A stretch of 64,000 nt of DNA from Comamonas granuli NBRC 101663 (GTDB lineage: Bacteria; Pseudomonadota; Gammaproteobacteria; Burkholderiales; Burkholderiaceae_C). Shown piece by piece: positions 1 to 64,000 of the stretch. Numbering within the stretch: the stretch's first letter is position 1; the number at the start of each line of letters is the position of its first letter. A model generated the notes under the pieces. The model saw nothing but the letters and a program-made list of their open reading frames with translations, was not told where the DNA came from and searched no databases. The translations under genes and the position numbers were made by a program. Location: contig NZ_BBJX01000004.1 of assembly GCF_000739995.1 (NCBI RefSeq), positions 62,001-126,000 on the forward strand. The letters run 5' to 3'.

Positions 1-158
1 GCCCCGCCGGCATGGAGCGCCCCGAGCGCGGCGAGCGCGAGGAGCGTGGCGAACGCCGTGAGCGCCGCGAGCGCGCCCCGCGCGAGCACCGCGAGCAGCA
101 GGTGCCTGCCATGCAGCAGGCCCCGGCCCAGGACGGCCAGGACGCTTCCCAGGAGTGA
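1..158 (+). CDS. C-terminal tail of an upstream protein, probably polynucleotide phosphorylase (partial)
   Basis: An open frame enters from the left edge (codons starting at base 3) and stops at TGA 156-158. About 51 residues are visible. They are strikingly rich in Arg and Glu, with repeated ERGERE/ERRER-type units, then a Gln/Ala/Pro-rich end finishing DASQE. No folded domain is visible; it looks like a disordered, charged tail. In relatives, rpsO-pnp lies just upstream of this quinone oxidoreductase-tpiA-secG-nuo block, and PNPases of this group carry charged tails after the S1 domain. The PNPase assignment therefore rests on context and composition only. Another RNA-binding protein with an RGE-type tail would look the same. 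Confidence 0.45.
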   Translation, partial: PAGMERPERGEREERGERRERRERAPREHREQQVPAMQQAPAQDGQDASQE

Positions 159-193
159 GTCCGGCGCCGCAGGCAGGCGCGCAGCGCTATGGT

Positions 194-240
194 ATTCGTA
201 GCTGCTCGCGCTTGCCTGGTAAGCGTTTCATGCCAAAAAC
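194..240 (+). repeat. Dispersed hairpin repeat, copy 1
   Basis: Contains the core GTAGCTGCTCGCGCTTG, a short loop, then AAGCG and ATGCCAAAAA. It matches the other six copies in this window (AGCTGCnnGCGCTT ... AAGCGCTnnAGGCC followed by T or A runs). It fills the gap between the upstream gene and the quinone oxidoreductase, so the in-frame N-terminal extension reading back to base 155 is repeat-derived and probably not protein. Confidence 0.6.
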
Positions 241-265
241 ACTTGTAAATTGCCCGTCCATGCTC

Positions 266-1258
266 ATGCAGGCCATCGAGATCTCCGCGTTCGGCGCCCC
301 CGAGGTGCTGCGCCTGTGCGAGCGTGTGCGGCCTGAGCCCGGGGCGGGTGAGGTGCTGATCCGCGTGCTCGCCAGCGGGGTCAACCGCCCCGACGTGCTG
401 CAGCGCAAGGGCCACTACCCCGCACCGCCCGGTGCCAGCGACCTGCCGGGCCTGGAGGTGGCGGGCGTGATCGAGGGCGGCGACGCCGCAGCCATGGCCG
501 CCCAGGGGCTGCGCCCCGGCGACCGCGTCTGCGCCCTGCTGGCCGGCGGGGGCTATGCCCAGTGGTGCGTGGCGCCCGTGCAGCAATGCCTGCCGGTGCC
601 CGCCGGCTGGAGCGACGCCGAGGCCGCAGCCCTGCCCGAGACCTTCTTCACCGTCTGGAGCAATGTGTTCGAGCGCGCGCGCCTGCAGCCCGGCGAAACC
701 CTGCTGGTGCAGGGCGGCAGCAGCGGCATCGGCGTGGCGGCCATCCAGCTGGGGCGGGCCTTCGGGGCCACGGTCATCGTCACCGCGGGCAGCGACGACA
801 AATGCGCCGCATGCCTGGCGCTGGGCGCGCACCATGCCATCAACTACCGCAGCCAGGACTTCGGGGCCGAGGCCTTGCGCCTCACCGCGGGCCGGGGCGT
901 GGACGTGGTGCTCGACATGGTGGCGGGCGCCTATGTGGCGCGCGAGGTCGACTGCCTGGCCGAGGACGGGCGCATTGCCATCATCGCCGTGCAGGGCGGG
1001 GTGCAGGCGGGCTTCGATGCCGGCAAGCTGCTGCGCCGGCGCCTGACCATCACCGGCTCCACGCTGCGCGCGCGCTCGGTGGACTTCAAGGGCGCTATCG
1101 CCCGTGCGCTGCATGCCCATGTCTGGCCGCTGCTGGAGTCGGGGGCCGTGCGCCCGGTGGTGCACAGCCGGTTTGCCGCGCGCGACGCGGCACAGGCCCA
1201 TGCCCTGATGGAGTCCAACCGCCATATCGGAAAAATCGTTTTGACGTGGGAGCCATGA
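266..1258 (+). CDS. NAD(P)H quinone oxidoreductase, PIG3/zeta-crystallin-like (MDR superfamily)
   Basis: A medium-chain dehydrogenase/reductase without zinc ligands, about 330 residues, expected to be a cytosolic NADPH-dependent quinone or enone reductase. The N-terminal GroES-like domain begins [10 protein letters not shown] and includes the [15 protein letters not shown] segment typical of the PIG3 branch. The Rossmann half carries the nucleotide-binding stretch [19 protein letters not shown] 266 is preferred because family members start at this point; ATG 260, two codons earlier, is also possible. Neither has a clear Shine-Dalgarno, and the longer frame to 155 runs through a repeat. Its stop overlaps the tpiA start (ATGA), so the two are translationally coupled. 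The physiological substrate cannot be read from sequence. Confidence 0.85.
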
Positions 1259-1998
1259 TGAAAAAACTCATTGCAGGCAACTGGAAGATGAACGGCAGCC
1301 TGGCCGCCAACGACGCGCTGGTGCGTGCCCTGCTGGGCGGCCTGGGCACGGCGGCGTGCGATGTCGCCGTGGCCGTGCCGGCCCCCTATCTGGCCCAGGT
1401 GCAGGCGCTGGCAACAGGCACGCCGCTGCAATTGGCGGCGCAGGACGTATCGCAGCATGAGTCCGGCGCCTACACCGGCGAATGGTCGGCCGCCATGCTG
1501 CGCGAGTTCGGCGTGCGCTACACCCTGGTGGGCCATTCCGAGCGCCGCCAGTACCACGGCGAGAGCGACGCCGTGGTGGCCGCCAAGGCCCAGCGTGCGC
1601 TGGCCGCGGGCATCACGCCCATCGTCTGCGTCGGCGAGACGCTGGCGCAGCGTGAAGCGGGCGACACCGAGTCCGTGGTGCGGCGCCAACTGGCGGCGGT
1701 CATCCACGTCAACGGCCACTGCATCAGCGAAGTGGTCGTGGCCTACGAGCCCGTCTGGGCCATCGGCACGGGCCGGACGGCCACGCCCGAACAGGCGCAG
1801 CAGGTGCACGACGTGCTGCGCGCGCAGCTCGCGGCGGCCAGCCCCCATGCCGCCAAGATCCGGCTGCTCTACGGCGGCAGCATGAACGCGGGCAACGCCG
1901 CGCAACTGCTGGAGCAGCCCGACATCGACGGCGGCCTGGTGGGCGGCGCGTCGCTCAAGGCGGCAGATTTCTTGCAGATCATCGCTGCAGCTCAATAA
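1258..1998 (+). CDS. tpiA: Triose-phosphate isomerase
   Basis: Interconverts dihydroxyacetone phosphate and glyceraldehyde 3-phosphate in glycolysis and gluconeogenesis. About 246 residues, the usual bacterial length. Seen directly: the N-terminal AGNWKMNGS with the substrate-binding Asn and Lys, the catalytic His in [13 protein letters not shown], the catalytic Glu in [12 protein letters not shown] with the flexible loop 6 following, and the phosphate-binding [10 protein letters not shown] and GGLVGGASL segments. Two adjacent ATGs exist (1255 and 1258). The second is chosen because GGGAG at 1248-1252 lies at a better distance from it. It lies directly ahead of secG and the complex I operon. 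Confidence 0.97.
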
Positions 1999-2038
1999 AC
2001 AAGCGCGGATGGCGCTATCGAATCAGGAGTAATCGAGA

Positions 2039-2449
2039 ATGAACTTGCTAGCGAATGTGGTATTGACGGTCCAGATCCTGTCCGCGCTGGGCGTGATCGG
2101 GCTGGTGCTGATCCAGCATGGCAAGGGGGCGGACATGGGCGCGGCCTTTGGCAGCGGCAGCTCGGGCAGCCTGTTTGGTGCCACGGGCGGGGCCAACTTC
2201 CTCTCGCGCAGCACGGCGGCGCTGGCGGCGGTGTTCTTCGTCTGCACGCTGGCCCTGGCCTACATGGGCAATGCCCGTCCGGCAAGCACCGGCAGCGTGC
2301 TCGAAGGCCCGGCCGCAGCCGCGCCTGCGCCTGCCGCACCCGATACGGGCTCGGCCGCCGCCATTCCCGGTGCTGCAACGCCGGCCGCACCCGCGGTGCA
2401 GGAGCCTGCATCGGCGGCTTCTGGCGCAGGTCAAACCCCGGCAAAATAA
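2039..2449 (+). CDS. secG: Preprotein translocase subunit SecG
   Basis: Small integral membrane partner of SecYE that assists SecA-driven protein export. 136 residues. Two hydrophobic helices are visible, VVLTVQILSALGVIGLVLIQ and the stretch around AALAAVFFVCTLALAYMG. Between them is the conserved HGKGADMGAAFGSGSSGSLFG loop region. The C-terminal ~45 residues are Ala/Pro-rich and low-complexity, probably a disordered cytoplasmic tail longer than in E. coli. A good ribosome site (CAGGAG) precedes ATG 2039. The secG-tRNA-Leu(GAG) order that follows is the same as secG-leuU in E. coli. Confidence 0.95.
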   Translation: MNLLANVVLTVQILSALGVIGLVLIQHGKGADMGAAFGSGSSGSLFGATGGANFLSRSTAALAAVFFVCTLALAYMGNARPASTGSVLEGPAAAAPAPAAPDTGSAAAIPGAATPAAPAVQEPASAASGAGQTPAK

Positions 2450-2496
2450 AGCACCGGGATATGTGGATTTCTCCCCGTAACAGGGTTTTTCCGGGG

Positions 2497-2502
2497 TAGA
2501 AT
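2497..2502 (+). promoter_or_regulatory. Candidate -10 element ahead of tRNA-Leu
   Basis: TAGAAT lies about 59 bases upstream of the tRNA 5' end, a plausible spot for a dedicated tRNA/nuo promoter inside the secG-nuoA interval. No convincing -35 box is seen at the usual distance, so this is weak. Similar TAGAAT motifs precede mutL and both EAL-HDOD genes. Confidence 0.25.
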
Positions 2503-2560
2503 CTAGGTCTGTCTGGGAAGCCAAAACCGCTCAGGTCCTCATGCCACCCAGACACGACAA

Positions 2561-2645
2561 GCCGTCGTGGTGAAATTGGTAGACACGCTATCTTGAGGGG
2601 GTAGTGGCGAAAGCTGTGCGAGTTCGAGTCTCGCCGACGGCACCA
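2561..2645 (+). tRNA. tRNA-Leu (anticodon GAG)
   Basis: An 85-base class II tRNA with encoded CCA. The acceptor stem GCCGTCG/CGACGGC (2561-2567 with 2635-2641) pairs perfectly, the discriminator is A2642 and CCA is 2643-2645. The anticodon stem CTATC/GGTAG closes the loop TTGAGGG, giving anticodon GAG, which reads CUC and CUU. The T arm GCGAG-TTCGAGT-CTCGC is canonical, and a short variable arm sits between anticodon and T arms. It lies between secG and nuoA, as leuU lies after secG in E. coli. Confidence 0.96.
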
Positions 2646-2726
2646 AACAACAAGCAAACAGGCCTGTCCGCATGTTCCGGTCTGCGAACGTGCTGGGCGA
2701 GGCTCAACGGTGAGCGCATCCACAAG

Positions 2727-3086
2727 ATGAACCTCGATCAATATCTCCCCGTCCTCCTGTTCATCTTGGTGGGTCTGGCAGTCGGGGTTGTCCCCCTTGC
2801 TCTGGGCTACATCCTCGGCCCCAACCGTCCCGACCCCGCCAAGAACTCGCCCTACGAGTGCGGCTTCGAGGCCTTCGAGGATGCGCGCATGAAGTTCGAC
2901 GTGCGCTACTACCTCGTCGCCATTCTCTTCATTCTTTTCGACCTGGAAATCGCCTTCCTGTTTCCCTGGGCTGTGTCCCTGCAGGAGGTGGGTGTCACGG
3001 GTTTTGTGGCGGTCTTGATTTTCCTGGCCGTGCTGGTCGTTGGCTTCGCCTATGAGTGGAAAAAAGGCGCCCTCGACTGGGAATGA
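2727..3086 (+). CDS. nuoA: NADH-quinone oxidoreductase subunit A
   Basis: Membrane subunit of complex I at the junction between peripheral and membrane arms. 119 residues with three hydrophobic helices. The conserved loop [22 protein letters not shown] is recognisable; its Cys is on the loop that becomes exposed in the deactive enzyme. The start is ATG 2727 (MNLDQYLP). An in-frame extension further upstream reads through the tRNA and is not real. First gene of the nuoA-N operon. Confidence 0.96.
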
Positions 3087-3110
3087 TCGGCTCGCACGAG
3101 GATTGACGCA

Positions 3111-3590
3111 ATGATTGAAGGCGTGATGAAGGAAGGCTTTATCACCACGAGCTATGACTCCGTGGTGAACTGGGCCAAGACGGGTTCGCTCTGGCCCATG
3201 ACCTTTGGTCTGGCCTGCTGTGCGGTGGAGATGATGCATGCCGCCGCGGCGCGCTATGACATCGGCCGCTTCGGTGCCGAGGTGTTCCGTGCCAGTCCGC
3301 GCCAGTCGGACCTGATGATTGTTGCGGGCACGCTGTGCAACAAGATGGCGCCGGCCCTGCGCAAGGTCTACGACCAGATGAGCGAGCCCCGCTGGGTGCT
3401 CTCCATGGGCTCGTGTGCCAATGGCGGTGGCTACTACCACTACAGCTATTCCGTGGTGCGCGGCTGCGACCGCATCGTGCCGGTGGACGTGTACGTGCCC
3501 GGCTGCCCGCCCACGGCCGAGGCGCTGCTCTACGGCATCATCCAGTTGCAGCAGAAGATCCGCCGCACCAACACCATTGCACGCGCCTGA
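3111..3590 (+). CDS. nuoB: NADH-quinone oxidoreductase subunit B
   Basis: Carries the terminal iron-sulfur cluster N2, which hands electrons to quinone at the arm interface. 159 residues. The four ligands are present: the tandem Cys pair in [10 protein letters not shown] (C36, C37), the Cys of GSCANGGG (C102) and the Cys of [12 protein letters not shown] (C132). Lies 24 bases after nuoA and 10 before nuoC. Length and motifs are standard. Confidence 0.97.
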
Positions 3591-3600
3591 GGGGAGGGCC

Positions 3601-4209
3601 ATGACTTCTGTAGCCATTCGTCCCGAGGAGCTCCGGGAAAACGTCGCCCAGGCGCTGGGTGCGCTGGCGCGCTCGGTCACGCTGGCGCGCGGCGAGGTCA
3701 CGGTGGTCGTTGCGGCTGCCGACTACCTGCAGGCCATGCAGACCCTGCGCGACGCGCCTGCCTGCCGCTTCGAGCAGCTCATCGACCTGTGCGGCGTGGA
3801 CTATTCCGCTTACGGCGATGGTGCGTGGGAGGGGCTGCGCTACGCCGTGGTGGTGCATTTGCTCTCCGTCGGCCTGAACCAGCGCGTGCGCGTGCGCGTG
3901 TTCTGCCCGCAGGACGACATGCCGGTGCTGCCGTCGGTGGGTGGCCTGTGGGCGTCGGCCCTGTGGTTCGAGCGCGAGGCCTTCGACTTGTACGGCATCG
4001 TGTTCGACGGGCACGGCGACCTGCGCCGCATCCTGACCGACTACGGTTTCATCGGCCACCCGTTCCGCAAGGATTTCCCGCTCTCGGGCCATGTGGAGAT
4101 GCGCTACGACCAGGAGCAGCGCCGCGTGGTCTACGAGCCGGTGAGCATCGAGCCGCGCGAGATCACGCCGCGCATCATCCGCGAAGAGAACTACGGAGGC
4201 CTGCACTGA
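3601..4209 (+). CDS. nuoC: NADH-quinone oxidoreductase subunit C
   Basis: Peripheral-arm 30-kDa-type subunit, 202 residues, without cofactors; it packs NuoD against the rest of the arm. The family signature ERE(A)FDLYGI and the following HPDLRRIL-like stretch (here [14 protein letters not shown]) are visible, as is [19 protein letters not shown]. It is a separate gene, not fused to nuoD as in E. coli. The ribosome site GAGGGGAGG directly precedes ATG 3601. Confidence 0.96.
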
Positions 4210-4237
4210 GGCGCCCGTCGCCTTCCAGTGTTTCACC

Positions 4238-5491
4238 ATGGCTGAAATCAAGAACTACACCCTGAACCTCGGGCCGCAGCACCCCGCAGCCCACGGCGTG
4301 CTGCGCCTCGTTCTGGAACTCGACGGCGAGGTCGTGCAGCGCGCCGACCCGCACATCGGCCTGCTGCACCGCGCCACCGAGAAGCTGGCCGAGCACAAGA
4401 CCTACATCCAGTCGCTGCCCTACATGGACCGTCTCGATTACGTGTCCATGATGTGCAACGAGCACGCCTATTGCCTGGCCATTGAAAAGCTCCTGGGCAT
4501 CGAGGTGCCGCTGCGCGCGCAGTACATCCGCGTGATGTTCTCCGAGATCACGCGCCTGCTCAACCACCTGATGTGGCTGGGTTCGCACGGCAATGACTGC
4601 GGCAGCTCGACCATTCTGATCTACACCTTCCGCGAGCGCGAAGACCTGTTCGATATGTACGAGGCGGTGTCGGGCGCGCGCATGCATGCGGCCTATTTCC
4701 GCCCCGGTGGCGTGTACCGCGACCTGCCCGACAGCATGCCGCAGTACCAGGAGAGCCGCATCCGCAGCGCTAAGGCCGTGCAGGAGCGCAACGCCAACCG
4801 CCAGGGTTCGCTGCTGGACTTCATTGAGGATTTCACGCGCCGCTTCCCCGGCTATGTGGATGAATACGAAACCCTGCTGACCGACAACCGCATCTGGAAG
4901 CAGCGCACCGTGGGCATCGGCGTGGTCACGCCCGAGCGTGCCCTGAACCTGGGCATGACGGGCCCCATGCTGCGCGGCTCGGGCATCGCCTGGGACCTGC
5001 GCAAGAAGCAGCCCTACGAGGTCTACGACCGCATGGACTTCGACATCCCTGTGGGCAAGACGGGCGACTGCTACGACCGCTACCTCGTGCGCGTGCAGGA
5101 GATGCGTGAGTCCAACCGCATCATCCAGCAGTGCGTCGCCTGGCTGCGTGCGAATCCGGGCCCGGTCATCGTGGACAACCACAAGGTGGCGCCGCCCGCG
5201 CGCGAACGCATGAAGTTCGGCATGGAGGACTTGATCCACCACTTCAAGCTGTTCTCGGAAGGCTTTTGCGCGCCCGAGGGCGAGGCCTACGCAGCGGTCG
5301 AGCATCCCAAGGGCGAGTTCGGCATCTACCTGGTGAGCGACGGTGCGAACAAGCCCTACCGCCTGAAGATCCGCGCGCCCGGCTTTGTGCATCTGGCCAC
5401 CATGGATGAAATGGCGCGCGGCCACATGCTGGCGGACGTGATCGCCATCATCGGAACCATGGATATCGTGTTCGGAGAGATTGACCGATGA
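4238..5491 (+). CDS. nuoD: NADH-quinone oxidoreductase subunit D
   Basis: The 49-kDa subunit, related to NiFe hydrogenase large subunits, that forms the quinone-binding cavity with NuoB. 417 residues. The N-terminal [14 protein letters not shown] contains the conserved quinone-site His, and [20 protein letters not shown] and the C-terminal [14 protein letters not shown] are all characteristic. The stop overlaps the nuoE start (ATGA), so translation is coupled. Confidence 0.97.
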
Positions 5492-5979
5492 TTACCGAAG
5501 CGACCAAGGCGCGTTTTGCGCGCGAAGTGGCCAAGTACCCGGCTGAGCAGAAACAATCTGCCGTGATGGCCTGCCTGGCCATCGTCCAGCAGGAGCAGGG
5601 CTATGTCAGCCAGGAGAGCGAGGCAGAGATTGCCGCCTACCTGGGCATGCCCGAGATCGCCGTCCATGAAGTGACGACCTTCTACAACATGTACAACCAG
5701 CAGCCGGTGGGCAAGTACAAGCTCAACGTGTGCACCAACCTGCCGTGCCTGCTGCGCGATGGCGGCAAGGCGCTGGAGCATCTGGAGCACAAGCTGGGCA
5801 TTGCAGCGGGCGAGACCACGCAGGACGGCATGTTCACCCTGCAACAGTGCGAATGCCTGGGCGCCTGCGCCGACGCACCGGTCATGCTGGTCAACGATCG
5901 CAGCATGTGCAGCTTCATGAGCGCCGACAAGCTCGACCAGCTGGTCGATGGCCTGCGTGCAGCGGAGGGCCAGGCATGA
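5488..5979 (+). CDS. nuoE: NADH-quinone oxidoreductase subunit E
   Basis: The 24-kDa flavoprotein-module subunit with a thioredoxin-like [2Fe-2S] domain (cluster N1a). 163 residues. Ligands are visible as C82 and C87 in VCTNLPCLL and C123 and C127 in [11 protein letters not shown]. An upstream helical region with [12 protein letters not shown] is typical. It overlaps nuoD at its start and nuoF at its end, each by four bases. Confidence 0.96.
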
Positions 5980-7331
5980 GCACGGCAGCACAGGTGCTTT
6001 CCCAGTTCCAGGCCAGCGGCGTGGAGACCTGCTTTCACGATCGGCACATCGAGCCGCAGATTTACGCGGGCCTGGATGGCAAGAACTGGAGTCTCAAGGA
6101 CTACGAGGCGCGCGGTGGCTACCAGGCGCTGCGCAAGATCCTGGGCAAGGACGGCGGCGAAGGGCTGACGCAGGACCAGGTCATTGCCACCGTCAAGGAA
6201 TCCGGTCTGCGCGGCCGCGGCGGCGCGGGTTTCCCCACGGGTCTCAAGTGGAGCTTCATGCCGCGCCAGTTCCCGGGGCAGAAGTACCTGGCATGCAACT
6301 CCGACGAGGGCGAGCCCGGGACCTGCAAGGACCGCGACATCCTGATGTACAACCCGCACATCGTCATCGAGGGCATGATCATCGGTGGCTATGCCATGGG
6401 CATCAGCGTGGGCTACAACTACATCCACGGTGAGATCTTCCAAGTGTACGAGCGCTTTGAGGCCGCCCTGGAAGAGGCCCGTGCAGCAGGCTACCTGGGC
6501 GACAACATCCTGGGCAGCAACTTCAGCTTCCAGCTCCACGCCCACCACGGTTTCGGTGCCTACATCTGCGGCGAGGAGACGGCCCTGCTGGAGTCGCTGG
6601 AGGGCAAGAAGGGCCAACCGCGCTTCAAGCCACCGTTCCCGGCGAGCTTCGGCCTGTACGGCAAGCCCACCACCATCAACAACACCGAGACCTTTGCGGC
6701 GGTGCCCTGGATCATCCGCAACGGCGGCGCAGCCTACCTGGCCTGCGGCAAGCCGAACAATGGCGGCACCAAGATTTTCTCGGTCAGCGGCGACGTCGAG
6801 CGCCCCGGCAACTATGAAGTTCCGCTGGGGACGCCTTTTGCCACGCTGCTGGAGCTGGCGGGCGGCGTGCGCAAGGGCCGTCAGCTCAAGGCGGTGATTC
6901 CCGGCGGCTCGTCCTCCCCGGTGCTGCCGGCATCCATCATCATGGAATGCACCATGGATTACGACTCCATCGCCAAGGCGGGGTCCATGCTGGGTTCGGG
7001 CGCCGTCATCGTGATGGACGACAGCCGCTGCATGGTCGAGTCGCTCAAGCGTCTGTCGTACTTCTACATGCACGAGTCCTGCGGCCAGTGCACGCCCTGC
7101 CGCGAGGGCACGGGCTGGCTGTGGCGCCTGGTGGACCGCATCCACCGCGGCGATGGCCGTCCGTCGGACATGGACGTGCTCGACAACGTGGCGGCCAACA
7201 TCATGGGCCGCACCATTTGTGCGCTGGGCGACGCTGCGGCCATGCCCGTGCGTGCCATGCTCAAGCACTACCGACATGAATTCGCGGCCATGATCCGCAC
7301 CCCGAATCCGCAGGGCGCAGGCTCCGCCTGA
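5976..7331 (+). CDS. nuoF: NADH-quinone oxidoreductase subunit F (NADH-binding)
   Basis: The 51-kDa subunit that oxidises NADH with FMN and passes electrons to cluster N3. 451 residues from ATG 5976, which overlaps the nuoE stop. The NADH/FMN glycine-rich loop [13 protein letters not shown] is at residues 80-92 and [13 protein letters not shown] near 198. The [4Fe-4S] ligands are the three Cys of [11 protein letters not shown] (C369, C372, C375) plus C415 in RTICALGD. The frame open further upstream is an artefact. Confidence 0.97.
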
Positions 7332-7346
7332 TCGCGAGAAAAGCAT

Positions 7347-9488
7347 ATGGTTGAAATCGAACTCGATGGCCAGAAGGTGGAAGTGGCCGAAGGCAGCATG
7401 GTGATGCATGCCGCCGAGAAGGCTGGCACCTACATCCCGCATTTCTGCTACCACAAGAAGCTGTCCATTGCGGCCAACTGCCGCATGTGCCTAGTGGACG
7501 TGGAAAAGGCCCCCAAGCCCATGCCGGCCTGCGCCACGCCCGTGACGCAGGGCATGATCGTGCGCACCAAGAGCGACAAGGCCATCCATGCCCAGAAATC
7601 GGTCATGGAGTTCCTGCTCATCAACCACCCGCTGGACTGCCCCATCTGCGACCAGGGCGGTGAATGCCAGTTGCAGGACCTGGCGGTGGGCTACGGCGCC
7701 TCGTCCTCGCGCTACGAAGAGGAAAAGCGCGTGGTCAAGCCCAAGGAGGTGAGCCCGCTCATCTCCATGCAGGAGATGACACGCTGCATCCACTGCACCC
7801 GCTGCGTGCGCTTCGGTCAGGAGATCGCTGGCGACATGGAGCTCGGCATGGTCCACCGCGGCGAGCACTCCGAGATCACCACCGTCAAAGGCGACACCAT
7901 CGACTCGGAGCTGTCGGGCAACATGATCGACATCTGCCCGGTCGGCGCACTCACGAGCAAGCCGTTCCGCTACAGCGCACGCACCTGGGAGCTCTCGCGC
8001 CGCAAGTCGGTGAGTCCGCACGACTCCACGGGTGCCAACCTGATCGTCCAGGTCAAGAACCACAAGGTCATGCGCGTCCTGCCGTTCGAGAACGAGGACG
8101 TGAACGAATGCTGGATCGCCGACCGGGACCGCTTCTCCTACGAAGCGCTCAATGGCGAGGAGCGCCTCACGCGCCCCATGCTCAAGCAGGGCGGCCAGTG
8201 GCAGGAAGTGGATTGGCAGACAGCCCTCGAATACGTGGCCAACGGCCTGCGTTGCATCACCAAGGACCATGGCCCGAGCGCCATTGGCGCCTTGGCCAGC
8301 CCGCACAGCACGCTTGAAGAGCTGTATCTGGCAGGCGCTCTGGTGCGTGGCCTGGGCAGCGAAAACATTGACCACCGCCTGCGCCATGCGGACCTGCGCC
8401 AGGCCCAGGGCGTGCGCTGGCTGGGGCGTTCGGTGGCATCGCTCTCGCAACTGCAGTCGGTGCTGGTCGTGGGCTCGTACCTGCGCAAGGACCATCCGCT
8501 GTTTGCCCAGCGCATCCGCCAGGCGGCGCGCAAGGGCTGCACCGTCACGGCCATCGACTCGGCGGTGCGCGACTGGGCGCTACCCGTGGCGCACACGCTG
8601 GTGGCCGCGCCTGGCGCCTGGCTGCAGGCCCTGGCCGATGTGGCGGCTGCCGTGGCCCAGGAGAAGGGCGTGAACGCTCCCGTCGCGGGTGGCCGCGGCG
8701 ATGAGCCCACCGCACGCGCCATCGCCCAGGCCCTGCTGCAAGGCGAGCAAAAGGCCGTGCTGCTCGGCAACGCCGCGGCGCACCATGCCCAGGCGAGCGA
8801 GCTGCTGGCGCTGGCGGGCTGGATTGCCGGCCAGGTGGGCGCCACCGTGGGCTACCTCACCGAGGCCGCGAACACCGTGGGCGCGCAATGGATGCGCGCA
8901 CTGCCTGGCGCAGGTGGCCTGGACGCCGTGCAGATGCTGCAAGGCGGGCTCAAGGGCCTGTTCCTGCTCAATACCGAGCCGGTCTTCGACAGCGCCGCGG
9001 GCGCCCGGGCCGTGGCCGATCTGGGCCGGGTCGATATGGTCGTGACCTTGAGCCCCTTCAAGACCAACCTGGAATTCAGCGACGTGCTGTTGCCCATTGC
9101 GCCGTTCACGGAAACCTCGGGCAGTTTCGTCAATGCCGAAGGCCGGCTGCAGTCCTTCCACGCCGTGGTCCGTCCGCTGGCCGAGACGCGCCCGGCCTGG
9201 AAGGTGCTGCGCGTGCTGGGCAACCTCATGGAACTGCAGGGCTTCGATTTCGAAACTTCGCAGGACGTGCTGGCCCGTGCCACGGGTGCGGCAGCCGGTG
9301 AGCTCACCCAGGTGCCGGCAGCGCTGCTCGACAACACCTGCCAGGCCCTGCCGGCATCGGTGGCTCCTGCCGACATGCCCGCGCCGGTGGTGGCCTCCAT
9401 TTACCAGCTCGACGGGCTGGTGCGCCGCGCAGGCTCCCTGCAGTTGACGGCCGATGCCCGCCAGGCCCGTGAAGGAGTGGCAGCATGA
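7347..9488 (+). CDS. nuoG: NADH-quinone oxidoreductase subunit G
   Basis: The 75-kDa subunit, 713 residues, holding the electron wire of the peripheral arm. Ligands seen: [2Fe-2S] N1b (C34, C45, C48, C62), N5 (H94, C98, C101, C107) and N4 (C147, C150, C153, C197 in DICPVGAL). The molybdopterin-oxidoreductase-like remainder lacks any recognisable metal site, as is normal for NuoG. It is shorter than E. coli NuoG (about 900 residues), as expected if the extra E. coli C-terminal region and cluster N7 are absent. Ends in a four-base overlap with nuoH. Confidence 0.96.
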
Positions 9489-10561
9489 TCGACGCGATCT
9501 ACAACTACGGCCTGAACCTTCTGGCGCAGACCTGGTGGACCGGGGTGGCTTGGCCTGTGCTCTGGAATCTCATCAAAATCGTGGTGCTGCTGCTGCCCCT
9601 GATGGGTGCGGTGGCGTACATCACGCTGTGGGAGCGCAAACTCCTGGGCTTTATGCAGGTGCGCCATGGCCCCAACCGCGTGGGTCCGCTGGGCCTGCTG
9701 CAGCCCATTGCCGACGCGCTCAAGCTGCTGACCAAGGAAATCATCCAGCCCAGCGCCTCGGCCAAGGGCCTGTTCGTTCTCGGGCCGGTCATGGCCATCA
9801 TGCCGGCCCTGGCCGCCTGGGTGGTGATTCCCTTCGGCCCCGAAGTGGCGCTGACGAACATCAACGCCGGTCTGCTGCTGCTCATGGCCATCACCTCCAT
9901 CGAGGTGTACGGTGTGATCATTGCCGGCTGGGCGTCGAACTCCAAGTACGCCTTCCTGGGAGCGCTGCGTGCCTCGGCCCAGATGGTGAGCTACGAAATC
10001 GCCATGGGCTTCTGCTTCCTGGTGGTCGTCATGGTCACGGGCAGCATGAACCTCACCGACATCGTGCTGACGCAGTCGCGCGGCATGGGGGCGAACATGG
10101 GCCTGAACTTCCTCTCCTGGAACTGGTTGCCCCTGCTGCCCATTTGCGTGGTCTACATGATTTCCGTCGTGGCGGAAACCAACCGCCACCCCTTCGACGT
10201 GGTCGAGGGCGAAGCCGAAATCGTCGCGGGCCACATGGTCGAGTATTCGGGCATGGGCTTCGCCATCTTCTTCCTGGCGGAATATGCCAGCATGTGGCTG
10301 GTCTCCATCCTGACCGTGCTGATGTTCTTTGGCGGCTGGCAAGCGCCAGTGGCTGCGCTGGACTTCATCCCGGGCTGGATCTGGCTGGGCATCAAGACCT
10401 TCGTGGCCATCTCCATGTTCATCTGGATCCGTGCCACCTTCCCCCGGTTCCGCTATGACCAGATCATGCGCCTGGGCTGGAAGATCTTCATTCCGGTCAC
10501 CCTGGTGTGGCTGCTGATCGTCGGGGGCTGGCTGCTCTCGCCGTGGAATATCTGGAAATAA
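9485..10561 (+). CDS. nuoH: NADH-quinone oxidoreductase subunit H
   Basis: Membrane subunit (ND1) that completes the quinone channel and couples it to proton pumping. 358 residues with about eight hydrophobic helices. Diagnostic stretches are [20 protein letters not shown] and [19 protein letters not shown] near the N-terminus and [21 protein letters not shown] in the Glu-rich loop facing quinone. It overlaps nuoG by four bases. Confidence 0.97.
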
Positions 10562-10576
10562 GGCGGGGACACACCC

Positions 10577-11086
10577 ATGGCTGCCGTTGCTGCTGCTTCC
10601 TTTTCTGTGCGGGACTTCGTCAAGAGCTTCCTGCTGGTCGAACTCGTCAAGGGCATGTCCCTGACAGGCCGTTATGCCTTGCGCCGCAAGGTCACCGTTC
10701 AGTACCCTGAAGAAAAAACCCCGCTGTCGCCGCGCTTTCGCGGCCTGCATGCGCTGCGCCGGTACGACAACGGCGAGGAGCGCTGCATTGCCTGCAAGCT
10801 GTGCGAGGCCGTGTGCCCGGCGATGGCCATCACCATCGAGTCCGACGTGCGCGAGGACGGCACGCGCCGCACCACGCGCTACGACATCGACCTGACCAAG
10901 TGCATTTTCTGCGGCTTCTGCGAGGAAAGCTGTCCGACCGATTCGATCGTGGAGACCTCGATCTTCGAATACCACGGCGAAAAGCGTGGCGACCTGTACT
11001 TCACCAAGGAAATGCTGCTGGCCGTGGGTGACCGGTTCGAGGGCGAGATCGCTGCTGCCAAGGCGGCGGACGCCCCGTACCGCTGA
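10577..11086 (+). CDS. nuoI: NADH-quinone oxidoreductase subunit I
   Basis: The 23-kDa ferredoxin-type subunit that carries clusters N6a and N6b between NuoG and NuoB. 169 residues. Two CxxCxxCxxxC motifs are clear: [13 protein letters not shown] (C70, C73, C76, C80) and [13 protein letters not shown] (C109, C112, C115, C119). The N-terminal ~30 residues form an amphipathic segment contacting the membrane arm. Confidence 0.97.
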
Positions 11087-11124
11087 GCCCCGCCTTCCGC
11101 CCGACCACTACAAAGAACCGATCC

Positions 11125-11775
11125 ATGGACGCCAAGACGGGTTTTTTCTATCTGTTCTCGGTTGTGCTGCTCTACGCAGCCTTCCGGGTCATCTCTGCGC
11201 GCAATCCGGTGCACGCCGTGCTGCACCTGATGCTGGCCTTCTCGCAGGCCGCCGGCCTGTGGCTGATGCTCAAGGCCGAATTCCTCGCCATTGCCCTGGT
11301 GCTGGTGTACCTGGGTGCGGTGATGGTGCTGTTCCTGTTTGTGGTGATGATGCTGGACGTCGACATCGAGCAGGTGCGCCAGGGCTTCTGGCGGCACTTT
11401 CCGCTGGCGGCCAGTATCGGCGTGTTGATCGCCCTGGAGATGGCGGCTGTGCTGATGGGTGGATTCCGTGGCATCGAGGAGCCCAAGGCCGCCGTGCTGG
11501 ATGCAGCGGCAGGGCAGGGCGCAGCGCTCTCCAATGCCAAGGCGCTGGGCCAGTTGATGTACACCAAGTACCTCTACCCCGTGGAAATCGCTGCGGTGAT
11601 CCTGCTCGTGGCCATGATCGCCGCCATCGCCCTGACCCTGCGCAAGCGCAAGGACAGCAAGGCCATCAACCCATCGCTGCAGGTGCACGTGCGTGCGGCC
11701 GACCGCCTGCAGTTGGTCAAGCTGGAGGCCACCCGCGCCGCCCCTGAACCTGTTGCCGAGGAGAAGCAAGCATGA
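11125..11775 (+). CDS. nuoJ: NADH-quinone oxidoreductase subunit J
   Basis: Membrane subunit (ND6) of 216 residues with five hydrophobic helices. The third, around [21 protein letters not shown], contains the conserved Tyr-Leu-Gly and pi-bulge region involved in coupling. The C-terminal ~40 residues (from [12 protein letters not shown]) are charged and cytoplasmic, making it somewhat longer than E. coli NuoJ. The stop overlaps nuoK by four bases. Confidence 0.95.
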
Positions 11776-12080
11776 CACCCACGCTGGGCCATTTTCTGAC
11801 GCTCGGGGCCATGCTGTTCGCCCTGGCGGTGGTCGGTATCTTCCTGAACCGCCGCAACCTCATCGTTTTGCTGATGGCGATCGAGCTCATGCTGCTGGCC
11901 GTCAACATGAACTTCGTTGCCTTCTCGCACTACCTGGGTGACATGCACGGACAGGTGTTCGTGTTCTTCATCCTGACGGTGGCCGCGGCCGAATCCGCCA
12001 TCGGCCTGGCCATCCTGGTGCTGCTGTTCCGCAACAAGACCAACATCGACGCGCAATCCCTCGACACCCTTCAGGGGTGA
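11772..12080 (+). CDS. nuoK: NADH-quinone oxidoreductase subunit K
   Basis: Membrane subunit (ND4L), 102 residues, three helices. The two buried Glu residues essential for proton transfer are present: E38 in [13 protein letters not shown] and E74 in [12 protein letters not shown], corresponding to E36 and E72 of E. coli. Starts within the nuoJ stop codon. Confidence 0.97.
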
Positions 12081-12105
12081 GCCCCGGACAAGCAAGGTCT
12101 CCACA

Positions 12106-14142
12106 ATGAGTCAAACCCTTTCTGCTTCAACGCTTCTGGCCGTGCCGCTCGCGCCGCTGGCGGGTGCTGCACTGGCGGGCATTTTCGGCACGGCCTTCGG
12201 CGGCAACTGGATAGGCCGCCGCCTGAGCCACAGCCTCACGATCCTGGGTGTGCTGCTGGCCTTTGTGCTCTCGGCCATGACGCTCAAGAGCGTCGCGGTC
12301 GATGGCGCGCGCTTCAACGAGACCATCTACACTTGGATGGTGGTCGGCGGCCTCAAGATGGAGGTGGGCTTTCTCATCGACAGCCTCACGGCCATGATGA
12401 TGTGCGTGGTGACCTTCGTCTCGCTGATGGTGCACCTCTACACCATCGGCTACATGGAGGAGGACGAGGGCTACAACCGCTTCTTCGCCTACATCTCGCT
12501 GTTCACCTTCTCCATGCTCATGCTGGTCATGAGCAACAACCTGCTGCAGCTCTTCTTCGGTTGGGAGGCGGTGGGCCTGGTGTCCTATCTGCTGATCGGT
12601 TTCTGGTTCAACAAGCCCACGGCCATTTTTGCCAACATGAAGGCCTTTCTGGTCAACCGCGTGGGTGACTTCGGCTTCATCCTGGGCATCGGCCTGATCG
12701 CTGCCTACACGGGAACGCTCAACTACGCCGAGGTGTTTGCCAAGGCGGGCGAACTCGGCAAGATCGACTTCCCCTGGTACGTGATGGGCCAGGACGTGAT
12801 GCTCATCACCGTGATCTGCATCTGCCTGTTCATCGGTGCCATGGGCAAGAGCGCGCAGTTCCCCCTGCACGTCTGGCTGCCCGACTCCATGGAAGGCCCG
12901 ACGCCCATCTCCGCCCTGATCCACGCCGCCACCATGGTGACGGCCGGCATCTTCATGGTGGCGCGCATGTCTCCGCTGTTCGAGCTGTCGGATGCGGCGC
13001 TGAACTTCATCCTGGTCATCGGCTCCATCACGGCCCTGTTCATGGGCTTCCTGGGCATCATTCAGAACGACATCAAGCGCGTGGTGGCCTATTCCACGCT
13101 GTCGCAGCTCGGCTACATGACCGTGGCACTGGGGGCCTCGGCCTATTCGGTCGCCGTGTTCCACCTGATGACGCACGCCTTCTTCAAGGCACTGCTGTTC
13201 CTCGGTGCGGGCTCGGTCATCATGGGCATGCACCACAACCAGGACATCCGCTGGATGGGGGGCGTGCGCAAGTACATGCCCATCACCTGGATCACCTCGC
13301 TGCTGGGTTCGCTGGCGTTGATCGGCACGCCGCTGTTCTCGGGTTTCTACTCCAAGGACAGCATCATCGAGGCCGTGCATTTCAGCAAGCTGCCGGCTGC
13401 CGGGTTCGCGCACTTTGCGGTGCTCGCCGGGGTGTTCATCACGGCGTTCTATTCGTTCCGCATGTATTTCCTGGTCTTTCATGGCAAGGAACGCTACGAC
13501 CAGAATCCGGATGCCCACCACGACGACCACCACGGCCATGACGACCACGGCCATGACGGTACTCCGCACGAGTCGCCCTGGGTGGTCACGGTGCCGCTGG
13601 TGCTGCTGGCCATTCCCTCGGTGGTCATCGGTTTCATGTCCATCGGCCCCATGCTGTTCGGCGATTTCTTCAAGGACGTGATCTTTGTCGATGCGGCGCG
13701 CCATCCGGCCATGGCGGAGCTGGCCGGCATGTTCCATGGCCCTGTGGCCATGGCATTGCACGCCCTGCAGACGGCACCGTTCTGGCTGGCGCTGGCCGGC
13801 GTGGCGGCTTCGTACTACATGTACATGGTCAACCCGGCACTGCCCGCGGCTATCCAGCGCGCCGTGCAGCCGCTCTACACCTTGCTGGAAAACAAGTACT
13901 ACCTCGACTGGATCAACGAGAACATCATCGCGCGCGCCGCCCGCGGGCTGGGTATAGGCCTGTGGAAGGGCGGCGACCAGGCGCTCATCGACGGCACGCT
14001 GGTCAATGGTTCCTGGAAGGTCGTCGGCTGGGTGTCCGCGCTGGTGCGCAAGGTGCAGACGGGGTATGTCTTCCACTATGCGCTGGTGATGATCCTGGGC
14101 ATTTTCATGCTCATGACGTATTTCGTCTTGCTCAACAAGTAG
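12106..14142 (+). CDS. nuoL: NADH-quinone oxidoreductase subunit L
   Basis: Distal antiporter-like proton-pumping subunit (ND5), 678 residues with many hydrophobic helices and the long lateral C-terminal helix. Conserved stretches include FFGWEAVGLVSYLLIGFW (buried Glu), MGKSAQFPLHVWLPDSMEGPTPISALIHAATMVTAG and STLSQLGYM. Between two helices lies a His/Asp-rich loop at about residues 469-484, with His at 471, 472, 475, 476, 478, 481 and 483. Thirteen bases separate it from nuoM. Confidence 0.97.
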   Translation: MSQTLSASTLLAVPLAPLAGAALAGIFGTAFGGNWIGRRLSHSLTILGVLLAFVLSAMTLKSVAVDGARFNETIYTWMVVGGLKMEVGFLIDSLTAMMMCVVTFVSLMVHLYTIGYMEEDEGYNRFFAYISLFTFSMLMLVMSNNLLQLFFGWEAVGLVSYLLIGFWFNKPTAIFANMKAFLVNRVGDFGFILGIGLIAAYTGTLNYAEVFAKAGELGKIDFPWYVMGQDVMLITVICICLFIGAMGKSAQFPLHVWLPDSMEGPTPISALIHAATMVTAGIFMVARMSPLFELSDAALNFILVIGSITALFMGFLGIIQNDIKRVVAYSTLSQLGYMTVALGASAYSVAVFHLMTHAFFKALLFLGAGSVIMGMHHNQDIRWMGGVRKYMPITWITSLLGSLALIGTPLFSGFYSKDSIIEAVHFSKLPAAGFAHFAVLAGVFITAFYSFRMYFLVFHGKERYDQNPDAHHDDHHGHDDHGHDGTPHESPWVVTVPLVLLAIPSVVIGFMSIGPMLFGDFFKDVIFVDAARHPAMAELAGMFHGPVAMALHALQTAPFWLALAGVAASYYMYMVNPALPAAIQRAVQPLYTLLENKYYLDWINENIIARAARGLGIGLWKGGDQALIDGTLVNGSWKVVGWVSALVRKVQTGYVFHYALVMILGIFMLMTYFVLLNK

Positions 14143-14155
14143 GAGAACAAGAAAA

Positions 14156-15631
14156 ATGGGTTTGTTGAGTCTTGCCATCTGGACGCCCATTGCGTTCGGA
14201 GCCCTGCTGCTCGCCCTGGGCAGCGACAAGCACGCGGGCGTGGCCCGCTGGCTGGCCCTGATCGGTGCCCTGGCGGGCCTGCTGGTCACCGTGCCCCTGT
14301 ATGACGGCTTCCAGCTGGGTACGGCGGCCATGCAATTCGTCGAGAAGGCTCCCTGGATCGAGGGCTTCAACATCCACTACCACCTGGGCGTGGATGGCCT
14401 GTCGTTCTGGTTCGTGCCGCTCACGGCGTTCATCACGGTGATCGTGGTCATCGCCTCCTGGGAGTCCATCACCGAGCGCGTGTACCAGTACATGGGCGCC
14501 TTCCTCATCCTCTCGGGGCTGATGATCGGCGTGTTCAGCGCGCTCGACGGCCTGCTGTTCTACGTGTTCTTCGAGGCCACCCTGATTCCCATGTACCTCA
14601 TCATCGGTATCTGGGGCGGCCCGAACAAGATCTACGCGGCCTTCAAGTTCTTCCTCTACACGCTGCTGGGCTCGCTGCTGATGCTTATCGCAGTGATCTA
14701 CCTGTACAACGTGTCGGGCGGCAGCTTCGATATCCAGGCCTGGCACAAGCTGCCCCTGGGCCGTACGGCGCAGACCCTGCTGTTCTTTGCCTTCCTGGCC
14801 GCCTTTGCCGTGAAGGTGCCGATGTGGCCGGTGCACACCTGGCTGCCCGACGTGCACGTCGAGGCGCCGACCGGCGGCTCGGCTGTGCTGGCGGCCATCA
14901 TGCTCAAGCTGGGGGCCTACGGTTTCCTGCGTTTCTCGTTGCCCATCGCGCCCGATGCCGCGCACGAGTGGGCCTGGCTGATGATCGCTTTGTCGCTCAT
15001 CGCCGTGATCTATGTGGGCCTGGTGGCCATGGTCCAACAGGACATGAAGAAGCTCGTCGCCTATTCCTCCGTGGCGCACATGGGCTTCGTGACGCTGGGC
15101 TTCTTCATCTTCAACGACATGGGCGTCTCCGGCGGCATCGTGCAGATGATTGCCCACGGCTTTGTCTCGGGCGCCATGTTCCTGTGCATCGGCGTGCTGT
15201 ACGACCGCGTGCATTCGCGCCAGATCGCCGATTACGGCGGCGTGGTCAATACCATGCCCAAGTTCGCGGCCTTCGCCCTGCTGTTCTTCATGGCCAACTG
15301 CGGCCTGCCGGGCACGGCCGGTTTCGTCGGCGAGTGGATGGTCATCCTGGGGGCCGTGCAGGCCAACTTCTGGGTGGGCCTGCTCGCGGCCACGGCCCTG
15401 ATCTGGGGCGCCGCCTACAGCCTGTGGATGTTCAAGCGGGTGTACCTGGGGGTGCCGGCGAACGCCCATGTCAAGGCGCTGATGGACATCGACCGCCGCG
15501 AGTTCCTGGTGCTGGCGCTGCTGGCCATGGCAGTGCTCTACATGGGCCTGTACCCGCGTCCGTTCACGGACGTGATGGATGCGTCCGTGACCGAACTGCT
15601 GCGCCACGTGGCCCAGAGCAAGCTCAACTGA
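14156..15631 (+). CDS. nuoM: NADH-quinone oxidoreductase subunit M
   Basis: Antiporter-like proton-pumping subunit (ND4), 491 residues. The quinol-oxidoreductase family signatures are clear: FFEATLIPMYLIIGIWGG with the key Glu, KVPMWPVHTWLPDVHVEAPTGGS, the buried Lys in AIMLKLGAYGFLRF, and YSSVAHMGFVTLG. Lies between nuoL and nuoN in the standard order. Confidence 0.97.
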   Translation: MGLLSLAIWTPIAFGALLLALGSDKHAGVARWLALIGALAGLLVTVPLYDGFQLGTAAMQFVEKAPWIEGFNIHYHLGVDGLSFWFVPLTAFITVIVVIASWESITERVYQYMGAFLILSGLMIGVFSALDGLLFYVFFEATLIPMYLIIGIWGGPNKIYAAFKFFLYTLLGSLLMLIAVIYLYNVSGGSFDIQAWHKLPLGRTAQTLLFFAFLAAFAVKVPMWPVHTWLPDVHVEAPTGGSAVLAAIMLKLGAYGFLRFSLPIAPDAAHEWAWLMIALSLIAVIYVGLVAMVQQDMKKLVAYSSVAHMGFVTLGFFIFNDMGVSGGIVQMIAHGFVSGAMFLCIGVLYDRVHSRQIADYGGVVNTMPKFAAFALLFFMANCGLPGTAGFVGEWMVILGAVQANFWVGLLAATALIWGAAYSLWMFKRVYLGVPANAHVKALMDIDRREFLVLALLAMAVLYMGLYPRPFTDVMDASVTELLRHVAQSKLN

Positions 15632-15655
15632 CCCGACTGCACAGAGAGACCCGAG

Positions 15656-17149
15656 ATGATTGACAACATCAGTTGGCTGGCGATTTACCCGGAGATCGTT
15701 CTCCTGGCCATGACCTGCGTGATCGCGCTGGTCGACCTGGGCGTGGGGAGCAGCCGGCGCACCGCAACCTATGTGCTGAGCATGCTGACGCTGGGCGTGG
15801 TGGCCGTGCTGCTGGGCGTATACGCCGCCAGCGGCAATACCTTCTACGGCTTTGGCAACATGGTGGTCAGCGATGCCATGGGCAACTGGCTCAAGTGTTT
15901 CGCCGCTCTGGCCATGATGGTCACCCTGGTCTACAGCCGCCCCTACGCCGCCGACCGCGGCATGCTGCGCGGCGGCGAGCTGTTCACGCTGGCGCTGCTG
16001 TCGGTGCTGGGCATGTTCATCATGATCGGCGGCAACAACTTCCTCATCATCTACCTGGGCCTGGAACTGCTCACGCTCTCGAGCTATGCGCTGGTGGCGC
16101 TGCGCCGCGACCATGCCACGGCCACCGAGGCAGCAATGAAGTATTTCGTGCTCGGCGCCATGGCCAGCGGCTTCCTGCTTTACGGCCTGTCCATGCTGTA
16201 CGGTGCCACGGGCTCGCTGGACATCGGCGAGGTCTTCAAGGCCGTGAATTCCGGCCAGTTGCGCCACCAGGTGCTGGTGTTCGGCCTGGTCTTCATCGTG
16301 GCCGGTCTGGCGTTCAAGCTCGGTGCCGTGCCCTTCCACATGTGGGTGCCCGACGTGTACCACGGTGCGCCCACGGCGGTCACGCTGATGATTGGCAGCG
16401 CGCCCAAGCTGGCGGCTTTTGCCATCGTCATCCGCCTGCTGGTCGATGGGCTTCTGCCCCTGGCCATGGACTGGCAGCAGATGCTCGCGGTGCTGGCCAT
16501 CGGCTCCCTGCTGCTGGGTAACCTGGCGGCCATTGCGCAGACCAACCTCAAGCGCATGCTGGCCTACTCGACCATTGCGCACATGGGCTTCGTGCTCCTG
16601 GGCCTGATGTCCGGCGTGGTCAACGGCCATGTCGATGCCTCCACCGTCGAGGCCGCCTACAGCGCTGCCATGTTCTACGTGGTGACCTATGTGCTGACCG
16701 TGCTGGCCACCTTCGGTGTGATCCTGCTGCTGGCGCGCGAGGGCTTCGAGAGCGAGGAGATCGCCGACATGGCCGGCCTGAACCAGCGCAGCCCGCTGTA
16801 TGCCGGCGTCATGGCGGTGTGCCTGTTCTCGCTTGCCGGCATTCCGCCGCTGGTGGGCTTCTATGCCAAGCTGGCCGTGCTGCAGGCGCTGCTGGCCTCG
16901 GGCCAGGCGCCCTACATCGCCCTGGCCGTGTTTGCCGTGGTGATGTCGCTGATCGGCGCCTTCTACTACCTGCGCGTGGTCAAGGTCATGTATTTCGATG
17001 CCCCCTTGACGGCGACCACCGTGTCCGCTCCGCTGGACGTGCGCATGGTGCTAACGCTCAATGGCGCGCTGGTGCTCATCCTGGGTATCGTTCCCGGCGG
17101 CCTCATGTCGCTGTGTGCCGATGCCATCATGCGCTCGCTGGCGTCCTGA
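15656..17149 (+). CDS. nuoN: NADH-quinone oxidoreductase subunit N
   Basis: Third antiporter-like subunit (ND2), 497 residues. Recognised by [16 protein letters not shown] (conserved Glu), [26 protein letters not shown] (conserved Lys) and [13 protein letters not shown]. It closes the 14-gene nuoA-N set; every subunit is present and intact, so the complex should be functional. Followed after 36 bases by a small membrane protein gene. Confidence 0.97.
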
Positions 17150-17185
17150 GCGGCGCCGGCTGACACCGTCTTGGGCAGTGCGCAC

Positions 17186-17488
17186 GTGACGCAGGCTACT
17201 TCCATCTGGATCGTGATCCTCGCGGCCTGCGTGGCCGCAAATCTGCCGTTCGTCAACCAGCGCATCCTGGCGCTGGGCCCGGTGCGCTCTCCGAAAAAAT
17301 CGCTGCGTTTGCGCCTGCTCGAGCTGGTGCTGTGGTACTTCGCCGTGGGCGGACTGGCGCTCTGGCTGGAGGGGCGCGTAGGGCAGATCGCCCCGCAGGG
17401 CTGGGAGTTCTATGCGGTGACGGCGGCGCTGTTCCTCACCCTGGCGTTTCCCGGTTTTGTCTACCGCTACCTGCTGCGTCGGCGATGA
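17186..17488 (+). CDS. DUF2818 family small membrane protein
   Basis: About 100 residues of unknown function, matching the DUF2818 family by pattern. An N-terminal helix (SIWIVILAACVAANLPF) is followed by the conserved NQRILALGP, then two further hydrophobic segments (LLELVLWYFAVGGLAL and YAVTAALFLTLAFPGFVYRYLL). GTG 17186 is preferred because family members start with a TQxxSIW-type sequence; a TTG five codons earlier (17171) also exists. It sits directly downstream of nuoN and overlaps the next gene by four bases. That points to cotranscription with complex I and suggests an accessory or assembly role, which is inference only. Confidence 0.75.
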   Translation: MTQATSIWIVILAACVAANLPFVNQRILALGPVRSPKKSLRLRLLELVLWYFAVGGLALWLEGRVGQIAPQGWEFYAVTAALFLTLAFPGFVYRYLLRRR

Positions 17489-17958
17489 AAGTCCTGGACC
17501 TGCGCTGCGCACATGAACACGCCTTCGAGGGCTGGTTTTCCGGGGAAGAGGACTTCCAGGACCAACTGCGGCGCGGCTTGCTGCAATGCCCCGTGTGTGG
17601 CGCAGCGCAGGTGCGCAAGGTGCTGAGCGCGCCGCGCATCAACCGCGGGGCAGCGGCCGCGGCCGAACCTGCCGCAGCCGCGGTGGAAGGCGTCTCAGAC
17701 ACCCCCGCTCCCGGCCGCTCGGCGCCGGGCGTGCCGGTGCCGCTGCAGGCAGCGCTGCTGCAGTGGGCGCGCCAGGCCATGGCGCAGTCCGAGGATGTGG
17801 GAGAGCGCTTCGCGCAGGAGGCACGCAGCATCCATCGCGGGGACAGCCCCGAGCGGCCGATCCGCGGGCAGGCCAGCGCCGCCGAGACGCTGGAGCTGCT
17901 GCAGGAAGGCATCCCCGTGCTGGCCCTGCCGCCCTCGGCCACCGATACCTTGCACTGA
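17485..17958 (+). CDS. DUF1178 family protein
   Basis: 157 residues of unknown function. The N-terminus MKVLDLRCAHEHAFEGWFSGEEDF and the CPVCG motif at about residues 35-39, followed by VRKVLSAP, are the hallmarks of DUF1178. With the earlier CxH, the Cys pair looks like a small zinc ribbon. The centre is Ala/Pro-rich; the C-terminal half is helical and ends before a GIPVLALPP motif common to the family. The start overlaps the stop of the DUF2818 gene. It ends the nuo transcription unit; the next gene is convergent. Confidence 0.8.
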   Translation: MKVLDLRCAHEHAFEGWFSGEEDFQDQLRRGLLQCPVCGAAQVRKVLSAPRINRGAAAAAEPAAAAVEGVSDTPAPGRSAPGVPVPLQAALLQWARQAMAQSEDVGERFAQEARSIHRGDSPERPIRGQASAAETLELLQEGIPVLALPPSATDTLH

Positions 17959-18040
17959 GCCCGGGCCGGCAGCCTGCGCGCACGCGCCGTCCTGTTGCTG
18001 CGCGGCGCCTGGCGGCACCGCAGGCGCATCCCCCCCCGTT

Positions 18041-19849
18041 TCAGGCGCTGAATTGCAGCGCCGCCAGGCGCGCGTACACCCCATGGCGTGCCAGCAGCGC
18101 CGCATGGCTGCCCTGCTCGACGATGCGGCCGTGCTCCAGCACCACGATGCGGTCGGCGTTCTGCACGGTAGACAGGCGGTGGGCGATCACCAGGGTGGTG
18201 CGCTGCCCGCTGCGGCTGTGCATGGCCTTGTCCAGCGCTGCCTGGACCATGCGCTCGCTCTCGGCGTCGAGCGCACTGGTGGCCTCGTCGAGCAGCAGCA
18301 GGGGCGGGTTCTTGAGGATGGCGCGGGCAATGGCGATGCGCTGGCGCTGCCCGCCCGACAGGCGCACCCCCCGTTCGCCCAGAAAGGTGGCGTAGCCCTC
18401 GGGCAGGGCCTGCAGGAAGTCGTGGGCAAAGGCGTCGCGCGCGGCGGCGTGCACCTCTTCGTCGCTGGCCTCGGGGCGGCCGTAGCGGATGTTCTCCAGC
18501 GCGCTGGCCGAGAAGATCACCGGGTCCTGGGGCACCGTGCCGATCAGCCCGCGCAGTACCGTGAGCGCCACGTCGCGCACATCCATGCCCTCGATCTGGA
18601 TGCTGCCGCCCGCGGGCGCGGCGTCCACGTCGTAGAAGCGCTGCAGGAGCTGGAACACCGTGGTCTTGCCGGCACCGCTGGCACCGACCAGGGCAACGGT
18701 CTCGCCGGGCTGCAGCTCCAGCGAGAACCCGTGCAGCGCCGCCTGCTGCGGCCGCGAGGGATAGTGGAAATGCACGTCCGCGAAGCGCACCGCCAGGCCG
18801 CGGCCCGGGTGTGCCAGCGGCAGGGGACGCGCGGGTGACGCCACGGGCGCGCGGCTGGCCAGCAGTTCCATGAGCCGCTCCGTTGCGCCGGCAGCGCGCA
18901 GCAGATCGCCATACACCTCGCCCAGCACGGCCGCCGCGCCGGCCAGCAGCATCACGTAGACCACAGTCTGGCCCAGATGGCCCGCGCTCATCTGCCCGGC
19001 CAGCACGGCCTGCGTGCCGCGGTACAGGCCCCAGAGCAGCAGGCCGGCGTTGGTGATGATGATGAACGCCACCAGCAGGGCGCGGGCGCGCGAGCGGCGC
19101 ACGGCCGTCTGGAAGGCATTCTGCGTAGCCTGGGCAAAGCGGGCCGACTCGCGCGGCTCGGCGCAGTAGCTCTGCACCACGGGGATGGCGTTGAGCACTT
19201 CGGCGGCGATGGCGCTGGAGTCGGCCACGCGGTCCTGGCTGGCGCGCGAGAGGCGGCGCACGCGCCGGCCAATCCACAGCGCCGGCAGCACCACGGCCAC
19301 CAGCATGAGCAGCACGATGCCCATGACGCGCGGATTGGTCCACACCAGCATGATGATGGCGCCCGCACCCACCACGGCGTTGCGCAGGCCCATGGAGAGC
19401 GACGAACCCACGACGGTCTGCACCAGGGTGGTATCGGTGGTCAGGCGCGAGAGCACTTCGCCGGTCTGCGTGGTCTCGAAGAACTGCGGGCTCTGGCGCA
19501 GCACGTGGTCGTACACGGCATTGCGCAGGTCGGCCGTGACGCGCTCGCCCAGCCAGCTCACCAGGAAAAAGCGCGCTGCGCTGAACACCCCCAGCGCCAC
19601 CGCCACGCCGAACAGCAGCCCGAAATTGCCGCGCAGCGCCAGGGCCTGGGCGCCGCGGTCGCTGGCGCCCAGGCTGGTGTCGATCAGGGTGCGCAGCGCG
19701 AGCGGAAAGGCCAGCGTGGCGCCCGCCGCGAGTACCAGGAACAGCAGCGCCAGCGCGATGCGCCAGCGGTAGGGCCGCAAGAACGGCAGCAGGCCGGTGA
19801 GCGAATGGGGGGTGCCGCCTGCGGGCGCGCGGGGGTGCGAAAAAGCCAT
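18041..19849 (-). CDS. ABC transporter, ABCB/MsbA-type half-exporter (membrane and ATPase domains fused)
   Basis: 602 residues. An N-terminal six-helix membrane domain (roughly residues 20-310) is followed by an ATP-binding domain. The Walker A GASGAGKTT lies near residue 385. The signature LSGGQRQRIAIARAIL and Walker B LLLLDEATSALDAESE follow, with the H-loop His in LVIAHRLSTV. It would act as a homodimer exporting a lipid or hydrophobic compound. It resembles MsbA but lies outside the lpxK context, so the substrate is open (lipid, drug or peptide). The gene is convergent with the nuo operon and divergent from the liv-type operon, with a 204-base gap upstream holding no feature I can support. 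Confidence 0.85.
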   Translation of the reverse strand: MAFSHPRAPAGGTPHSLTGLLPFLRPYRWRIALALLFLVLAAGATLAFPLALRTLIDTSLGASDRGAQALALRGNFGLLFGVAVALGVFSAARFFLVSWLGERVTADLRNAVYDHVLRQSPQFFETTQTGEVLSRLTTDTTLVQTVVGSSLSMGLRNAVVGAGAIIMLVWTNPRVMGIVLLMLVAVVLPALWIGRRVRRLSRASQDRVADSSAIAAEVLNAIPVVQSYCAEPRESARFAQATQNAFQTAVRRSRARALLVAFIIITNAGLLLWGLYRGTQAVLAGQMSAGHLGQTVVYVMLLAGAAAVLGEVYGDLLRAAGATERLMELLASRAPVASPARPLPLAHPGRGLAVRFADVHFHYPSRPQQAALHGFSLELQPGETVALVGASGAGKTTVFQLLQRFYDVDAAPAGGSIQIEGMDVRDVALTVLRGLIGTVPQDPVIFSASALENIRYGRPEASDEEVHAAARDAFAHDFLQALPEGYATFLGERGVRLSGGQRQRIAIARAILKNPPLLLLDEATSALDAESERMVQAALDKAMHSRSGQRTTLVIAHRLSTVQNADRIVVLEHGRIVEQGSHAALLARHGVYARLAALQFSA

Positions 19850-20053
19850 GCCCGCAGTGTAGGGCGCGCATGGGCCGGGCGCTTGCGTACGTGCGCAGCG
19901 GCAGGCGTGGAGGGTAGGCGTTTATACATAGGCGATACCCCTAGTGACGGTTTGCGGTACATCAACTTACGATGCGACGCAACATATTTGGCGGGATTGC
20001 TGAGCGTTTTGGCAGTCACCGCACCCCACTTTTAACGGAGCTGCCAGCGCGCC

Positions 20054-20824
20054 ATGAGCGACGTCATCCTCGAAACCACCCACCTGACCAAAGAATTCAA
20101 AGGATTCACCGCGGTCAGCGACGTGAACCTGACCGTGCGCCGGGGCTCCATCCACGCACTGATCGGCCCCAATGGCGCCGGCAAGACGACTTGCTTCAAC
20201 CTGCTGACCAAGTTCCTGGAGCCTACGTCGGGCACCATCCGCTTCAACGGTCAGGACATCACGCGTGAGCAGCCCGCGCAGATCGCGCGCCGCGGTGTGA
20301 TCCGCTCGTTCCAGATCTCGGCCGTGTTCCCGCACCTCACGCTGCTGGAGAACGTGCGCCTGGGCCTGCAGCGCAAGCTGGGCACCTCGTTCCATTTCTG
20401 GCGCAGTGAAAAATCGCTCAACCAGTTGAACGAGCGCGCGCGCCAACTGCTGGCCGAAGTGGGCCTGCAGGACCTGGCGGACGAAGTCACCGTGAACCTG
20501 CCCTACGGCCGCAAACGCGCGCTGGAGATCGCCACCACCCTGGCCATGGAGCCCGAGCTGATGCTGCTCGACGAGCCCACGCAGGGCATGGGCCACGAAG
20601 ACGTGGACCGCGTCACGCAGCTCATCAAGAAAGTGTCGGCGGGCCGCACCATCCTGATGGTGGAGCACAACATGAAGGTCATCTCGACCATTGCCGACCG
20701 CATCACCGTGCTGCAGCGTGGCGCCGTGCTCGCCGAAGGGCCCTACGAAGAAGTCTCGAACAACCCGCAAGTCATGGAAGCCTACATGGGAACGACCGAC
20801 GGCCAACTGCAGGGAGCGCACTGA
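20054..20824 (+). CDS. Branched-chain amino acid-type ABC transporter ATPase, LivG family
   Basis: 256-residue ATPase of a high-affinity amino-acid (HAAT) importer. Walker A GPNGAGKT is at residues 38-45, the family signature reads NLPYGRKRALEIA, and Walker B is LMLLDEPTQGM. The C-terminal MVEHNMKVISTIADRITVLQRG is typical of LivG. First gene of a five-gene operon with livF (one base after its stop), a binding protein and two permeases. The substrate may be a branched-chain amino acid, but this family also carries urea, amides and aromatic acids, so the name is generic. Confidence 0.9.
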   Translation: MSDVILETTHLTKEFKGFTAVSDVNLTVRRGSIHALIGPNGAGKTTCFNLLTKFLEPTSGTIRFNGQDITREQPAQIARRGVIRSFQISAVFPHLTLLENVRLGLQRKLGTSFHFWRSEKSLNQLNERARQLLAEVGLQDLADEVTVNLPYGRKRALEIATTLAMEPELMLLDEPTQGMGHEDVDRVTQLIKKVSAGRTILMVEHNMKVISTIADRITVLQRGAVLAEGPYEEVSNNPQVMEAYMGTTDGQLQGAH

Positions 20825-20825
20825 G

Positions 20826-21539
20826 ATGGCCGCAACGCCTGCACTGGAAATCCGCAACCTCGAAGCCTGGTATGGCGAATCGCATGTGCTGCATGGCGTG
20901 GACATGGTCGTGCAGCCGGGCGAGGTCGTCACCCTGCTCGGGCGCAACGGCGCGGGCCGCACGTCCACGCTGCGCGCCATCATGGGCCTCACGGGTTCGC
21001 GCAAAGGCTCGGTGAAGATCAACGGCGTGGAGACCATCCACCTGCCCACGCACCGCATCGCCCACCTGGGCGTGGGCTATTGCCCCGAAGAGCGCGGCAT
21101 CTTCTCCAGCCTGTCCTGCGAGGAGAACCTGCTGCTGCCGCCCGTGCTCAAGACGGGGCAGGCGGGCATGTCGGTGCAGGAGATCTACGCCATGTTCCCC
21201 AACCTGGCCGAGCGCAAGAACAGCCAGGGCACGCGCCTGTCGGGCGGTGAGCAGCAGATGCTGGCCGTGGCCCGCATCCTGCGCACGGGTGCCAACCTGC
21301 TGTTGCTCGACGAGATCTCCGAAGGCCTGGCACCCGTCATCGTGCAGGCGCTCGCCCGCATGATCACCATGCTGCGCCAGAAGGGCTACACGGTGGTGAT
21401 GGTGGAGCAGAACTTCCGCTTCGCCGCGCCGCTGGCCGACCGCTTCTACGTGATGGAGCACGGGCGCATCGTGGAGCAATTCGGTGCCGCCGAGCTCGAG
21501 GCGAAGATGCCCGTGCTCAACCAGTTGCTGGGTGTCTGA
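20826..21539 (+). CDS. Branched-chain amino acid-type ABC transporter ATPase, LivF family (Walker A Lys replaced by Arg)
   Basis: 237-residue partner of the LivG-type ATPase. Signature RLSGGEQQMLAVARIL and the LivF-typical PEERGIFSSLSCEENL are clear. The P-loop reads GRNGAGRT (residues 39-46), with Arg45 where nearly all ABC ATPases have Lys, and Walker B is LLLLDEISEGLAP with Ile instead of Pro. I recall the same GAGRT loop in some Burkholderiales LivF proteins, so this is probably a lineage feature and not an error. One ATP site of the heterodimer may be catalytically weak. ATG 20826 follows the preceding stop by one base. Confidence 0.9.
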   Translation: MAATPALEIRNLEAWYGESHVLHGVDMVVQPGEVVTLLGRNGAGRTSTLRAIMGLTGSRKGSVKINGVETIHLPTHRIAHLGVGYCPEERGIFSSLSCEENLLLPPVLKTGQAGMSVQEIYAMFPNLAERKNSQGTRLSGGEQQMLAVARILRTGANLLLLDEISEGLAPVIVQALARMITMLRQKGYTVVMVEQNFRFAAPLADRFYVMEHGRIVEQFGAAELEAKMPVLNQLLGV

Positions 21540-21592
21540 CCCCCGGCGTTTTTTTCATCGACGGATTTTCGACCCTCAACAAGGAGACAAAC

Positions 21593-22795
21593 ATGAGCCG
21601 TAAACTCAAAACCCTGGCAGCCGCATTGGGCGCCGCTGGCCTTTGCCTGGGCGCCGTGCAGGCGCAGGCGCAGGACAAGGTGAAGATCGGCTTCATCACC
21701 GACATGTCGAGCCTGTACGCCGACGTGGACGGCAAGAACGGCGCCATGGCCATCCAGATGGCTATCGATGACTTCGGCGGCAAGGTGCTGGGCAAGCCCA
21801 TCGAGCTGGTCTCGGCCGACCACCAGAACAAGGCCGACATCGCTGCCAGCAAGGCGCGCGAGTGGATCGACACCCAGGGCCTGACCATGCTCTTTGGCGG
21901 CACGAACTCGGGTACCGCCCTGGCCATGGCCAAGATTGCCGACGAGAAGAAGCGCGTGTTCATGGTCAACGGTGCGGGCTCCTCGGCCCTGACCAACGAC
22001 CAGTGCACGCCCTACACCGTGCACTATGCCTATGACACCGTGGCCCTGGCCAAGGGCACGGCCGGCGCCCTCGTCAAGCAGGGCAATAAGGACTGGTTCT
22101 TCCTGACGGCCGACTACGCCTTCGGTGCGGCGCTGGAGTCCGATGCGGCCCGGGTGGTCAAGGAAAACGGCGGGCGCGTGATCGGTTCGGTCAAGCACCC
22201 GCTCAATGCCACGGACTTCTCCTCCTTCCTGCTGCAGGCGCAGAACTCCAAGGCCCAGGTTCTGGGCCTGGCGAACGCGGGCGGTGACACCATCAACGCC
22301 ATCAAGGCCGCCAAGGAATTCGGCATCAACAAGAGCATGAAGATGGTGGGCCTGCTCGTCTTCGTGACCGATGTGCACAGCCTGGGCCTGAAGAACACCG
22401 AAGGCCTGCAACTGACCACGAGCTGGGACTGGAACCTGAACGACAAGACGCGCGCGTTCGGCCACAAGTTCTTCGCCAAGGCCAAGCGCATGCCCACCGA
22501 CATCCAGGCGGCCAACTACTCGGCCACCATGACCTACCTGAAGGCGGTGCAGGCCGCAGGCACCACCGATGCCGACAAGGTCATGGCCAAGCTCAAGTCC
22601 ACGCCCGTGGACGACTTCTACGCCAAGGGCCAGATCCGCCAGGATGGCCGCTTCGTGCACGACATGTACCTGGTGCAGGTCAAGTCGCCCGCCGAGTCCA
22701 AGGAGCCGTGGGACTACTACAAGGTCGTCGCCAAGCTCCCTGGCGAGCAGGTCTATACCACCAAGGCCGAGAGCAAGTGCGCCCTCTGGAAGTGA
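21593..22795 (+). CDS. ABC transporter periplasmic binding protein (LivK/HAAT type)
   Basis: 400-residue periplasmic solute receptor. A Sec signal peptide is evident (MSRKLK, then a hydrophobic Ala/Leu-rich core, cleavage near AQAQAQ-DKVKIG, about residue 24). The mature part begins KVKIGFITDMSSLYADVDG, typical of type I binding proteins of the leucine/amide family. A strong ribosome site (AAGGAGACAAAC) lies just before ATG 21593. It sits between the ATPase and permease genes and is followed by a strong hairpin, which would fit higher expression of the receptor than of the permeases. Confidence 0.9.
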   Translation: MSRKLKTLAAALGAAGLCLGAVQAQAQDKVKIGFITDMSSLYADVDGKNGAMAIQMAIDDFGGKVLGKPIELVSADHQNKADIAASKAREWIDTQGLTMLFGGTNSGTALAMAKIADEKKRVFMVNGAGSSALTNDQCTPYTVHYAYDTVALAKGTAGALVKQGNKDWFFLTADYAFGAALESDAARVVKENGGRVIGSVKHPLNATDFSSFLLQAQNSKAQVLGLANAGGDTINAIKAAKEFGINKSMKMVGLLVFVTDVHSLGLKNTEGLQLTTSWDWNLNDKTRAFGHKFFAKAKRMPTDIQAANYSATMTYLKAVQAAGTTDADKVMAKLKSTPVDDFYAKGQIRQDGRFVHDMYLVQVKSPAESKEPWDYYKVVAKLPGEQVYTTKAESKCALWK

Positions 22796-22803
22796 TGGCC
22801 CGC

Positions 22804-22828
22804 CCCCGCCCGGAGACCCCGGGCGGGG
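22804..22828 (+). other. Strong GC hairpin between binding-protein and permease genes
   Basis: CCCCGCCCGG and CCGGGCGGGG form a perfect 10-bp stem around the loop AGACC, nine bases after the binding-protein stop. No T run follows, so it is not a classic terminator. Such hairpins often stabilise the upstream message or act as a pause or partial terminator. Confidence 0.55.
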
Positions 22829-22878
22829 TGTGAGCCGCGGCTTCCCTGGATCCCTCCCTCCACCTACCCATTTTTGCA

Positions 22879-23763
22879 ATGGAAATCTTCGGTGTCTCCC
22901 TGCCGGCCATGCTGAGCCAGCTCCTGCTGGGGCTGGTCAACGGCTCGTTCTACGCCATCCTCAGCCTGGGCCTGGCCGTGATCTTCGGCCTGCTCAACGT
23001 CATCAATTTTGCGCACGGCGCGCTGTTCATGCTGGGGGCCGTGCTCACCTGGATGGCCATGAGCTACTTCGGCATCAGCTACTGGGTGATGCTGGTGGCC
23101 GCGCCGCTGGTGGTGGGGGCGTTCGGCGTGCTCATCGAGCGCCTGCTGCTGCGCTGGATCTACAAGCTGGACCATCTCTACGGCCTGCTGCTCACGCTGG
23201 GCCTGACCCTGCTCATCGAGGGCATCTTCCGTTCCATCTACGGCGTCTCGGGCCTGGGCTACGACACGCCTGAGCTGCTGGAGGGCGCGACCAGCCTGGG
23301 CTTCATGATCATGCCCAACTACCGCGCCTGGGTGGTGGTGGCCTCCATCGTCGTGTGCATCGCCACCTGGTACGTGATCGAAAAGACCAAGCTCGGCGCC
23401 TACCTGCGCGCCGGCACCGAGAACCCGCGCCTGGTCGAGGCCTTCGGCGTCAACGTGCCCGTGATGATCACGCTCACCTACGCCTTCGGCGCCGCGCTCG
23501 CGGCCTTTGCCGGCGTGCTCGCCGCGCCCGTCTACCAGGTCACGCCGCTCATGGGCCAGAACCTCATCATCGTGGTGTTCGCCGTGGTGGTGATCGGCGG
23601 CATGGGCTCCATCATGGGCTCCATCCTCACCGGCCTGGGCCTGGGCGTGATCGAGGGGTTCACCAAGGTGTTCTACCCCGAGGCCTCGTCCACCGTGGTG
23701 TTCGTCATCATGGCCATCGTTCTTCTCATCCGCCCCGCCGGCTTGTTCGGCAAGGAAAAGTAA
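22879..23763 (+). CDS. Branched-chain amino acid-type ABC transporter permease, LivH family
   Basis: 294-residue inner-membrane permease with about eight hydrophobic helices. The N-terminal LLLGLVNGSFYAILSLGLAVIFGLLNVINFAHG is diagnostic of LivH. The coupling-loop region AGTENPRLVEAFGVNV and the GGMGSIMGSILTGLGLGVIEG stretch near the C-terminus contact the ATPases. Works with the adjacent LivM-type permease to form the translocation path. Confidence 0.92.
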   Translation: MEIFGVSLPAMLSQLLLGLVNGSFYAILSLGLAVIFGLLNVINFAHGALFMLGAVLTWMAMSYFGISYWVMLVAAPLVVGAFGVLIERLLLRWIYKLDHLYGLLLTLGLTLLIEGIFRSIYGVSGLGYDTPELLEGATSLGFMIMPNYRAWVVVASIVVCIATWYVIEKTKLGAYLRAGTENPRLVEAFGVNVPVMITLTYAFGAALAAFAGVLAAPVYQVTPLMGQNLIIVVFAVVVIGGMGSIMGSILTGLGLGVIEGFTKVFYPEASSTVVFVIMAIVLLIRPAGLFGKEK

Positions 23764-23782
23764 AGCCGCAGGGGTGACGCAC

Positions 23783-24790
23783 ATGAATTCCAAGAAAATC
23801 GCACCTTTGGGCTACGGCCTGCTGCTGCTGGGCCTGGTGGCCGCACCCTTCCTCGGCGCCTATCCGGTGTTCGTGATGAAGCTGCTGTGCTTCGCGCTGT
23901 TCGCCTCGGCCTTCAACCTGCTGCTGGGCTACACGGGCCTGCTGTCCTTCGGCCATGCGGCCTTCCTGGGCGGCGCGGCCTACGTCACGGGCCATGTGGT
24001 CAAGGTCTGGGGCGCCACGCCCGAGTTGGGCCTGCTCGCCGGCCTGCTCAGCGGTGCGCTGCTCGGGCTGGTGATGGGCTGGTTCACCATCCGCCGCCAG
24101 GGCATCTACGCCACCATGATCACGCTTGCGCTGGCGCAGATGCTGTTCTTCGCCGCGCTGCAGATGCCCTTCACGGGCGGCGAGGACGGGCTGCAGGGCG
24201 TGCCGCGCGGCAAGCTGTTCGGCCTGCTGGACCTCTCCAGCGACCTCACCATGTACTACGTCTGCCTGGTGGTGGTAGTGGTGGCCTTTCTGCTCATCGT
24301 GCGCACCATCCATTCGCCCTTCGGCCAGGTGCTCAAGGGCATCAAGGAGAACGAGCCGCGCGCCACCTCGCTGGGCTACGACACCAACCGCTTCAAGCTG
24401 CTGGCCTTCGTGATCTCGGCGGCCATCGCCGGGCTGGCCGGTGCGCTCAAGACCCTGGTGCTGGGCTTTGCCACGCTCTCGGACGTGCACTGGAGCGCCT
24501 CGGGCCATGTGGTGCTGATGACGCTGGTGGGCGGCATGGGCACGCTCAGCGGCCCGCTGGTGGGCGCGGCCGTGGTGGTGGCGCTGGAGAACAAGATCGG
24601 CGAGCTGGGCACCCTGCTGGCCCAGCTCACCACGGTGGACTGGTTCAACTCCCTGGGCGAGTCGGTCACCATCGTCACGGGCCTGATCTTCGTGGTCTGC
24701 GTGCTGGCCTTCCGCCGCGGCATCATGGGCGAGCTCATCGCCTGGATGGATCGCCGCCGCACGGGCGGCGGGGACGGCGGCGCGCATTGA
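23783..24790 (+). CDS. Branched-chain amino acid-type ABC transporter permease, LivM family
   Basis: 335-residue permease. Recognised by SAFNLLLGYTGLLSFGHAAFLGGAAY, RRQGIYATMITLALAQMLFF and KENEPRATSLGYDTNRFKLLAF. ATG 23783 is chosen over an in-frame GTG three codons upstream because it gives the usual N-terminus. Last gene of the operon, followed by a repeat and then a strong terminator. Confidence 0.92.
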   Translation: MNSKKIAPLGYGLLLLGLVAAPFLGAYPVFVMKLLCFALFASAFNLLLGYTGLLSFGHAAFLGGAAYVTGHVVKVWGATPELGLLAGLLSGALLGLVMGWFTIRRQGIYATMITLALAQMLFFAALQMPFTGGEDGLQGVPRGKLFGLLDLSSDLTMYYVCLVVVVVAFLLIVRTIHSPFGQVLKGIKENEPRATSLGYDTNRFKLLAFVISAAIAGLAGALKTLVLGFATLSDVHWSASGHVVLMTLVGGMGTLSGPLVGAAVVVALENKIGELGTLLAQLTTVDWFNSLGESVTIVTGLIFVVCVLAFRRGIMGELIAWMDRRRTGGGDGGAH

Positions 24791-24832
24791 GCGCGCGCCG
24801 CATGCCTGGCACCGGCGCCCCGGTGCTTTTAT

Positions 24833-24926
24833 TTTGATAGCTGGCAGCGCTTGATTGAAGCCGGTTTCAAGTACAAAAATACTTGAAAACAACTAAAAAC
24901 AAGCGCGAGAAGCTCCTGAAAATATA
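24833..24926 (+). repeat. Dispersed hairpin repeat, copy 2 (two opposed arms)
   Basis: Contains a forward arm (TTTTGATAGCTGGCAGCGCTTG) and, about 40 bases on, an inverted arm (CAAGCGCGAGAAGCTCC). It looks like an expanded or double version of the repeat seen elsewhere. AT-rich compared with its surroundings. Lies between livM and the terminator. Confidence 0.5.
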
Positions 24927-24927
24927 G

Positions 24928-24962
24928 CGCCCCAGCCCCACGGCTGGGGCGTCTTGTTTTTC
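24928..24962 (+). terminator. Rho-independent terminator of the liv-type operon
   Basis: CGCCCCAGCC/GGCTGGGGCG makes a perfect 10-bp stem with a CCAC loop, followed by TCTTGTTTTT. Sits between two convergent genes. The opposite side (CTATATTTT when read on the minus strand) is moderately T-rich, so it may work in both directions. Confidence 0.85.
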
Positions 24963-24976
24963 CCTGCTGCCCGTGC

Positions 24977-26059
24977 TCAGGCCAGCAGGGCCGCCAGGCG
25001 CGCGTGCGCCGCGGTGCAGTCGCCCATGCAGCGCTGCACCCAGGCGTCGTCATGGTAGGTGGGCAGGTAGCGCTCGCCCGCGTCGCACAGCAGCGAGAGG
25101 ATGGAGCCCTGCTGCCCCTGCGCGCGCATCTCCTGCGCCAGCCGCAGCATGGCGACGAAGTTGGTGCCCGTGGACGGGCCCACGCGCCGCCCCAGCAGAG
25201 CGGAGAGCGCGCGCATGGCGGCGATGGAGTCGTCGTCGGCCACTTCCTCCATGCGGTCCACCAGCGTGCGGATGAAGCTCGGCTCCACGCGTGGGCGGCC
25301 TATGCCCTCGATGCGCGAGCCCGGCGCGGTGAGCGCCGCGTCGCCCGTGCGGTGGTAGGCGGCGAACACCGAGCCCGCCGGGTCGGCCACGCAGACCTGC
25401 GTGGCGTGGCGCTGGTAGCGCACGTAGCGGCCGATGGTGGCGCTGGTGCCGCCCGTGCCCGCGCCCACCACGATCCAGCGCGGCACCGGGTGGCGCTCGC
25501 GCTGCATCTGCGTGAACATGCTCTCGGCGATATTGTTGTTGCCGCGCCAGTCGGTGGCGCGCTCGGCGTAGGTGAACTGGTCCATGTAGTGCCCGCCGGT
25601 CTCCACCGCGATGGCGCGCGCCGCGTCGTACACCGCGCCCGCGCTGTCCACGAAATGGCAGCGCCCGCCATGGAACTCGATCTGCGCCACCTTCTCGGGC
25701 GAGGTGCTGCGCGGCATCACCGCCACGAATGGCAGGCCCAGCAGACGCGCGAAGTAGGCCTCGCTCACGGCGGTGGAGCCGCTCGATGCCTCGACGATGG
25801 TGGAGCCCTCGCGCACCCAGCCGTTGCACAGCGCGTACAGGAACAGCGAGCGCGCCAGCCGGTGCTTGAGGCTGCCCGTGGGGTGGGTGGACTCGTCCTT
25901 GAGGTACAGGTCGATGCCGGCGCGGGCGAAGGCGGGCAGCGGCAGCGGGATCAGGTGCGTGTCGGCGCTGCGCTGGTAGTCGGCCTCGATGCGGGCGATG
26001 GCCTCGTGCAGCCAGGCGCCGCTGGATACGGCAGGGGGGGCGGTGTGCATGGCCTGCAT
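24977..26059 (-). CDS. PLP-dependent enzyme, cysteine synthase superfamily, Cds1-like (putative L-cysteine desulfhydrase)
   Basis: 360 residues, fold type II PLP enzyme. The PLP lysine is K65 in the motif [14 protein letters not shown], the substrate-binding loop is [19 protein letters not shown], and the phosphate loop is [14 protein letters not shown]. The segment [24 protein letters not shown] matches the Cds1-type cysteine desulfhydrase branch as I remember it, rather than CysK or CysM, which have different loops. Expected product chemistry is cysteine to pyruvate, ammonia and sulfide, but a cysteine or S-sulfocysteine synthase role cannot be excluded. A single gene, convergent with the liv-type operon and divergent from hsp20. 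Confidence 0.7.
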
Positions 26060-26171
26060 TGTCGTGCAGGGCCGGGGGCTCTTGAAGTTTGCGGTGGCGG
26101 GCGCATACTAAAAAACGGGCTTGGCGCTGCCCGGCCCCGTGTTCCACCCCCCCACTTCAAGGAGCTTGATC

Positions 26172-26600
26172 ATGAACTCTCTGGTGTCCCGCGCAAGCCT
26201 GTTCGACGATTTCTTCAAGGACTTCGCCCCCGGCTTTTATGTGCGCCCCCTGCATGGCGACAACCTGCCCGCGCCCTCGCAGATCAAGGTGGATGTCAAG
26301 GAAACCGACGGTGGCTACACCGTGCAGGCCGAAGTGCCCGGCGTGCCCAAGGAGGATATCCACGTGTCCATCGAAGGCAATGTGGTGAGCCTGCGCGCCG
26401 AAGTGCGCCAGATGGACCAGAAGACCGAGGGCGAAAAGGTGCTGCGCTCCGAGCGCTACTACGGCTCGGTGGCGCGGAGCTTTCAGCTCCCCGCCGAGAT
26501 CGACGCTGCCCAGGCCAAGGCCCGCTATGACAACGGCGTGCTGACCCTCACCCTGCCCAAGAAGACGGGCAACAGCTCCCAGCGGCTGAGCATCGAGTGA
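26172..26600 (+). CDS. Small heat shock protein, Hsp20/alpha-crystallin family
   Basis: 142-residue ATP-independent holdase chaperone. A short N-terminal arm (FDDFFKDFAPGFYV) precedes the alpha-crystallin domain from about residue 38. That domain includes VQAEVPGVPKEDIHVSIEGNVV, RSERYYGSVARSFQLP and the G-V-L motif YDNGVLTLTLPKK. The tail is short. ATG 26172 has a good ribosome site (AAGGAGC); the longer in-frame reading upstream has none. No heat-shock promoter or ROSE-like element could be identified with confidence. Confidence 0.92.
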   Translation: MNSLVSRASLFDDFFKDFAPGFYVRPLHGDNLPAPSQIKVDVKETDGGYTVQAEVPGVPKEDIHVSIEGNVVSLRAEVRQMDQKTEGEKVLRSERYYGSVARSFQLPAEIDAAQAKARYDNGVLTLTLPKKTGNSSQRLSIE

Positions 26601-26654
26601 ACCGGGTGGGGGCGGTACCCCGGTGCCTGCGCCGCAGCCCGGCGCGGGCGTGTG

Positions 26655-27647
26655 TCAGGGCTGCTGCAGGCGTTGCAGTACGGCCTGTACCAGGTCGGCC
26701 ACGGCCGTGGGCCGGTCGCAGGCGATGGCCTGGCGCGCGGGCATGCTGCGCAGCCAGGTGATCTGGCGCTTGGCCAACTGCCGCGTGGCGGCGATGCCGC
26801 GCTCGCGCAGGCGCTGCAGGTCCAGCGGCGCACCGGCCGGGCCGTGCGCCTGCAGCTCGAGTTCCTCCCAGGCCTGGCGGTAGCCCACGCAGCGCATCGA
26901 GGGCAGGTCCGGGTGCAGGTCGCCGCGCGCACGCAGGGCGCGCACCTCGTCCACGAAACCGGCCGCCAGCATGGCGTCAAAGCGCTGGGCAATGCGTTCA
27001 TGCAGCCAGGCGCGGTCTTCCGGTTCCAAAGAAAAAAGGTCTGCAGCGCGCAAGGGGCCTGCGCTGTCAGCTCCTGATTTGATAGTGTGAAAACTCGACA
27101 GCGGGCGCCCGGAGACGTGCCACACCTCCAGCGCGCGCTGGATGCGCTGGCTGTCCGCGGGCGCCAGGCGCGCGGCGGTCTGCGGGTCCACGCGCGCCAG
27201 CTCGGCGTGCATGCCGGCCCAGCCGATGGCGGCGGCCTGCGCATCGAGCCGCGCGCGCACCGCGGGGTCGGCGGCGGGCATGTCGTCGATGCCGTGCAGC
27301 AGCGCCTTGAAGTACAGCATGGTGCCGCCCACCAGCAGCGGCAGCGCACCGCGCGCGCGGATCTCGGCGATCAGCCGCGTGGCGTCCTGCACGAACTCGG
27401 CGGCGCTGTAGGCCTGCAGCGGGTCGCGGATGTCGATCAGGTGGTGCGGCACGCAGGCGCGCTCCTGCGCCGTGGGCTTGGCCGTGCCTATGTCCATGCC
27501 GCGGTACACCAGGGCCGAATCGACGCTGATGATCTCCACCGGCACCTGCCGCCCGATGACGGCGGCCAGCGCCAGCGCGCCGGCCGTCTTGCCCGAGGCC
27601 GTGGGGCCGGCCAGGGCGATGGCGGGGAGCGGGGCAGGGCGGCTCAT
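26655..27647 (-). CDS. miaA: tRNA dimethylallyltransferase
   Basis: Adds the dimethylallyl group to A37 of tRNAs reading UNN codons. 330 residues. The P-loop GPTASGKT is at residues 14-21, the substrate motif [18 protein letters not shown] follows, then HHLIDIRDP and the C-terminal [12 protein letters not shown]. Residues about 188-207 ([19 protein letters not shown]) are encoded by a degenerate copy of the dispersed repeat. The region is a variable loop in this family, so function is probably kept. It lies 32 bases after the PilU-like gene on the same strand, suggesting cotranscription; in many proteobacteria miaA follows mutL instead, and mutL is about 4 kb away here. Confidence 0.95.
27028..27085 (-). 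repeat. Dispersed hairpin repeat, copy 3, inside miaA
   Basis: Read on the minus strand it runs TCAAATCAGGAGCTGACAGC, then two GC-rich arms, then GCAGACCTTTTTTC. It lines up with the mutL copy (TCAAATTTCATAGCTGCCTG ... ACAGGCCTTTTTTG). More diverged than the others. It lies wholly inside the miaA coding sequence. Confidence 0.5.
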
Positions 27648-27679
27648 GGGGGCGGTGCGTGCCGGGGCCGGGCGGCCGC

Positions 27680-28813
27680 TCAGGCCAGGCGCGAGGCGGC
27701 CTGGGCCGCGTGCGAGGTGTCTATGGACAGATTGCCGGTGTCGCCGGGCGACACGCCCGCGGACAGGCGGATGCGCAGCGACAGGTCGGTGCGCGAGTCG
27801 GCATTGTGCAAGGCCTCCTCCAGCGAGACGCGGCCCTCGGTGTAGAGCGTGTAGAGCGCCTGGTCAAAGGTGCACATGCCGATCTCGGTGCTGTGGCTCA
27901 TGGCCTCCTTGATGGTGGAGAACTCGCCCTTGGCGATCAGGTCGGCAATGTAGGGCGAGTTGAGCATGACTTCCACCGCGGGCACCAGCTTCTGGTGCAG
28001 CCCGGGAACCAACCGCTGCGAGACCACGCCGGCGAGGTTGAGGCTCAGGTCGATGAGCAGTTGGTGGTGCGCCTCCTGCGGGAAGAAGTTGATCACGCGC
28101 TCCATGGCCTGGTTGGCGTTGTTCGCGTGCAGCGTGGACAGGCACAGGTGGCCCGTTTCGGCGTAGGCGATGGCCTGCTTCATGGTGTTGCGGTCGCGGA
28201 TCTCGCCGATCATGATCACGTCGGGCGCCTCGCGCAAGGCGTTCTTCAGGGCTTCCTCGTAGGAGAGCGTGTCGATGCCGACCTCGCGCTGGTCCACGAC
28301 GGACTTCTTGTGCGCGTGCAGGAACTCCAGCGGGTCCTCTATGGTGAGGATGTGGCCCGTGGCATTCTCGTTGCGGTAGTTGATCATGGAGGCCAGCGTG
28401 GTGGACTTGCCCGAGCCCGTGGCGCCGGTGACCAGCACCAGGCCGCGCTTGCGCATGACGAGCCGCTCCAGAATGGGCGGCAGCCCCAGGGCCGCCAGGG
28501 GCGGGATCTTGTTCTTGATGTAGCGGATGACCATGCCCGTCTCGCCGCGCTGCACGAAGACGTTGACGCGAAAACGCCCCAGGTGCTCGGCCGAGATCGA
28601 CAGGTTCATCTCCATGCGGGCCTCGAACTCGGCGATCTGCTTCTCGTTCATCACCGCATACGCCAGTTGCTTGACCTGCCCGGGGCGCAAGGGCGGCATG
28701 GTCAGCGGGTGGGTGACGCCCTCGATCTTGAGGTTCACCGGCGCGCCTACGCTGAAAAACAGATCAGAACCGCCCTTTTCCACCAGCACATTCAAAAAGC
28801 TGAAGATTTCCAT
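27680..28813 (-). CDS. PilT/PilU family type IV pilus retraction ATPase (PilU-like, orphan)
   Basis: 377-residue hexameric secretion ATPase. An N-terminal PAS-like domain ([17 protein letters not shown]) is followed by Walker [10 protein letters not shown] (130-138), the Asp box [11 protein letters not shown], Walker [11 protein letters not shown] and the His box [11 protein letters not shown]. The C-terminal ~50 residues ([20 protein letters not shown]) are PilU-like. It is not next to a second pilT/pilU or other pilus genes here, so it may be an additional paralogue that modulates retraction. The next gene on this strand is miaA. Confidence 0.85.
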
Positions 28814-28957
28814 GCCATGTTTCCATCAGTAACTCGGTGTTGCGGCGCGAAGCATACGTGAATGCCGCATGGTGGAATCGATTCCGGGGTCAAATGCCCC
28901 AGGGGCCGATCGGAAACCCGCCCCGGCCGGGCCAGGGCGCCAGCGCGCCCGCCCGCC

Positions 28958-30199
28958 TCAGCCGTGCTCGCGCGGATCGCCGAAGCGCTGCACCAGCGTC
29001 CAGGCGATGGCCGCCAGCAGCAGCGACCAGAACCACACGCCATGCACCAGCGGCCAGATGCTGCCGTCGAGGTGCGCGCCCACCCAGCGGCCGATGGCAA
29101 AGGCCGCCAGCATCATCATGAAGCCGTTGAGCGCCGAGGCCACGCCTGCCGCCTGCGGAAACGGCCCCACGGCGCCCGTCTGCCCGCAGGGCTGGTGGAT
29201 GCCGTGCGCCAGCATGAACAGGTAGAACGGCGCCAGCAGCGCCACGGGCCGGTGCCAGCCCCCCCAGGCCACCAGCGCCATGAGCGTGCCGCCGCCCAGG
29301 CTCAGCAGCCCGGCCAGCGCCACGGTGCGCCGCAGCCCCCAGCGCGCCAGCAGCGCGCGGCAGACGAAGGTGCCCGCGAAATACGCCAGCGCGGTGGACA
29401 GCAGCACCGTGCCGTACTGCGTGCGGCTCAGGTCCAGCACCTCGATGAACACGAAGGAGGAGGCCGCCAGAAAGGTGAACAGCCCGCCGTAGGCCGCCGT
29501 GGTCAGCAGCGAGAAGGCCCAGAACGTGGGGTGGCGCAGCACCATGGCCCAGGTGCGCAGCAGCATGGCCGGCTGCAGCGCCTGGGGGTTGGGCCGTGCC
29601 AGGGTCTCGGGCATGCGCAGGGCCACCAGGGCCAGCGTGGCCACGGCGTAGGCCGTGAGCGCCAGCAGCGCCGCGCGCCAGCCCAGCCACACCGTCAGCA
29701 GCCCGCCCAGCGGCGCGCACAGGCAGGCCACCAGGCCCAGGCCGGTGAGCGCCTTGGACATGGCGCGCGCACCGGCCAGGGGGGTGTAGAGGTCGCGCAC
29801 GATGGCGCGCGCGCACATCACCACCGCGCCCATGGCCGCGCCCTGCGCGGTGCGCCAGGCGATCAGCCAGTCCATGGACGGCGCCAGCGCGCTGCCCACC
29901 GAGGCGATGCTGTACAGCCCCAGCCCGGCGAGCAGCACCGGGCGGCGGCCCCAGCGGTCGGCCAGCGGCCCCCACAGGAGCTGCGAGCTGCCGAAGGCCA
30001 GCAGCAGGGCGCTGAGCGTGAGCTGCCCGGCCGCCACGGGGGCCCGGAGGTCGCGCGTGAGCGCCGGCAGCGCGGGGAGGTAGAGGTCGGTGGTGACGGG
30101 CTGGATGGACAGCAGCAGCGCCAGCACCACGATGGCCAGGCCCGGGGGCACGGCAGCGGGCGTGGCCGTGCGGGCGGCCGCGTCAAGAGGCAGGGACAT
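28958..30199 (-). CDS. MFS multidrug efflux transporter, Bcr/CflA family
   Basis: 413 residues with about twelve hydrophobic segments. The N-terminal SIQPVTTDLYLPALPALTRDL and the loop GPLADRWGRRPVLLAGLGLY are the Bcr/CflA drug:H+ antiporter (DHA1) signatures. The C-terminal half (YLFMLAHGIHQPCGQTGAVGPFPQAAGVASALNGF) is also typical. ATG 30199 is the first Met ahead of the first helix; the long open frame upstream is antisense-phase noise over gdhA. Preceded on the same strand by gdhA with a terminator between, so probably transcribed separately. Confidence 0.88.
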   Translation of the reverse strand: MSLPLDAAARTATPAAVPPGLAIVVLALLLSIQPVTTDLYLPALPALTRDLRAPVAAGQLTLSALLLAFGSSQLLWGPLADRWGRRPVLLAGLGLYSIASVGSALAPSMDWLIAWRTAQGAAMGAVVMCARAIVRDLYTPLAGARAMSKALTGLGLVACLCAPLGGLLTVWLGWRAALLALTAYAVATLALVALRMPETLARPNPQALQPAMLLRTWAMVLRHPTFWAFSLLTTAAYGGLFTFLAASSFVFIEVLDLSRTQYGTVLLSTALAYFAGTFVCRALLARWGLRRTVALAGLLSLGGGTLMALVAWGGWHRPVALLAPFYLFMLAHGIHQPCGQTGAVGPFPQAAGVASALNGFMMMLAAFAIGRWVGAHLDGSIWPLVHGVWFWSLLLAAIAWTLVQRFGDPREHG

Positions 30200-30243
30200 A
30201 GGCGGGCGAGCGTAGCAGATGCCCGCCGCCGGCCCGGCGCAGC

Positions 30244-30265
30244 AAAAAGGGGCCCGCAGGCCCCT
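30244..30265 (-). terminator. Rho-independent terminator after gdhA
   Basis: Read on the minus strand: AGGGGCC, loop TGCG, GGCCCCT, then TTTTT. A perfect 7-bp GC-rich stem with a T run, about 27 bases beyond the gdhA stop. Confidence 0.85.
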
Positions 30266-30291
30266 GGAGGTAGAGCGCCGGTGCGCCAGGC

Positions 30292-31635
30292 TCAGATCAG
30301 GCCCTGGGCCAGCATGGCGTCGGCCACCTTGGCAAAGCCGGCCACGTTGGCGCCGGTGATGTAGCTGGTCGTGCCGTCGGTGAGCTTGCCGTGCTCCAGG
30401 CAGGCGGTGTGGATGCCGCGCATGATGCCGTACAGCTTGGCGTCCACCTCCTCGCGCGTCCAGGACAGGCGCATGGCGTTCTGGCTCATCTCCAGGCCCG
30501 AGGTGGCCACGCCGCCGGCGTTGCTGGCCTTGCCCGGGGCGTAGAGCACGCCGGCCGCCTCGAAGGCCTTGGCCGCCTCGATGGTCGAGGGCATGTTGGC
30601 GCCTTCGGCCACGCATTGCACGCCGTTGCGGATGAGGACGCGGGCGTCCTCTTCGTCCAGCTCGTTCTGCGTGGCGCAGGGCAGGGCCACGTCCACCGGC
30701 ACATGCCAGGGGCGCTTGCCCGCCTCGAAGCGCACGCCCGTGCGGGCGGCGTAGTCGCTCACGCGGCCGTAGTGGTGGTTCTTCACGTCCATGAGGATGG
30801 CGAGCTTCTCGGGGGTGAAGCCGTCCTCGTCGATGATGGTGCCGCTGGAGTCGGAGACGGTGATGACCTTGGCGCCCAGTTGCATGGCCTTCTCGACCGA
30901 GTACTGCGCCACGTTGCCCGAGCCCGAGACCGAGACGCGCAGGCCGTCGAAGGACTTGCCGCGGGTCTTGAGCATTTCCTCGGCGAAGTACACCGTGCCG
31001 TAGCCTGTGGCCTCGGGGCGGATCAGCGAGCCGCCGAAGGACAGGCCCTTGCCCGTGAACACGCAGTCGGCGCGGTTGCTGAGCTTCTTGACCATGCCGG
31101 CGATGTAGCCCACCTCGCGGCCGCCCACGCCGATGTCGCCCGCAGGCACGTCGGTGTCGGCGCCCACATGGCGGAACAGCTCGGTGGCGAAGGCCTGGCA
31201 GAAGCGCATGATTTCCGCCGGGCTCTTGCCCTTGGGATCGAAGTCGGAGCCGCCCTTGCCGCCGCCCATGGGCAGCGTGGTCAGCGCGTTCTTGAAGGTC
31301 TGCTCGAACGCGAGGAACTTGAGCACCGAGAGGTTCACCGAGGGGTGAAAGCGCAGGCCGCCCTTGTACGGGCCGATGGCCATGCTGTGCTGGATGCGGT
31401 AGCCGCGGTTGACGTGCACGGTGCCGTGGTCGTCCTGCCAGCACACGCGGAACATGATGATGCGCTCGGGCTCGACCAGGCGCTCAAGCAGGCCCTGGTC
31501 GGCGTAGCGCGGGTGTTTCTCGATGAAGGGCCACAGGCTTTCCATGACTTCCGTGACGGCCTGCAGGAACTCAGGCTGACCGGGGTTGCGTTGTGCTACC
31601 TGCTCCAGGAAGCTTCCTACGGACTCGTACTTCAT
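30292..31635 (-). CDS. gdhA: NADP-specific glutamate dehydrogenase
   Basis: Reductive amination of 2-oxoglutarate to glutamate. 447 residues, exactly the common hexameric GdhA length. Seen: the substrate-binding PYKGGLRFHPSVN, the catalytic-Lys motif LPMGGGKGGSDFDPKGKS, the cofactor loop VSGSGNVAQYSVEKA and the C-terminal TGANVAGFAKVADAM. The start MKYESVGSFL at 31635 has family-typical length. Upstream DNA (31,640-31,790) is AT-rich with repeated GGTGCAT-type words, suggesting regulation. A strong terminator follows. Confidence 0.96.
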   Translation of the reverse strand: MKYESVGSFLEQVAQRNPGQPEFLQAVTEVMESLWPFIEKHPRYADQGLLERLVEPERIIMFRVCWQDDHGTVHVNRGYRIQHSMAIGPYKGGLRFHPSVNLSVLKFLAFEQTFKNALTTLPMGGGKGGSDFDPKGKSPAEIMRFCQAFATELFRHVGADTDVPAGDIGVGGREVGYIAGMVKKLSNRADCVFTGKGLSFGGSLIRPEATGYGTVYFAEEMLKTRGKSFDGLRVSVSGSGNVAQYSVEKAMQLGAKVITVSDSSGTIIDEDGFTPEKLAILMDVKNHHYGRVSDYAARTGVRFEAGKRPWHVPVDVALPCATQNELDEEDARVLIRNGVQCVAEGANMPSTIEAAKAFEAAGVLYAPGKASNAGGVATSGLEMSQNAMRLSWTREEVDAKLYGIMRGIHTACLEHGKLTDGTTSYITGANVAGFAKVADAMLAQGLI

Positions 31636-31713
31636 ATGCAAGGGACCTTCATCATTAAGAAAGCGGGCAATGCGGCACCGCAGCAACGAATTATGCCAAA
31701 AGTTTATGGCGTC

Positions 31714-31738
31714 ATGCACCAAAAATGTATGGTGCCAT
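31714..31738 (-). promoter_or_regulatory. Candidate operator upstream of gdhA
   Basis: ATGCACC, ten bases, then GGTGCCAT forms an imperfect inverted repeat 80-100 bases upstream of the gdhA start. A further GGTGCATGGGTGCC lies at 31769-31782. The arrangement suggests a regulator site, but no family can be named. A sigma-54-like TGGCAT...TTGCT nearby has the wrong spacing. Confidence 0.25.
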
Positions 31739-31852
31739 GCATCTAACTCATGCGATCGGTTGCAAAGTGGTGCATGGGTGCCCCATCGGGGTGCGGCAGC
31801 GCGGGCGCGCACGAGGCGCGCCCAGGCTTGGTGCAAGGGGGCGGCGGGGCGT

Positions 31853-33802
31853 TCAGCGCCCGCGCAGGAACAGCGCGTCCAGCTCTTTCATGCCGAGCTG
31901 GCGCCAGGTGGGGCGGCCGTGGTTGCACTGGTCCGAGCGCTCGGTCACTTCCATCTGGCGCAAGAGGGCGTTCATCTCGTCCAGGGTGAGCTTGCGGTGC
32001 GCGCGCACCGCGCCGTGGCAGGCCATGGTGGCCAGGATCTCGTTCTTGGCGCGCTGCACCACGGTGCTGGCGTCGTGCGCGGCCAGGTCGGCGAGCACAC
32101 TGCGCGCCAGCTCCACGGCGTCGCCCTGGGCCAGCGGCGCGGGCACGGCGCGCACGGCCAGGGTGCGCGGCGAGAAGGGCGCAACCTCCAAGCCCAGTTG
32201 CTGCAGGGTGTCGGCCTGCACCTCGGCCGTGGCCACCTCTTCGGGCGTGGCGGCAAAGGTGGCCGGGATCAGCAGCGGCTGGCTGGCAATGCGCGCGCTG
32301 GCGTCCATCTGCGCCTTGAGCCGCTCGTAGACGATGCGCTCGTGCGCGGCGTGCATGTCCACCAGCACCAGGCCCTGGGCGTTCTCGGCCAGGATGTACA
32401 CGCCGTGCAGCTGCGCCAGCGCCCGGCCCAGGGGCCAGACGGGCGCGGCTGCCGCGCCGCCGGCCTGCGCCGCCGCGGGCCCGGTGGCGGCTGGCAGTGC
32501 GGCCGTGCTGCCGGGCAGGGGCCAGGCTGGCGGAGCGGCGGCGGCCGCGGGGGCACCGGCCGTCCAGGCGGGTGGGGCTTCGGCCGCGGCGGGCGCGGCT
32601 GCGGCGTTGCCGCCGGAGCCCCACAGGGCGCCGAGGTCACTCACGCGGTGGCCCGGCCGCTCTTCAAATTTCATAGCTGCCTGCGCTTGCCAGGCGGGCG
32701 CTACAGGCCTTTTTTGCTCTGATTTTTCCGCCGGCGCTGCGTCTGCCTGCGCCGCCAGCGCCTGGGCGCGCGGCGCGGCCAGCGCGCGCTCCACGGCGTG
32801 GCGCACGGCCTGGTGCACTTCGCGGCTGTCGCGAAAGCGCACCTCGATCTTCGTGGGGTGCACGTTCACGTCCACGCGCGCCGGGTCGATCTCGAGGTAG
32901 AGCGCATACACCGGCTGGCGCTGGCCGTGCAGCACATCCTCGTAGGCGCTGCGCGCGGCGTGCTGGATGACCTTGTCGCGCACGAAGCGGCCGTTGACGT
33001 AGCCGTACTGCTGGTCGGGCCGCGAGCGCGCGGCATCGGGCAGGCCGGCACGGCCGGTGATGGTCACCGGCCCCTCGGTGTGGACGATGGGCACGGACTG
33101 GGCGACGAAGTCCTCGCCCAGCACATCGGCCAGGCGGCGCGCCAGGGCGTCTTGCACATCGCCCTGGCCGTGTGTGAGCGTGGCGCGCCATTGCTCGACG
33201 AGCTTGCCCTCGTGCCAGATGGCAAAGCCCACGTCGGGCCGGGCCAGCGCGTGGCGGCGCACGGCCTCCACGCAGTGGGCCAGCTCGGTCGCGTCCTGCT
33301 TGAGGAATTTGCGCCGCGCCGGGGTGCTGAAGAACAGCTCCTTGACCTCCACCGTCGTGCCCTGGCCGCGCGCCACGGGGCGCAGCTCGCCGCTGCGCGC
33401 GTCGAGCAGGCTGGCATGGGCCTGCTCCGCCGGGCGCGAGAGCAGGGCCAGCTCCGACACCGAGGCGATGGCCGCCAGCGCCTCGCCGCGAAAGCCCATG
33501 GTGGCCACGGTCTCCAGGTCGTGCAGGCTGGCGATCTTGCTCGTGGCGTGGCGGCGCAGGGCCACGGCCAGCTCGCCTTGCGGGATGCCGCAGCCGTCGT
33601 CCTCCACGGCGATCAGGCGCACGCCGCCCGCCAGCAGGCGCACGGTGATCTGGGTGGCGCCCGCGTCCAGGGCGTTGTCCACCAGCTCGCGCACCACCGA
33701 GGCCGGGCGCTCGACCACTTCGCCCGCGGCGATCTGGCTGACGAGCTCGTCGGGCAGGTCGCGGATGGGGCGGCGCTGGGGCGGGGTGCTGGTCGTGTTC
33801 AC
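31853..33802 (-). CDS. mutL: DNA mismatch repair protein MutL
   Basis: 649 residues, matchmaker between MutS and downstream repair steps. The GHKL ATPase domain shows ELVDNALDAGA, DDGCGIP and GFRGEALAAIASV. The C-terminal domain carries the endonuclease motif DMHAAHERIVYE (about 482-493), ACHGAVRAH and CNHGRPTW, so this is a nicking-type MutL of a MutH-less system. The middle is a long Ala/Pro linker; residues ~359-380 within it are encoded by a repeat copy. GTG 33802 is chosen because the frame upstream runs into the DedA promoter region and the family core starts about 12 residues later. A TAGAAT motif ends seven bases before the GTG, so the leader may be very short. Confidence 0.94.
   Translation of the reverse strand: MNTTSTPPQRRPIRDLPDELVSQIAAGEVVERPASVVRELVDNALDAGATQITVRLLAGGVRLIAVEDDGCGIPQGELAVALRRHATSKIASLHDLETVATMGFRGEALAAIASVSELALLSRPAEQAHASLLDARSGELRPVARGQGTTVEVKELFFSTPARRKFLKQDATELAHCVEAVRRHALARPDVGFAIWHEGKLVEQWRATLTHGQGDVQDALARRLADVLGEDFVAQSVPIVHTEGPVTITGRAGLPDAARSRPDQQYGYVNGRFVRDKVIQHAARSAYEDVLHGQRQPVYALYLEIDPARVDVNVHPTKIEVRFRDSREVHQAVRHAVERALAAPRAQALAAQADAAPAEKSEQKRPVAPAWQAQAAMKFEERPGHRVSDLGALWGSGGNAAAAPAAAEAPPAWTAGAPAAAAAPPAWPLPGSTAALPAATGPAAAQAGGAAAAPVWPLGRALAQLHGVYILAENAQGLVLVDMHAAHERIVYERLKAQMDASARIASQPLLIPATFAATPEEVATAEVQADTLQQLGLEVAPFSPRTLAVRAVPAPLAQGDAVELARSVLADLAAHDASTVVQRAKNEILATMACHGAVRAHRKLTLDEMNALLRQMEVTERSDQCNHGRPTWRQLGMKELDALFLRGR
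32663..32727 (+). repeat. Dispersed hairpin repeat, copy 4, inside mutL
   Basis: Plus-strand reading: TTCAAATTTCATAGCTGCC, TGCGCTTGCC, GGGCGCTACAGGCC, TTTTTT. One of the best-preserved copies. It lies inside the mutL linker in antisense orientation and is translated in frame (residues ~359-380). Confidence 0.65.
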
Positions 33803-33879
33803 CCGGCGGATTCTAGGGCGGCCGGCCTGGCCGCCCGGGGCGGGTGGGGATAATGCGCGCCATCGTTGCAAAGCCGCCC

Positions 33880-34515
33880 ATGGACGCCATCGCCTTTCTC
33901 ATCGACTTCATCCTGCATGTGGACAAGCACCTCGAGGCCTTCGTGGCCGCCTATGGCGTGTGGGTGTACGCGCTGCTGTTCCTCATCGTGTTCGTGGAGA
34001 CGGGCGTGGTCGTCATGCCCTTTCTGCCCGGCGACTCGCTGCTTTTCATCGTGGGCGCGCTGTGCGGCGCCGGCCTCATGGAGTTGGCGCCCGCCGTCGC
34101 GGTGCTGCTGGCGGCGGCCATCCTGGGGGACCAGTGCAATTACTCCATAGGCCGCTACTTCGGCCCCAAGGTCTTCCAGTGGGAGAACTCGCGCTGGTTC
34201 AACCGCCGCGCCTTCGACCAGGCGCACGCGTTTTACGAGCGCTACGGCGGCATCACCATCGTGCTGGCACGCTTCATGCCGTTCATCCGCACCTTTGCTC
34301 CCTTCGTGGCGGGCGTGGCCGCCATGGGGCGCGGCAAGTTCAGCGCCTACAACGTGGGCGGCGCGCTGCTGTGGGTGCTGGGCATTTGTATGGCAGGCTA
34401 TTTCTTCGGCAACCTGCCCTGGGTGCGCGAGCACCTGGAAAAAATCATCTGGGCGCTCATCCTCGTGCCCGGGCTGATCGCCATTTTTGGCGCCTGGCGC
34501 GGCACGCGCTCGTAA
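33880..34515 (+). CDS. DedA family membrane protein
   Basis: 211-residue integral membrane protein of the DedA/VTT superfamily, linked in other bacteria to undecaprenyl-phosphate or phospholipid recycling and membrane homeostasis. Family motifs are clear: [64 protein letters not shown] and the re-entrant, Gly/Pro-rich segments. Start ATG 33880 ([12 protein letters not shown]) fits the family; an earlier in-frame ATG at 33844 is less likely. Divergent from mutL, 77 bases apart. Confidence 0.88.
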
Positions 34516-34716
34516 GGTCGAACGCACCTCGGGCCTTGCGCCCGCGCCGGTCTCCGGCCGCCGCGGCCGGCCTCTAGGGGGCGCTGGATCCACACCCCCG
34601 AGCTGCACGCTCGGGGCGGCAGCGTGCGGCTGCTGGGCCTTGCAGCACGCACTCCTGCTCTCAACACCCGCCTGCCTGTAGCCGCGCGCACCCGCCGCAT
34701 GGGTGTTTTCCCGTAT

Positions 34717-34746
34717 TTGTATGAAATTACTGTTTCATTAAATATT
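34717..34746 (+). promoter_or_regulatory. Candidate promoter with embedded operator ahead of the RpiR-type regulator
   Basis: ATGAAA-six bases-TTTCAT (34721-34738) is a perfect inverted repeat in an otherwise unusually AT-rich stretch. It lies between a -35-like TTGTAT (34717-34722) and a -10-like AATATT (34741-34746) with 18-base spacing. This is the place expected for autoregulation by the SIS-domain repressor whose gene starts 60 bases downstream. Assignment is by position and symmetry only. Confidence 0.4.
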
Positions 34747-34806
34747 TGAAGTGGTACATTTGTTTCCATCCGGTGCCCGCACCGACCGACGCAGAAGGAC
34801 GCTCCG

Positions 34807-35688
34807 ATGAAAGACGCCGCCAGAGCTTTGCCCGCAGAGGATGCACAAACGATCGAGCAATTGATCCGCAGCCGCTACGACGATTTGTCGCCATCGGACC
34901 GCAAGCTGTCGGACGTGATCGTTGCCCACCAGAAGGATCTGGCGGCCTATTCCGCCACCGAGCTGGCGCAACTGGCCGGCGTCTCCAAGGCCAGCGCGGC
35001 GCGCTATTTCAAGCGCATCGGCTACCAGGATTTCAATGAGTTCCGCACGGCGATCCGCGCCCGCGTTTCCTCGGAGTCCCCGCTGTTCAACCTGGACCGG
35101 GTGGCGCAGGCGGGGGACCCGCATCCCGGTTTCACCAGCCACATCGAGGCCGACATCCGGAATCTGGCGACGACGCTGGAGCGCCTGGGCTCCGGTGACC
35201 TGAACCGTGCGCTGGAGCTGCTGAAGAACGCGCGCCGCATCTGGGTCGTTGGCTACCGCAACGGCTATGCCAGCGCCTTTTACGCCCATGCGCTGTTTTC
35301 CCACGCCAAGGCGGACGTTGCGCTGATCAACGAGGCAGCGAGCAAGAGCGCGGACGTGCTGGTCGACATGGAAAAGCGCGACGTGCTGTTCGCTATCGAC
35401 TTCCGCCGCCGTACCCGGCTGCTGCCCAAGGTGGTCCGGGTGGCGCGCGAAGCGGGCGCCTCGGTGGTGCTGCTGACCTACGCACCGCTGTCCGACGTGG
35501 CTTCGCTGGCCAACGTGGTGCTGCATTGCCCGACCCAGGGCTCGGCGATCTTCGATTCCTATGTGGCGGCCATGAGCATCGTGAACTACCTGGGGATGGA
35601 GCTGGTGACCGACGCGCAGGCAAGTTCCCGCAAGCGCATGCAGCGCATCGAGCGCATCCACCAGATGCTGGACGACCTTGACGAATAA
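34807..35688 (+). CDS. MurR/RpiR family transcriptional regulator (HTH + SIS)
   Basis: 293 residues. The N-terminal RpiR helix-turn-helix is clear (YSATELAQLAGVSKASAARYFKRIGYQDFNEFR, residues ~49-80), followed by a SIS domain from about 135. Unlike sugar-phosphate-sensing members, the first ligand loop reads VVGYRNGYAS (149-156) where GxGxS is usual. The second reads AIDFRRRTR (196-204) where SxSGxT is usual. The ligand is therefore probably not a phosphosugar. It is the first gene of a plus-strand set with diaminopropionate ammonia-lyase, two carbamoyl hydrolases and a Dpp-type importer, and presumably controls them. Confidence 0.88.
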   Translation: MKDAARALPAEDAQTIEQLIRSRYDDLSPSDRKLSDVIVAHQKDLAAYSATELAQLAGVSKASAARYFKRIGYQDFNEFRTAIRARVSSESPLFNLDRVAQAGDPHPGFTSHIEADIRNLATTLERLGSGDLNRALELLKNARRIWVVGYRNGYASAFYAHALFSHAKADVALINEAASKSADVLVDMEKRDVLFAIDFRRRTRLLPKVVRVAREAGASVVLLTYAPLSDVASLANVVLHCPTQGSAIFDSYVAAMSIVNYLGMELVTDAQASSRKRMQRIERIHQMLDDLDE

Positions 35689-35709
35689 CCCCTTTTCATG
35701 GAGAGAAAA

Positions 35710-36942
35710 ATGTCTGCCATTCCCGCCATCGCCGTCGATGTGTTCCTGAATCCCGCGCTGGACCGCAGTGCCGCCTACGGCGCTGCGCGCAGCGCCATTC
35801 TGGGCCAGGAGGCCTTGTCCGCCGCGCGCGCGGACATCCAGACCTGGCCCGGCTACGCCGTCACGCCGCTGCACAGCCTGCCGGGCATGGCGCGGGATGT
35901 CGGCGTGGCCAGCATCCAGTACAAGGACGAGGGCGGGCGCTTCGGTCTCGGTAGTTTCAAGGCATTGGGCGGTGCCTACGCCGTGGCGCGCCTGCTGTGC
36001 CGGGTGATCGGCGAGCAAACGGGGCAGGCCGTGACGACGCAGCAGCTCCTGGCAGGCGCGCACCGTGACCTGGCGCAACAGGTCACAGTGACCTGCGCCA
36101 CCGACGGCAACCACGGGCGCTCGGTGGCCTGGGGCGCGCAACTGTTCGGCTGCCGCTGCGTGATCTACATCCACGCCACCGTCAGCGAAGGGCGCCGCCA
36201 GGCCATCGAGCACTACGGCGCGCAGGTGGTGCGCACTGCCGGCAACTATGACGACGCCGTGCGCCAGGCCGACGCGGATGCCAAGGCGCTCGGCCGCTAC
36301 GTGATCTCCGATACCTCTTACGAGGGCTACATGGATGTGCCGCGCGACGTGATGCAGGGCTACCAGCTCATGGTGGAGGAGGCCGTGCAGCAGGCGGGAG
36401 CGATGCCCACCCATGTCTTCATCCAGGGCGGCGTGGGCGGCCTGGCGGCGGCCGTCTGCGGCTACTTCTGGGAGCGCCTGGGCAGCGCGCGCCCGCGCGT
36501 CATCGTGGTCGAGCCCGAGCGTGCCGACTGCCTGATGCAAAGCGCGCGCAGCGGCAAGATCACTGCGGTGCATGGCGATCTGGACACCCTGATGGCCGGC
36601 CTCGCGTGCGGCGAGGTGTCGCTGCTGGCCTGGAGCATCCTGGAGGCGGGGGCGGACGCCTTTGCCGTGATTGCCGATCAGGCGGCGATCGACACCATGC
36701 GCCTGCTGGCTGCGCCGGCAGCAGGCGATCCGGCGATCGTCGCCGGCGAATCGGCCGTGGCCGGGCTGGCGGCAGCGCTCGGCGTGGCCCAGAACGCCGG
36801 GCAGCGCGCGGCGCTTGGCATCGATGGCGACAGCCGCCTGATGTTCTTCGGCAGCGAGCGTGACACCGATCCGGTGCTCTACCGCGAGCTGGTCGGCCGC
36901 AGCGCCGCCGAGGTGCTGGCCGCCGCGGGAGCGCGCGCATGA
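35710..36942 (+). CDS. dpaL: 2,3-diaminopropionate ammonia-lyase
   Basis: PLP enzyme (YgeX/DpaL type) splitting 2,3-diaminopropionate to pyruvate and two ammonia; the E. coli enzyme accepts both D and L forms. 410 residues. PLP lysine K84 is in RFGLGSFKALGGAYA. D132 in ATDGNHGRSVAWGA and D201 in ISDTSYEGY correspond to the two catalytic Asp residues of the E. coli enzyme. The glycine loop FIQGGVGGLAAAV binds PLP phosphate. ATG 35710 is preferred over ATG 35698 because GGAGA (35700-35704) is correctly spaced for it. The stop overlaps the next gene (ATGA). Confidence 0.92.
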   Translation: MSAIPAIAVDVFLNPALDRSAAYGAARSAILGQEALSAARADIQTWPGYAVTPLHSLPGMARDVGVASIQYKDEGGRFGLGSFKALGGAYAVARLLCRVIGEQTGQAVTTQQLLAGAHRDLAQQVTVTCATDGNHGRSVAWGAQLFGCRCVIYIHATVSEGRRQAIEHYGAQVVRTAGNYDDAVRQADADAKALGRYVISDTSYEGYMDVPRDVMQGYQLMVEEAVQQAGAMPTHVFIQGGVGGLAAAVCGYFWERLGSARPRVIVVEPERADCLMQSARSGKITAVHGDLDTLMAGLACGEVSLLAWSILEAGADAFAVIADQAAIDTMRLLAAPAAGDPAIVAGESAVAGLAAALGVAQNAGQRAALGIDGDSRLMFFGSERDTDPVLYRELVGRSAAEVLAAAGARA

Positions 36943-38171
36943 CTGCGGCTGCCATCAATGGCCCGCGCCTGCTCGCCTGCCTGGCCGAGCTGGGCACGGT
37001 CGGCGGCCTGCCGGGCGGCGGCGTCTGCCGCCTGGCGCTGACGGATGCCGACAGAGAGGGGCGCGACTGGGTGGTCGGGCGCATGCGCGCGCTCGGCATG
37101 GAGGTCACTGTCGATGCGATCGGCAATGTGGTCGCCGTCTACGCGGGGCGCGAGCCCGGCCCGCCGGTGATGACCGGCTCGCATATCGACACGGTGCGCA
37201 CTGGCGGCCTGTACGACGGCAACTACGGTGTCCTGGCGGGTCTCGAGGTGATTGCCGCGCTGCGCGATGCCCATGTGCGCACCCGCCGCCCGCTGGCAGT
37301 GGCGTTCTTCACCAACGAGGAGGGCGCGCGCTTCGCCCCGGACATGATGGGCAGCCTGGTGTTCCAGGGCGGCCTGCCGCTGGACGAGGCGCTCGCTACG
37401 CGCGGCATCGACGGTGCCACGGTCGGCGAGGAGTTGCACCGCATCGGCTACGCCGGCGCCGCGCCGGTGGGTACGAACCGGGTCGACAGCTTCGTCGAAC
37501 TGCACATCGAGCAAGGTCCGGTGCTGGACCGTGAGGGCGTGCAGATCGGTGTGGTCGAAGGGGTGCAGGGAATTTCCTGGACCGAGTTCACGCTGCATGG
37601 CGTCTCCAACCATGCCGGCACCACGCCCATGCACATGCGCAACGACGCCGGCTACGTGGCGGCGCGTGTGGCGACCTTCGCGCGCGCACTGACGCAGCGC
37701 TATGGCGGCAACCAGATCGCGACGGTGGGCGCGCTGACGCTCACGCCCAATCTGGTGAACGTGATCCCGAACAAGGCCTTGTTCACCGTGGACCTGCGCA
37801 ATACCGACGGCGCGGCGCTGCAGGCGGCGGAGGCCGAACTGTGGTCGTTCGCCGAGCAGGCCGCGGCCGATGAAGGCGTGGCCTGCGAGCGGCGCATGCT
37901 CGCGCGCTTCGACCCGGTGCAGTTCGATCCCGTGCTGATCGAACGCGTGGAGTACGCGGCCCGGGCGCAAGGGCGCAGCTGCCGCCGCATGCCCAGCGGT
38001 GCCGGGCACGACGCGCAGATGCTGGCGCGCATGTGCCCGACCGGAATGATCTTCGTGCCCAGCGTGAAGGGCCTTTCGCACAACGTGAAAGAGCACACCG
38101 AGCCGGCCGACCTGGTGGCCGGCGCCGAGGTCTTGCTGCAGGTTCTGGTGGAGCTTGCGGATCGCCCCTGA
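36939..38171 (+). CDS. M20-family Zn-dependent amidohydrolase (N-carbamoyl-L-amino acid hydrolase / allantoate amidohydrolase-like)
   Basis: 410-residue binuclear metallo-amidase that cleaves ureido (N-carbamoyl) groups to amine, CO2 and ammonia in its family. Metal ligands are visible: H82 in GSHIDTV, D93 in LYDGNYGVLAG, E128 with catalytic E127 in FFTNEEGARF, H189 in VELHIEQGPVLD and H381 in VKGLSHNVKEHT. The dimerisation and substrate parts HGVSNHAGTTPM and MPSGAGHDAQM are typical of carbamoylases, allantoate hydrolases and beta-ureidopropionases. Coupled to dpaL by a four-base overlap. The substrate is inferred to be a carbamoylated diaminopropionate; exact specificity cannot be read. Confidence 0.88.
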   Translation: MTAAAINGPRLLACLAELGTVGGLPGGGVCRLALTDADREGRDWVVGRMRALGMEVTVDAIGNVVAVYAGREPGPPVMTGSHIDTVRTGGLYDGNYGVLAGLEVIAALRDAHVRTRRPLAVAFFTNEEGARFAPDMMGSLVFQGGLPLDEALATRGIDGATVGEELHRIGYAGAAPVGTNRVDSFVELHIEQGPVLDREGVQIGVVEGVQGISWTEFTLHGVSNHAGTTPMHMRNDAGYVAARVATFARALTQRYGGNQIATVGALTLTPNLVNVIPNKALFTVDLRNTDGAALQAAEAELWSFAEQAAADEGVACERRMLARFDPVQFDPVLIERVEYAARAQGRSCRRMPSGAGHDAQMLARMCPTGMIFVPSVKGLSHNVKEHTEPADLVAGAEVLLQVLVELADRP

Positions 38172-38234
38172 CGATGGCTGCATCGGCAGGGATTGGAGGA
38201 GTGGGTTTTTTTGGATAGTGGATAGGAGAAAGTC

Positions 38235-39197
38235 GTGGCACGTATCGTCAATGTTGCACTTGGCCAGTTGGGGCCGATCCAGCGCAGCGACACCCGCGAG
38301 CAGGTGGTCAAACGCCTGTGCGCGCTGATGCGCGAGGCGCATGCGCTGGGCGCGGACCTCATCGTTTACCCGGAACTGGCGCTGACCACGTTCTTCCCGC
38401 GCTGGTACATCGAGGACGAGGCTGAAATCAACAGCTACTTCGAAACCTCCATGCCCAATGCGGCCACGCAGCCGCTGTTCGATCTGGCGCGGGAGCTGGG
38501 GGTTGGCTTCTACCTGGGCTATGCCGAGCTGGCGCAGGAGGGCGGCGGGCTGGTGCGCTACAACACCTCGATCCTGGTCGACAAGGCGGGGCGCATCGTC
38601 GACAAGTACCACAAGGTGCATGTCCCGGGCCATTTCGAGCACGAGCCGTGGCGGCGCTTCCAGCACCTGGAGAAACGCTATTTCAAGCCGGGCCACCGCT
38701 TTGGCGTGGTCCAGGCGTTTGGCGGCGTGTTCGGCATGGCGCTGTGCAACGACCGCCGCTGGGCCGAGACTTACCGCGTTCTGGGGCTGCAGGGCGTCGA
38801 GATGGTGCTCATCGGCTACAACACCCCAGTCCACAACGCTCCGGCGCCCGAGCATGACGACCTCTCGTTGTTCCACAACCGCCTGTCGATGCAGGCGGGC
38901 GCCTACCAGAACGGCACCTGGGTGGCTGGTGTCGCCAAGGCGGGTGTCGAGGAAGGCGTCGACAGCATCGGCGGCAGTTGCCTGATCGCGCCTTCGGGCG
39001 AGGTGGTTGCCGCCTGCACCACCAAGGGCGACGAGGTGGCGCTGGCCCGCTGCGACCTGGATTTCTGTGCGGTCTACAAGAAGACCACCTTCAATTTTGA
39101 CCTGCACCGGCAACCCCGTGCCTACGGAATGATCGTCGAGCGCAAGGGCGAGACGCTCGCCGCCGACGGCTCACCCTGGCAGGCCCCAGCGCATTGA
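38235..39197 (+). CDS. N-carbamoyl-D-amino acid hydrolase (nitrilase superfamily)
   Basis: 320-residue Cys hydrolase, very similar in layout to Agrobacterium D-carbamoylase (opening VALGQLGPIQRSDTREQVV, then YPELALTTFFPRW and HRQPRAYGMI). The catalytic triad is intact: E47 in VYPELALTT, K127 in KYHKVHVPGH and C171 in MALCNDRRW. It removes a carbamoyl group from N-carbamoyl-D-amino acids or related ureido acids. It follows the M20 carbamoylase by 63 bases, so the locus encodes two unrelated enzymes for the same bond type. No hydantoinase or hydantoin racemase is present in the window. Confidence 0.88.
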   Translation: MARIVNVALGQLGPIQRSDTREQVVKRLCALMREAHALGADLIVYPELALTTFFPRWYIEDEAEINSYFETSMPNAATQPLFDLARELGVGFYLGYAELAQEGGGLVRYNTSILVDKAGRIVDKYHKVHVPGHFEHEPWRRFQHLEKRYFKPGHRFGVVQAFGGVFGMALCNDRRWAETYRVLGLQGVEMVLIGYNTPVHNAPAPEHDDLSLFHNRLSMQAGAYQNGTWVAGVAKAGVEEGVDSIGGSCLIAPSGEVVAACTTKGDEVALARCDLDFCAVYKKTTFNFDLHRQPRAYGMIVERKGETLAADGSPWQAPAH

Positions 39198-39225
39198 TCA
39201 ACTTGGCGCTCGACCAAGGCTTCTT

Positions 39226-39235
39226 CCCCCCCCCC
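39226..39235 (+). repeat. C10 homopolymer in the leader of the binding-protein gene
   Basis: Ten consecutive C residues lie 30 bases upstream of ATG 39266 and outside any coding region. Tracts this long are prone to slipped-strand length change. Confidence 0.8.
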
Positions 39236-39265
39236 ACCCATAAGAGTCAGACAAGGAGACAAACC

Positions 39266-40849
39266 ATGCTTTACCGTCCACATTGCACGAACCGCTTGCT
39301 CACATCGGTCGTTCTCGCCGTAGCCACCATGGGCGCCGGTATGGCGCTGGCGGCTACCGATGCCAAGACCATCCACATGATCCCGCAGGGTGACCTCAAG
39401 ATCCTGGATCCGATCCAGAATCCGTCCTACATCACGCGCAACCACGGCTACATGGTGTACGACACGCTGTTTGCTCAAAACAGCAAGGGCGAGGTCAAGC
39501 CGCAGATGATCGATGCCTACAAGGTCTCGGCCGACAAGAAGGTCTGGACCTTCACCCTGCGCGCCGGGCTCAAGTGGAGCGACGGCACGCCGGTGACGGC
39601 CGCCGATTGCGTGGCCTCGATCAAGCGCTGGGCGGCCCGGGATGTCTCTGGACGCCTGCTGGCCGCGGCCATCGGCGAGCTCAAGGCGGTCGATGCCAGC
39701 ACCTTCACGATCACGCTCGCCAAACCGTTCGGCCCCGTGATCGAGATGCTGGGCAAGCCGTCCTCGAACGTGCCGTTCATGATGCCCGAGCGCGTCGCCA
39801 AGACCGAGCCGACCGAGCAGATCAAGGACACCACCGGCTCCGGTCCGTTCATCTTCAAGAAGGACGAATGGGTTCCGGGCAGCAAGGTGGTGTACGTGAA
39901 GAACCCGCACTATGTGCCGCGCAAGGAGCCGGCCGACGGCCTGGCGGGCGGCAAGGTGGTCCATGTCGAGCGCGTCGTCTGGAACTTCATCCCGGACCAG
40001 AACACCGCGCTGTCGGCCTTCAAGGGCGGTGAGATGGATGTCTACGAACTGCCGCCCGCCGACTTCCTGGACCCGCTGACCAAGGACGCGAACGTGAAAC
40101 TGGCAGTGGACCCGCTGGGCAACCAGGGCTGGCTGCGGCCGAACCACCAGCTGCCGCCCTTCAATCACCCCAAGGCGCGCCAGGCCCTGACCTATCTGGT
40201 GAACCAGGACGAGTACCTGGCGGCAGCGGGCTTTCCCGCCAAGTACCGCCATCCGGCCTGCATGGCCTATTTCATGTGCGGCAGCGTGAACGACACCAAG
40301 GCGGGCGCGCAAGCCTACCAGGGCGGCCAGAACCTGGAGAAGGCCAAGCAACTGCTCAAGGAGGCGGGCTACAAGGGTGAAAAGGTCGTGGTGCTGGCAC
40401 CGTCGGAGCCGCCGATCCAGGCGGCTGCGGCCCTGGTGACGATCCAGAACCTGAAGAAGATCGGCGTCAACGTCGAGGCCCAGGCGATGGATTGGGGAAC
40501 CCTGCAGGCGCGCCGCGCCAAGAAGGACGGCTGGAACATCTTCCACACCTATTCGGTCGGCGCCGACGTCTACTCTCCCGCCGTCAACGCCTATGCCCAG
40601 GCCAGTTGCGAGGCCGCGCCGTCTGGCTGGCCCTGCGACGCGGAGCTGGAAAAGCTGCGCGCGGATTGGGTGGCCGAGAGCGATCCGGCAGCGCGCAAGC
40701 AACTGACCGATGCCATCCAGACACGCATGTACGAAGTCGTGCCCTATGTGAATTTCGGCCAGTTCTTCCAGCCCATGGCCTACCGCAGCAATCTCAGCGG
40801 CGTGCTGAACGTCGGCATCCCGGTGATGTGGAACGTCGAGAAGAAATAA
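39266..40849 (+). CDS. ABC transporter substrate-binding protein, peptide/nickel (SBP_bac_5) family
   Basis: 527-residue periplasmic receptor. A Sec signal peptide (LLTSVVLAVATMGAGMALAA, cleavage near residue 34) is followed by KTIHMIPQGDLKILDPI and VYDTLFAQNSKGEVKPQMIDAYKVS, as in DppA/OppA-type proteins. The C-terminal YVNFGQFFQPMAYRSNLSGV is also family-typical. ATG 39266 has a strong ribosome site, ACAAGGAGACAAAC, identical to that of the liv-type binding protein at 21593; the frame open to 39194 has none. It belongs to a complete Dpp/Opp-type importer and presumably brings in the compound degraded by the upstream enzymes. Confidence 0.9.
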   Translation: MLYRPHCTNRLLTSVVLAVATMGAGMALAATDAKTIHMIPQGDLKILDPIQNPSYITRNHGYMVYDTLFAQNSKGEVKPQMIDAYKVSADKKVWTFTLRAGLKWSDGTPVTAADCVASIKRWAARDVSGRLLAAAIGELKAVDASTFTITLAKPFGPVIEMLGKPSSNVPFMMPERVAKTEPTEQIKDTTGSGPFIFKKDEWVPGSKVVYVKNPHYVPRKEPADGLAGGKVVHVERVVWNFIPDQNTALSAFKGGEMDVYELPPADFLDPLTKDANVKLAVDPLGNQGWLRPNHQLPPFNHPKARQALTYLVNQDEYLAAAGFPAKYRHPACMAYFMCGSVNDTKAGAQAYQGGQNLEKAKQLLKEAGYKGEKVVVLAPSEPPIQAAAALVTIQNLKKIGVNVEAQAMDWGTLQARRAKKDGWNIFHTYSVGADVYSPAVNAYAQASCEAAPSGWPCDAELEKLRADWVAESDPAARKQLTDAIQTRMYEVVPYVNFGQFFQPMAYRSNLSGVLNVGIPVMWNVEKK

Positions 40850-40945
40850 ACCGGCACACCGGCGCATGAGCCCCGGCCGGCTGCGGACACCTGCGCCGGC
40901 CGGCTGGCAGCCCCATCCTGTTTCCAGAGCAACCAGAGATTCCCC

Positions 40946-41884
<939 letters not shown>

Positions 41885-41918
41885 CGCGGCAGACGCAAGT
41901 ATCCAGGAGCTTTTCAAG

Positions 41919-42803
41919 ATGGATGTCACTCTCGACCAACTGGAGGCGCGCATCGCACGCGAAGCGCGCCGGCCGTACCTGCTGCGCTTTGCCACGCGCC
42001 ATCCGATGCTGGTGCTGGGCCTGGCGCTGCTGCTGGCAATGCTGCTGGCGGCCTTGCTGGCGCCCTGGCTGAGTCCGCACGACCCGACCGAGATGAACGT
42101 GGTCCAGCGCCTGAAGCCGGCCTCGGCCACCTACCTGTTCGGTACCGACGCCCTCGGGCGCGACATCCTCTCGCGCACGCTGTACGGCGCGCGCGTCTCG
42201 CTGCTGGTCGGCTTTTGCGTTGCGCTGCTGAGCGTCGCAGTGGGCATCGTGATCGGCACCGTGGCTGGATTCAGCCGCTGGGCCGACGCCGTGATCATGC
42301 GGATCATGGACGGCATGATGGCCATTCCCGGCATCCTGCTGGCGGTGGCGCTGATGACCCTGATGCAGGCCAGCATCCAGACCGTGGTGATCGCCATCGC
42401 CCTGCCGGAAATTCCGCGCGTGGTGCGGCTGGTCCGTTCGCTGGTGCTGACCATCCGCGAGCAGCCCTATATCCAGGCGGCGGAAGCGATGGGCACGCGC
42501 CTGCCGGTGATCCTGGCGCGCCATGTGGTGCCCAACCTGTTGACGCCGCTCATCGTGCAGGCCAGCTTCATCTGCGCCTCGGCCATGATCTTCGAAGCCT
42601 ACCTCAGCTTCCTCGGCGCCGGCACGCCGCCCGAAGTGCCAAGCTGGGGCAACATCATGGCCGACGGCCGTTCGGTGGTGCAACTGGCGTTCGGCGTGAT
42701 TCTGTACCCGGGGCTGTTCCTCGGGTTCACGGTACTGGCAGTGAACCTGGTCGGCGACGGCCTGCGTGATCTGCTCGACCCCCGCATCGCCAAGAAACTC
42801 TGA
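41919..42803 (+). CDS. ABC transporter permease, DppC/OppC type
   Basis: 294-residue permease. An amphipathic cytoplasmic N-terminus precedes the first helix (MLVLGLALLLAMLLAALLAPW). LFGTDALGRDILSRTLYGARVSLLVG and the EAA loop YIQAAEAMGTRL (about 186-197) are typical of DppC, as is the ending DGLRDLLDPRIAKKL. Forms the membrane channel with the DppB-type protein. Confidence 0.92.
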   Translation: MDVTLDQLEARIAREARRPYLLRFATRHPMLVLGLALLLAMLLAALLAPWLSPHDPTEMNVVQRLKPASATYLFGTDALGRDILSRTLYGARVSLLVGFCVALLSVAVGIVIGTVAGFSRWADAVIMRIMDGMMAIPGILLAVALMTLMQASIQTVVIAIALPEIPRVVRLVRSLVLTIREQPYIQAAEAMGTRLPVILARHVVPNLLTPLIVQASFICASAMIFEAYLSFLGAGTPPEVPSWGNIMADGRSVVQLAFGVILYPGLFLGFTVLAVNLVGDGLRDLLDPRIAKKL

Positions 42804-42816
42804 CCTGGAGCCCGAC

Positions 42817-43830
42817 ATGAGCAGCCCGATACTTGAAGTCGACGACCTGCACCTGAGCTTTGCCAGCCGCGACGGCGTCACGCGCGCGGTGGAAGGCATC
42901 TCCTACCAGGTGCATGCGGGTGAAATGCTGGGCGTGGTCGGCGAGTCCGGCTGCGGCAAGAGCGTGACCGCGATGGCCATCCTGCGCCTGCTGCCCCCAG
43001 CGCCCACCACCCATGCACGCGGCGCGATCCGCTTTCGCGGCGAAGACCTGCTGCAGGCCAGCGAGGCGCGCATGCAGGAGATTCGCGGCAATGCGATCTC
43101 CATGATCTTCCAGGATCCCATGACCTCGCTGAACCCGGTGCTGACCGTAGGCGAGCAGATCGCCGAAGTCCTGATCCTGCACCAGCGCCTGGGCCGCAAG
43201 GCGGCCTGGGAGCGTGCGGTCGAATTGCTGGCGCTGGTCAATATTCCCGACCCGCAGCGGCGCGTGAAGGAGTACCCCCACCAGTTTTCCGGCGGCATGC
43301 GCCAGCGCGCCATGATTGCGCTGGCGCTGGCCTGCAAGCCGGCCGTGCTGATCGCCGATGAGCCGACCACCGCCCTGGACGTCACGATCCAGGCGCAGAT
43401 CATGGATCTGCTCGACCGCCTGCGGCGCGAGACCGGCACCGCGATCGTGCTCATCACGCACGATCTCGGGGTGGTTGCCGAGAGCTGCGACCGGGTGGTG
43501 GTGATGTACGCCGGGCGCAAGGTCGAAGAGGCGGGCACCGCCGAGCTGTTCGCCCGCCCCAGCCATCCCTACACCCGCGGCCTGCTGGGCGCGATGCCCC
43601 ACCTCGATACACCGCTGACGCAGCCGCGCACGCGCCTGTCCGAGATTCCCGGCATGGTGCCCTCGCTGCGCACCGCGGCCGTAGGTTGCCGCTTCGCCCC
43701 GCGCTGCGCGCAGGTGCAAGACGTCTGCCACACGCGGATCCCGCCGCTGGAGGGGCTGACCGCCACTGATGACACCCACCGCGCGGCCTGCTGGCAACTC
43801 GCGCAGGTTTTCGAGAGGGCCGCCGCATGA
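42817..43830 (+). CDS. ABC transporter ATP-binding protein, DppD/OppD type
   Basis: 337-residue ATPase. Walker A GESGCGKSV lies at residues 42-50; the signature is FSGGMRQRAMIALAL and Walker B VLIADEPTTALD. The C-terminal oligopeptide-transporter domain shows SHPYTRGLLGAMP and the cysteines of CRFAPRCAQVQDVC, the iron-sulfur or Zn-binding pattern of this family. The ATG at 42817 is chosen; the open frame upstream lies within the permease. The stop overlaps the next ATPase by four bases. Confidence 0.92.
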   Translation: MSSPILEVDDLHLSFASRDGVTRAVEGISYQVHAGEMLGVVGESGCGKSVTAMAILRLLPPAPTTHARGAIRFRGEDLLQASEARMQEIRGNAISMIFQDPMTSLNPVLTVGEQIAEVLILHQRLGRKAAWERAVELLALVNIPDPQRRVKEYPHQFSGGMRQRAMIALALACKPAVLIADEPTTALDVTIQAQIMDLLDRLRRETGTAIVLITHDLGVVAESCDRVVVMYAGRKVEEAGTAELFARPSHPYTRGLLGAMPHLDTPLTQPRTRLSEIPGMVPSLRTAAVGCRFAPRCAQVQDVCHTRIPPLEGLTATDDTHRAACWQLAQVFERAAA

Positions 43831-44909
43831 ACCACCTTTCCGCCGAACTCACGCAAGTCGCTGCCGTGGCCGCCAAGCCTGCGCTGCTGGAGGTACAGAA
43901 CCTGGTCAAGTACTACCCAGGGCGGGGCGTCTGGCCGCGCCCGCGCCCGATCAAGGCGGTCGACGACATTTCCTTCTCGATCGGCTACGGGGAAACGCTG
44001 GGGCTGGTGGGCGAATCGGGCTGCGGCAAGTCGACCGCCGCCAAGACCATCCTGCGCCTGATCGAGCCGACCGCGGGCCGCATCCTGCTGGAGGGAACCG
44101 ACGTCGCCAATCTGTCGCCCGCCCAGTTCCGCCCGTACCGGCGGGACTTGCAGATCGTGTTCCAGGACCCCTATGCGTCGCTCAATCCGCGCATGCGCGC
44201 GGCCGAGATCGTCGCCGAGCCGCTGCGCAATTTCTCCCAGGGCAAGGCGGTGGACCCGGAGCGTGTGGCCGAGCTGTTCGAGCGCGTCGGGCTGGACAAG
44301 GCGGCCATGCGCAAGTTCCCGAGTGAGTTTTCGGGCGGCCAGCGCCAGCGCCTGGGCATTGCCCGCGCACTCGCGCTCAAGCCCAAGCTGATCGTCTGCG
44401 ATGAGCCGGTGTCCGCGCTCGACGTCTCCATCCAGGCGCAGGTCATCAACCTGCTGCAGGACCTGCAACAGGATCTCGGTCTGTCCTACCTGTTCGTCGC
44501 ACACGACCTGGCCGTGGTGCGGCACATCAGCCAGCGTGTCGCGGTGATGTACCTGGGCCGGATCGTCGAAATCGGCCCGGTCGGCACGCTGTACACGCAG
44601 CCGCGCCATCCCTACACCAAAGCCCTGCTGGCGGCGGTGCCGAAGATCGGCGCACAGGGCGCGCGGGAAAAGACCCTGTTGAAGGGCGACATCCCCAGCC
44701 CGGCCCAGCCCCCGTCAGGCTGCACCTTCCGCACCCGCTGCCCGATGGCGCAGCCGGAATGCGCCCACAGTGCGCCTGCCTTGCAGGCGCAGGGCGAGGG
44801 GCACTGGGCTGCCTGCCATTTCATAGGGGCGGAGGGGTCCAAGGCTGGCAAGGCCTGGCGCGCGCCGGCGGACGGTGCGCAAGTCCCTAGCGCCAGCGCC
44901 ACGCCATGA
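43827..44909 (+). CDS. ABC transporter ATP-binding protein, DppF/OppF type
   Basis: 360-residue second ATPase of the importer. Walker A GESGCGKST is at 62-70, signature FSGGQRQRLGIARAL, Walker B LIVCDEPVSALDVSIQ. RHPYTKALLAAVP and the Cys-containing CTFRTRCPMAQPEC follow. The C-terminal ~40 residues are longer than usual and run 23 bases into the 3' end of the convergent MFS gene. Last gene of the catabolic locus; no terminator is visible. Confidence 0.92.
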   Translation: MNHLSAELTQVAAVAAKPALLEVQNLVKYYPGRGVWPRPRPIKAVDDISFSIGYGETLGLVGESGCGKSTAAKTILRLIEPTAGRILLEGTDVANLSPAQFRPYRRDLQIVFQDPYASLNPRMRAAEIVAEPLRNFSQGKAVDPERVAELFERVGLDKAAMRKFPSEFSGGQRQRLGIARALALKPKLIVCDEPVSALDVSIQAQVINLLQDLQQDLGLSYLFVAHDLAVVRHISQRVAVMYLGRIVEIGPVGTLYTQPRHPYTKALLAAVPKIGAQGAREKTLLKGDIPSPAQPPSGCTFRTRCPMAQPECAHSAPALQAQGEGHWAACHFIGAEGSKAGKAWRAPADGAQVPSASATP

Positions 44910-46122
44910 AGGCAAACATGCCCGTGCCCAGCGCCAGGGCGCTGGCGGCCACGCCCAGTGCGTGGTCGAAACCCTGGGCCTGGGTGGCGGCGCGCTGCAG
45001 CAGGGCCGCCGCCAGGGGCGGGCCGGCGATCTGGCCCACGCCGTACAGGGCGGTGAGCAGGCCGGTGAAGGCCGCGCCGGCCTGGGGCCAGATGTGGCGC
45101 GCTTCCTGCAGCGCAAAAAAGGTGATGGCTGTGAACGGCAGGCCCAGCAGCAGGCTGCCCAGCGCAAAGCCCGTGCGGCTGGGCCACACCAGGCCCAGCA
45201 CGATGGCGCCGGCCTGCATGGCGTAGGCCAGGGCCAGCAGCACGCGCCGGTCGCGCTCGGGCGCGATGCGCGTGGACAGCAGCGCGCCCAGCGCCACGCC
45301 CGCACCGAACAGGGGCCAGAACAGGTCGGGCCAGACCGAGCCCGCGGGCAGCACATTGCGTGCGATCACGGGCAGGAACGTGGCCGTGATGATGTAGCCA
45401 AAACCCGCGATGCCGTAGCCCAGGGCCAGCAGCGCGCGCTCGGTCACGGGGTGCGCGGGCGGCGCGCTGGCCGGGGCCGCGGCCTGCGGCCCGGCGGGTG
45501 CACCAGCCGGTTCGGCGCCAAAGACGCGCCAGACCCCCGCGCCCAGCAGCGCCGCGAGCAGGGCGAGCGCGCCCCAGCCCATGGCCGCGGTCCAGTGCAG
45601 GGCCACCATGCCGCTGGCGGCCAGGCCCGTCAGGGCAATGCCCAGCCCCGGGCCGCAGAAGATCAGCCCGGCCAGCGCCGGCGCGCCCAGATGCGCCAGG
45701 CGCACCATGCACCAGTTGACCGTGCCGAGGAACACCATGGCGCTGGCCACGCCCGCCAGCAGGCGCAGCAGCGGCCAGGTAGAGGCCCAGGGCAGCACCA
45801 GCCCGAAGGTGAGCACGGCCGTGGCTACCAGGCCCGTGCGCACCAGCAGGGCATTGCCTGGCTGCAGGCCCAAGCGCCGCCCCAGCCAGGGCAGCAGCAT
45901 GTAGCACAGTGCCCCGGCCAGGTAGCCGAAGTAGTTGGCCGTGGCCAGCCAACTGCCGGTGGCGATGTCCACCACGCCGTCGTGCAGCATCATGGGCAGC
46001 AGCGGGGTGAAGGCAAAACGGCCTATGCCCATGGCCGAGGCCAGCGCCACCATGCCTGCCAGGGCCGTGCCCAGGGCGCTGTGGACGGGGTCGGGGCGGC
46101 GGGGGGCAGGTGCGGGGGCCAT
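44887..46122 (-). CDS. YbfB/YjiJ family MFS transporter
   Basis: 411 residues, about twelve hydrophobic segments. The opening ALASAMGIGRFAFTPLLPMM is the defining motif of the YbfB/YjiJ family, whose transported compounds are mostly unknown; sugar, arabinose-like or drug efflux have been suggested for relatives. Divergent from a LysR-type regulator gene, with a T-N11-A box between them, so it is the likely target of that regulator. Its 3' end overlaps dppF by 23 bases on the opposite strand. Confidence 0.85.
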   Translation of the reverse strand: MAPAPAPRRPDPVHSALGTALAGMVALASAMGIGRFAFTPLLPMMLHDGVVDIATGSWLATANYFGYLAGALCYMLLPWLGRRLGLQPGNALLVRTGLVATAVLTFGLVLPWASTWPLLRLLAGVASAMVFLGTVNWCMVRLAHLGAPALAGLIFCGPGLGIALTGLAASGMVALHWTAAMGWGALALLAALLGAGVWRVFGAEPAGAPAGPQAAAPASAPPAHPVTERALLALGYGIAGFGYIITATFLPVIARNVLPAGSVWPDLFWPLFGAGVALGALLSTRIAPERDRRVLLALAYAMQAGAIVLGLVWPSRTGFALGSLLLGLPFTAITFFALQEARHIWPQAGAAFTGLLTALYGVGQIAGPPLAAALLQRAATQAQGFDHALGVAASALALGTGMFAFMAWRWR

Positions 46123-46166
46123 GGCAGGGTGAGGGGGGGAGAGGGCTGCGGGAGAGGGAGAGTTTC

Positions 46167-46181
46167 ATCTTAACAAAAGAT
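46167..46181. promoter_or_regulatory. LysR-type regulator box (T-N11-A)
   Basis: ATCTT-AACAA-AAGAT is a perfect 5-bp inverted repeat containing a T-N11-A core. It is centred in the AT-rich stretch between the divergent MFS and LysR genes, about 43 bases before the regulator start. This is the classic placement for LysR autoregulation and activation of the divergent target. Confidence 0.65.
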
Positions 46182-46223
46182 GGTTACTGTTTTTATGTTC
46201 TTGTTTTGAGATAATATGCGCCC

Positions 46224-47117
46224 ATGCATGCCCCCGCTGCCCCGCTGGACCTCACGGCACTGGAGATTTTCTGCGCCGTGGCGCAGGAGGGCAGTGTCAC
46301 GCGTGCGGCCGAGCGGCTGCAGCGCGTGCAATCCAACGTGACCACGCGCGTGCGCCAGCTCGAAGCCGACCTGGGCGCCGAGCTGTTCCTGCGCGAGGGC
46401 AAGCGCATGGCCTTGTCGCCTGCGGGCCAGGTGCTGCTGGGTTACGCGCAGCGCCTGCTGGCGCTGGCCGAAGAGGCGCGCCAGGCCGTACACCCCGGCC
46501 AGCCCGTGGGCCGGCTGCGCCTGGGCGCCATGGAGAGCACCGCCGCCAGCCGCCTGCCCGCGCCGCTGGCGCGCCTGCACGGCCGCTGGCCCGATCTGGC
46601 GCTGGAGCTGGTTACGGGTGCCACCCAGGCCCTGGTGGACCAGTTGCGCGCGCATGCGCTCGATGCCGTGCTCGTCGCCTGGCCCCCGGGCGTGCCTCCG
46701 GATCCCGCGCTGCAGGCACAGCCGGTGTTCACCGAGGAGCTGTTGCTGGTGCTGCCCGCCGGCCACCCCCCCGTGCGTGGCCCGCAGGACGTGCAGGTGG
46801 GCACGCTGGCGGTGTTCGAGCACGGCTGTACCTACCGCTACATGGCGCTGGACTGGCTGGCGCCGCGTGCGCAGCCCCTGCGCATTCTGGAGCTGGGCTC
46901 CTACCACGCCATCCTGGCCTGCGTGGCGGGCGGCAGTTGCGTGGGCGTGGCGCCGCGCTCGGTGCTCGCGCTGACGCAGCAGGGCGCGGGCCGCGCCCCT
47001 GCGCTGACGTTGCACCCGCTGGCGCGCATCGCCACGCAGCTGGTATGGCGCCGTGGCTACCAGAGCGCGGCGCTCGCGGCCCTGCAGCAGGCGCTGCAGG
47101 GCGGCACCCCTTCGTGA
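46224..47117 (+). CDS. LysR family transcriptional regulator
   Basis: 297 residues. N-terminal winged HTH at about residues 8-66 ([42 protein letters not shown]), then a periplasmic-binding-protein-like effector domain from about 90 ([17 protein letters not shown]). It reads divergently from the YbfB-like transporter and probably regulates it. The next gene downstream, nitronate monooxygenase, starts 20 bases after its stop and may be cotranscribed. Effector unknown. Confidence 0.9.
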
Positions 47118-47137
47118 ACCCGGAAAGGAACCCCGCC

Positions 47138-48211
47138 ATGCCCACCCCCTCCCTGTGCGCCACACTGGGCCTGCGCCTGCCCATCGTCCAGGGCCCCATG
47201 GCGGGGGCCGATACCCCTGCGCTGGCGGCGGCCGTGTCGGCCGCCGGTGGGCTGGGCATGCTGGGCTGCGGCATGCGCTCGCCCGCCGCCATGGCCGAGG
47301 CGGTGGCGCAGCTGCGCCAGCAGACGGCGCGGCCGTTCGGCATCAACCTGTTCGTGCAGGAGGCGCCCGCGCCCCGCAGCGATGAAGTGGCCCGCGCCCA
47401 GGCGCTGCTCGCGCCGCTGTATGCCGAGCTGGGCCTGCCGCAGGCGCCGCCCGCGCGCTGGTGCGAGGACTTTGCCGCGCAATTCGACGCCCTCATCGCG
47501 CTGCGCCCGGCCGTCGCGAGCTTCACCTTCGGCCTGCTGAGCGCCGCGCAGGTGCAGCGCCTGCACGCCGCAGGCTGCACCGTGGTGGGCACGGCCACCA
47601 CGGTGGCCGAGGCCCTGGCCTGGGCCGACGTGGGGGCCGACGCCGTCTGCGCCTCGGGCCTGGAGGCAGGCGGGCACCGGGGGACTTTCCTGGGCGATTG
47701 GCGGGATGCCCTGGTGGGCAGCATGGCGCTGCTGCCCGCCTGTGCCGACGCGCTGGCGCCGCGCGGCGTGGCGCTGATCGCGGCGGGCGGCATCATGGAC
47801 GGGCGCGGCATCCGCGCCGCGCAGGCGCTGGGGGCGCAGGCGGTGCAAATGGGCACGGCCTTCCTGGCCTGCGACGAAGCGGGCATCCCCGCGGCCTGGC
47901 GCGCGGCGCTCGCACGCGCCAGTGCCACCGACACGCGCCTCACGCGCGCTATCTCGGGCCGGCCGGCACGCGGCATCGTCAACGCCCTGGTCGAGCGCCT
48001 GCAACCGCACGAGGCCGAGGTGCCCGCCTACCCGGTGCAGAACGCGCTCACTGCCGCACTGCGCCGCGCGGCCGCTGCCAGCGGCCGGGGCGACTACCTC
48101 TCGCTGTGGGCCGGGCAGGGCGTGGCGGCGGTGCGCCCCATGCCCGCCGCCGCGCTGCTGCGCTGCCTGGAGGCCGAGCTGGGGGGATCGCAAATGCTAT
48201 CAAATGAATAG
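47138..48211 (+). CDS. Nitronate monooxygenase (2-nitropropane dioxygenase family)
   Basis: 357-residue FMN TIM-barrel enzyme that oxidises alkyl nitronates or, in relatives, acts as an enoyl-reductase-like flavoprotein. Visible: the N-terminal RLPIVQGPMAGADTPALAAAVSAAGGLG, FGINLFV, VVGTATTVAEA, GADAVCASGLEAGGHRG with the catalytic His region, LIAAGGIMDGRG, and GAQAVQMGTAFLACDEA phosphate loop. A ribosome site (GGAAAGGA) precedes ATG 47138. The last codons (QMLSNE) and stop fall inside a dispersed-repeat copy, so the original C-terminus was probably altered by the repeat. Confidence 0.85.
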   Translation: MPTPSLCATLGLRLPIVQGPMAGADTPALAAAVSAAGGLGMLGCGMRSPAAMAEAVAQLRQQTARPFGINLFVQEAPAPRSDEVARAQALLAPLYAELGLPQAPPARWCEDFAAQFDALIALRPAVASFTFGLLSAAQVQRLHAAGCTVVGTATTVAEALAWADVGADAVCASGLEAGGHRGTFLGDWRDALVGSMALLPACADALAPRGVALIAAGGIMDGRGIRAAQALGAQAVQMGTAFLACDEAGIPAAWRAALARASATDTRLTRAISGRPARGIVNALVERLQPHEAEVPAYPVQNALTAALRRAAAASGRGDYLSLWAGQGVAAVRPMPAAALLRCLEAELGGSQMLSNE

Positions 48212-48257
48212 CTTATGGCGCTTGCTGGGCAAGCGCTGCAGGCCGATAGGATGCAAA
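48191..48257 (+). repeat. Dispersed hairpin repeat, copy 5, at the 3' end of the nitronate monooxygenase gene
   Basis: ATAGCTTATGGCGCTTG-CTGGG-CAAGCGCTGCAGGCC: the arms GCGCTTG/CAAGCGC form a perfect 7-bp stem. The gene's TAG stop is within it. It lies between convergent genes and may serve as a terminator-like structure. Confidence 0.65.
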
Positions 48258-48263
48258 TAGGCG

Positions 48264-48596
48264 TCAACCGGGCAGCAGACACACGGTCACCAGCAGCGAG
48301 GCGTCCTGCAGCGCCCGCAGCGCGTGCGGCGCGCGCGCCTGCAGGTGCACGAAGTCGCCCGCCTGCATGGTCTGGGTGCCCTGGGCGTTGTGCAGTTCCA
48401 CTTCGCCTTCCAGGCACAGCACGGTGGCTTCGCCCGGGGTCTGGTGCTGAGGCAGGGACTTGCCTGCGGGCAGCACGATGCGCATGGCTTCGAGCTGGCC
48501 TGCCTTGAGGATGGCGCTGCTGCTGGTCTGGCCGATCTGTGCACCCAGGGGCCGCAGGCGGACCACCTGGCCCGAGGGGGTGTGCGCTTGTGCCAT
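48264..48596 (-). CDS. Cupin-domain protein
   Basis: 110 residues forming a single small beta-barrel (cupin_2 type). The pattern LPQHQTPGEATVLCLEGEVELHN followed by QTMQAGDFVHLQARAPHALRALQDASLLVTVCL matches the two cupin motifs. Motif 1 appears as H-Q-T-P-x-E, incomplete relative to the usual HxH, and motif 2 has the His of PHAL. Metal binding is possible but not assured. Function unknown. Convergent with the nitronate monooxygenase gene. Start at ATG 48596, close behind GGAG in the reading direction. Confidence 0.75.
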   Translation of the reverse strand: MAQAHTPSGQVVRLRPLGAQIGQTSSSAILKAGQLEAMRIVLPAGKSLPQHQTPGEATVLCLEGEVELHNAQGTQTMQAGDFVHLQARAPHALRALQDASLLVTVCLLPG

Positions 48597-48652
48597 GGCG
48601 GGGCTCCTTTCTGCCAGGCACTGTACCCCTGCCGGGGGGCGGGGCACAAGCC

Positions 48653-50053
48653 CTACACCGTGCGGCTGCGCGCCAGGGGCGGGTTCTTGGCGAAGTAGCG
48701 CATGATGCCGCGCATCAGCGCGTCGGCCAGTTGTTCCTGGTAGGCGCTGGTGCGCAGCCGGGCCTCTTCCTGCGGGTTGCTGATGAAGGCCGTCTCCACC
48801 AGCACGCTGGGGATGTCGGGCGCCTTGAGCACGGCAAAGCCCGCCTGCTCCACGCGCGGCTTGTGCAGCCGGCCCACGTTGCCGATCTCGCCCAGCAGCA
48901 CGCTGCCGAGCTTGAGGCTGTCGTTGATCTGCGCGGTGGTGCTCATGTCCAGCAGGGCGCGCTGCACGTGCTGGTCCTTGGCGCGCACGTTCAGGCCGCC
49001 GACCAGGTCGGCCTGGTTCTCCTTGTTGGCCAGCCAGCGCGCGGCCGAACTGGAGGCACCGCTCTGGCTCAGCGCGAACACGCTGGCGCCGCGCGCCTCG
49101 GGGTTGGTGAAGGCGTCGGCGTGGATGGAGACGAACAGGTCGGCCTGCACGCGCCGCGCCTTCTGCACGCGCGTGGCCAGGGGCACGAAGTAGTCGCCGT
49201 CGCGCGTGAGGTAGGCGCGCATGGGGTTGCCGTCCACGGTGGTGGCGTTGATGCGCTCGCGCAGCAGGTGCGCGACCTTGAGCACCACGTCCTTCTCGCG
49301 CGTGCCGCCGGGGCCGATGGCGCCCGGGTCCTCGCCGCCGTGGCCGGGGTCCAGCGCGATGATGATGAGCCGGTCGGTGTGCGCCGCGGGGCGCGGCGTC
49401 ATGGGCGGCGGCGCGGCGGCGGCGCTCTTGCGCTGCGACTCGGTGCGGGCGATGAGCTCGCCCAGCGGGTCGGGCGGCTCGGCCGTGGCGGGCAGGCCGA
49501 GCGCGTGGCCGCCGTCGGCGGCGGCGCCGCGCGGCGCGGGCGCATCGCGCAGGCGCTCGGCGATCAGGGCTTCGAGCGGGTCCACGGGGGTTTGCGGGTA
49601 CAGGTCGAACACCAGGCGGTGGCCATAGGCGGCCACGGGCGCGAGCGAGAAGACCTGCGGCCGCGCGGGCTGCTTGAGGTCGACGACCAGGCGCACCACG
49701 CCGGGCGCGTTCTGGCCCACGCGGATGCGCTCGATGTTGGGGTCGTCGGGCCGCACCTTGGCCACGAGCTCGCGCAGCTCGGGGTTGAGGTCTATGCCCT
49801 CGATGTCCACCGCCAGGCGCGGCGGGTCGCTGACGAAGTGCTGGCGCACGCGCAGCAGCTCGTCCGATTCGAGCGTGATGCGCGTGTATTCGGGCGCGGG
49901 CCATACGCGCACGGCCACGATGCTGGCGCCGCGCGCGATGTGCTGCCGGCCCAGCAGCAGCACCAGCGCGCCGGCCTGCAGCAGCGCGCGCCGGCGCGGC
50001 GCGCGGGCGGCGCCGGCGGGCAGGGGGGCGTGGCGGTGGGGCCCAGGGGTCAT
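48653..50053 (-). CDS. amiC: N-acetylmuramoyl-L-alanine amidase, AmiC type
   Basis: 466-residue periplasmic peptidoglycan hydrolase that separates daughter cells. The N-terminus has a likely Tat signal (twin Arg at 20-22, then LLQAGALVLLLG), as known for E. coli AmiC. An AMIN domain (about 45-150) targets it to the septum, and an amidase_3 domain starts near 229. Zinc and catalytic residues are in place: H238 (DPGHGG), E253 (REKDVVL), H311 (SIHAD) and E420 (LVETAFISN). The start overlaps the tsaE stop by four bases (ATGA), so tsaE-amiC are cotranscribed, as is common in proteobacteria. Confidence 0.93.
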   Translation of the reverse strand: MTPGPHRHAPLPAGAARAPRRRALLQAGALVLLLGRQHIARGASIVAVRVWPAPEYTRITLESDELLRVRQHFVSDPPRLAVDIEGIDLNPELRELVAKVRPDDPNIERIRVGQNAPGVVRLVVDLKQPARPQVFSLAPVAAYGHRLVFDLYPQTPVDPLEALIAERLRDAPAPRGAAADGGHALGLPATAEPPDPLGELIARTESQRKSAAAAPPPMTPRPAAHTDRLIIIALDPGHGGEDPGAIGPGGTREKDVVLKVAHLLRERINATTVDGNPMRAYLTRDGDYFVPLATRVQKARRVQADLFVSIHADAFTNPEARGASVFALSQSGASSSAARWLANKENQADLVGGLNVRAKDQHVQRALLDMSTTAQINDSLKLGSVLLGEIGNVGRLHKPRVEQAGFAVLKAPDIPSVLVETAFISNPQEEARLRTSAYQEQLADALMRGIMRYFAKNPPLARSRTV

Positions 50054-50544
50054 GCGTGCAATCCTTGCAGCAGTTGCTGGCCGGCCGGGGTGTGCGCGCG
50101 CAGCGTCACGTGCCGCGTCTGCTCGTCCAGTGCTTCAATGTGGATAGCAAGGTCCGCAGCAGGGATCAGCGCTGCAGCCTTCTCCGGCCATTCTGCCAGC
50201 TTGAGGCCGGCTTGCGCAAACAGGTCGCGAAAGCCCGCGTCCTCCCACTCGCGCGGGTCGCTGAAGCGGTAGAAGTCGAAGTGCCAGATGGCCAGGCCCG
50301 GCGCCTCGTGCGGCTCGACGACGGCGTAGGTCGGGCTCTTGATGCGGCCCTGCACGCCCAGCGCACGCAGCAGGTGGCGCACCAGCGTGGTCTTGCCCGC
50401 GCCCAGGTCGCCGTGCAGGGTGATGAAGGCGTTGGCCAGCAGCGGCTGCGCGGCGAGCTGGCGCGCGAAGGCGGCGGTGTCGTCCTCGTTGCGCCAATGG
50501 GTTTGCAGCGTGGCCGTGGCGGGGGCGCTTTCTACAATCGGGCG

Positions 50545-50565
<21 letters not shown>
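50050..50565 (-). CDS. tsaE: tRNA threonylcarbamoyladenosine biosynthesis ATPase TsaE
   Basis: 171-residue partner of TsaB and TsaD in making t6A37. The P-loop GDLGAGKTT is at residues 52-60; IKSPTYAVVE and WHFDFYRFSDPREWEDAGF are the family hallmarks, with LKLAEWPEKA after them. No ATG or GTG exists in frame ahead of the P-loop. TTG 50565 is chosen because GAGGAA lies six bases upstream and gives the usual N-terminal length. This start puts the first 21 bases over the start of the divergent queG gene. Overlaps amiC by four bases at its end. Confidence 0.9.
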
Positions 50566-51635
<1,070 letters not shown>

Positions 51636-51645
<10 letters not shown>

Positions 51646-51699
51646 AAAACGGCTGTAGCGCCCGCCCATCAAGCGCGAGCAGCTATCAAAATAATAGTT
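51636..51699 (-). repeat. Dispersed hairpin repeat, copy 6, between queG and the AEC transporter gene
   Basis: On the minus strand: TTTTGATAGCTGCTCGCGC, TTGATGGGCGG, GCGCTACAGCC, GTTTTTC. It spans the queG stop codon (51643-51645) and reaches the stop of the convergent AEC gene. It may act as a shared terminator-like hairpin. Confidence 0.65.
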
Positions 51700-52605
51700 T
51701 CAACGCAGTGCACCCAGGGCAAACGGCAGGCTGGCCAGCCCCAGCAGGGTGGAGAGCGTGACCAGCCCGCCCACATAGGCGCCGTTGTAGCCCATGCGCG
51801 CGGCCAGCACGTAGCAGCTCGACGCCGTGGGCAGGGCCGAGAAGGCCAGCAGCACGGCGCCTTGCGTGGCGTCCAGGCCCAGCACGCGCGCCAGCACCCA
51901 GGCCAGCAGCGGCAGCAGCAGGTGGCGTATGGTCAGCACCGCGGCCGACAGCAGCCGGGCGCGCTGCAACTGTGCCAGTTGCATGCCCGCGCCGGCGGCC
52001 ATCAGGCCCAGCACCAGCGAAGCGGCGCCCACGCGCTGCACGGTGGGCTCCATCCAGCCGGGGATGCGCAGGCCCAGCAGGTTGCAGGCCAGGCCCGCCA
52101 CGGTAGCCAGGATCAGGGGGTTGCGCAGCAGCTCGCGCGCGAAGTGGTGCTCGCCCTGGCGCGCCATGGGCCACACGGCGGCCACGTTGAGCAGCGGCAC
52201 GCACACGCCGATGAGCACGGCGATCATCGGCAGCCCCTGGCTGCCCGCCACGCGCTCGGCCAGCGCCAGGCCGATGAAGGAGTTGAAGCGGAAGGCCACC
52301 TGCGCCGCGGCCGCGTGCTCGCGCGCGCCGATGCGCGCGCGCAGGCCCGGCAGGCGCGGCAGGGCATAGGCCAGGGCGATGCCGCCCAGGCTCAGCAGCA
52401 GCCCCGCAGCCATCAGGCCCGAGGCCTCGGCGAGCTGGATGGGGCTTTTGACGATGGACTGGAACAGCAGCACCGGAAAGAGCAGGAAGTACACCAGGCT
52501 CTCCACTGGCTGCCATACCGTACGGTTGAGGGCCGTGTAGCGGCAGATGAGGTAACCGGCGAGGATGATGCTGAAGTCCGGCAGCAGCAGTTGGGCGTAA
52601 TTCAC
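51700..52605 (-). CDS. AEC (auxin efflux carrier) family transporter
   Basis: 301 residues with ten hydrophobic helices in two five-helix halves. LLLPDFSIILAGYLICR at the start, FNSFIGLALAERVAG with the helix-break region, and LLAFSALPTASSCYVLAARMGYN near the end are typical of AEC/YfdV-type permeases. Relatives carry malate, malonate or other small acids; the substrate here is open. Single gene, convergent with queG. Confidence 0.85.
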   Translation of the reverse strand: MNYAQLLLPDFSIILAGYLICRYTALNRTVWQPVESLVYFLLFPVLLFQSIVKSPIQLAEASGLMAAGLLLSLGGIALAYALPRLPGLRARIGAREHAAAAQVAFRFNSFIGLALAERVAGSQGLPMIAVLIGVCVPLLNVAAVWPMARQGEHHFARELLRNPLILATVAGLACNLLGLRIPGWMEPTVQRVGAASLVLGLMAAGAGMQLAQLQRARLLSAAVLTIRHLLLPLLAWVLARVLGLDATQGAVLLAFSALPTASSCYVLAARMGYNGAYVGGLVTLSTLLGLASLPFALGALR

Positions 52606-52667
52606 CGTGCGAGCGTAACGCAGGCCCAGTACCCTGGCGTGTCACTCCGGCGCATCCATGCGGCGCA

Positions 52668-53069
52668 TCAGTCCGGCGGCCCGGTGCAGGCGCGCAGCAG
52701 CGTCACGCCGCCATCCGAGGGCAGCCAGCGCCCGAGCGGCTGGCAGTACTGCGCGGTGCACAGCGCGTAGTCGGCGGTGAACTCCGAGCGCGTCAGGCGC
52801 AGGGGCTCCTGCAGGCCGGGGGCCGGCGTGTAGTGGTACCAGCCGCCCTGCAGGCGTGCGCCCGGCGGCGGCTCCATGCCCGCGGCCGAGCCGCGCACGC
52901 GCGCCGCCACGGCCTGCAGCCGGGGCGGGTCGGGCAGCACGGCGTAGTCTTCCTCCCAGCGCACCTTCTCGATGGAATGCGTCCACGCCAGGGTGAAGTG
53001 CTCGCCCGGCACGAACACCGGCGCCGCCGCAGACGCGGCGAGCGCCAGGCACAGGCCCAGGACCGGCAT
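52668..53069 (-). CDS. DUF1850 domain protein associated with TAXI-TRAP transporter
   Basis: 133 residues. The N-terminus LGLCLALAASAAAPV looks like a signal peptide. The core FTLAWTHSIEKVRWEEDYAVLPDPPRLQAVAARVRGSAAGMEPPPGA is the DUF1850 pattern (W-T-H-S-I-E-K-x-x-W-E-E). DUF1850 genes routinely accompany fused TRAP permeases of the TAXI subgroup; the protein may be a periplasmic accessory. It follows the permease stop by 18 bases on the same strand. Confidence 0.8.
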   Translation of the reverse strand: MPVLGLCLALAASAAAPVFVPGEHFTLAWTHSIEKVRWEEDYAVLPDPPRLQAVAARVRGSAAGMEPPPGARLQGGWYHYTPAPGLQEPLRLTRSEFTADYALCTAQYCQPLGRWLPSDGGVTLLRACTGPPD

Positions 53070-53087
53070 GCTGCGCAGGCGGCGCGC

Positions 53088-55127
53088 TCAGGCGCCCTGG
53101 GGCGCGCCCTGGCGTGTGCGCCAGGCGTGCCAGGCCAGGAACAGCGCCACCGCCGCCAGGCCGATCTCGTCGGTCAGCGGCACGGCCGCCACCAGCAGGC
53201 TGGCCGAGGCGACGGCCACGCCGCGCTCCAGCCAGTTCAGCGGCCCCCAGAGGTAGCCGATGGCGCCCGCACCCCACATGCCGATGGCGACCAGCGCCTT
53301 GAACACCACCCACACCGTGGCCAGCCAGCCGCCGCCCTGCAGCATCAGCGCCGGGCTGTACACCGCCATGTAGGGCACGATGAAGCCCGCCACGGCGATG
53401 CGCACGGCCTGCAGGCCGATCTTGAGCCCCGACTCGCGCGCGATCGGCGCCGCCGCAAAGGCCGCCAGCGCCACGGGCGGCGTCAGGTCCGCCATGATGC
53501 CGAAGTAAAACACAAACATGTGCGAGACGATCAGCGGCACGCCCAGCTGCAGCAGCACGGGCGCGGCCAGCGAGCTGGTGATGATGTAGTTGGGAATGGT
53601 CGGTATGCCCATGCCCAGCACCAGGCAGGTGAGCATGGTGAGGAACAGCGCCAGGAACAGGCTTTTCTCCCCCACGGCGATGATGCGCCCGCCCAGCTCG
53701 GCCGCCACGCCCGTGAGGTTGATGACGCCGATGATCACCCCCACCAGCGCGCAGGCAATGGCCACGGGCAGCGCATGGCGCGCGCCATCGGCCAGGGCGT
53801 TGAGCGCCAGGCGGCGGGCGTCCTGCCCGGTGCGGCGCACATAGGTCAGCACCACCAGCACGGCCGTGATGGCCATGAAGGTGCCCACCCCGAACCAGCG
53901 AAAGCCCGCGCACGCCAGCCCCAGCAGCACCCAGAACAGGGCGCGCAGCGCCGTGCCCTGTACCCCCTGGGCCAGGGCCGCGCCGAAGATCAGGATGACC
54001 GTGAGCGCCAGGCCCACCGTACCCGAGAACATGGGCGTATAGCCGGCAAACAGCAGCCACACCAGGCCGATGAGCGGCAGCAGCAGGTACCAGCGTGCGC
54101 GCACGGCCTTCCAGGGGTTGGGGCATTCATGCTTGGGCAGCCCCATCAGGCCCTTGCGCCCGGCCTCCAGATGCACCATCCAGAACGCCGTGAGGAAGTA
54201 CAGCACGGCCGGAATCACGGCCGCCTTGACGATGTCCACATAAGGCACATTGATGGTCTCGGCCATGATGAAGGCCACGGCGCCCATCACCGGCGGCATG
54301 ATCTGCCCGCCCATGCTGGAGGTGGCCTCCACCCCGCCGGCGAACGCCGGGCTGTAGCCAAAGCGCTTCATCAGCGGAATGGTGAACTGCCCGGTGGTGA
54401 CCACGTTGGCCACGCCCGAGCCGTTGATCGTGCCCATCAGCGCCGACGAGATCACCGACACCTTGGCCGGCCCGCCGCGCGTGTGGCCCACGGTGCCCAG
54501 GGCGAAGTCGTTGAACAGGGCGATCATCCCGGCCTGCTCCAGGAACGCGCCGAACAGGATGAACAGAAAGATGTAGGTGGATGACACATAGGTCGGCGTG
54601 CCGTAGATGCCCTCGGTGCCGAAGGCCAGCGCGCCCACGATCTGGTCCAGCCCGAAGCCGCGGTGCGCCAGCAGGCCCGGCAGGTGCTGGCCCAGGAGCG
54701 CGTAGAGCAGGAAGATGCCGCAGATCAGCGGCAGGCCCCAGCCCATGGCGCGGCGCGCGGCCTCGAACACCAGGGCCACCAGCGTCACGCCGATCACCCA
54801 GTCCATGGCGATGAGCTCGCCCGAGCGGGCCGTGAGGTCGGCCTCGTACACCCAGTGGTACAGGCTGAAGACAAAGCCCGTGAGCCCCAGCGCCCAGCCC
54901 AGCACCCGGCCCGCCGCCGCCCGCCCGGCCGAGCGGCTGCGCTTGAACGGCGGCGAGACGGTGAACACCAGCAGCAGCACGAAGCCCACGTGGATGGCGC
55001 GGATCACCTGGCTGGACAGGGGGTGGAAGGCCGCCATCCACAACTGGTAGCTGGAGAAAAGAATGGCCACCGCAAACAGGGCGCCGCGCAGGCTGGCGTC
55101 CTGGCTTTCGGAATGCGTGTCGGTCAT
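53088..55127 (-). CDS. TRAP transporter fused permease (4TM + 12TM), TAXI subgroup
   Basis: 679-residue membrane protein joining the small (DctQ-like) and large (DctM-like) TRAP subunits in one chain. The large-subunit signatures are clear: FGAFLEQAGMIALFNDFALGTVGHTRGGPAKVSVISSALMG, TINGSGVANVVTTGQFTIPLMKR and GMGIPTIPNYIITSSLAAPVLL. Uses an ion gradient with the upstream TAXI binding protein. The start ATG 55127 (MTDTHSES) gives a normal cytoplasmic N-terminus; the open frame upstream is noise over the TAXI gene. An intrinsic terminator separates it from that gene, implying lower expression of the permease. Confidence 0.93.
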   Translation of the reverse strand: MTDTHSESQDASLRGALFAVAILFSSYQLWMAAFHPLSSQVIRAIHVGFVLLLVFTVSPPFKRSRSAGRAAAGRVLGWALGLTGFVFSLYHWVYEADLTARSGELIAMDWVIGVTLVALVFEAARRAMGWGLPLICGIFLLYALLGQHLPGLLAHRGFGLDQIVGALAFGTEGIYGTPTYVSSTYIFLFILFGAFLEQAGMIALFNDFALGTVGHTRGGPAKVSVISSALMGTINGSGVANVVTTGQFTIPLMKRFGYSPAFAGGVEATSSMGGQIMPPVMGAVAFIMAETINVPYVDIVKAAVIPAVLYFLTAFWMVHLEAGRKGLMGLPKHECPNPWKAVRARWYLLLPLIGLVWLLFAGYTPMFSGTVGLALTVILIFGAALAQGVQGTALRALFWVLLGLACAGFRWFGVGTFMAITAVLVVLTYVRRTGQDARRLALNALADGARHALPVAIACALVGVIIGVINLTGVAAELGGRIIAVGEKSLFLALFLTMLTCLVLGMGIPTIPNYIITSSLAAPVLLQLGVPLIVSHMFVFYFGIMADLTPPVALAAFAAAPIARESGLKIGLQAVRIAVAGFIVPYMAVYSPALMLQGGGWLATVWVVFKALVAIGMWGAGAIGYLWGPLNWLERGVAVASASLLVAAVPLTDEIGLAAVALFLAWHAWRTRQGAPQGA

Positions 55128-55144
55128 GGGCGGGTCTCCGGGGC

Positions 55145-55170
55145 AAAAAAACGGCCCCATGCCGGGGCCG
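55145..55170 (-). terminator. Intrinsic terminator between TAXI binding protein and TRAP permease
   Basis: On the minus strand: CGGCCCC, loop GGCAT, GGGGCCG, then TTTTTTT. A 7-bp GC stem with a seven-T run, 16 bases after the TAXI stop and 18 before the permease start. Likely a partial terminator within one operon. Confidence 0.85.
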
Positions 55171-55186
55171 TGTGCGGATGGCCTGT

Positions 55187-56146
55187 TTACTTGATCAGGC
55201 CCACTTCCTTGTAGTAGCGCTCGGCGCCCGGGTGCAGGGGCACGGGCATGCCCTTGATGGCGTTGTCGCGCACGATGGCCTTGGCCGCGTTGTGTGCGGC
55301 GTGCAGCGTGTCCAGGTGCTCGTACAACTGTTTGGCCATCTGGTAGGCCAGATCGTCGGACACGCCGGCGTGCGTGACGAGGAAGTTGGGGATGGCGGCC
55401 GTGGGCACGTCCTGCGCCTGGCCCGAGTAGGTGTTGGCCGGAATCACGGCGGCCTGGTAGGCGGCGTCGCCCACCTTGGCGACCACGTCGGCCGGCACGG
55501 GCACGACGACGATCTTCACCGCGGTCGCCAGGTCGCGGATCGAGGCCACGCCCAGGCCCGCAGACTGCAGCGTGGCGTCGAGCTGGCGGTTCTTGATGAG
55601 CTCCACGGACTCGCCGAACGGCAGGTACTCGACCTTGGCCAGGTCGGAGTAGGCGATGCCCGCGGCCTTGAAGATGGCGCGGGCGTTGAGCTCGGTGCCC
55701 GACTTGGCCGCGCCCACGGAAACGCGCTTGCCCTTGAGGTCGGCCAGCGTGCGGATGCCGGAGTCGGCGTTGGCGACGATCTGGATGTAGTTGTTGTACG
55801 TGGCCGAGAGGCCGCGCAGCTTGTCCAGCTTCTTGGGGAAACCGGCCTCGGCATCGCCCTTCCAGGCGTCCGACAGTGCGTCGCCCAGGGTGAAGGCCAG
55901 CTCGCCGCGGCCCGCCTGCAGCAGGTTGAGGTTTTCTGCCGAGGCCTTGGTCACCTGCGCGGTGGCGCGCGCGTTGGCGATGGACTTGGCGTACACCTGC
56001 GACAGCGCCACGCCCAGCGGGTAGTAAACGCCGCTCTGGCCCCCCGTGAGGACGTTGACGAACTGCTGTTGCTGGGCGTGGGCTGCCGAGGCCAGCAGGG
56101 CTGCGCCCAGGCTCAGGCCCAGGCTGATTTTGTGGATCCAGCGCAT
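55187..56146 (-). CDS. TAXI family TRAP transporter solute-binding protein
   Basis: 319-residue periplasmic receptor. A Sec signal peptide (ISLGLSLGAALLASAAHAQ, cleavage near 24) is followed by FVNVLTGGQSGVYYPLGVALSQVYAK, the defining TAXI start. LADLKGKRVSVGAAKSGTELNARAIF and the C-terminal PLHPGAERYYKEVGLIK are also typical. Some TAXI proteins bind glutamate, and others bind unknown anions; the ligand here is unknown. The ribosome site AGGAGA precedes ATG 56146. Transcribed ahead of the permease and DUF1850 genes. Confidence 0.93.
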   Translation of the reverse strand: MRWIHKISLGLSLGAALLASAAHAQQQQFVNVLTGGQSGVYYPLGVALSQVYAKSIANARATAQVTKASAENLNLLQAGRGELAFTLGDALSDAWKGDAEAGFPKKLDKLRGLSATYNNYIQIVANADSGIRTLADLKGKRVSVGAAKSGTELNARAIFKAAGIAYSDLAKVEYLPFGESVELIKNRQLDATLQSAGLGVASIRDLATAVKIVVVPVPADVVAKVGDAAYQAAVIPANTYSGQAQDVPTAAIPNFLVTHAGVSDDLAYQMAKQLYEHLDTLHAAHNAAKAIVRDNAIKGMPVPLHPGAERYYKEVGLIK

Positions 56147-56282
56147 GCGTGTGTCTCCTGTGGTGTGCTTGGGAAAAGGCAGAATAGCGCAAGTGCACGC
56201 CGCGGGCCGCTGGCCGGGCGCAAAGCCCGCCCAGGGTTTTCCCCGGCTTGCACGGCTGGGCCGCGTGTCCTTTCTGTCCTGC

Positions 56283-57200
56283 ATGGCTTCATCTCCCGCA
56301 TCCCTTCCCGCACCGCCGCCGTCCTCGCTGATCGACGCCTTCGCCGATGCCCTGTGGCTGGAGGAAGGGCTGGCGCGCAACACGCTGGACGCCTACCGGC
56401 GCGACCTGGCCGCGCTGGCGCACTGGCTGGCGCCGCAGGGCAGGGGCCTGCTGCAGGCGCAGGAGGCCGATCTGCAGGCCTACTTTGCCCACCGCCACGC
56501 GCAGACGCGCGCCAGCACAGCCAACCGCCGGCTCACGGTGTTCAAGCGCTACTACCGCTGGGCGCTGCGCGAGCGCCATATCGGCCAGGACCCCACGCTG
56601 CGCCTGCAGGCCGCGCGCCAGGCCCTGCGCGTGCCCCGCACGCTCACGCAGGCCCAGGTCGAGGCGCTGCTGGCCGCCCCGGCGCAGGATACCGCGCTGG
56701 GCCTGCGCGACCGCGCCATGCTGGAGCTGATGTACGCCAGCGGCCTGCGCGTGTCCGAGCTCGTGGCGCTCAAGACCTGGAACCTGGGCTTGGCCGAAGG
56801 CGTGCTGCGCGTGCTGGGCAAGGGCGGCAAGGAGCGCCTGGTGCCCTTTGGCGAGGTGGCGCACCAGTGGCTGCTGCGCTACCTGGGCGAGGCGCGCGGC
56901 GCCATTCTGGCCGGGCAGCAGACCGACCATGTGTTCGTGACCGCGCGCGGCGCGGGCATGACGCGCGTGATGTTCTGGATGCTGGTGAAGAAATATGCGC
57001 AGTTGGCGGGCATCACGGCCCCACTGTCACCGCACACGCTGCGCCACGCGTTTGCCACGCACCTGCTCAACCACGGCGCCGACCTGCGCGTGGTGCAATT
57101 GCTGCTGGGGCATGCGGACATCTCCACCACCACCATCTACACGCACGTGGCGCGCGAGCGTCTCAAGGCGCTGCACGCCCAGCACCACCCGCGCGGCTGA
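56283..57200 (+). CDS. xerD: Tyrosine recombinase XerD
   Basis: 305-residue site-specific recombinase that resolves chromosome dimers at dif with XerC. The N-terminal SAM-like core-binding domain (about 15-105) contains LARNTLDAYRRDLAAL. The catalytic set is complete: R156 (YASGLRVSEL), K180 or K183 (GKGGKERLVP), H251 and R254 (SPHTLRHAFATHLL), H277 (LLGHADIST) and Y286 (TTIYTHV). It fits XerD better than XerC by its N-terminus and single-gene setting, but the two are close. Divergent from the TAXI gene; convergent with the EAL-HDOD gene, 12 bases apart. Confidence 0.88.
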   Translation: MASSPASLPAPPPSSLIDAFADALWLEEGLARNTLDAYRRDLAALAHWLAPQGRGLLQAQEADLQAYFAHRHAQTRASTANRRLTVFKRYYRWALRERHIGQDPTLRLQAARQALRVPRTLTQAQVEALLAAPAQDTALGLRDRAMLELMYASGLRVSELVALKTWNLGLAEGVLRVLGKGGKERLVPFGEVAHQWLLRYLGEARGAILAGQQTDHVFVTARGAGMTRVMFWMLVKKYAQLAGITAPLSPHTLRHAFATHLLNHGADLRVVQLLLGHADISTTTIYTHVARERLKALHAQHHPRG

Positions 57201-57212
57201 GCCGCCGCGCCT

Positions 57213-58484
57213 TTATGCCGTCTGCAGCAGGTCGGCCCAGGCCAGGGCCTCCAGGTGCGCCATGTTCACCTGCCGGCCCGAGAGGTGCAGCAGTTCGGTG
57301 TTGTGTGCAAAGGCCGCCTCGTCACCGCTCTCGCAGGCCTTGGTGAGCGCAAGGAAGGGGGCGAGCGGGCCGCTGTGGTGCAGCAGCGCGTCGACCACCG
57401 TCTGCGGCAGCGTGACGGTTTCGATGGCCTTGTCCAGCGGGATGCCGAGCATGGCGTCGAGCAGCGAAAAAACCCCCACGACGAAGGCGTTGTCGCAGTC
57501 CTCGGGTGCCAGCATCTGCTGGGCCAGCAGCTCCATCAGGCGCCCGCGCACCACGGCCGTGGTGCCTATGGCGGGCGCTGTGCCGCTGTTGCGCGAGGTC
57601 GTCAGCAGCAGGGCCGCCCAGCGAAAGAGCTTTTTCAGGCCGAGGATCATCACCGCGTGGCGGAAGGAGGTGATTTCCGATTGCAGGCCAAAGCCCGAGG
57701 AATTGATGAAGCGCAGCAGGTTGAACGAGAGCGTGGGGTCCTTCTTGAGCAGCTCTTCGATCTCCGCCGGGCTGGCCTGCTTGCGGATGAGGTTGATGAG
57801 CTGCAGGATGATGGCCTGCGAGGGCCGCAGCGTCTTGGTCTGCACCAGCGAGGGCTGGGCGAACCAGAAGCCCTGGAAGTACTTCACCCCCAGGTCCAGC
57901 ATGAGCTGGAACTGCTCGGCGGTCTCGACCTTTTCGGCCACCAGCTGCGCGGTGCTGTTGGCCTTGGCGAACTTCACCAGCGCCGGCGCCATCTCGGGCT
58001 TGAAGGACTGCATGTCCAGCTTGATGTAGGCGGCGCGCGGCAGCCATTGCACATAGGCGCGGCGCAGCACGTTCTGGTTGAACGCCAGCTTGAAGCCGCG
58101 CTTGATCAGCGTATCGAAATGCGCCAGCGCCGTGTCGATCGCCTCGGCCGTGGCGTTGTCCGCCAGCGTGGGGATCTCCAGCACCACCTTGTCGGGGTGC
58201 ACCAGCTCCAGGTGGCCGCTGGCCAGGCTTTCGTGCGTGCAGTTGATGAATACCACCTTCTGGCCCACGAGGGCCTCGGCGCCGCCATGCGAGAGGGCGT
58301 TGAACAGCAGGGCAGCGTCGCTGGCCGCGGTGTGCGCTTCCACTGCCGTGGTGCGGTCGTACAACTCGTAGCCAAAGACCGCACGGTGCTCGTCCACGAT
58401 GGCCTGGCGGGCGATCAGGGCGGCCATCCCATCCTCGGGGAGGGCGGTTTGCGGATCGGCGGCGGAGAGGGGGTCGTGGGTCAT
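57213..58484 (-). CDS. EAL-HDOD signalling protein (YuxH type), copy A
   Basis: 423 residues. An N-terminal degenerate EAL domain (LIARQAIVDEHRAVFGYELYDRT, then FINCTHESL and VVLEIPTLAD) is followed from about 210 by an HDOD domain (IILQLINLIRKQASPAEIEELLKKDPTLSFNLLRFINSSGFG and RHAVMILGLKKLFRWAALLL). The EAL motif reads YEL and acidic residues needed for c-di-GMP cleavage are not evident. It is therefore probably a binding or scaffold protein; the cellular role is unknown. It is a tandem paralogue of the next gene on this strand, 79 bases upstream, with the same length. Confidence 0.85.
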   Translation of the reverse strand: MTHDPLSAADPQTALPEDGMAALIARQAIVDEHRAVFGYELYDRTTAVEAHTAASDAALLFNALSHGGAEALVGQKVVFINCTHESLASGHLELVHPDKVVLEIPTLADNATAEAIDTALAHFDTLIKRGFKLAFNQNVLRRAYVQWLPRAAYIKLDMQSFKPEMAPALVKFAKANSTAQLVAEKVETAEQFQLMLDLGVKYFQGFWFAQPSLVQTKTLRPSQAIILQLINLIRKQASPAEIEELLKKDPTLSFNLLRFINSSGFGLQSEITSFRHAVMILGLKKLFRWAALLLTTSRNSGTAPAIGTTAVVRGRLMELLAQQMLAPEDCDNAFVVGVFSLLDAMLGIPLDKAIETVTLPQTVVDALLHHSGPLAPFLALTKACESGDEAAFAHNTELLHLSGRQVNMAHLEALAWADLLQTA

Positions 58485-58563
58485 CGGTATGGTGGCAGGG
58501 TCGGGCGCAATTTTTCAATTCTAGGCCGAATGCCCGCCTGTCCCGCGGCTGCGGCCGCGGTGC

Positions 58564-59835
58564 TCACAGGTCGGTCACATGGTCGGCCCAGGCCAGGGCC
58601 TGCAGATGGGCGCCGTTGATCTGCTGGCTGCTCAGGTGCAGCGTGCTCGCCGCGTGGTGGAAGGCCTCGTCGTCGCTGGATTCGCAGGCCTCGGCCAGGG
58701 TGAGCAGGTCGCCCAGGAAACCCTCGCGCCGCAGCAGGGCCGCGCTGACCGTCTCGGGCACGATCAGCAGGTCCAGCGCCGCATCCAGGGGCATGCTCAG
58801 CATCACGTCCAGCATCGAGAAGATGCCCACCACGAAAGCCTCGTCCGCCTCGTCCTGCGAGACCGTCTCCAGCGCCAGCAGCTCCATGAGGCGCCCGCGC
58901 ACCACGGCCGTGTGCCCCACGGAGGACGGCGTGCCGCTGCTGCGCGAAGCCGTGAGCAGCAGGGCGGCCCAGCGGAACAGCTTCTTCAGGCCCAGCAGCA
59001 TCACGGCCTGGCGGAACGAGGTGACTTCGCGCGTGAGTCCCAGGCCCGCCGAGTTGATCAGGCGCATGAGGTTGAAGGCCAGGCCGGCGTCCTTCTTGAG
59101 CACTTCCTCGATCTCGCTGGTGGCCGCCTGCCGGCGCACCAGGTTGATGAGTTCGAGAATGCTGGCCTGCGCGGGCGCCACCAGCTTGGCCTGCACCAGC
59201 GCGGGCCGCGCGAACCAGTAGCCCTGGAAGATCTGTATGCCCTGGGTCGAGGCAAGGTCGTATTGCTGCGCGGTCTCGACCTTCTCGGCGATCAGTTCGG
59301 CCTCGCTGCGCCGGTTGGCATAGCTCACGAGCACGGCAAGCTGGTCGGGCGCGAGCGCCGACAGGTCGAACTTGATGTAGTCGGCCAGCGGCAGCCAGGA
59401 GGCATAGGTGGACTGCAGCACCGTGTGGTTGAACGCCAGGTGAAAGCCGCGTTCGCGCAGTGCCTGCAGGATGGGCAGGCGCGCCGCCACTTCTTCGGAG
59501 GCGGCATGGCCCAGCGGCGGGATTTCGAGCACGACCTTCTCCGGGTCCACCAGTTCGAGGTGACCGCCGGTCAGGCTTTCGTGGGTGCAGTTGACGAAGA
59601 TCAGCTTCTTGCCCACCAGCTCGTCCGTGCCGGCGTGCGACAGCGCCGTGAAGACCAGGGCCACATCGCTCGCGGCCGTGTGCGCCTGGCCGGAGCGCGA
59701 CCGGTTGAAGAGTTCGTAGCCGATGACCACATGCTGGGAGTTCACGATGGCCTGGCGCGCAATCAAGGCCACCGAGGTCAGGCTGGAGTCCTGTGGCGGG
59801 GTGTGTGGTCCTGCGGAAACGGAGGGTGGTGACAT
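58564..59835 (-). CDS. EAL-HDOD signalling protein (YuxH type), copy B
   Basis: 423 residues, same architecture as its neighbour: degenerate EAL (LIARQAIVNSQHVVIGYELFNRS, FVNCTHESLTGGHLELVDPEKVVLEIP) then HDOD (ILELINLVRRQAATSEIEEVLKKDAGLAFNLMRLINSAGLG). The pair shares long identical stretches, for example around LGLKKLFRWAALLLT and AVVRGRLMELLA, so it arose by tandem duplication. ATG 59835 is the start; the open frame upstream to 60099 is noise. A TAGAAT motif lies ahead of each copy. The 218 bases between it and the carbonic anhydrase gene hold no other feature I can support. Confidence 0.84.
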   Translation of the reverse strand: MSPPSVSAGPHTPPQDSSLTSVALIARQAIVNSQHVVIGYELFNRSRSGQAHTAASDVALVFTALSHAGTDELVGKKLIFVNCTHESLTGGHLELVDPEKVVLEIPPLGHAASEEVAARLPILQALRERGFHLAFNHTVLQSTYASWLPLADYIKFDLSALAPDQLAVLVSYANRRSEAELIAEKVETAQQYDLASTQGIQIFQGYWFARPALVQAKLVAPAQASILELINLVRRQAATSEIEEVLKKDAGLAFNLMRLINSAGLGLTREVTSFRQAVMLLGLKKLFRWAALLLTASRSSGTPSSVGHTAVVRGRLMELLALETVSQDEADEAFVVGIFSMLDVMLSMPLDAALDLLIVPETVSAALLRREGFLGDLLTLAEACESSDDEAFHHAASTLHLSSQQINGAHLQALAWADHVTDL

Positions 59836-60053
59836 TGAGGGGAGATACAGACAGAAGGGGCTGGGCGGTGGGGCGCAAGCGCAAGGCGCCGCCCCAGGTC
59901 CGACGGCAGGGTTGGACCGGCGGGCACAGGGGTTTCCTGGCGCGCCAGGCGGAATGCCTGCAATCCTTACAATTCTAGGCGCTGGCGCCCTTGGGGAGCA
60001 GGGCTTTGTGTAACCAAAGACGGCCGGCGCACTCTGATTTGCAAAGGGACGAC

Positions 60054-60578
60054 ATGGCGATTTACGAACTCGACGGCGTGGCGCCGCAGGTGGCCCCATC
60101 GGCCTGGGTGGCCGACAGCGCGCAGGTGATGGGCAATGTGACCCTGGGCGAAGACGCCAGCGTGTGGTTCGGCACCGTGGTGCGCGGCGACACCGAGACC
60201 ATCACCATCGGCGCGGGCTCCAACATCCAGGACGCCAGCGTGCTGCACGCCGACTTCGGCAAACCCCTGGTGGTCGGTGAGCGGGTGACCGTGGGCCACC
60301 AGGTGATGCTGCACGGCTGCACCATCGGCGACGAGTCGCTCATCGGCATCGGCGCCGTCGTCCTCAACGGGGCGAAGATCGGCCGGAACTGCCTGGTGGG
60401 CGCAGGCGCGCTGGTGACCGAGGGCAAGGAATTCCCGGACGGCTCCATGATCATCGGCAGCCCCGCCAAGGTGGTGCGCCAGCTCACGCCCGAGCAGATC
60501 GAGGGCCTGCGCCTGAGCGCGCTGCACTACATCGAAAACGCCCGCCGCTTCAAGAGCGGCCTGCGCAAGATCGGCTGA
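60054..60578 (+). CDS. Gamma carbonic anhydrase family protein (left-handed beta-helix)
   Basis: 174 residues built of hexapeptide repeats (VADSAQVMGNVTLGEDASVWFG and following turns). Zinc-ligand histidines typical of the gamma class are present: H65 (ASVLHAD), H82 (VGHQVMLHG) and H87. The C-terminal helix (RQLTPEQIEGLRLSALHYIENARRFKSGL) caps the trimer. Such YrdA/PaaY-like proteins often show weak or no carbonic anhydrase activity, so the enzymatic role is uncertain. It starts 19 bases ahead of hslO at its 3' side, likely one unit. Confidence 0.9.
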   Translation: MAIYELDGVAPQVAPSAWVADSAQVMGNVTLGEDASVWFGTVVRGDTETITIGAGSNIQDASVLHADFGKPLVVGERVTVGHQVMLHGCTIGDESLIGIGAVVLNGAKIGRNCLVGAGALVTEGKEFPDGSMIIGSPAKVVRQLTPEQIEGLRLSALHYIENARRFKSGLRKIG

Positions 60579-60597
60579 TTACCTCTGGAACCCCGGC

Positions 60598-61584
60598 GTG
60601 TCTGAACTCCACAAGTTTCTTTTCGATGGCCTGCCCGTGCGCGGCATGCTGGTGCGCCTGACCGGCGCCTGGACCGAGATGCTGGCGCGCCGCGCCGGCA
60701 ACACCGCCACGGGCCCCTACCCGGAGCCGGTGCGGGCCTTGCTCGGCGAGATGGCTGCCGCCGCCGTGCTCATGCAGTCCAACATCAAGTTCAACGGCGC
60801 GCTGGTGATGCAGGTGTTTGGCGACGGCCCGGTCAAGCTGGCCGTGGTGGAGGTGCAGCCGGACCTGTCCCTGCGCGCCACGGCCACGCTGCACGCCGCC
60901 GTGCCTGACGGCACTTCGCTGAGCCAGATGGTCAACGCGGCGGGCGCTGGGCGCTGCGCCATCACGCTGGATCCCAAGGACCGCAGGCCGGGCCAGCAGC
61001 CCTACCAGGGCGTGGTGCCGCTGCAGGCGCTCGAGGGGCAGCCCTTCGAGCAGTTCTCCGACGTGCTGCAGCACTACATGCGCCAGTCCGAGCAGCTCGA
61101 CACCGTGCTCGTGCTCGCGGCCGATGACCGCGTGGCCGCGGGGCTGCTGATCCAGCGCATGCCCGTGCAGGGCCAGGCCAATCTGGCGGGCACGGCGGTA
61201 CCGGACGACGCGCAGGACGGCAGCGGCGAGGATTTCAACCGCATCGCCCACCTGGCGCGCAGCCTCACGCGCGCGGAGCTGCTCACGCTGGATGCCGACA
61301 CCATCCTGCGCCGCCTGTTCTGGGAGGAAAAGCTCGTGCGCTTTGCGCCGCTGCAGGGTGCGGAAGGCCCGCACTTCGCCTGCACCTGCTCGCGCGAGCG
61401 CGTCGCGCGCATGCTCCAGGGGCTGGGGCGGGCCGAGGCCGAGGGCATCGTGGCCGAGCAGGGCCGCATCGAGGTGGGCTGCGATTTCTGCGGCCAGCAG
61501 TACCGCTTCGACGCGGTCGACGCGGCGGGGCTGTTTGCCAGCGCGGCCGTGGACCAGCCGCCCGCCTCCTCGGCGCTGCAGTAG
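60598..61584 (+). CDS. hslO: Redox-regulated chaperone Hsp33
   Basis: 328-residue holdase activated by oxidation and unfolding. The substrate-binding N-terminal domain includes GEMAAAAVLMQSNIKFNGALVMQVFGDGPVKL. The C-terminal zinc centre is complete, C262 and C264 (ACTCSRERV) with C295 and C298 (GCDFCGQQYRF). The start is GTG 60598, giving the usual MSELHKFLF beginning. The next candidate Met (residue 17) would remove the first strand. Convergent with ftsB. Confidence 0.94.
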   Translation: MSELHKFLFDGLPVRGMLVRLTGAWTEMLARRAGNTATGPYPEPVRALLGEMAAAAVLMQSNIKFNGALVMQVFGDGPVKLAVVEVQPDLSLRATATLHAAVPDGTSLSQMVNAAGAGRCAITLDPKDRRPGQQPYQGVVPLQALEGQPFEQFSDVLQHYMRQSEQLDTVLVLAADDRVAAGLLIQRMPVQGQANLAGTAVPDDAQDGSGEDFNRIAHLARSLTRAELLTLDADTILRRLFWEEKLVRFAPLQGAEGPHFACTCSRERVARMLQGLGRAEAEGIVAEQGRIEVGCDFCGQQYRFDAVDAAGLFASAAVDQPPASSALQ

Positions 61585-61597
61585 CCGCCAGCGGCGC

Positions 61598-61888
61598 TCA
61601 GCGCGCCGCCGGGGCCGGCGTGTACTGCACGAAGATCTCGCCTGGCTTGACCATGCCGAGCTCGCTGCGCGCCTTTTCCTCGACCATGTCCAGGCCTTCC
61701 TTGAGGTCCTGCACCTCCGAGGCCAGGCGCTCGTTCTCCTGCGCGGCCCGGGCATTGGCGGCCTTCTGGGTGTCGATCTGGCGCTGCATCTCGTGCACGC
61801 GCGCAACGCTGCCCCGGCCCAGCCAAAGCTGGGCGTGCACGGCTGCCAGCAGGGCCAGCAGCACCAGGGGCAGAAGGCGTGAGCCCAC
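61598..61888 (-). CDS. ftsB: Cell division protein FtsB
   Basis: 96-residue bitopic protein of the FtsQLB divisome complex. An N-terminal helix (LLPLVLLALLAAVHAQLWLG) is followed by a coiled coil (VHEMQRQIDTQKAANARAAQENERLASEVQDLKEG) and the conserved EEKARSELGMVKPGEIFVQY. It lies 15 bases downstream of eno on the same strand, the usual eno-ftsB order. Confidence 0.94.
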   Translation of the reverse strand: MGSRLLPLVLLALLAAVHAQLWLGRGSVARVHEMQRQIDTQKAANARAAQENERLASEVQDLKEGLDMVEEKARSELGMVKPGEIFVQYTPAPAAR

Positions 61889-61903
61889 GGCGCTCGCGCG
61901 GGG

Positions 61904-63272
<1,369 letters not shown>

Positions 63273-63275
63273 GCA

Positions 63276-63566
63276 TTACAGGCCTTCGACGCACACCAGA
63301 CGCATGATGGCCGCGCCCTCGCGCGCCGCGCGGGCCTTGCCGTACTCGGGCGAATGGTAGAAGGCCCTGGCTGCCTCGAAGCTGGGAAACTTGGCGATCA
63401 CCACGCGCTCGGGCGTCCAGTCGCCCTCCATCACCTCCACCTGGCCGCCGCGCACGCAGATTTCTGCACCGTGCGCGGCAAACGCCGCGGTGGACCATTT
63501 CTTGTATTCCTCGTACTGCGCGGGGTTGGTGACGCGCACGTTGGCGATGATGTAGCCGCTGGGCAT
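63276..63566 (-). CDS. DUF1330 family protein
   Basis: 96-residue dimeric alpha/beta-barrel (ferredoxin-like) protein of unknown function. The pattern GYIIANVRVTNPAQYEEYKKWSTAAFAAHGAEICVRGGQVEVMEGDWTPERVVIAKFPSFEAARAFYHSPEY is textbook DUF1330. The start ATG 63566 is four bases after the kdsA stop. Sits between kdsA and eno, as in many Burkholderiales. Confidence 0.9.
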   Translation of the reverse strand: MPSGYIIANVRVTNPAQYEEYKKWSTAAFAAHGAEICVRGGQVEVMEGDWTPERVVIAKFPSFEAARAFYHSPEYGKARAAREGAAIMRLVCVEGL

Positions 63567-63570
63567 GGTG

Positions 63571-64000
63571 TCAGGCTCCAAAGTTGTTTTCGAGAAAACC
63601 GTTCTTCTTGGTGACGTCGTCGAGCGCCACCAGGGTTTCGAGCAGCGCGCGCATGTGCTTGAGCGGCACGGCGTTGGGCCCGTCCGACCAGGCTTCGGCG
63701 GGCTTGGGGTGCGTTTCCATGAACAGGCCCGCCACGCCCACGGCCACGCCGGCGCGGGCCAGCACCGGTACCATCTCGCGCGCGCCGCCGCTCACGGCCC
63801 CCAGGCCGCCGGGCTTTTGCACCGAGTGGGTCACGTCGAACACCACGGGCGCGCCGGAGTTGCGCATCTCGGCCAGGCTGGTCATGTCGGCCACGAGGTT
63901 GTTGTAGCCGAAGCTCACGCCGCGCTCGCAGGCGAGGAAGCGGTCTTCCGACAGGCCCACCTCGCGCGCGGCGGCGCGGGCCTTGTCGATGACGTTCTTC
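63571..64000 (-). CDS. kdsA: 3-deoxy-8-phosphooctulonate synthase (partial, 3' part)
   Basis: About 143 C-terminal residues are visible; the rest lies beyond the right edge. KdsA condenses phosphoenolpyruvate with arabinose 5-phosphate for Kdo synthesis. Characteristic stretches are [29 protein letters not shown] and [23 protein letters not shown] with the metal and substrate ligands. The end [14 protein letters not shown] is family-typical of the kdsA C-terminus. Confidence 0.95.

What the first reader, a model, noticed from the sequence alone, without database searches (positions are those of the whole stretch)
34807..44909. A candidate pathway for importing and degrading ureido-2,3-diaminopropionate compounds
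Seen: one strand carries, in order, a regulator, diaminopropionate ammonia-lyase, an M20 carbamoylase-type amidase, a nitrilase-type carbamoylase and a full Dpp/Opp importer (binding protein, two permeases, two ATPases). The first three enzymes are close-packed or overlapping. Known: DpaL turns D- or L-diaminopropionate into pyruvate and ammonia; both hydrolase families cleave N-carbamoyl groups. As I recall, E. coli ygeX (DpaL) sits with an M20 gene, a carbamoyltransferase and a hydantoinase in a cluster now tied to anaerobic purine breakdown through diureidopropionate. Inference: this locus takes up a ureido-diaminopropionate (for example albizziine, 2,3-diureidopropionate or N-carbamoyl-diaminopropionate), strips the carbamoyl groups and feeds pyruvate and nitrogen metabolism. 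It lacks the carbamoyltransferase and hydantoinase, so it would be a shorter, importer-fed version.
Basis: partly seen in the sequence, partly recalled or inferred. Interest (0 to 1): 0.8.

Follow-up and report, generated by a model that had tools for sequence, protein, structure and literature searches.

The report
Import-fed half of reductive urate pathway
This gene cluster looks like the detached second half of a recently described route by which bacteria break down uric acid without oxygen; it swaps in two different enzymes to strip urea groups from a small amino acid and brings its food in with a transporter, which can be tested directly in the laboratory.

Summary
The gene set is real and in the stated order: RpiR regulator, DpaL, M20 carbamoylase-type amidase, nitrilase-superfamily D-carbamoylase, Dpp/Opp importer. 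The cassette DpaL-M20-D-carbamoylase recurs across Proteobacteria (all three in 25 of 80 fetched DpaL loci), with differing transporters. In one alphaproteobacterial order, 13 of 17 genomes with a YgfK homologue carry the cassette beside YgfK, xanthine dehydrogenase and SsnA, the upper half of the reductive urate pathway; in 12, mostly close kin, the six genes form one run, and one genome shows a separate arrangement. So the cassette is best read as a hydrolytic lower arm of that pathway: D-carbamoylase in place of YgeW/UacY, the M20 amidase in place of YgeY. In the window genome no SsnA, YgfK or D-hydantoinase was found at the thresholds used, so here the arm looks detached and importer-fed. 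A palindrome TGAAA-N6-TTTCA, about 70 bp before the regulator, occurs once in this genome and recurs at cassette RpiR promoters elsewhere. The imported compound, and which hydrolase takes which ureido group, remain inference; nothing has been assayed.

The parts
34722..34737 (.). Operator-like palindrome TGAAA-N6-TTTCA, probable binding site of the RpiR regulator (inferred)
   Evidence: One match in the window, none in 100 shuffles; the only place in the 3.5 Mb genome (the reversed control pattern also occurs once). Exact palindrome in 14 of 32 D-carbamoylase loci, 14 of 21 with an RpiR homologue and 0 of 11 without; one reversed and three permuted patterns gave 0 hits.
34807..35688 (+). RpiR-family (HTH_6 + SIS) transcriptional regulator
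   Evidence: Pfam HTH_6 52.3 bits, SIS 51.8 bits; homologues of about 27-49% identity near the cassette in relatives.
35698..36942 (+). DpaL, 2,3-diaminopropionate ammonia-lyase (YgeX family); a second ATG at 35710 is also possible
   Evidence: NF006058 522.9/276; 39% to E. coli YgeX; K77, D120, D189 of YgeX align with K88, D136, D205, invariant in an alignment of seven sequences, the window's included.
36939..38171 (+). M20 amidase, hydantoinase/carbamoylase family; proposed 3-ureido hydrolase (YgeY replacement)
   Evidence: TIGR01879 404.2/204; solved relatives include N-carbamoyl-beta-alanine and N-carbamoyl-L-amino-acid hydrolases; not YgeY (NF009555 22.7 bits against 321).
38235..39197 (+). 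N-carbamoyl-D-amino-acid hydrolase (nitrilase superfamily), GTG start; proposed 2-ureido hydrolase (YgeW/UacY replacement)
   Evidence: Eleven solved D-carbamoylase sequences at E 1e-118 to 2e-113; E47, K127, C171, R174, R175 invariant in an alignment of six sequences, the window's included (roles of these residues recalled).
39266..40849 (+). Family 5 solute-binding protein of a Dpp/Opp-type importer
   Evidence: SBP_bac_5 253.3 bits; closest solved chain 8vdx, E 8e-108, whose name gives no ligand.
40946..41884 (+). Importer permease, DppB/OppB type
   Evidence: BPD_transp_1 139.5 bits plus N-terminal domain.
41919..42803 (+). Importer permease, DppC/OppC type
   Evidence: BPD_transp_1 and OppC_N.
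42817..43830 (+). Importer ATPase, DppD/OppD type (an upstream GTG at 42766 is also open)
   Evidence: ABC_tran + oligo_HPY; start chosen by codon score.
43827..44909 (+). Importer ATPase, DppF/OppF type
   Evidence: ABC_tran + oligo_HPY.

Best explanation
The operon is the lower arm of the reductive urate pathway in a purely hydrolytic form, detached from the upper arm and fed by import. Inferred steps: the Dpp-type importer brings in an open-chain ureido derivative of 2,3-diaminopropionate, most likely 2,3-diureidopropionate or a mono-ureido product of it. The D-carbamoylase removes the 2-ureido group of the D isomer as CO2 and ammonia, in place of YgeW (phosphorolytic) or UacY. The M20 amidase removes the 3-ureido group, in place of YgeY. 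DpaL, whose E. coli relative takes D and L isomers, turns diaminopropionate into pyruvate and ammonia. The RpiR protein controls the operon at the palindrome 34722-34737. Shown by sequence: the enzyme families, conserved catalytic positions, co-location with the upper arm in relatives, and the shared palindrome. Inferred: substrates, regiochemistry, stereochemistry, what the regulator binds and senses.
For: DpaL with the aligned catalytic positions of YgeX. D-carbamoylase family, M20 carbamoylase family. Of 80 fetched DpaL loci, 32 hold a D-carbamoylase of 50% identity or more (30 on the same strand within 2 kb downstream), 27 an M20 gene of 50% or more, 25 both. Of 397 genomes drawn from the order of Pleomorphomonas, 17 have the YgfK homologue; in the fetched stretches a D-carbamoylase is near it in 15 of 17, M20 in 16, DpaL in 13. 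Twelve have the run DpaL-M20-D-carbamoylase-YgfK-XDH-SsnA with RpiR divergent, and the palindrome in all 12. In Pleomorphomonas (L091) XDH is over the cut-off of TIGR03311, 881.9/830.45; YgfK 37% over 494 aa and SsnA 36.5% over 323 aa to E. coli. G584 shows a separate arrangement with a full-length E. coli-type YgfK (36% over 1072 aa), SsnA (35%) and a XanQ-like permease (33%). NF009555 (YgeY) over cut-off beside the cassette in L064 (407.2/321) and L074 (371.4/321). D-hydantoinase on the same stretch in L103 (516.5/393.25). D-aminoacylase-like protein in L068, L083, L095, L112; the L083 one matches PF07969, the Pfam given for UacY. Parent pathway: PMC12507026 (outline, Results part 1 of 3, Discussion), PMC12990295 (part 1 of 2).
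Against: No enzyme of this cassette has been assayed and no ligand is shown for the importer. 48 of 80 DpaL loci have no D-carbamoylase in the stretch (7 of these have under 3 kb downstream); 7 of the 32 with D-carbamoylase lack M20. The urate link rests on other genera: no E. coli upper-arm protein matches at E<=1e-12 in the window or in the family's loci L039-L046. The curated cut-offs are not decisive for absence: the SsnA of L091 is itself below cut-off (252.8/444 on NF005540, 241/455.5 on TIGR03314), and the L091 YgfK homologue was not scored against TIGR03315. The 12 full runs hold no hydantoinase; one over cut-off lies elsewhere in the Pleomorphomonas genome, while the window genome has none. 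L226 and L227 have M20 and D-carbamoylase but no DpaL in the stretch, L228 M20 only, L230 (contig end) none. D-hydantoinase over cut-off is in 12 of 22 cassette genomes, so a hydantoin could be the source in some. TIGR03528 is not met by the window DpaL, nor TIGR03526 by the YgeY-like genes of L064 and L074.
Confidence: 0.75

Rival explanations
1. Stereochemical split: the M20 enzyme is an L-carbamoylase and the nitrilase a D-carbamoylase, together removing one ureido group from both enantiomers of a mono-ureido diaminopropionate; DpaL accepts both products.
For: M20 relatives include N-carbamoyl-L-amino-acid hydrolases; catalytic positions of YgeX are conserved and YgeX takes both isomers (PMC12507026); 7 of 32 loci have D-carbamoylase without M20 nearby.
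Against: In the 12 runs with the upper arm there is no match to YgeY, YgeW or the L083 D-aminoacylase-like protein in the stretch, so both ureido groups of diureidopropionate would have to be removed by these two enzymes, which favours a split by position. UacY itself was not used as a query.
Confidence: 0.12
2. General use of N-carbamoyl-D/L-amino acids or hydantoins, with DpaL only one of several outlets.
For: Both hydrolase families are broad (established); another D-carbamoylase of the family sits with what looks like a D-hydantoinase (L148, by eye); 12 of 22 cassette genomes have a D-hydantoinase over cut-off.
Against: The window genome has no D-hydantoinase over cut-off (best 55.4/393.25); cassette D-carbamoylases fall on one side of a branch from four non-cassette ones (support 80, not starred); they track DpaL and the urate upper arm.
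Confidence: 0.08
3. Plant ureido amino acid use: the imported compound is L-albizziine from legumes, unrelated to urate.
For: Albizziine needs only M20 and DpaL; a polar-amino-acid importer replaces Dpp in close relatives.
Against: A D-carbamoylase is not needed for L-albizziine yet is a frequent partner (32 of 80 loci); link to YgfK, XDH and SsnA in relatives. Several carriers are marine or halophilic genera by name.
Confidence: 0.1
4. Allantoate-type oxidative purine use: the M20 gene is an allantoate amidohydrolase.
For: NF006769 'allantoate amidohydrolase' subfamily is over its cut-off (474/452), as is NF006771 (423.1/399).
Against: AllC equivalog TIGR03176 is far below cut-off (279/597.75); no reason for DpaL or a D-carbamoylase in that route.
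Confidence: 0.03

Closest known systems
E. coli reductive urate gene cluster ygeW-ygeX-ygeY-hyuA-yqeA ... ygfK-ssnA-ygfM-xdhD (PMC12507026; order seen)
   Same: YgeX-type lyase at the end; two ureido groups stripped from a diaminopropionate core; in alphaproteobacterial relatives of the window cassette the same kinds of YgfK, XDH and SsnA
   Different: YgeW+YqeA replaced by a nitrilase-superfamily D-carbamoylase, YgeY by a hydantoinase/carbamoylase-type M20 enzyme; window locus has no upper arm and has an ABC importer
C. difficile variant with UacY, a D-aminoacylase homologue (PMC12507026)
   Same: 2-ureido group removed by hydrolysis, not phosphorolysis; D-type substrate implied
   Different: UacY is a PF07969 amidohydrolase, the window enzyme a CN_hydrolase (PF00795)
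Hydantoin utilisation (D-hydantoinase plus D-carbamoylase)
   Same: Same D-carbamoylase family
   Different: No D-hydantoinase over cut-off in the window genome; the operon carries a diaminopropionate lyase

Membership tests
Reductive urate pathway (E. coli/C. difficile kind), whole | SsnA, YgfK and hydantoinase in the genome | tested here: not met
   Window genome: no SsnA match at E<=1e-30; YgfK matches only over model positions 438-899, best 237.9 against 835.3; D-hydantoinase best 55.4 against 393.25. Of 14 control genomes 1, 1 and 2 are over the cut-offs (not named by the tool; E. coli is among those that match). XdhD was not searched for.
Reductive urate pathway, lower arm | Diaminopropionate ammonia-lyase of the YgeX family | tested here: met
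   NF006058 522.9/276, TIGR01747 321.8/274; TIGR03528 353.4/532.25 not met; catalytic positions aligned.
Reductive urate pathway, lower arm | YgeY 3-ureido hydrolase | tested here: not met
   Window M20 scores 22.7/321 on NF009555; a different M20 branch.
Reductive urate pathway, lower arm | YgeW or UacY for the 2-ureido group | tested here: not met
   No YgeW match at E<=1e-25 in the window or 99 loci; UacY itself not used as a query; a D-carbamoylase stands in the place. The rest of the window genome was not searched for YgeW.
Reductive urate pathway, lower arm | Turnover of 2,3-diureidopropionate to pyruvate | not testable with these tools
   Needs enzyme assays.
N-carbamoyl-D-amino-acid hydrolase | Full-length similarity to solved D-carbamoylases and conserved catalytic residues | tested here: met
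   E 1e-118 to 2e-113 to eleven solved sequences; Glu, Lys, Cys and two Arg invariant in six aligned sequences (roles recalled).
N-carbamoyl-D-amino-acid hydrolase | D-specific activity on N-carbamoyl amino acids | not testable with these tools
   Needs assay.
M20 hydantoinase/carbamoylase amidases (TIGR01879) | Model score over cut-off | tested here: met
   404.2/204.
Allantoate amidohydrolase AllC (TIGR03176) | Equivalog cut-off | tested here: not met
   279/597.75.
Dpp/Opp family importer | SBP family 5, two permeases, two ATPases with oligo_HPY | tested here: met

The most novel reading that the evidence does not exclude
A third, purely hydrolytic lower arm of the reductive urate pathway (D-carbamoylase plus HyuC-type M20 amidase plus DpaL) is widespread in Proteobacteria. 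It exists both inside complete urate operons and as a free-standing, importer-fed cassette that lets other bacteria feed on ureido-diaminopropionates released by urate degraders. Its D-type carbamoylase points to a 2-ureido group of D configuration being removed, which bears on the open question of the order and stereochemistry of the ureido steps.
Probability: 0.5. Interest if true: 0.82.

Novelty: new variant of a known kind. Interest (0 to 1): 0.72.

Why it matters
The reductive urate pathway was worked out in gut bacteria in 2025, with two reported solutions for the 2-ureido group, YgeW and UacY (PMC12507026). A third, with unrelated enzymes, would widen the pathway to many soil, marine and freshwater Proteobacteria, suggest that its intermediates are a shared nutrient, and supply simple irreversible hydrolases for rebuilding the pathway. 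It also makes an open question testable: whether albizziin or 3-amino-2-ureidopropionate is the intermediate, and of which configuration (question stated in PMC12990295).

Tried and rejected
Looked for the upper arm in the window genome and 21 other cassette genomes: 0 of 22 over the cut-offs for SsnA and YgfK, though 12 of 22 (SsnA) and 22 of 22 (YgfK) have matches below them at E<=1e-30. That first suggested no urate link; it was overturned by L091 and the order survey. Promoter and terminator scan of the window operon: no sigma-70-like site, two terminator-like sites, fewer than in shuffles, uninformative. Tandem repeats: three short arrays in a permease gene, not followed. Operator search in 20 relatives: 19 of 20 have 1 to 12 sites genome-wide, so in them the palindrome is not exclusive to the cassette; of the sites outside the loci already held, only one was followed (L177/L193, a second RpiR-DpaL-M20-D-carbamoylase copy in G300). 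Exact palindrome absent from L039, L040, L041, L043 and the short contig L010, present in L046. One-mismatch sites in 6 of the 7 RpiR loci without an exact site were not tested against a control. The second DpaL group (fused DpaL-M20 ORFs) was left aside. D-carbamoylase tree: 10 rows dropped because the aligned piece held a stop or was short, L091 among them; L152 has a very long branch. No structure prediction was run.

Paper searches (listings only) showed no report of a D-carbamoylase in this pathway. (diaminopropionate with N-carbamoyl-D-amino acid) and one search found 0 papers; one search was uninformative (10,208 papers, 15 listed, none with the carbamoyl term). 'Carbamoylase', 'nitrilase', 'ureidopropionase' and 'Pleomorphomonas' do not occur in the main text of PMC12507026. 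Most subscription papers are not held, and the parallel study by Liu et al. described in PMC12990295 was not read.

Changes at the checking stage: permuted controls recounted (four, not five), hydantoinase of L098 marked as partial, absence of the upper arm worded by threshold, palindrome positions recounted.
Full report
WHAT IS THERE. The window carries nine + strand ORFs from 34807 to 44909 in the order described. The families are secure: RpiR regulator, DpaL, M20 hydantoinase/carbamoylase amidase, N-carbamoyl-D-amino-acid hydrolase, and a Dpp/Opp importer of five proteins. RpiR and DpaL are 9 bp apart, DpaL and M20 overlap by 4 bp, the D-carbamoylase follows after 63 bp and the receptor after 68 bp.

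THE ENZYMES LOOK ACTIVE. DpaL is 39% identical to E. coli YgeX. YgeX K77, D120 and D189 align with K88, D136 and D205 of the window protein, invariant in an alignment of seven sequences, the window's included; that these are catalytic positions is recalled. It passes NF006058 and TIGR01747 but not TIGR03528. The D-carbamoylase matches solved enzymes over nearly its whole length and keeps E47, K127, C171, R174 and R175 in six aligned sequences. The M20 protein keeps H82, D93, E127, E128, H189, H225, N274, R287 and H381 in six aligned sequences (roles recalled). It is not YgeY (22.7 bits against 321) and not AllC (279 against 597.75).

THE CASSETTE IS CONSERVED. In 299 genomes of the family, 34 have a DpaL match and 16 a D-carbamoylase match at E<=1e-60. 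Of 8 with a close D-carbamoylase, 7 have a close DpaL; in 6 of these 7 the two lie in one cluster, in G138 they are on different contigs. In these 80 loci, 32 hold a D-carbamoylase, 30 of them on the same strand within 2 kb downstream of DpaL; 27 hold the M20 gene; 25 hold both (50% identity or more). By record title the carriers include Malikia, Rhodoferax, Cupriavidus, Achromobacter, Alcaligenes, Halomonas, Vibrio, Marinicella and several Rhodobacterales.

THE TRANSPORTER CHANGES. Examples: polar-amino-acid ABC type (L059-L063), Dpp/Opp with a receptor 39-49% identical to the window's (L068, L074, L095, L118), TRAP (L075, L078, L081, L087, L092, L094, L106), PotD-like ABC (L103; by eye also L089, L091, L098, L102), MFS (L064, L065). 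Only L081 (DctP, TIGR00787 191.1/175.05), L103 (PotD, 72.5, below its cut-off of 582), L064 and L065 (TIGR00893, 340.3 and 351.8, below 395) were scored against family models.

LINK TO URATE. In Pleomorphomonas carboxyditropha (L091) DpaL, M20 and the D-carbamoylase are followed on the same strand by a YgfK homologue (37% over 494 aa; 4Fe-4S domains), a xanthine dehydrogenase over the cut-off of TIGR03311 (881.9/830.45) and an SsnA-like amidohydrolase (252.8/444 on NF005540, so below cut-off; 36.5% over 323 aa to E. coli SsnA); the ORF bounds abut or overlap. A search of 397 genomes of that order with the YgfK homologue found it in 17. In the fetched stretches (with L091) a D-carbamoylase is near it in 15 of 17, M20 in 16 of 17, DpaL in 13 of 17. 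The misses are L226 and L227 (no DpaL), L228 (M20 only) and L230 (contig end, none; the other contig of that genome, G699, was not read further). Of the 12 full runs, the L216 D-carbamoylase matches in two pieces and the L218 SsnA is cut by the contig end. The 12 are mostly close kin, 87-100% identical in YgfK apart from L224 (85%) and L225 (71%), so they are not 12 independent cases. G584 (L229, L231) is a separate arrangement: a full-length E. coli-type YgfK (36% over 1072 aa), SsnA (35%), an XdhD-like protein (26%) and a XanQ-like permease (33%) on one strand, DpaL (53% to the window), M20 (61%) and D-carbamoylase (61%) on the other. In the D-carbamoylase tree the urate-linked rows lie among the cassette rows in two places.

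OTHER PATHWAY PARTS NEAR THE CASSETTE. NF009555 (YgeY) over cut-off in L064 and L074, though both miss TIGR03526 (221.5 and 232.5 against 321.5); a 31% match to E. coli YgeY in L065 and a 30% match in L193. D-hydantoinase in L103 (516.5/393.25) and a partial piece in L098 (369.4, below cut-off); also directly downstream of DpaL in L132 (561.1), and in L130 by a 66% match, two loci without a D-carbamoylase. A D-aminoacylase-like protein in L068, L083, L095, L112, all below the NF006560 cut-off (152.5-194.2 against 340); the L083 one matches PF07969. In L064 a xanthine-permease-like NCS2 protein (347.5, below 414.15) and an SsnA/ATZ-type amidohydrolase (143.3 on TIGR03314, below 455.5).

REGULATION. 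The palindrome TGAAA-N6-TTTCA lies at 34722-34737, about 70 bp before the RpiR start. It occurs at one place in the window genome. In the 32 D-carbamoylase loci there are 18 exact sites in 14 loci; 16 of the 18 lie within 300 bp upstream of the cassette's RpiR gene, the other two, both in L098, ahead of another RpiR homologue and of the PotD-like receptor gene. 14 of 21 loci with an RpiR homologue have a site, 0 of 11 without. One reversed and three permuted patterns give 0; spacers of 5, 7 and 8 give 0, a spacer of 4 gives 1. All 12 full urate runs have it. Some loci have two sites 29-30 bp apart, exact in L060 and L061 and with one mismatch in L059, L062 and L063. Elsewhere in relatives' genomes the pattern also occurs.

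MECHANISM. The parent pathway is established biochemically: ureidomethyl-hydantoin is opened by HyuA to 2,3-diureidopropionate, then YgeW or UacY and YgeY strip the ureido groups and YgeX gives pyruvate (PMC12507026; read: outline with abstract, Results part 1 of 3, Discussion, word search). Runs with the upper arm but without a match to YgeW, YgeY or a D-aminoacylase-like protein in the stretch leave the D-carbamoylase and the M20 enzyme for the two ureido groups. D-carbamoylases act on N-carbamoyl groups at the alpha carbon of D-amino acids (established for the family), so this enzyme is assigned to the 2-ureido group; the M20 family includes beta-ureidopropionases, so that enzyme is assigned to the 3-ureido group. 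PMC12990295 (read: part 1 of 2) notes that the order of cleavage is disputed and that an R configuration has been proposed; a D-type enzyme fits that. In the window genome there is no D-hydantoinase over cut-off, no SsnA match at E<=1e-30, and YgfK matches only over model positions 438-899, not the N-terminal part that the Pleomorphomonas protein shares. So the substrate probably arrives already open, through the importer.

LIMITS. No activity is shown. The imported compound is not known; it could be diureidopropionate, a mono-ureido form, or a plant compound such as albizziine. DpaL or M20 is missing near the D-carbamoylase in some loci. The 80 loci were chosen by similarity to the window DpaL. 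No locus of the window's own family that was read has an upper-arm match. Literature was searched only in the held open-access library.

Noticed in passing
L047:8651-11092, L050:9407-11845, L053:8350-10788: In a second DpaL group (45-51% identical) DpaL and an M20 carbamoylase-type domain share one ORF of about 812 aa, next to what looks by eye like an M20D amidohydrolase; a natural fusion that supports the DpaL-M20 link.
   Followed up: partly
L077, L082, L084, L088, L093 (about 11.2-14 kb): DpaL of Vibrio, Thalassospira, Zobellella and an Oceanospirillaceae MAG sits with Lrp-like and M20D-like genes and a protein of about 265 aa (cluster f19) whose sequence suggests an Asp/Glu racemase type by eye; a different diaminopropionate context.
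   Followed up: no
L193:6549-13569: Burkholderiaceae bacterium 16 (G300) has a second copy of RpiR-DpaL-M20-D-carbamoylase with its own palindrome and a YgeY-like gene.
   Followed up: partly
L148: A different D-carbamoylase of the family sits with what looks by eye like a D-hydantoinase (in two ORFs) and an amino-acid receptor, the usual hydantoin arrangement.
   Followed up: no
L226, L227: M20-D-carbamoylase-YgfK-XDH-SsnA runs without DpaL in the stretch; where diaminopropionate goes there is unknown.
   Followed up: no
L070:1534-5539: A flavoprotein that looks DHODH-like by eye and a protein 27% identical to XanQ precede DpaL; may be another reductive nucleobase arrangement.
   Followed up: no
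L046 (G003) 9521-10758: DpaL reads in two frames in this genome, perhaps a pseudogene or an assembly error.
   Followed up: no
window 20054-24790: By eye, a branched-chain-type amino-acid ABC importer (two ATPases, receptor, two permeases; ORFs); no link to the finding seen.
   Followed up: no
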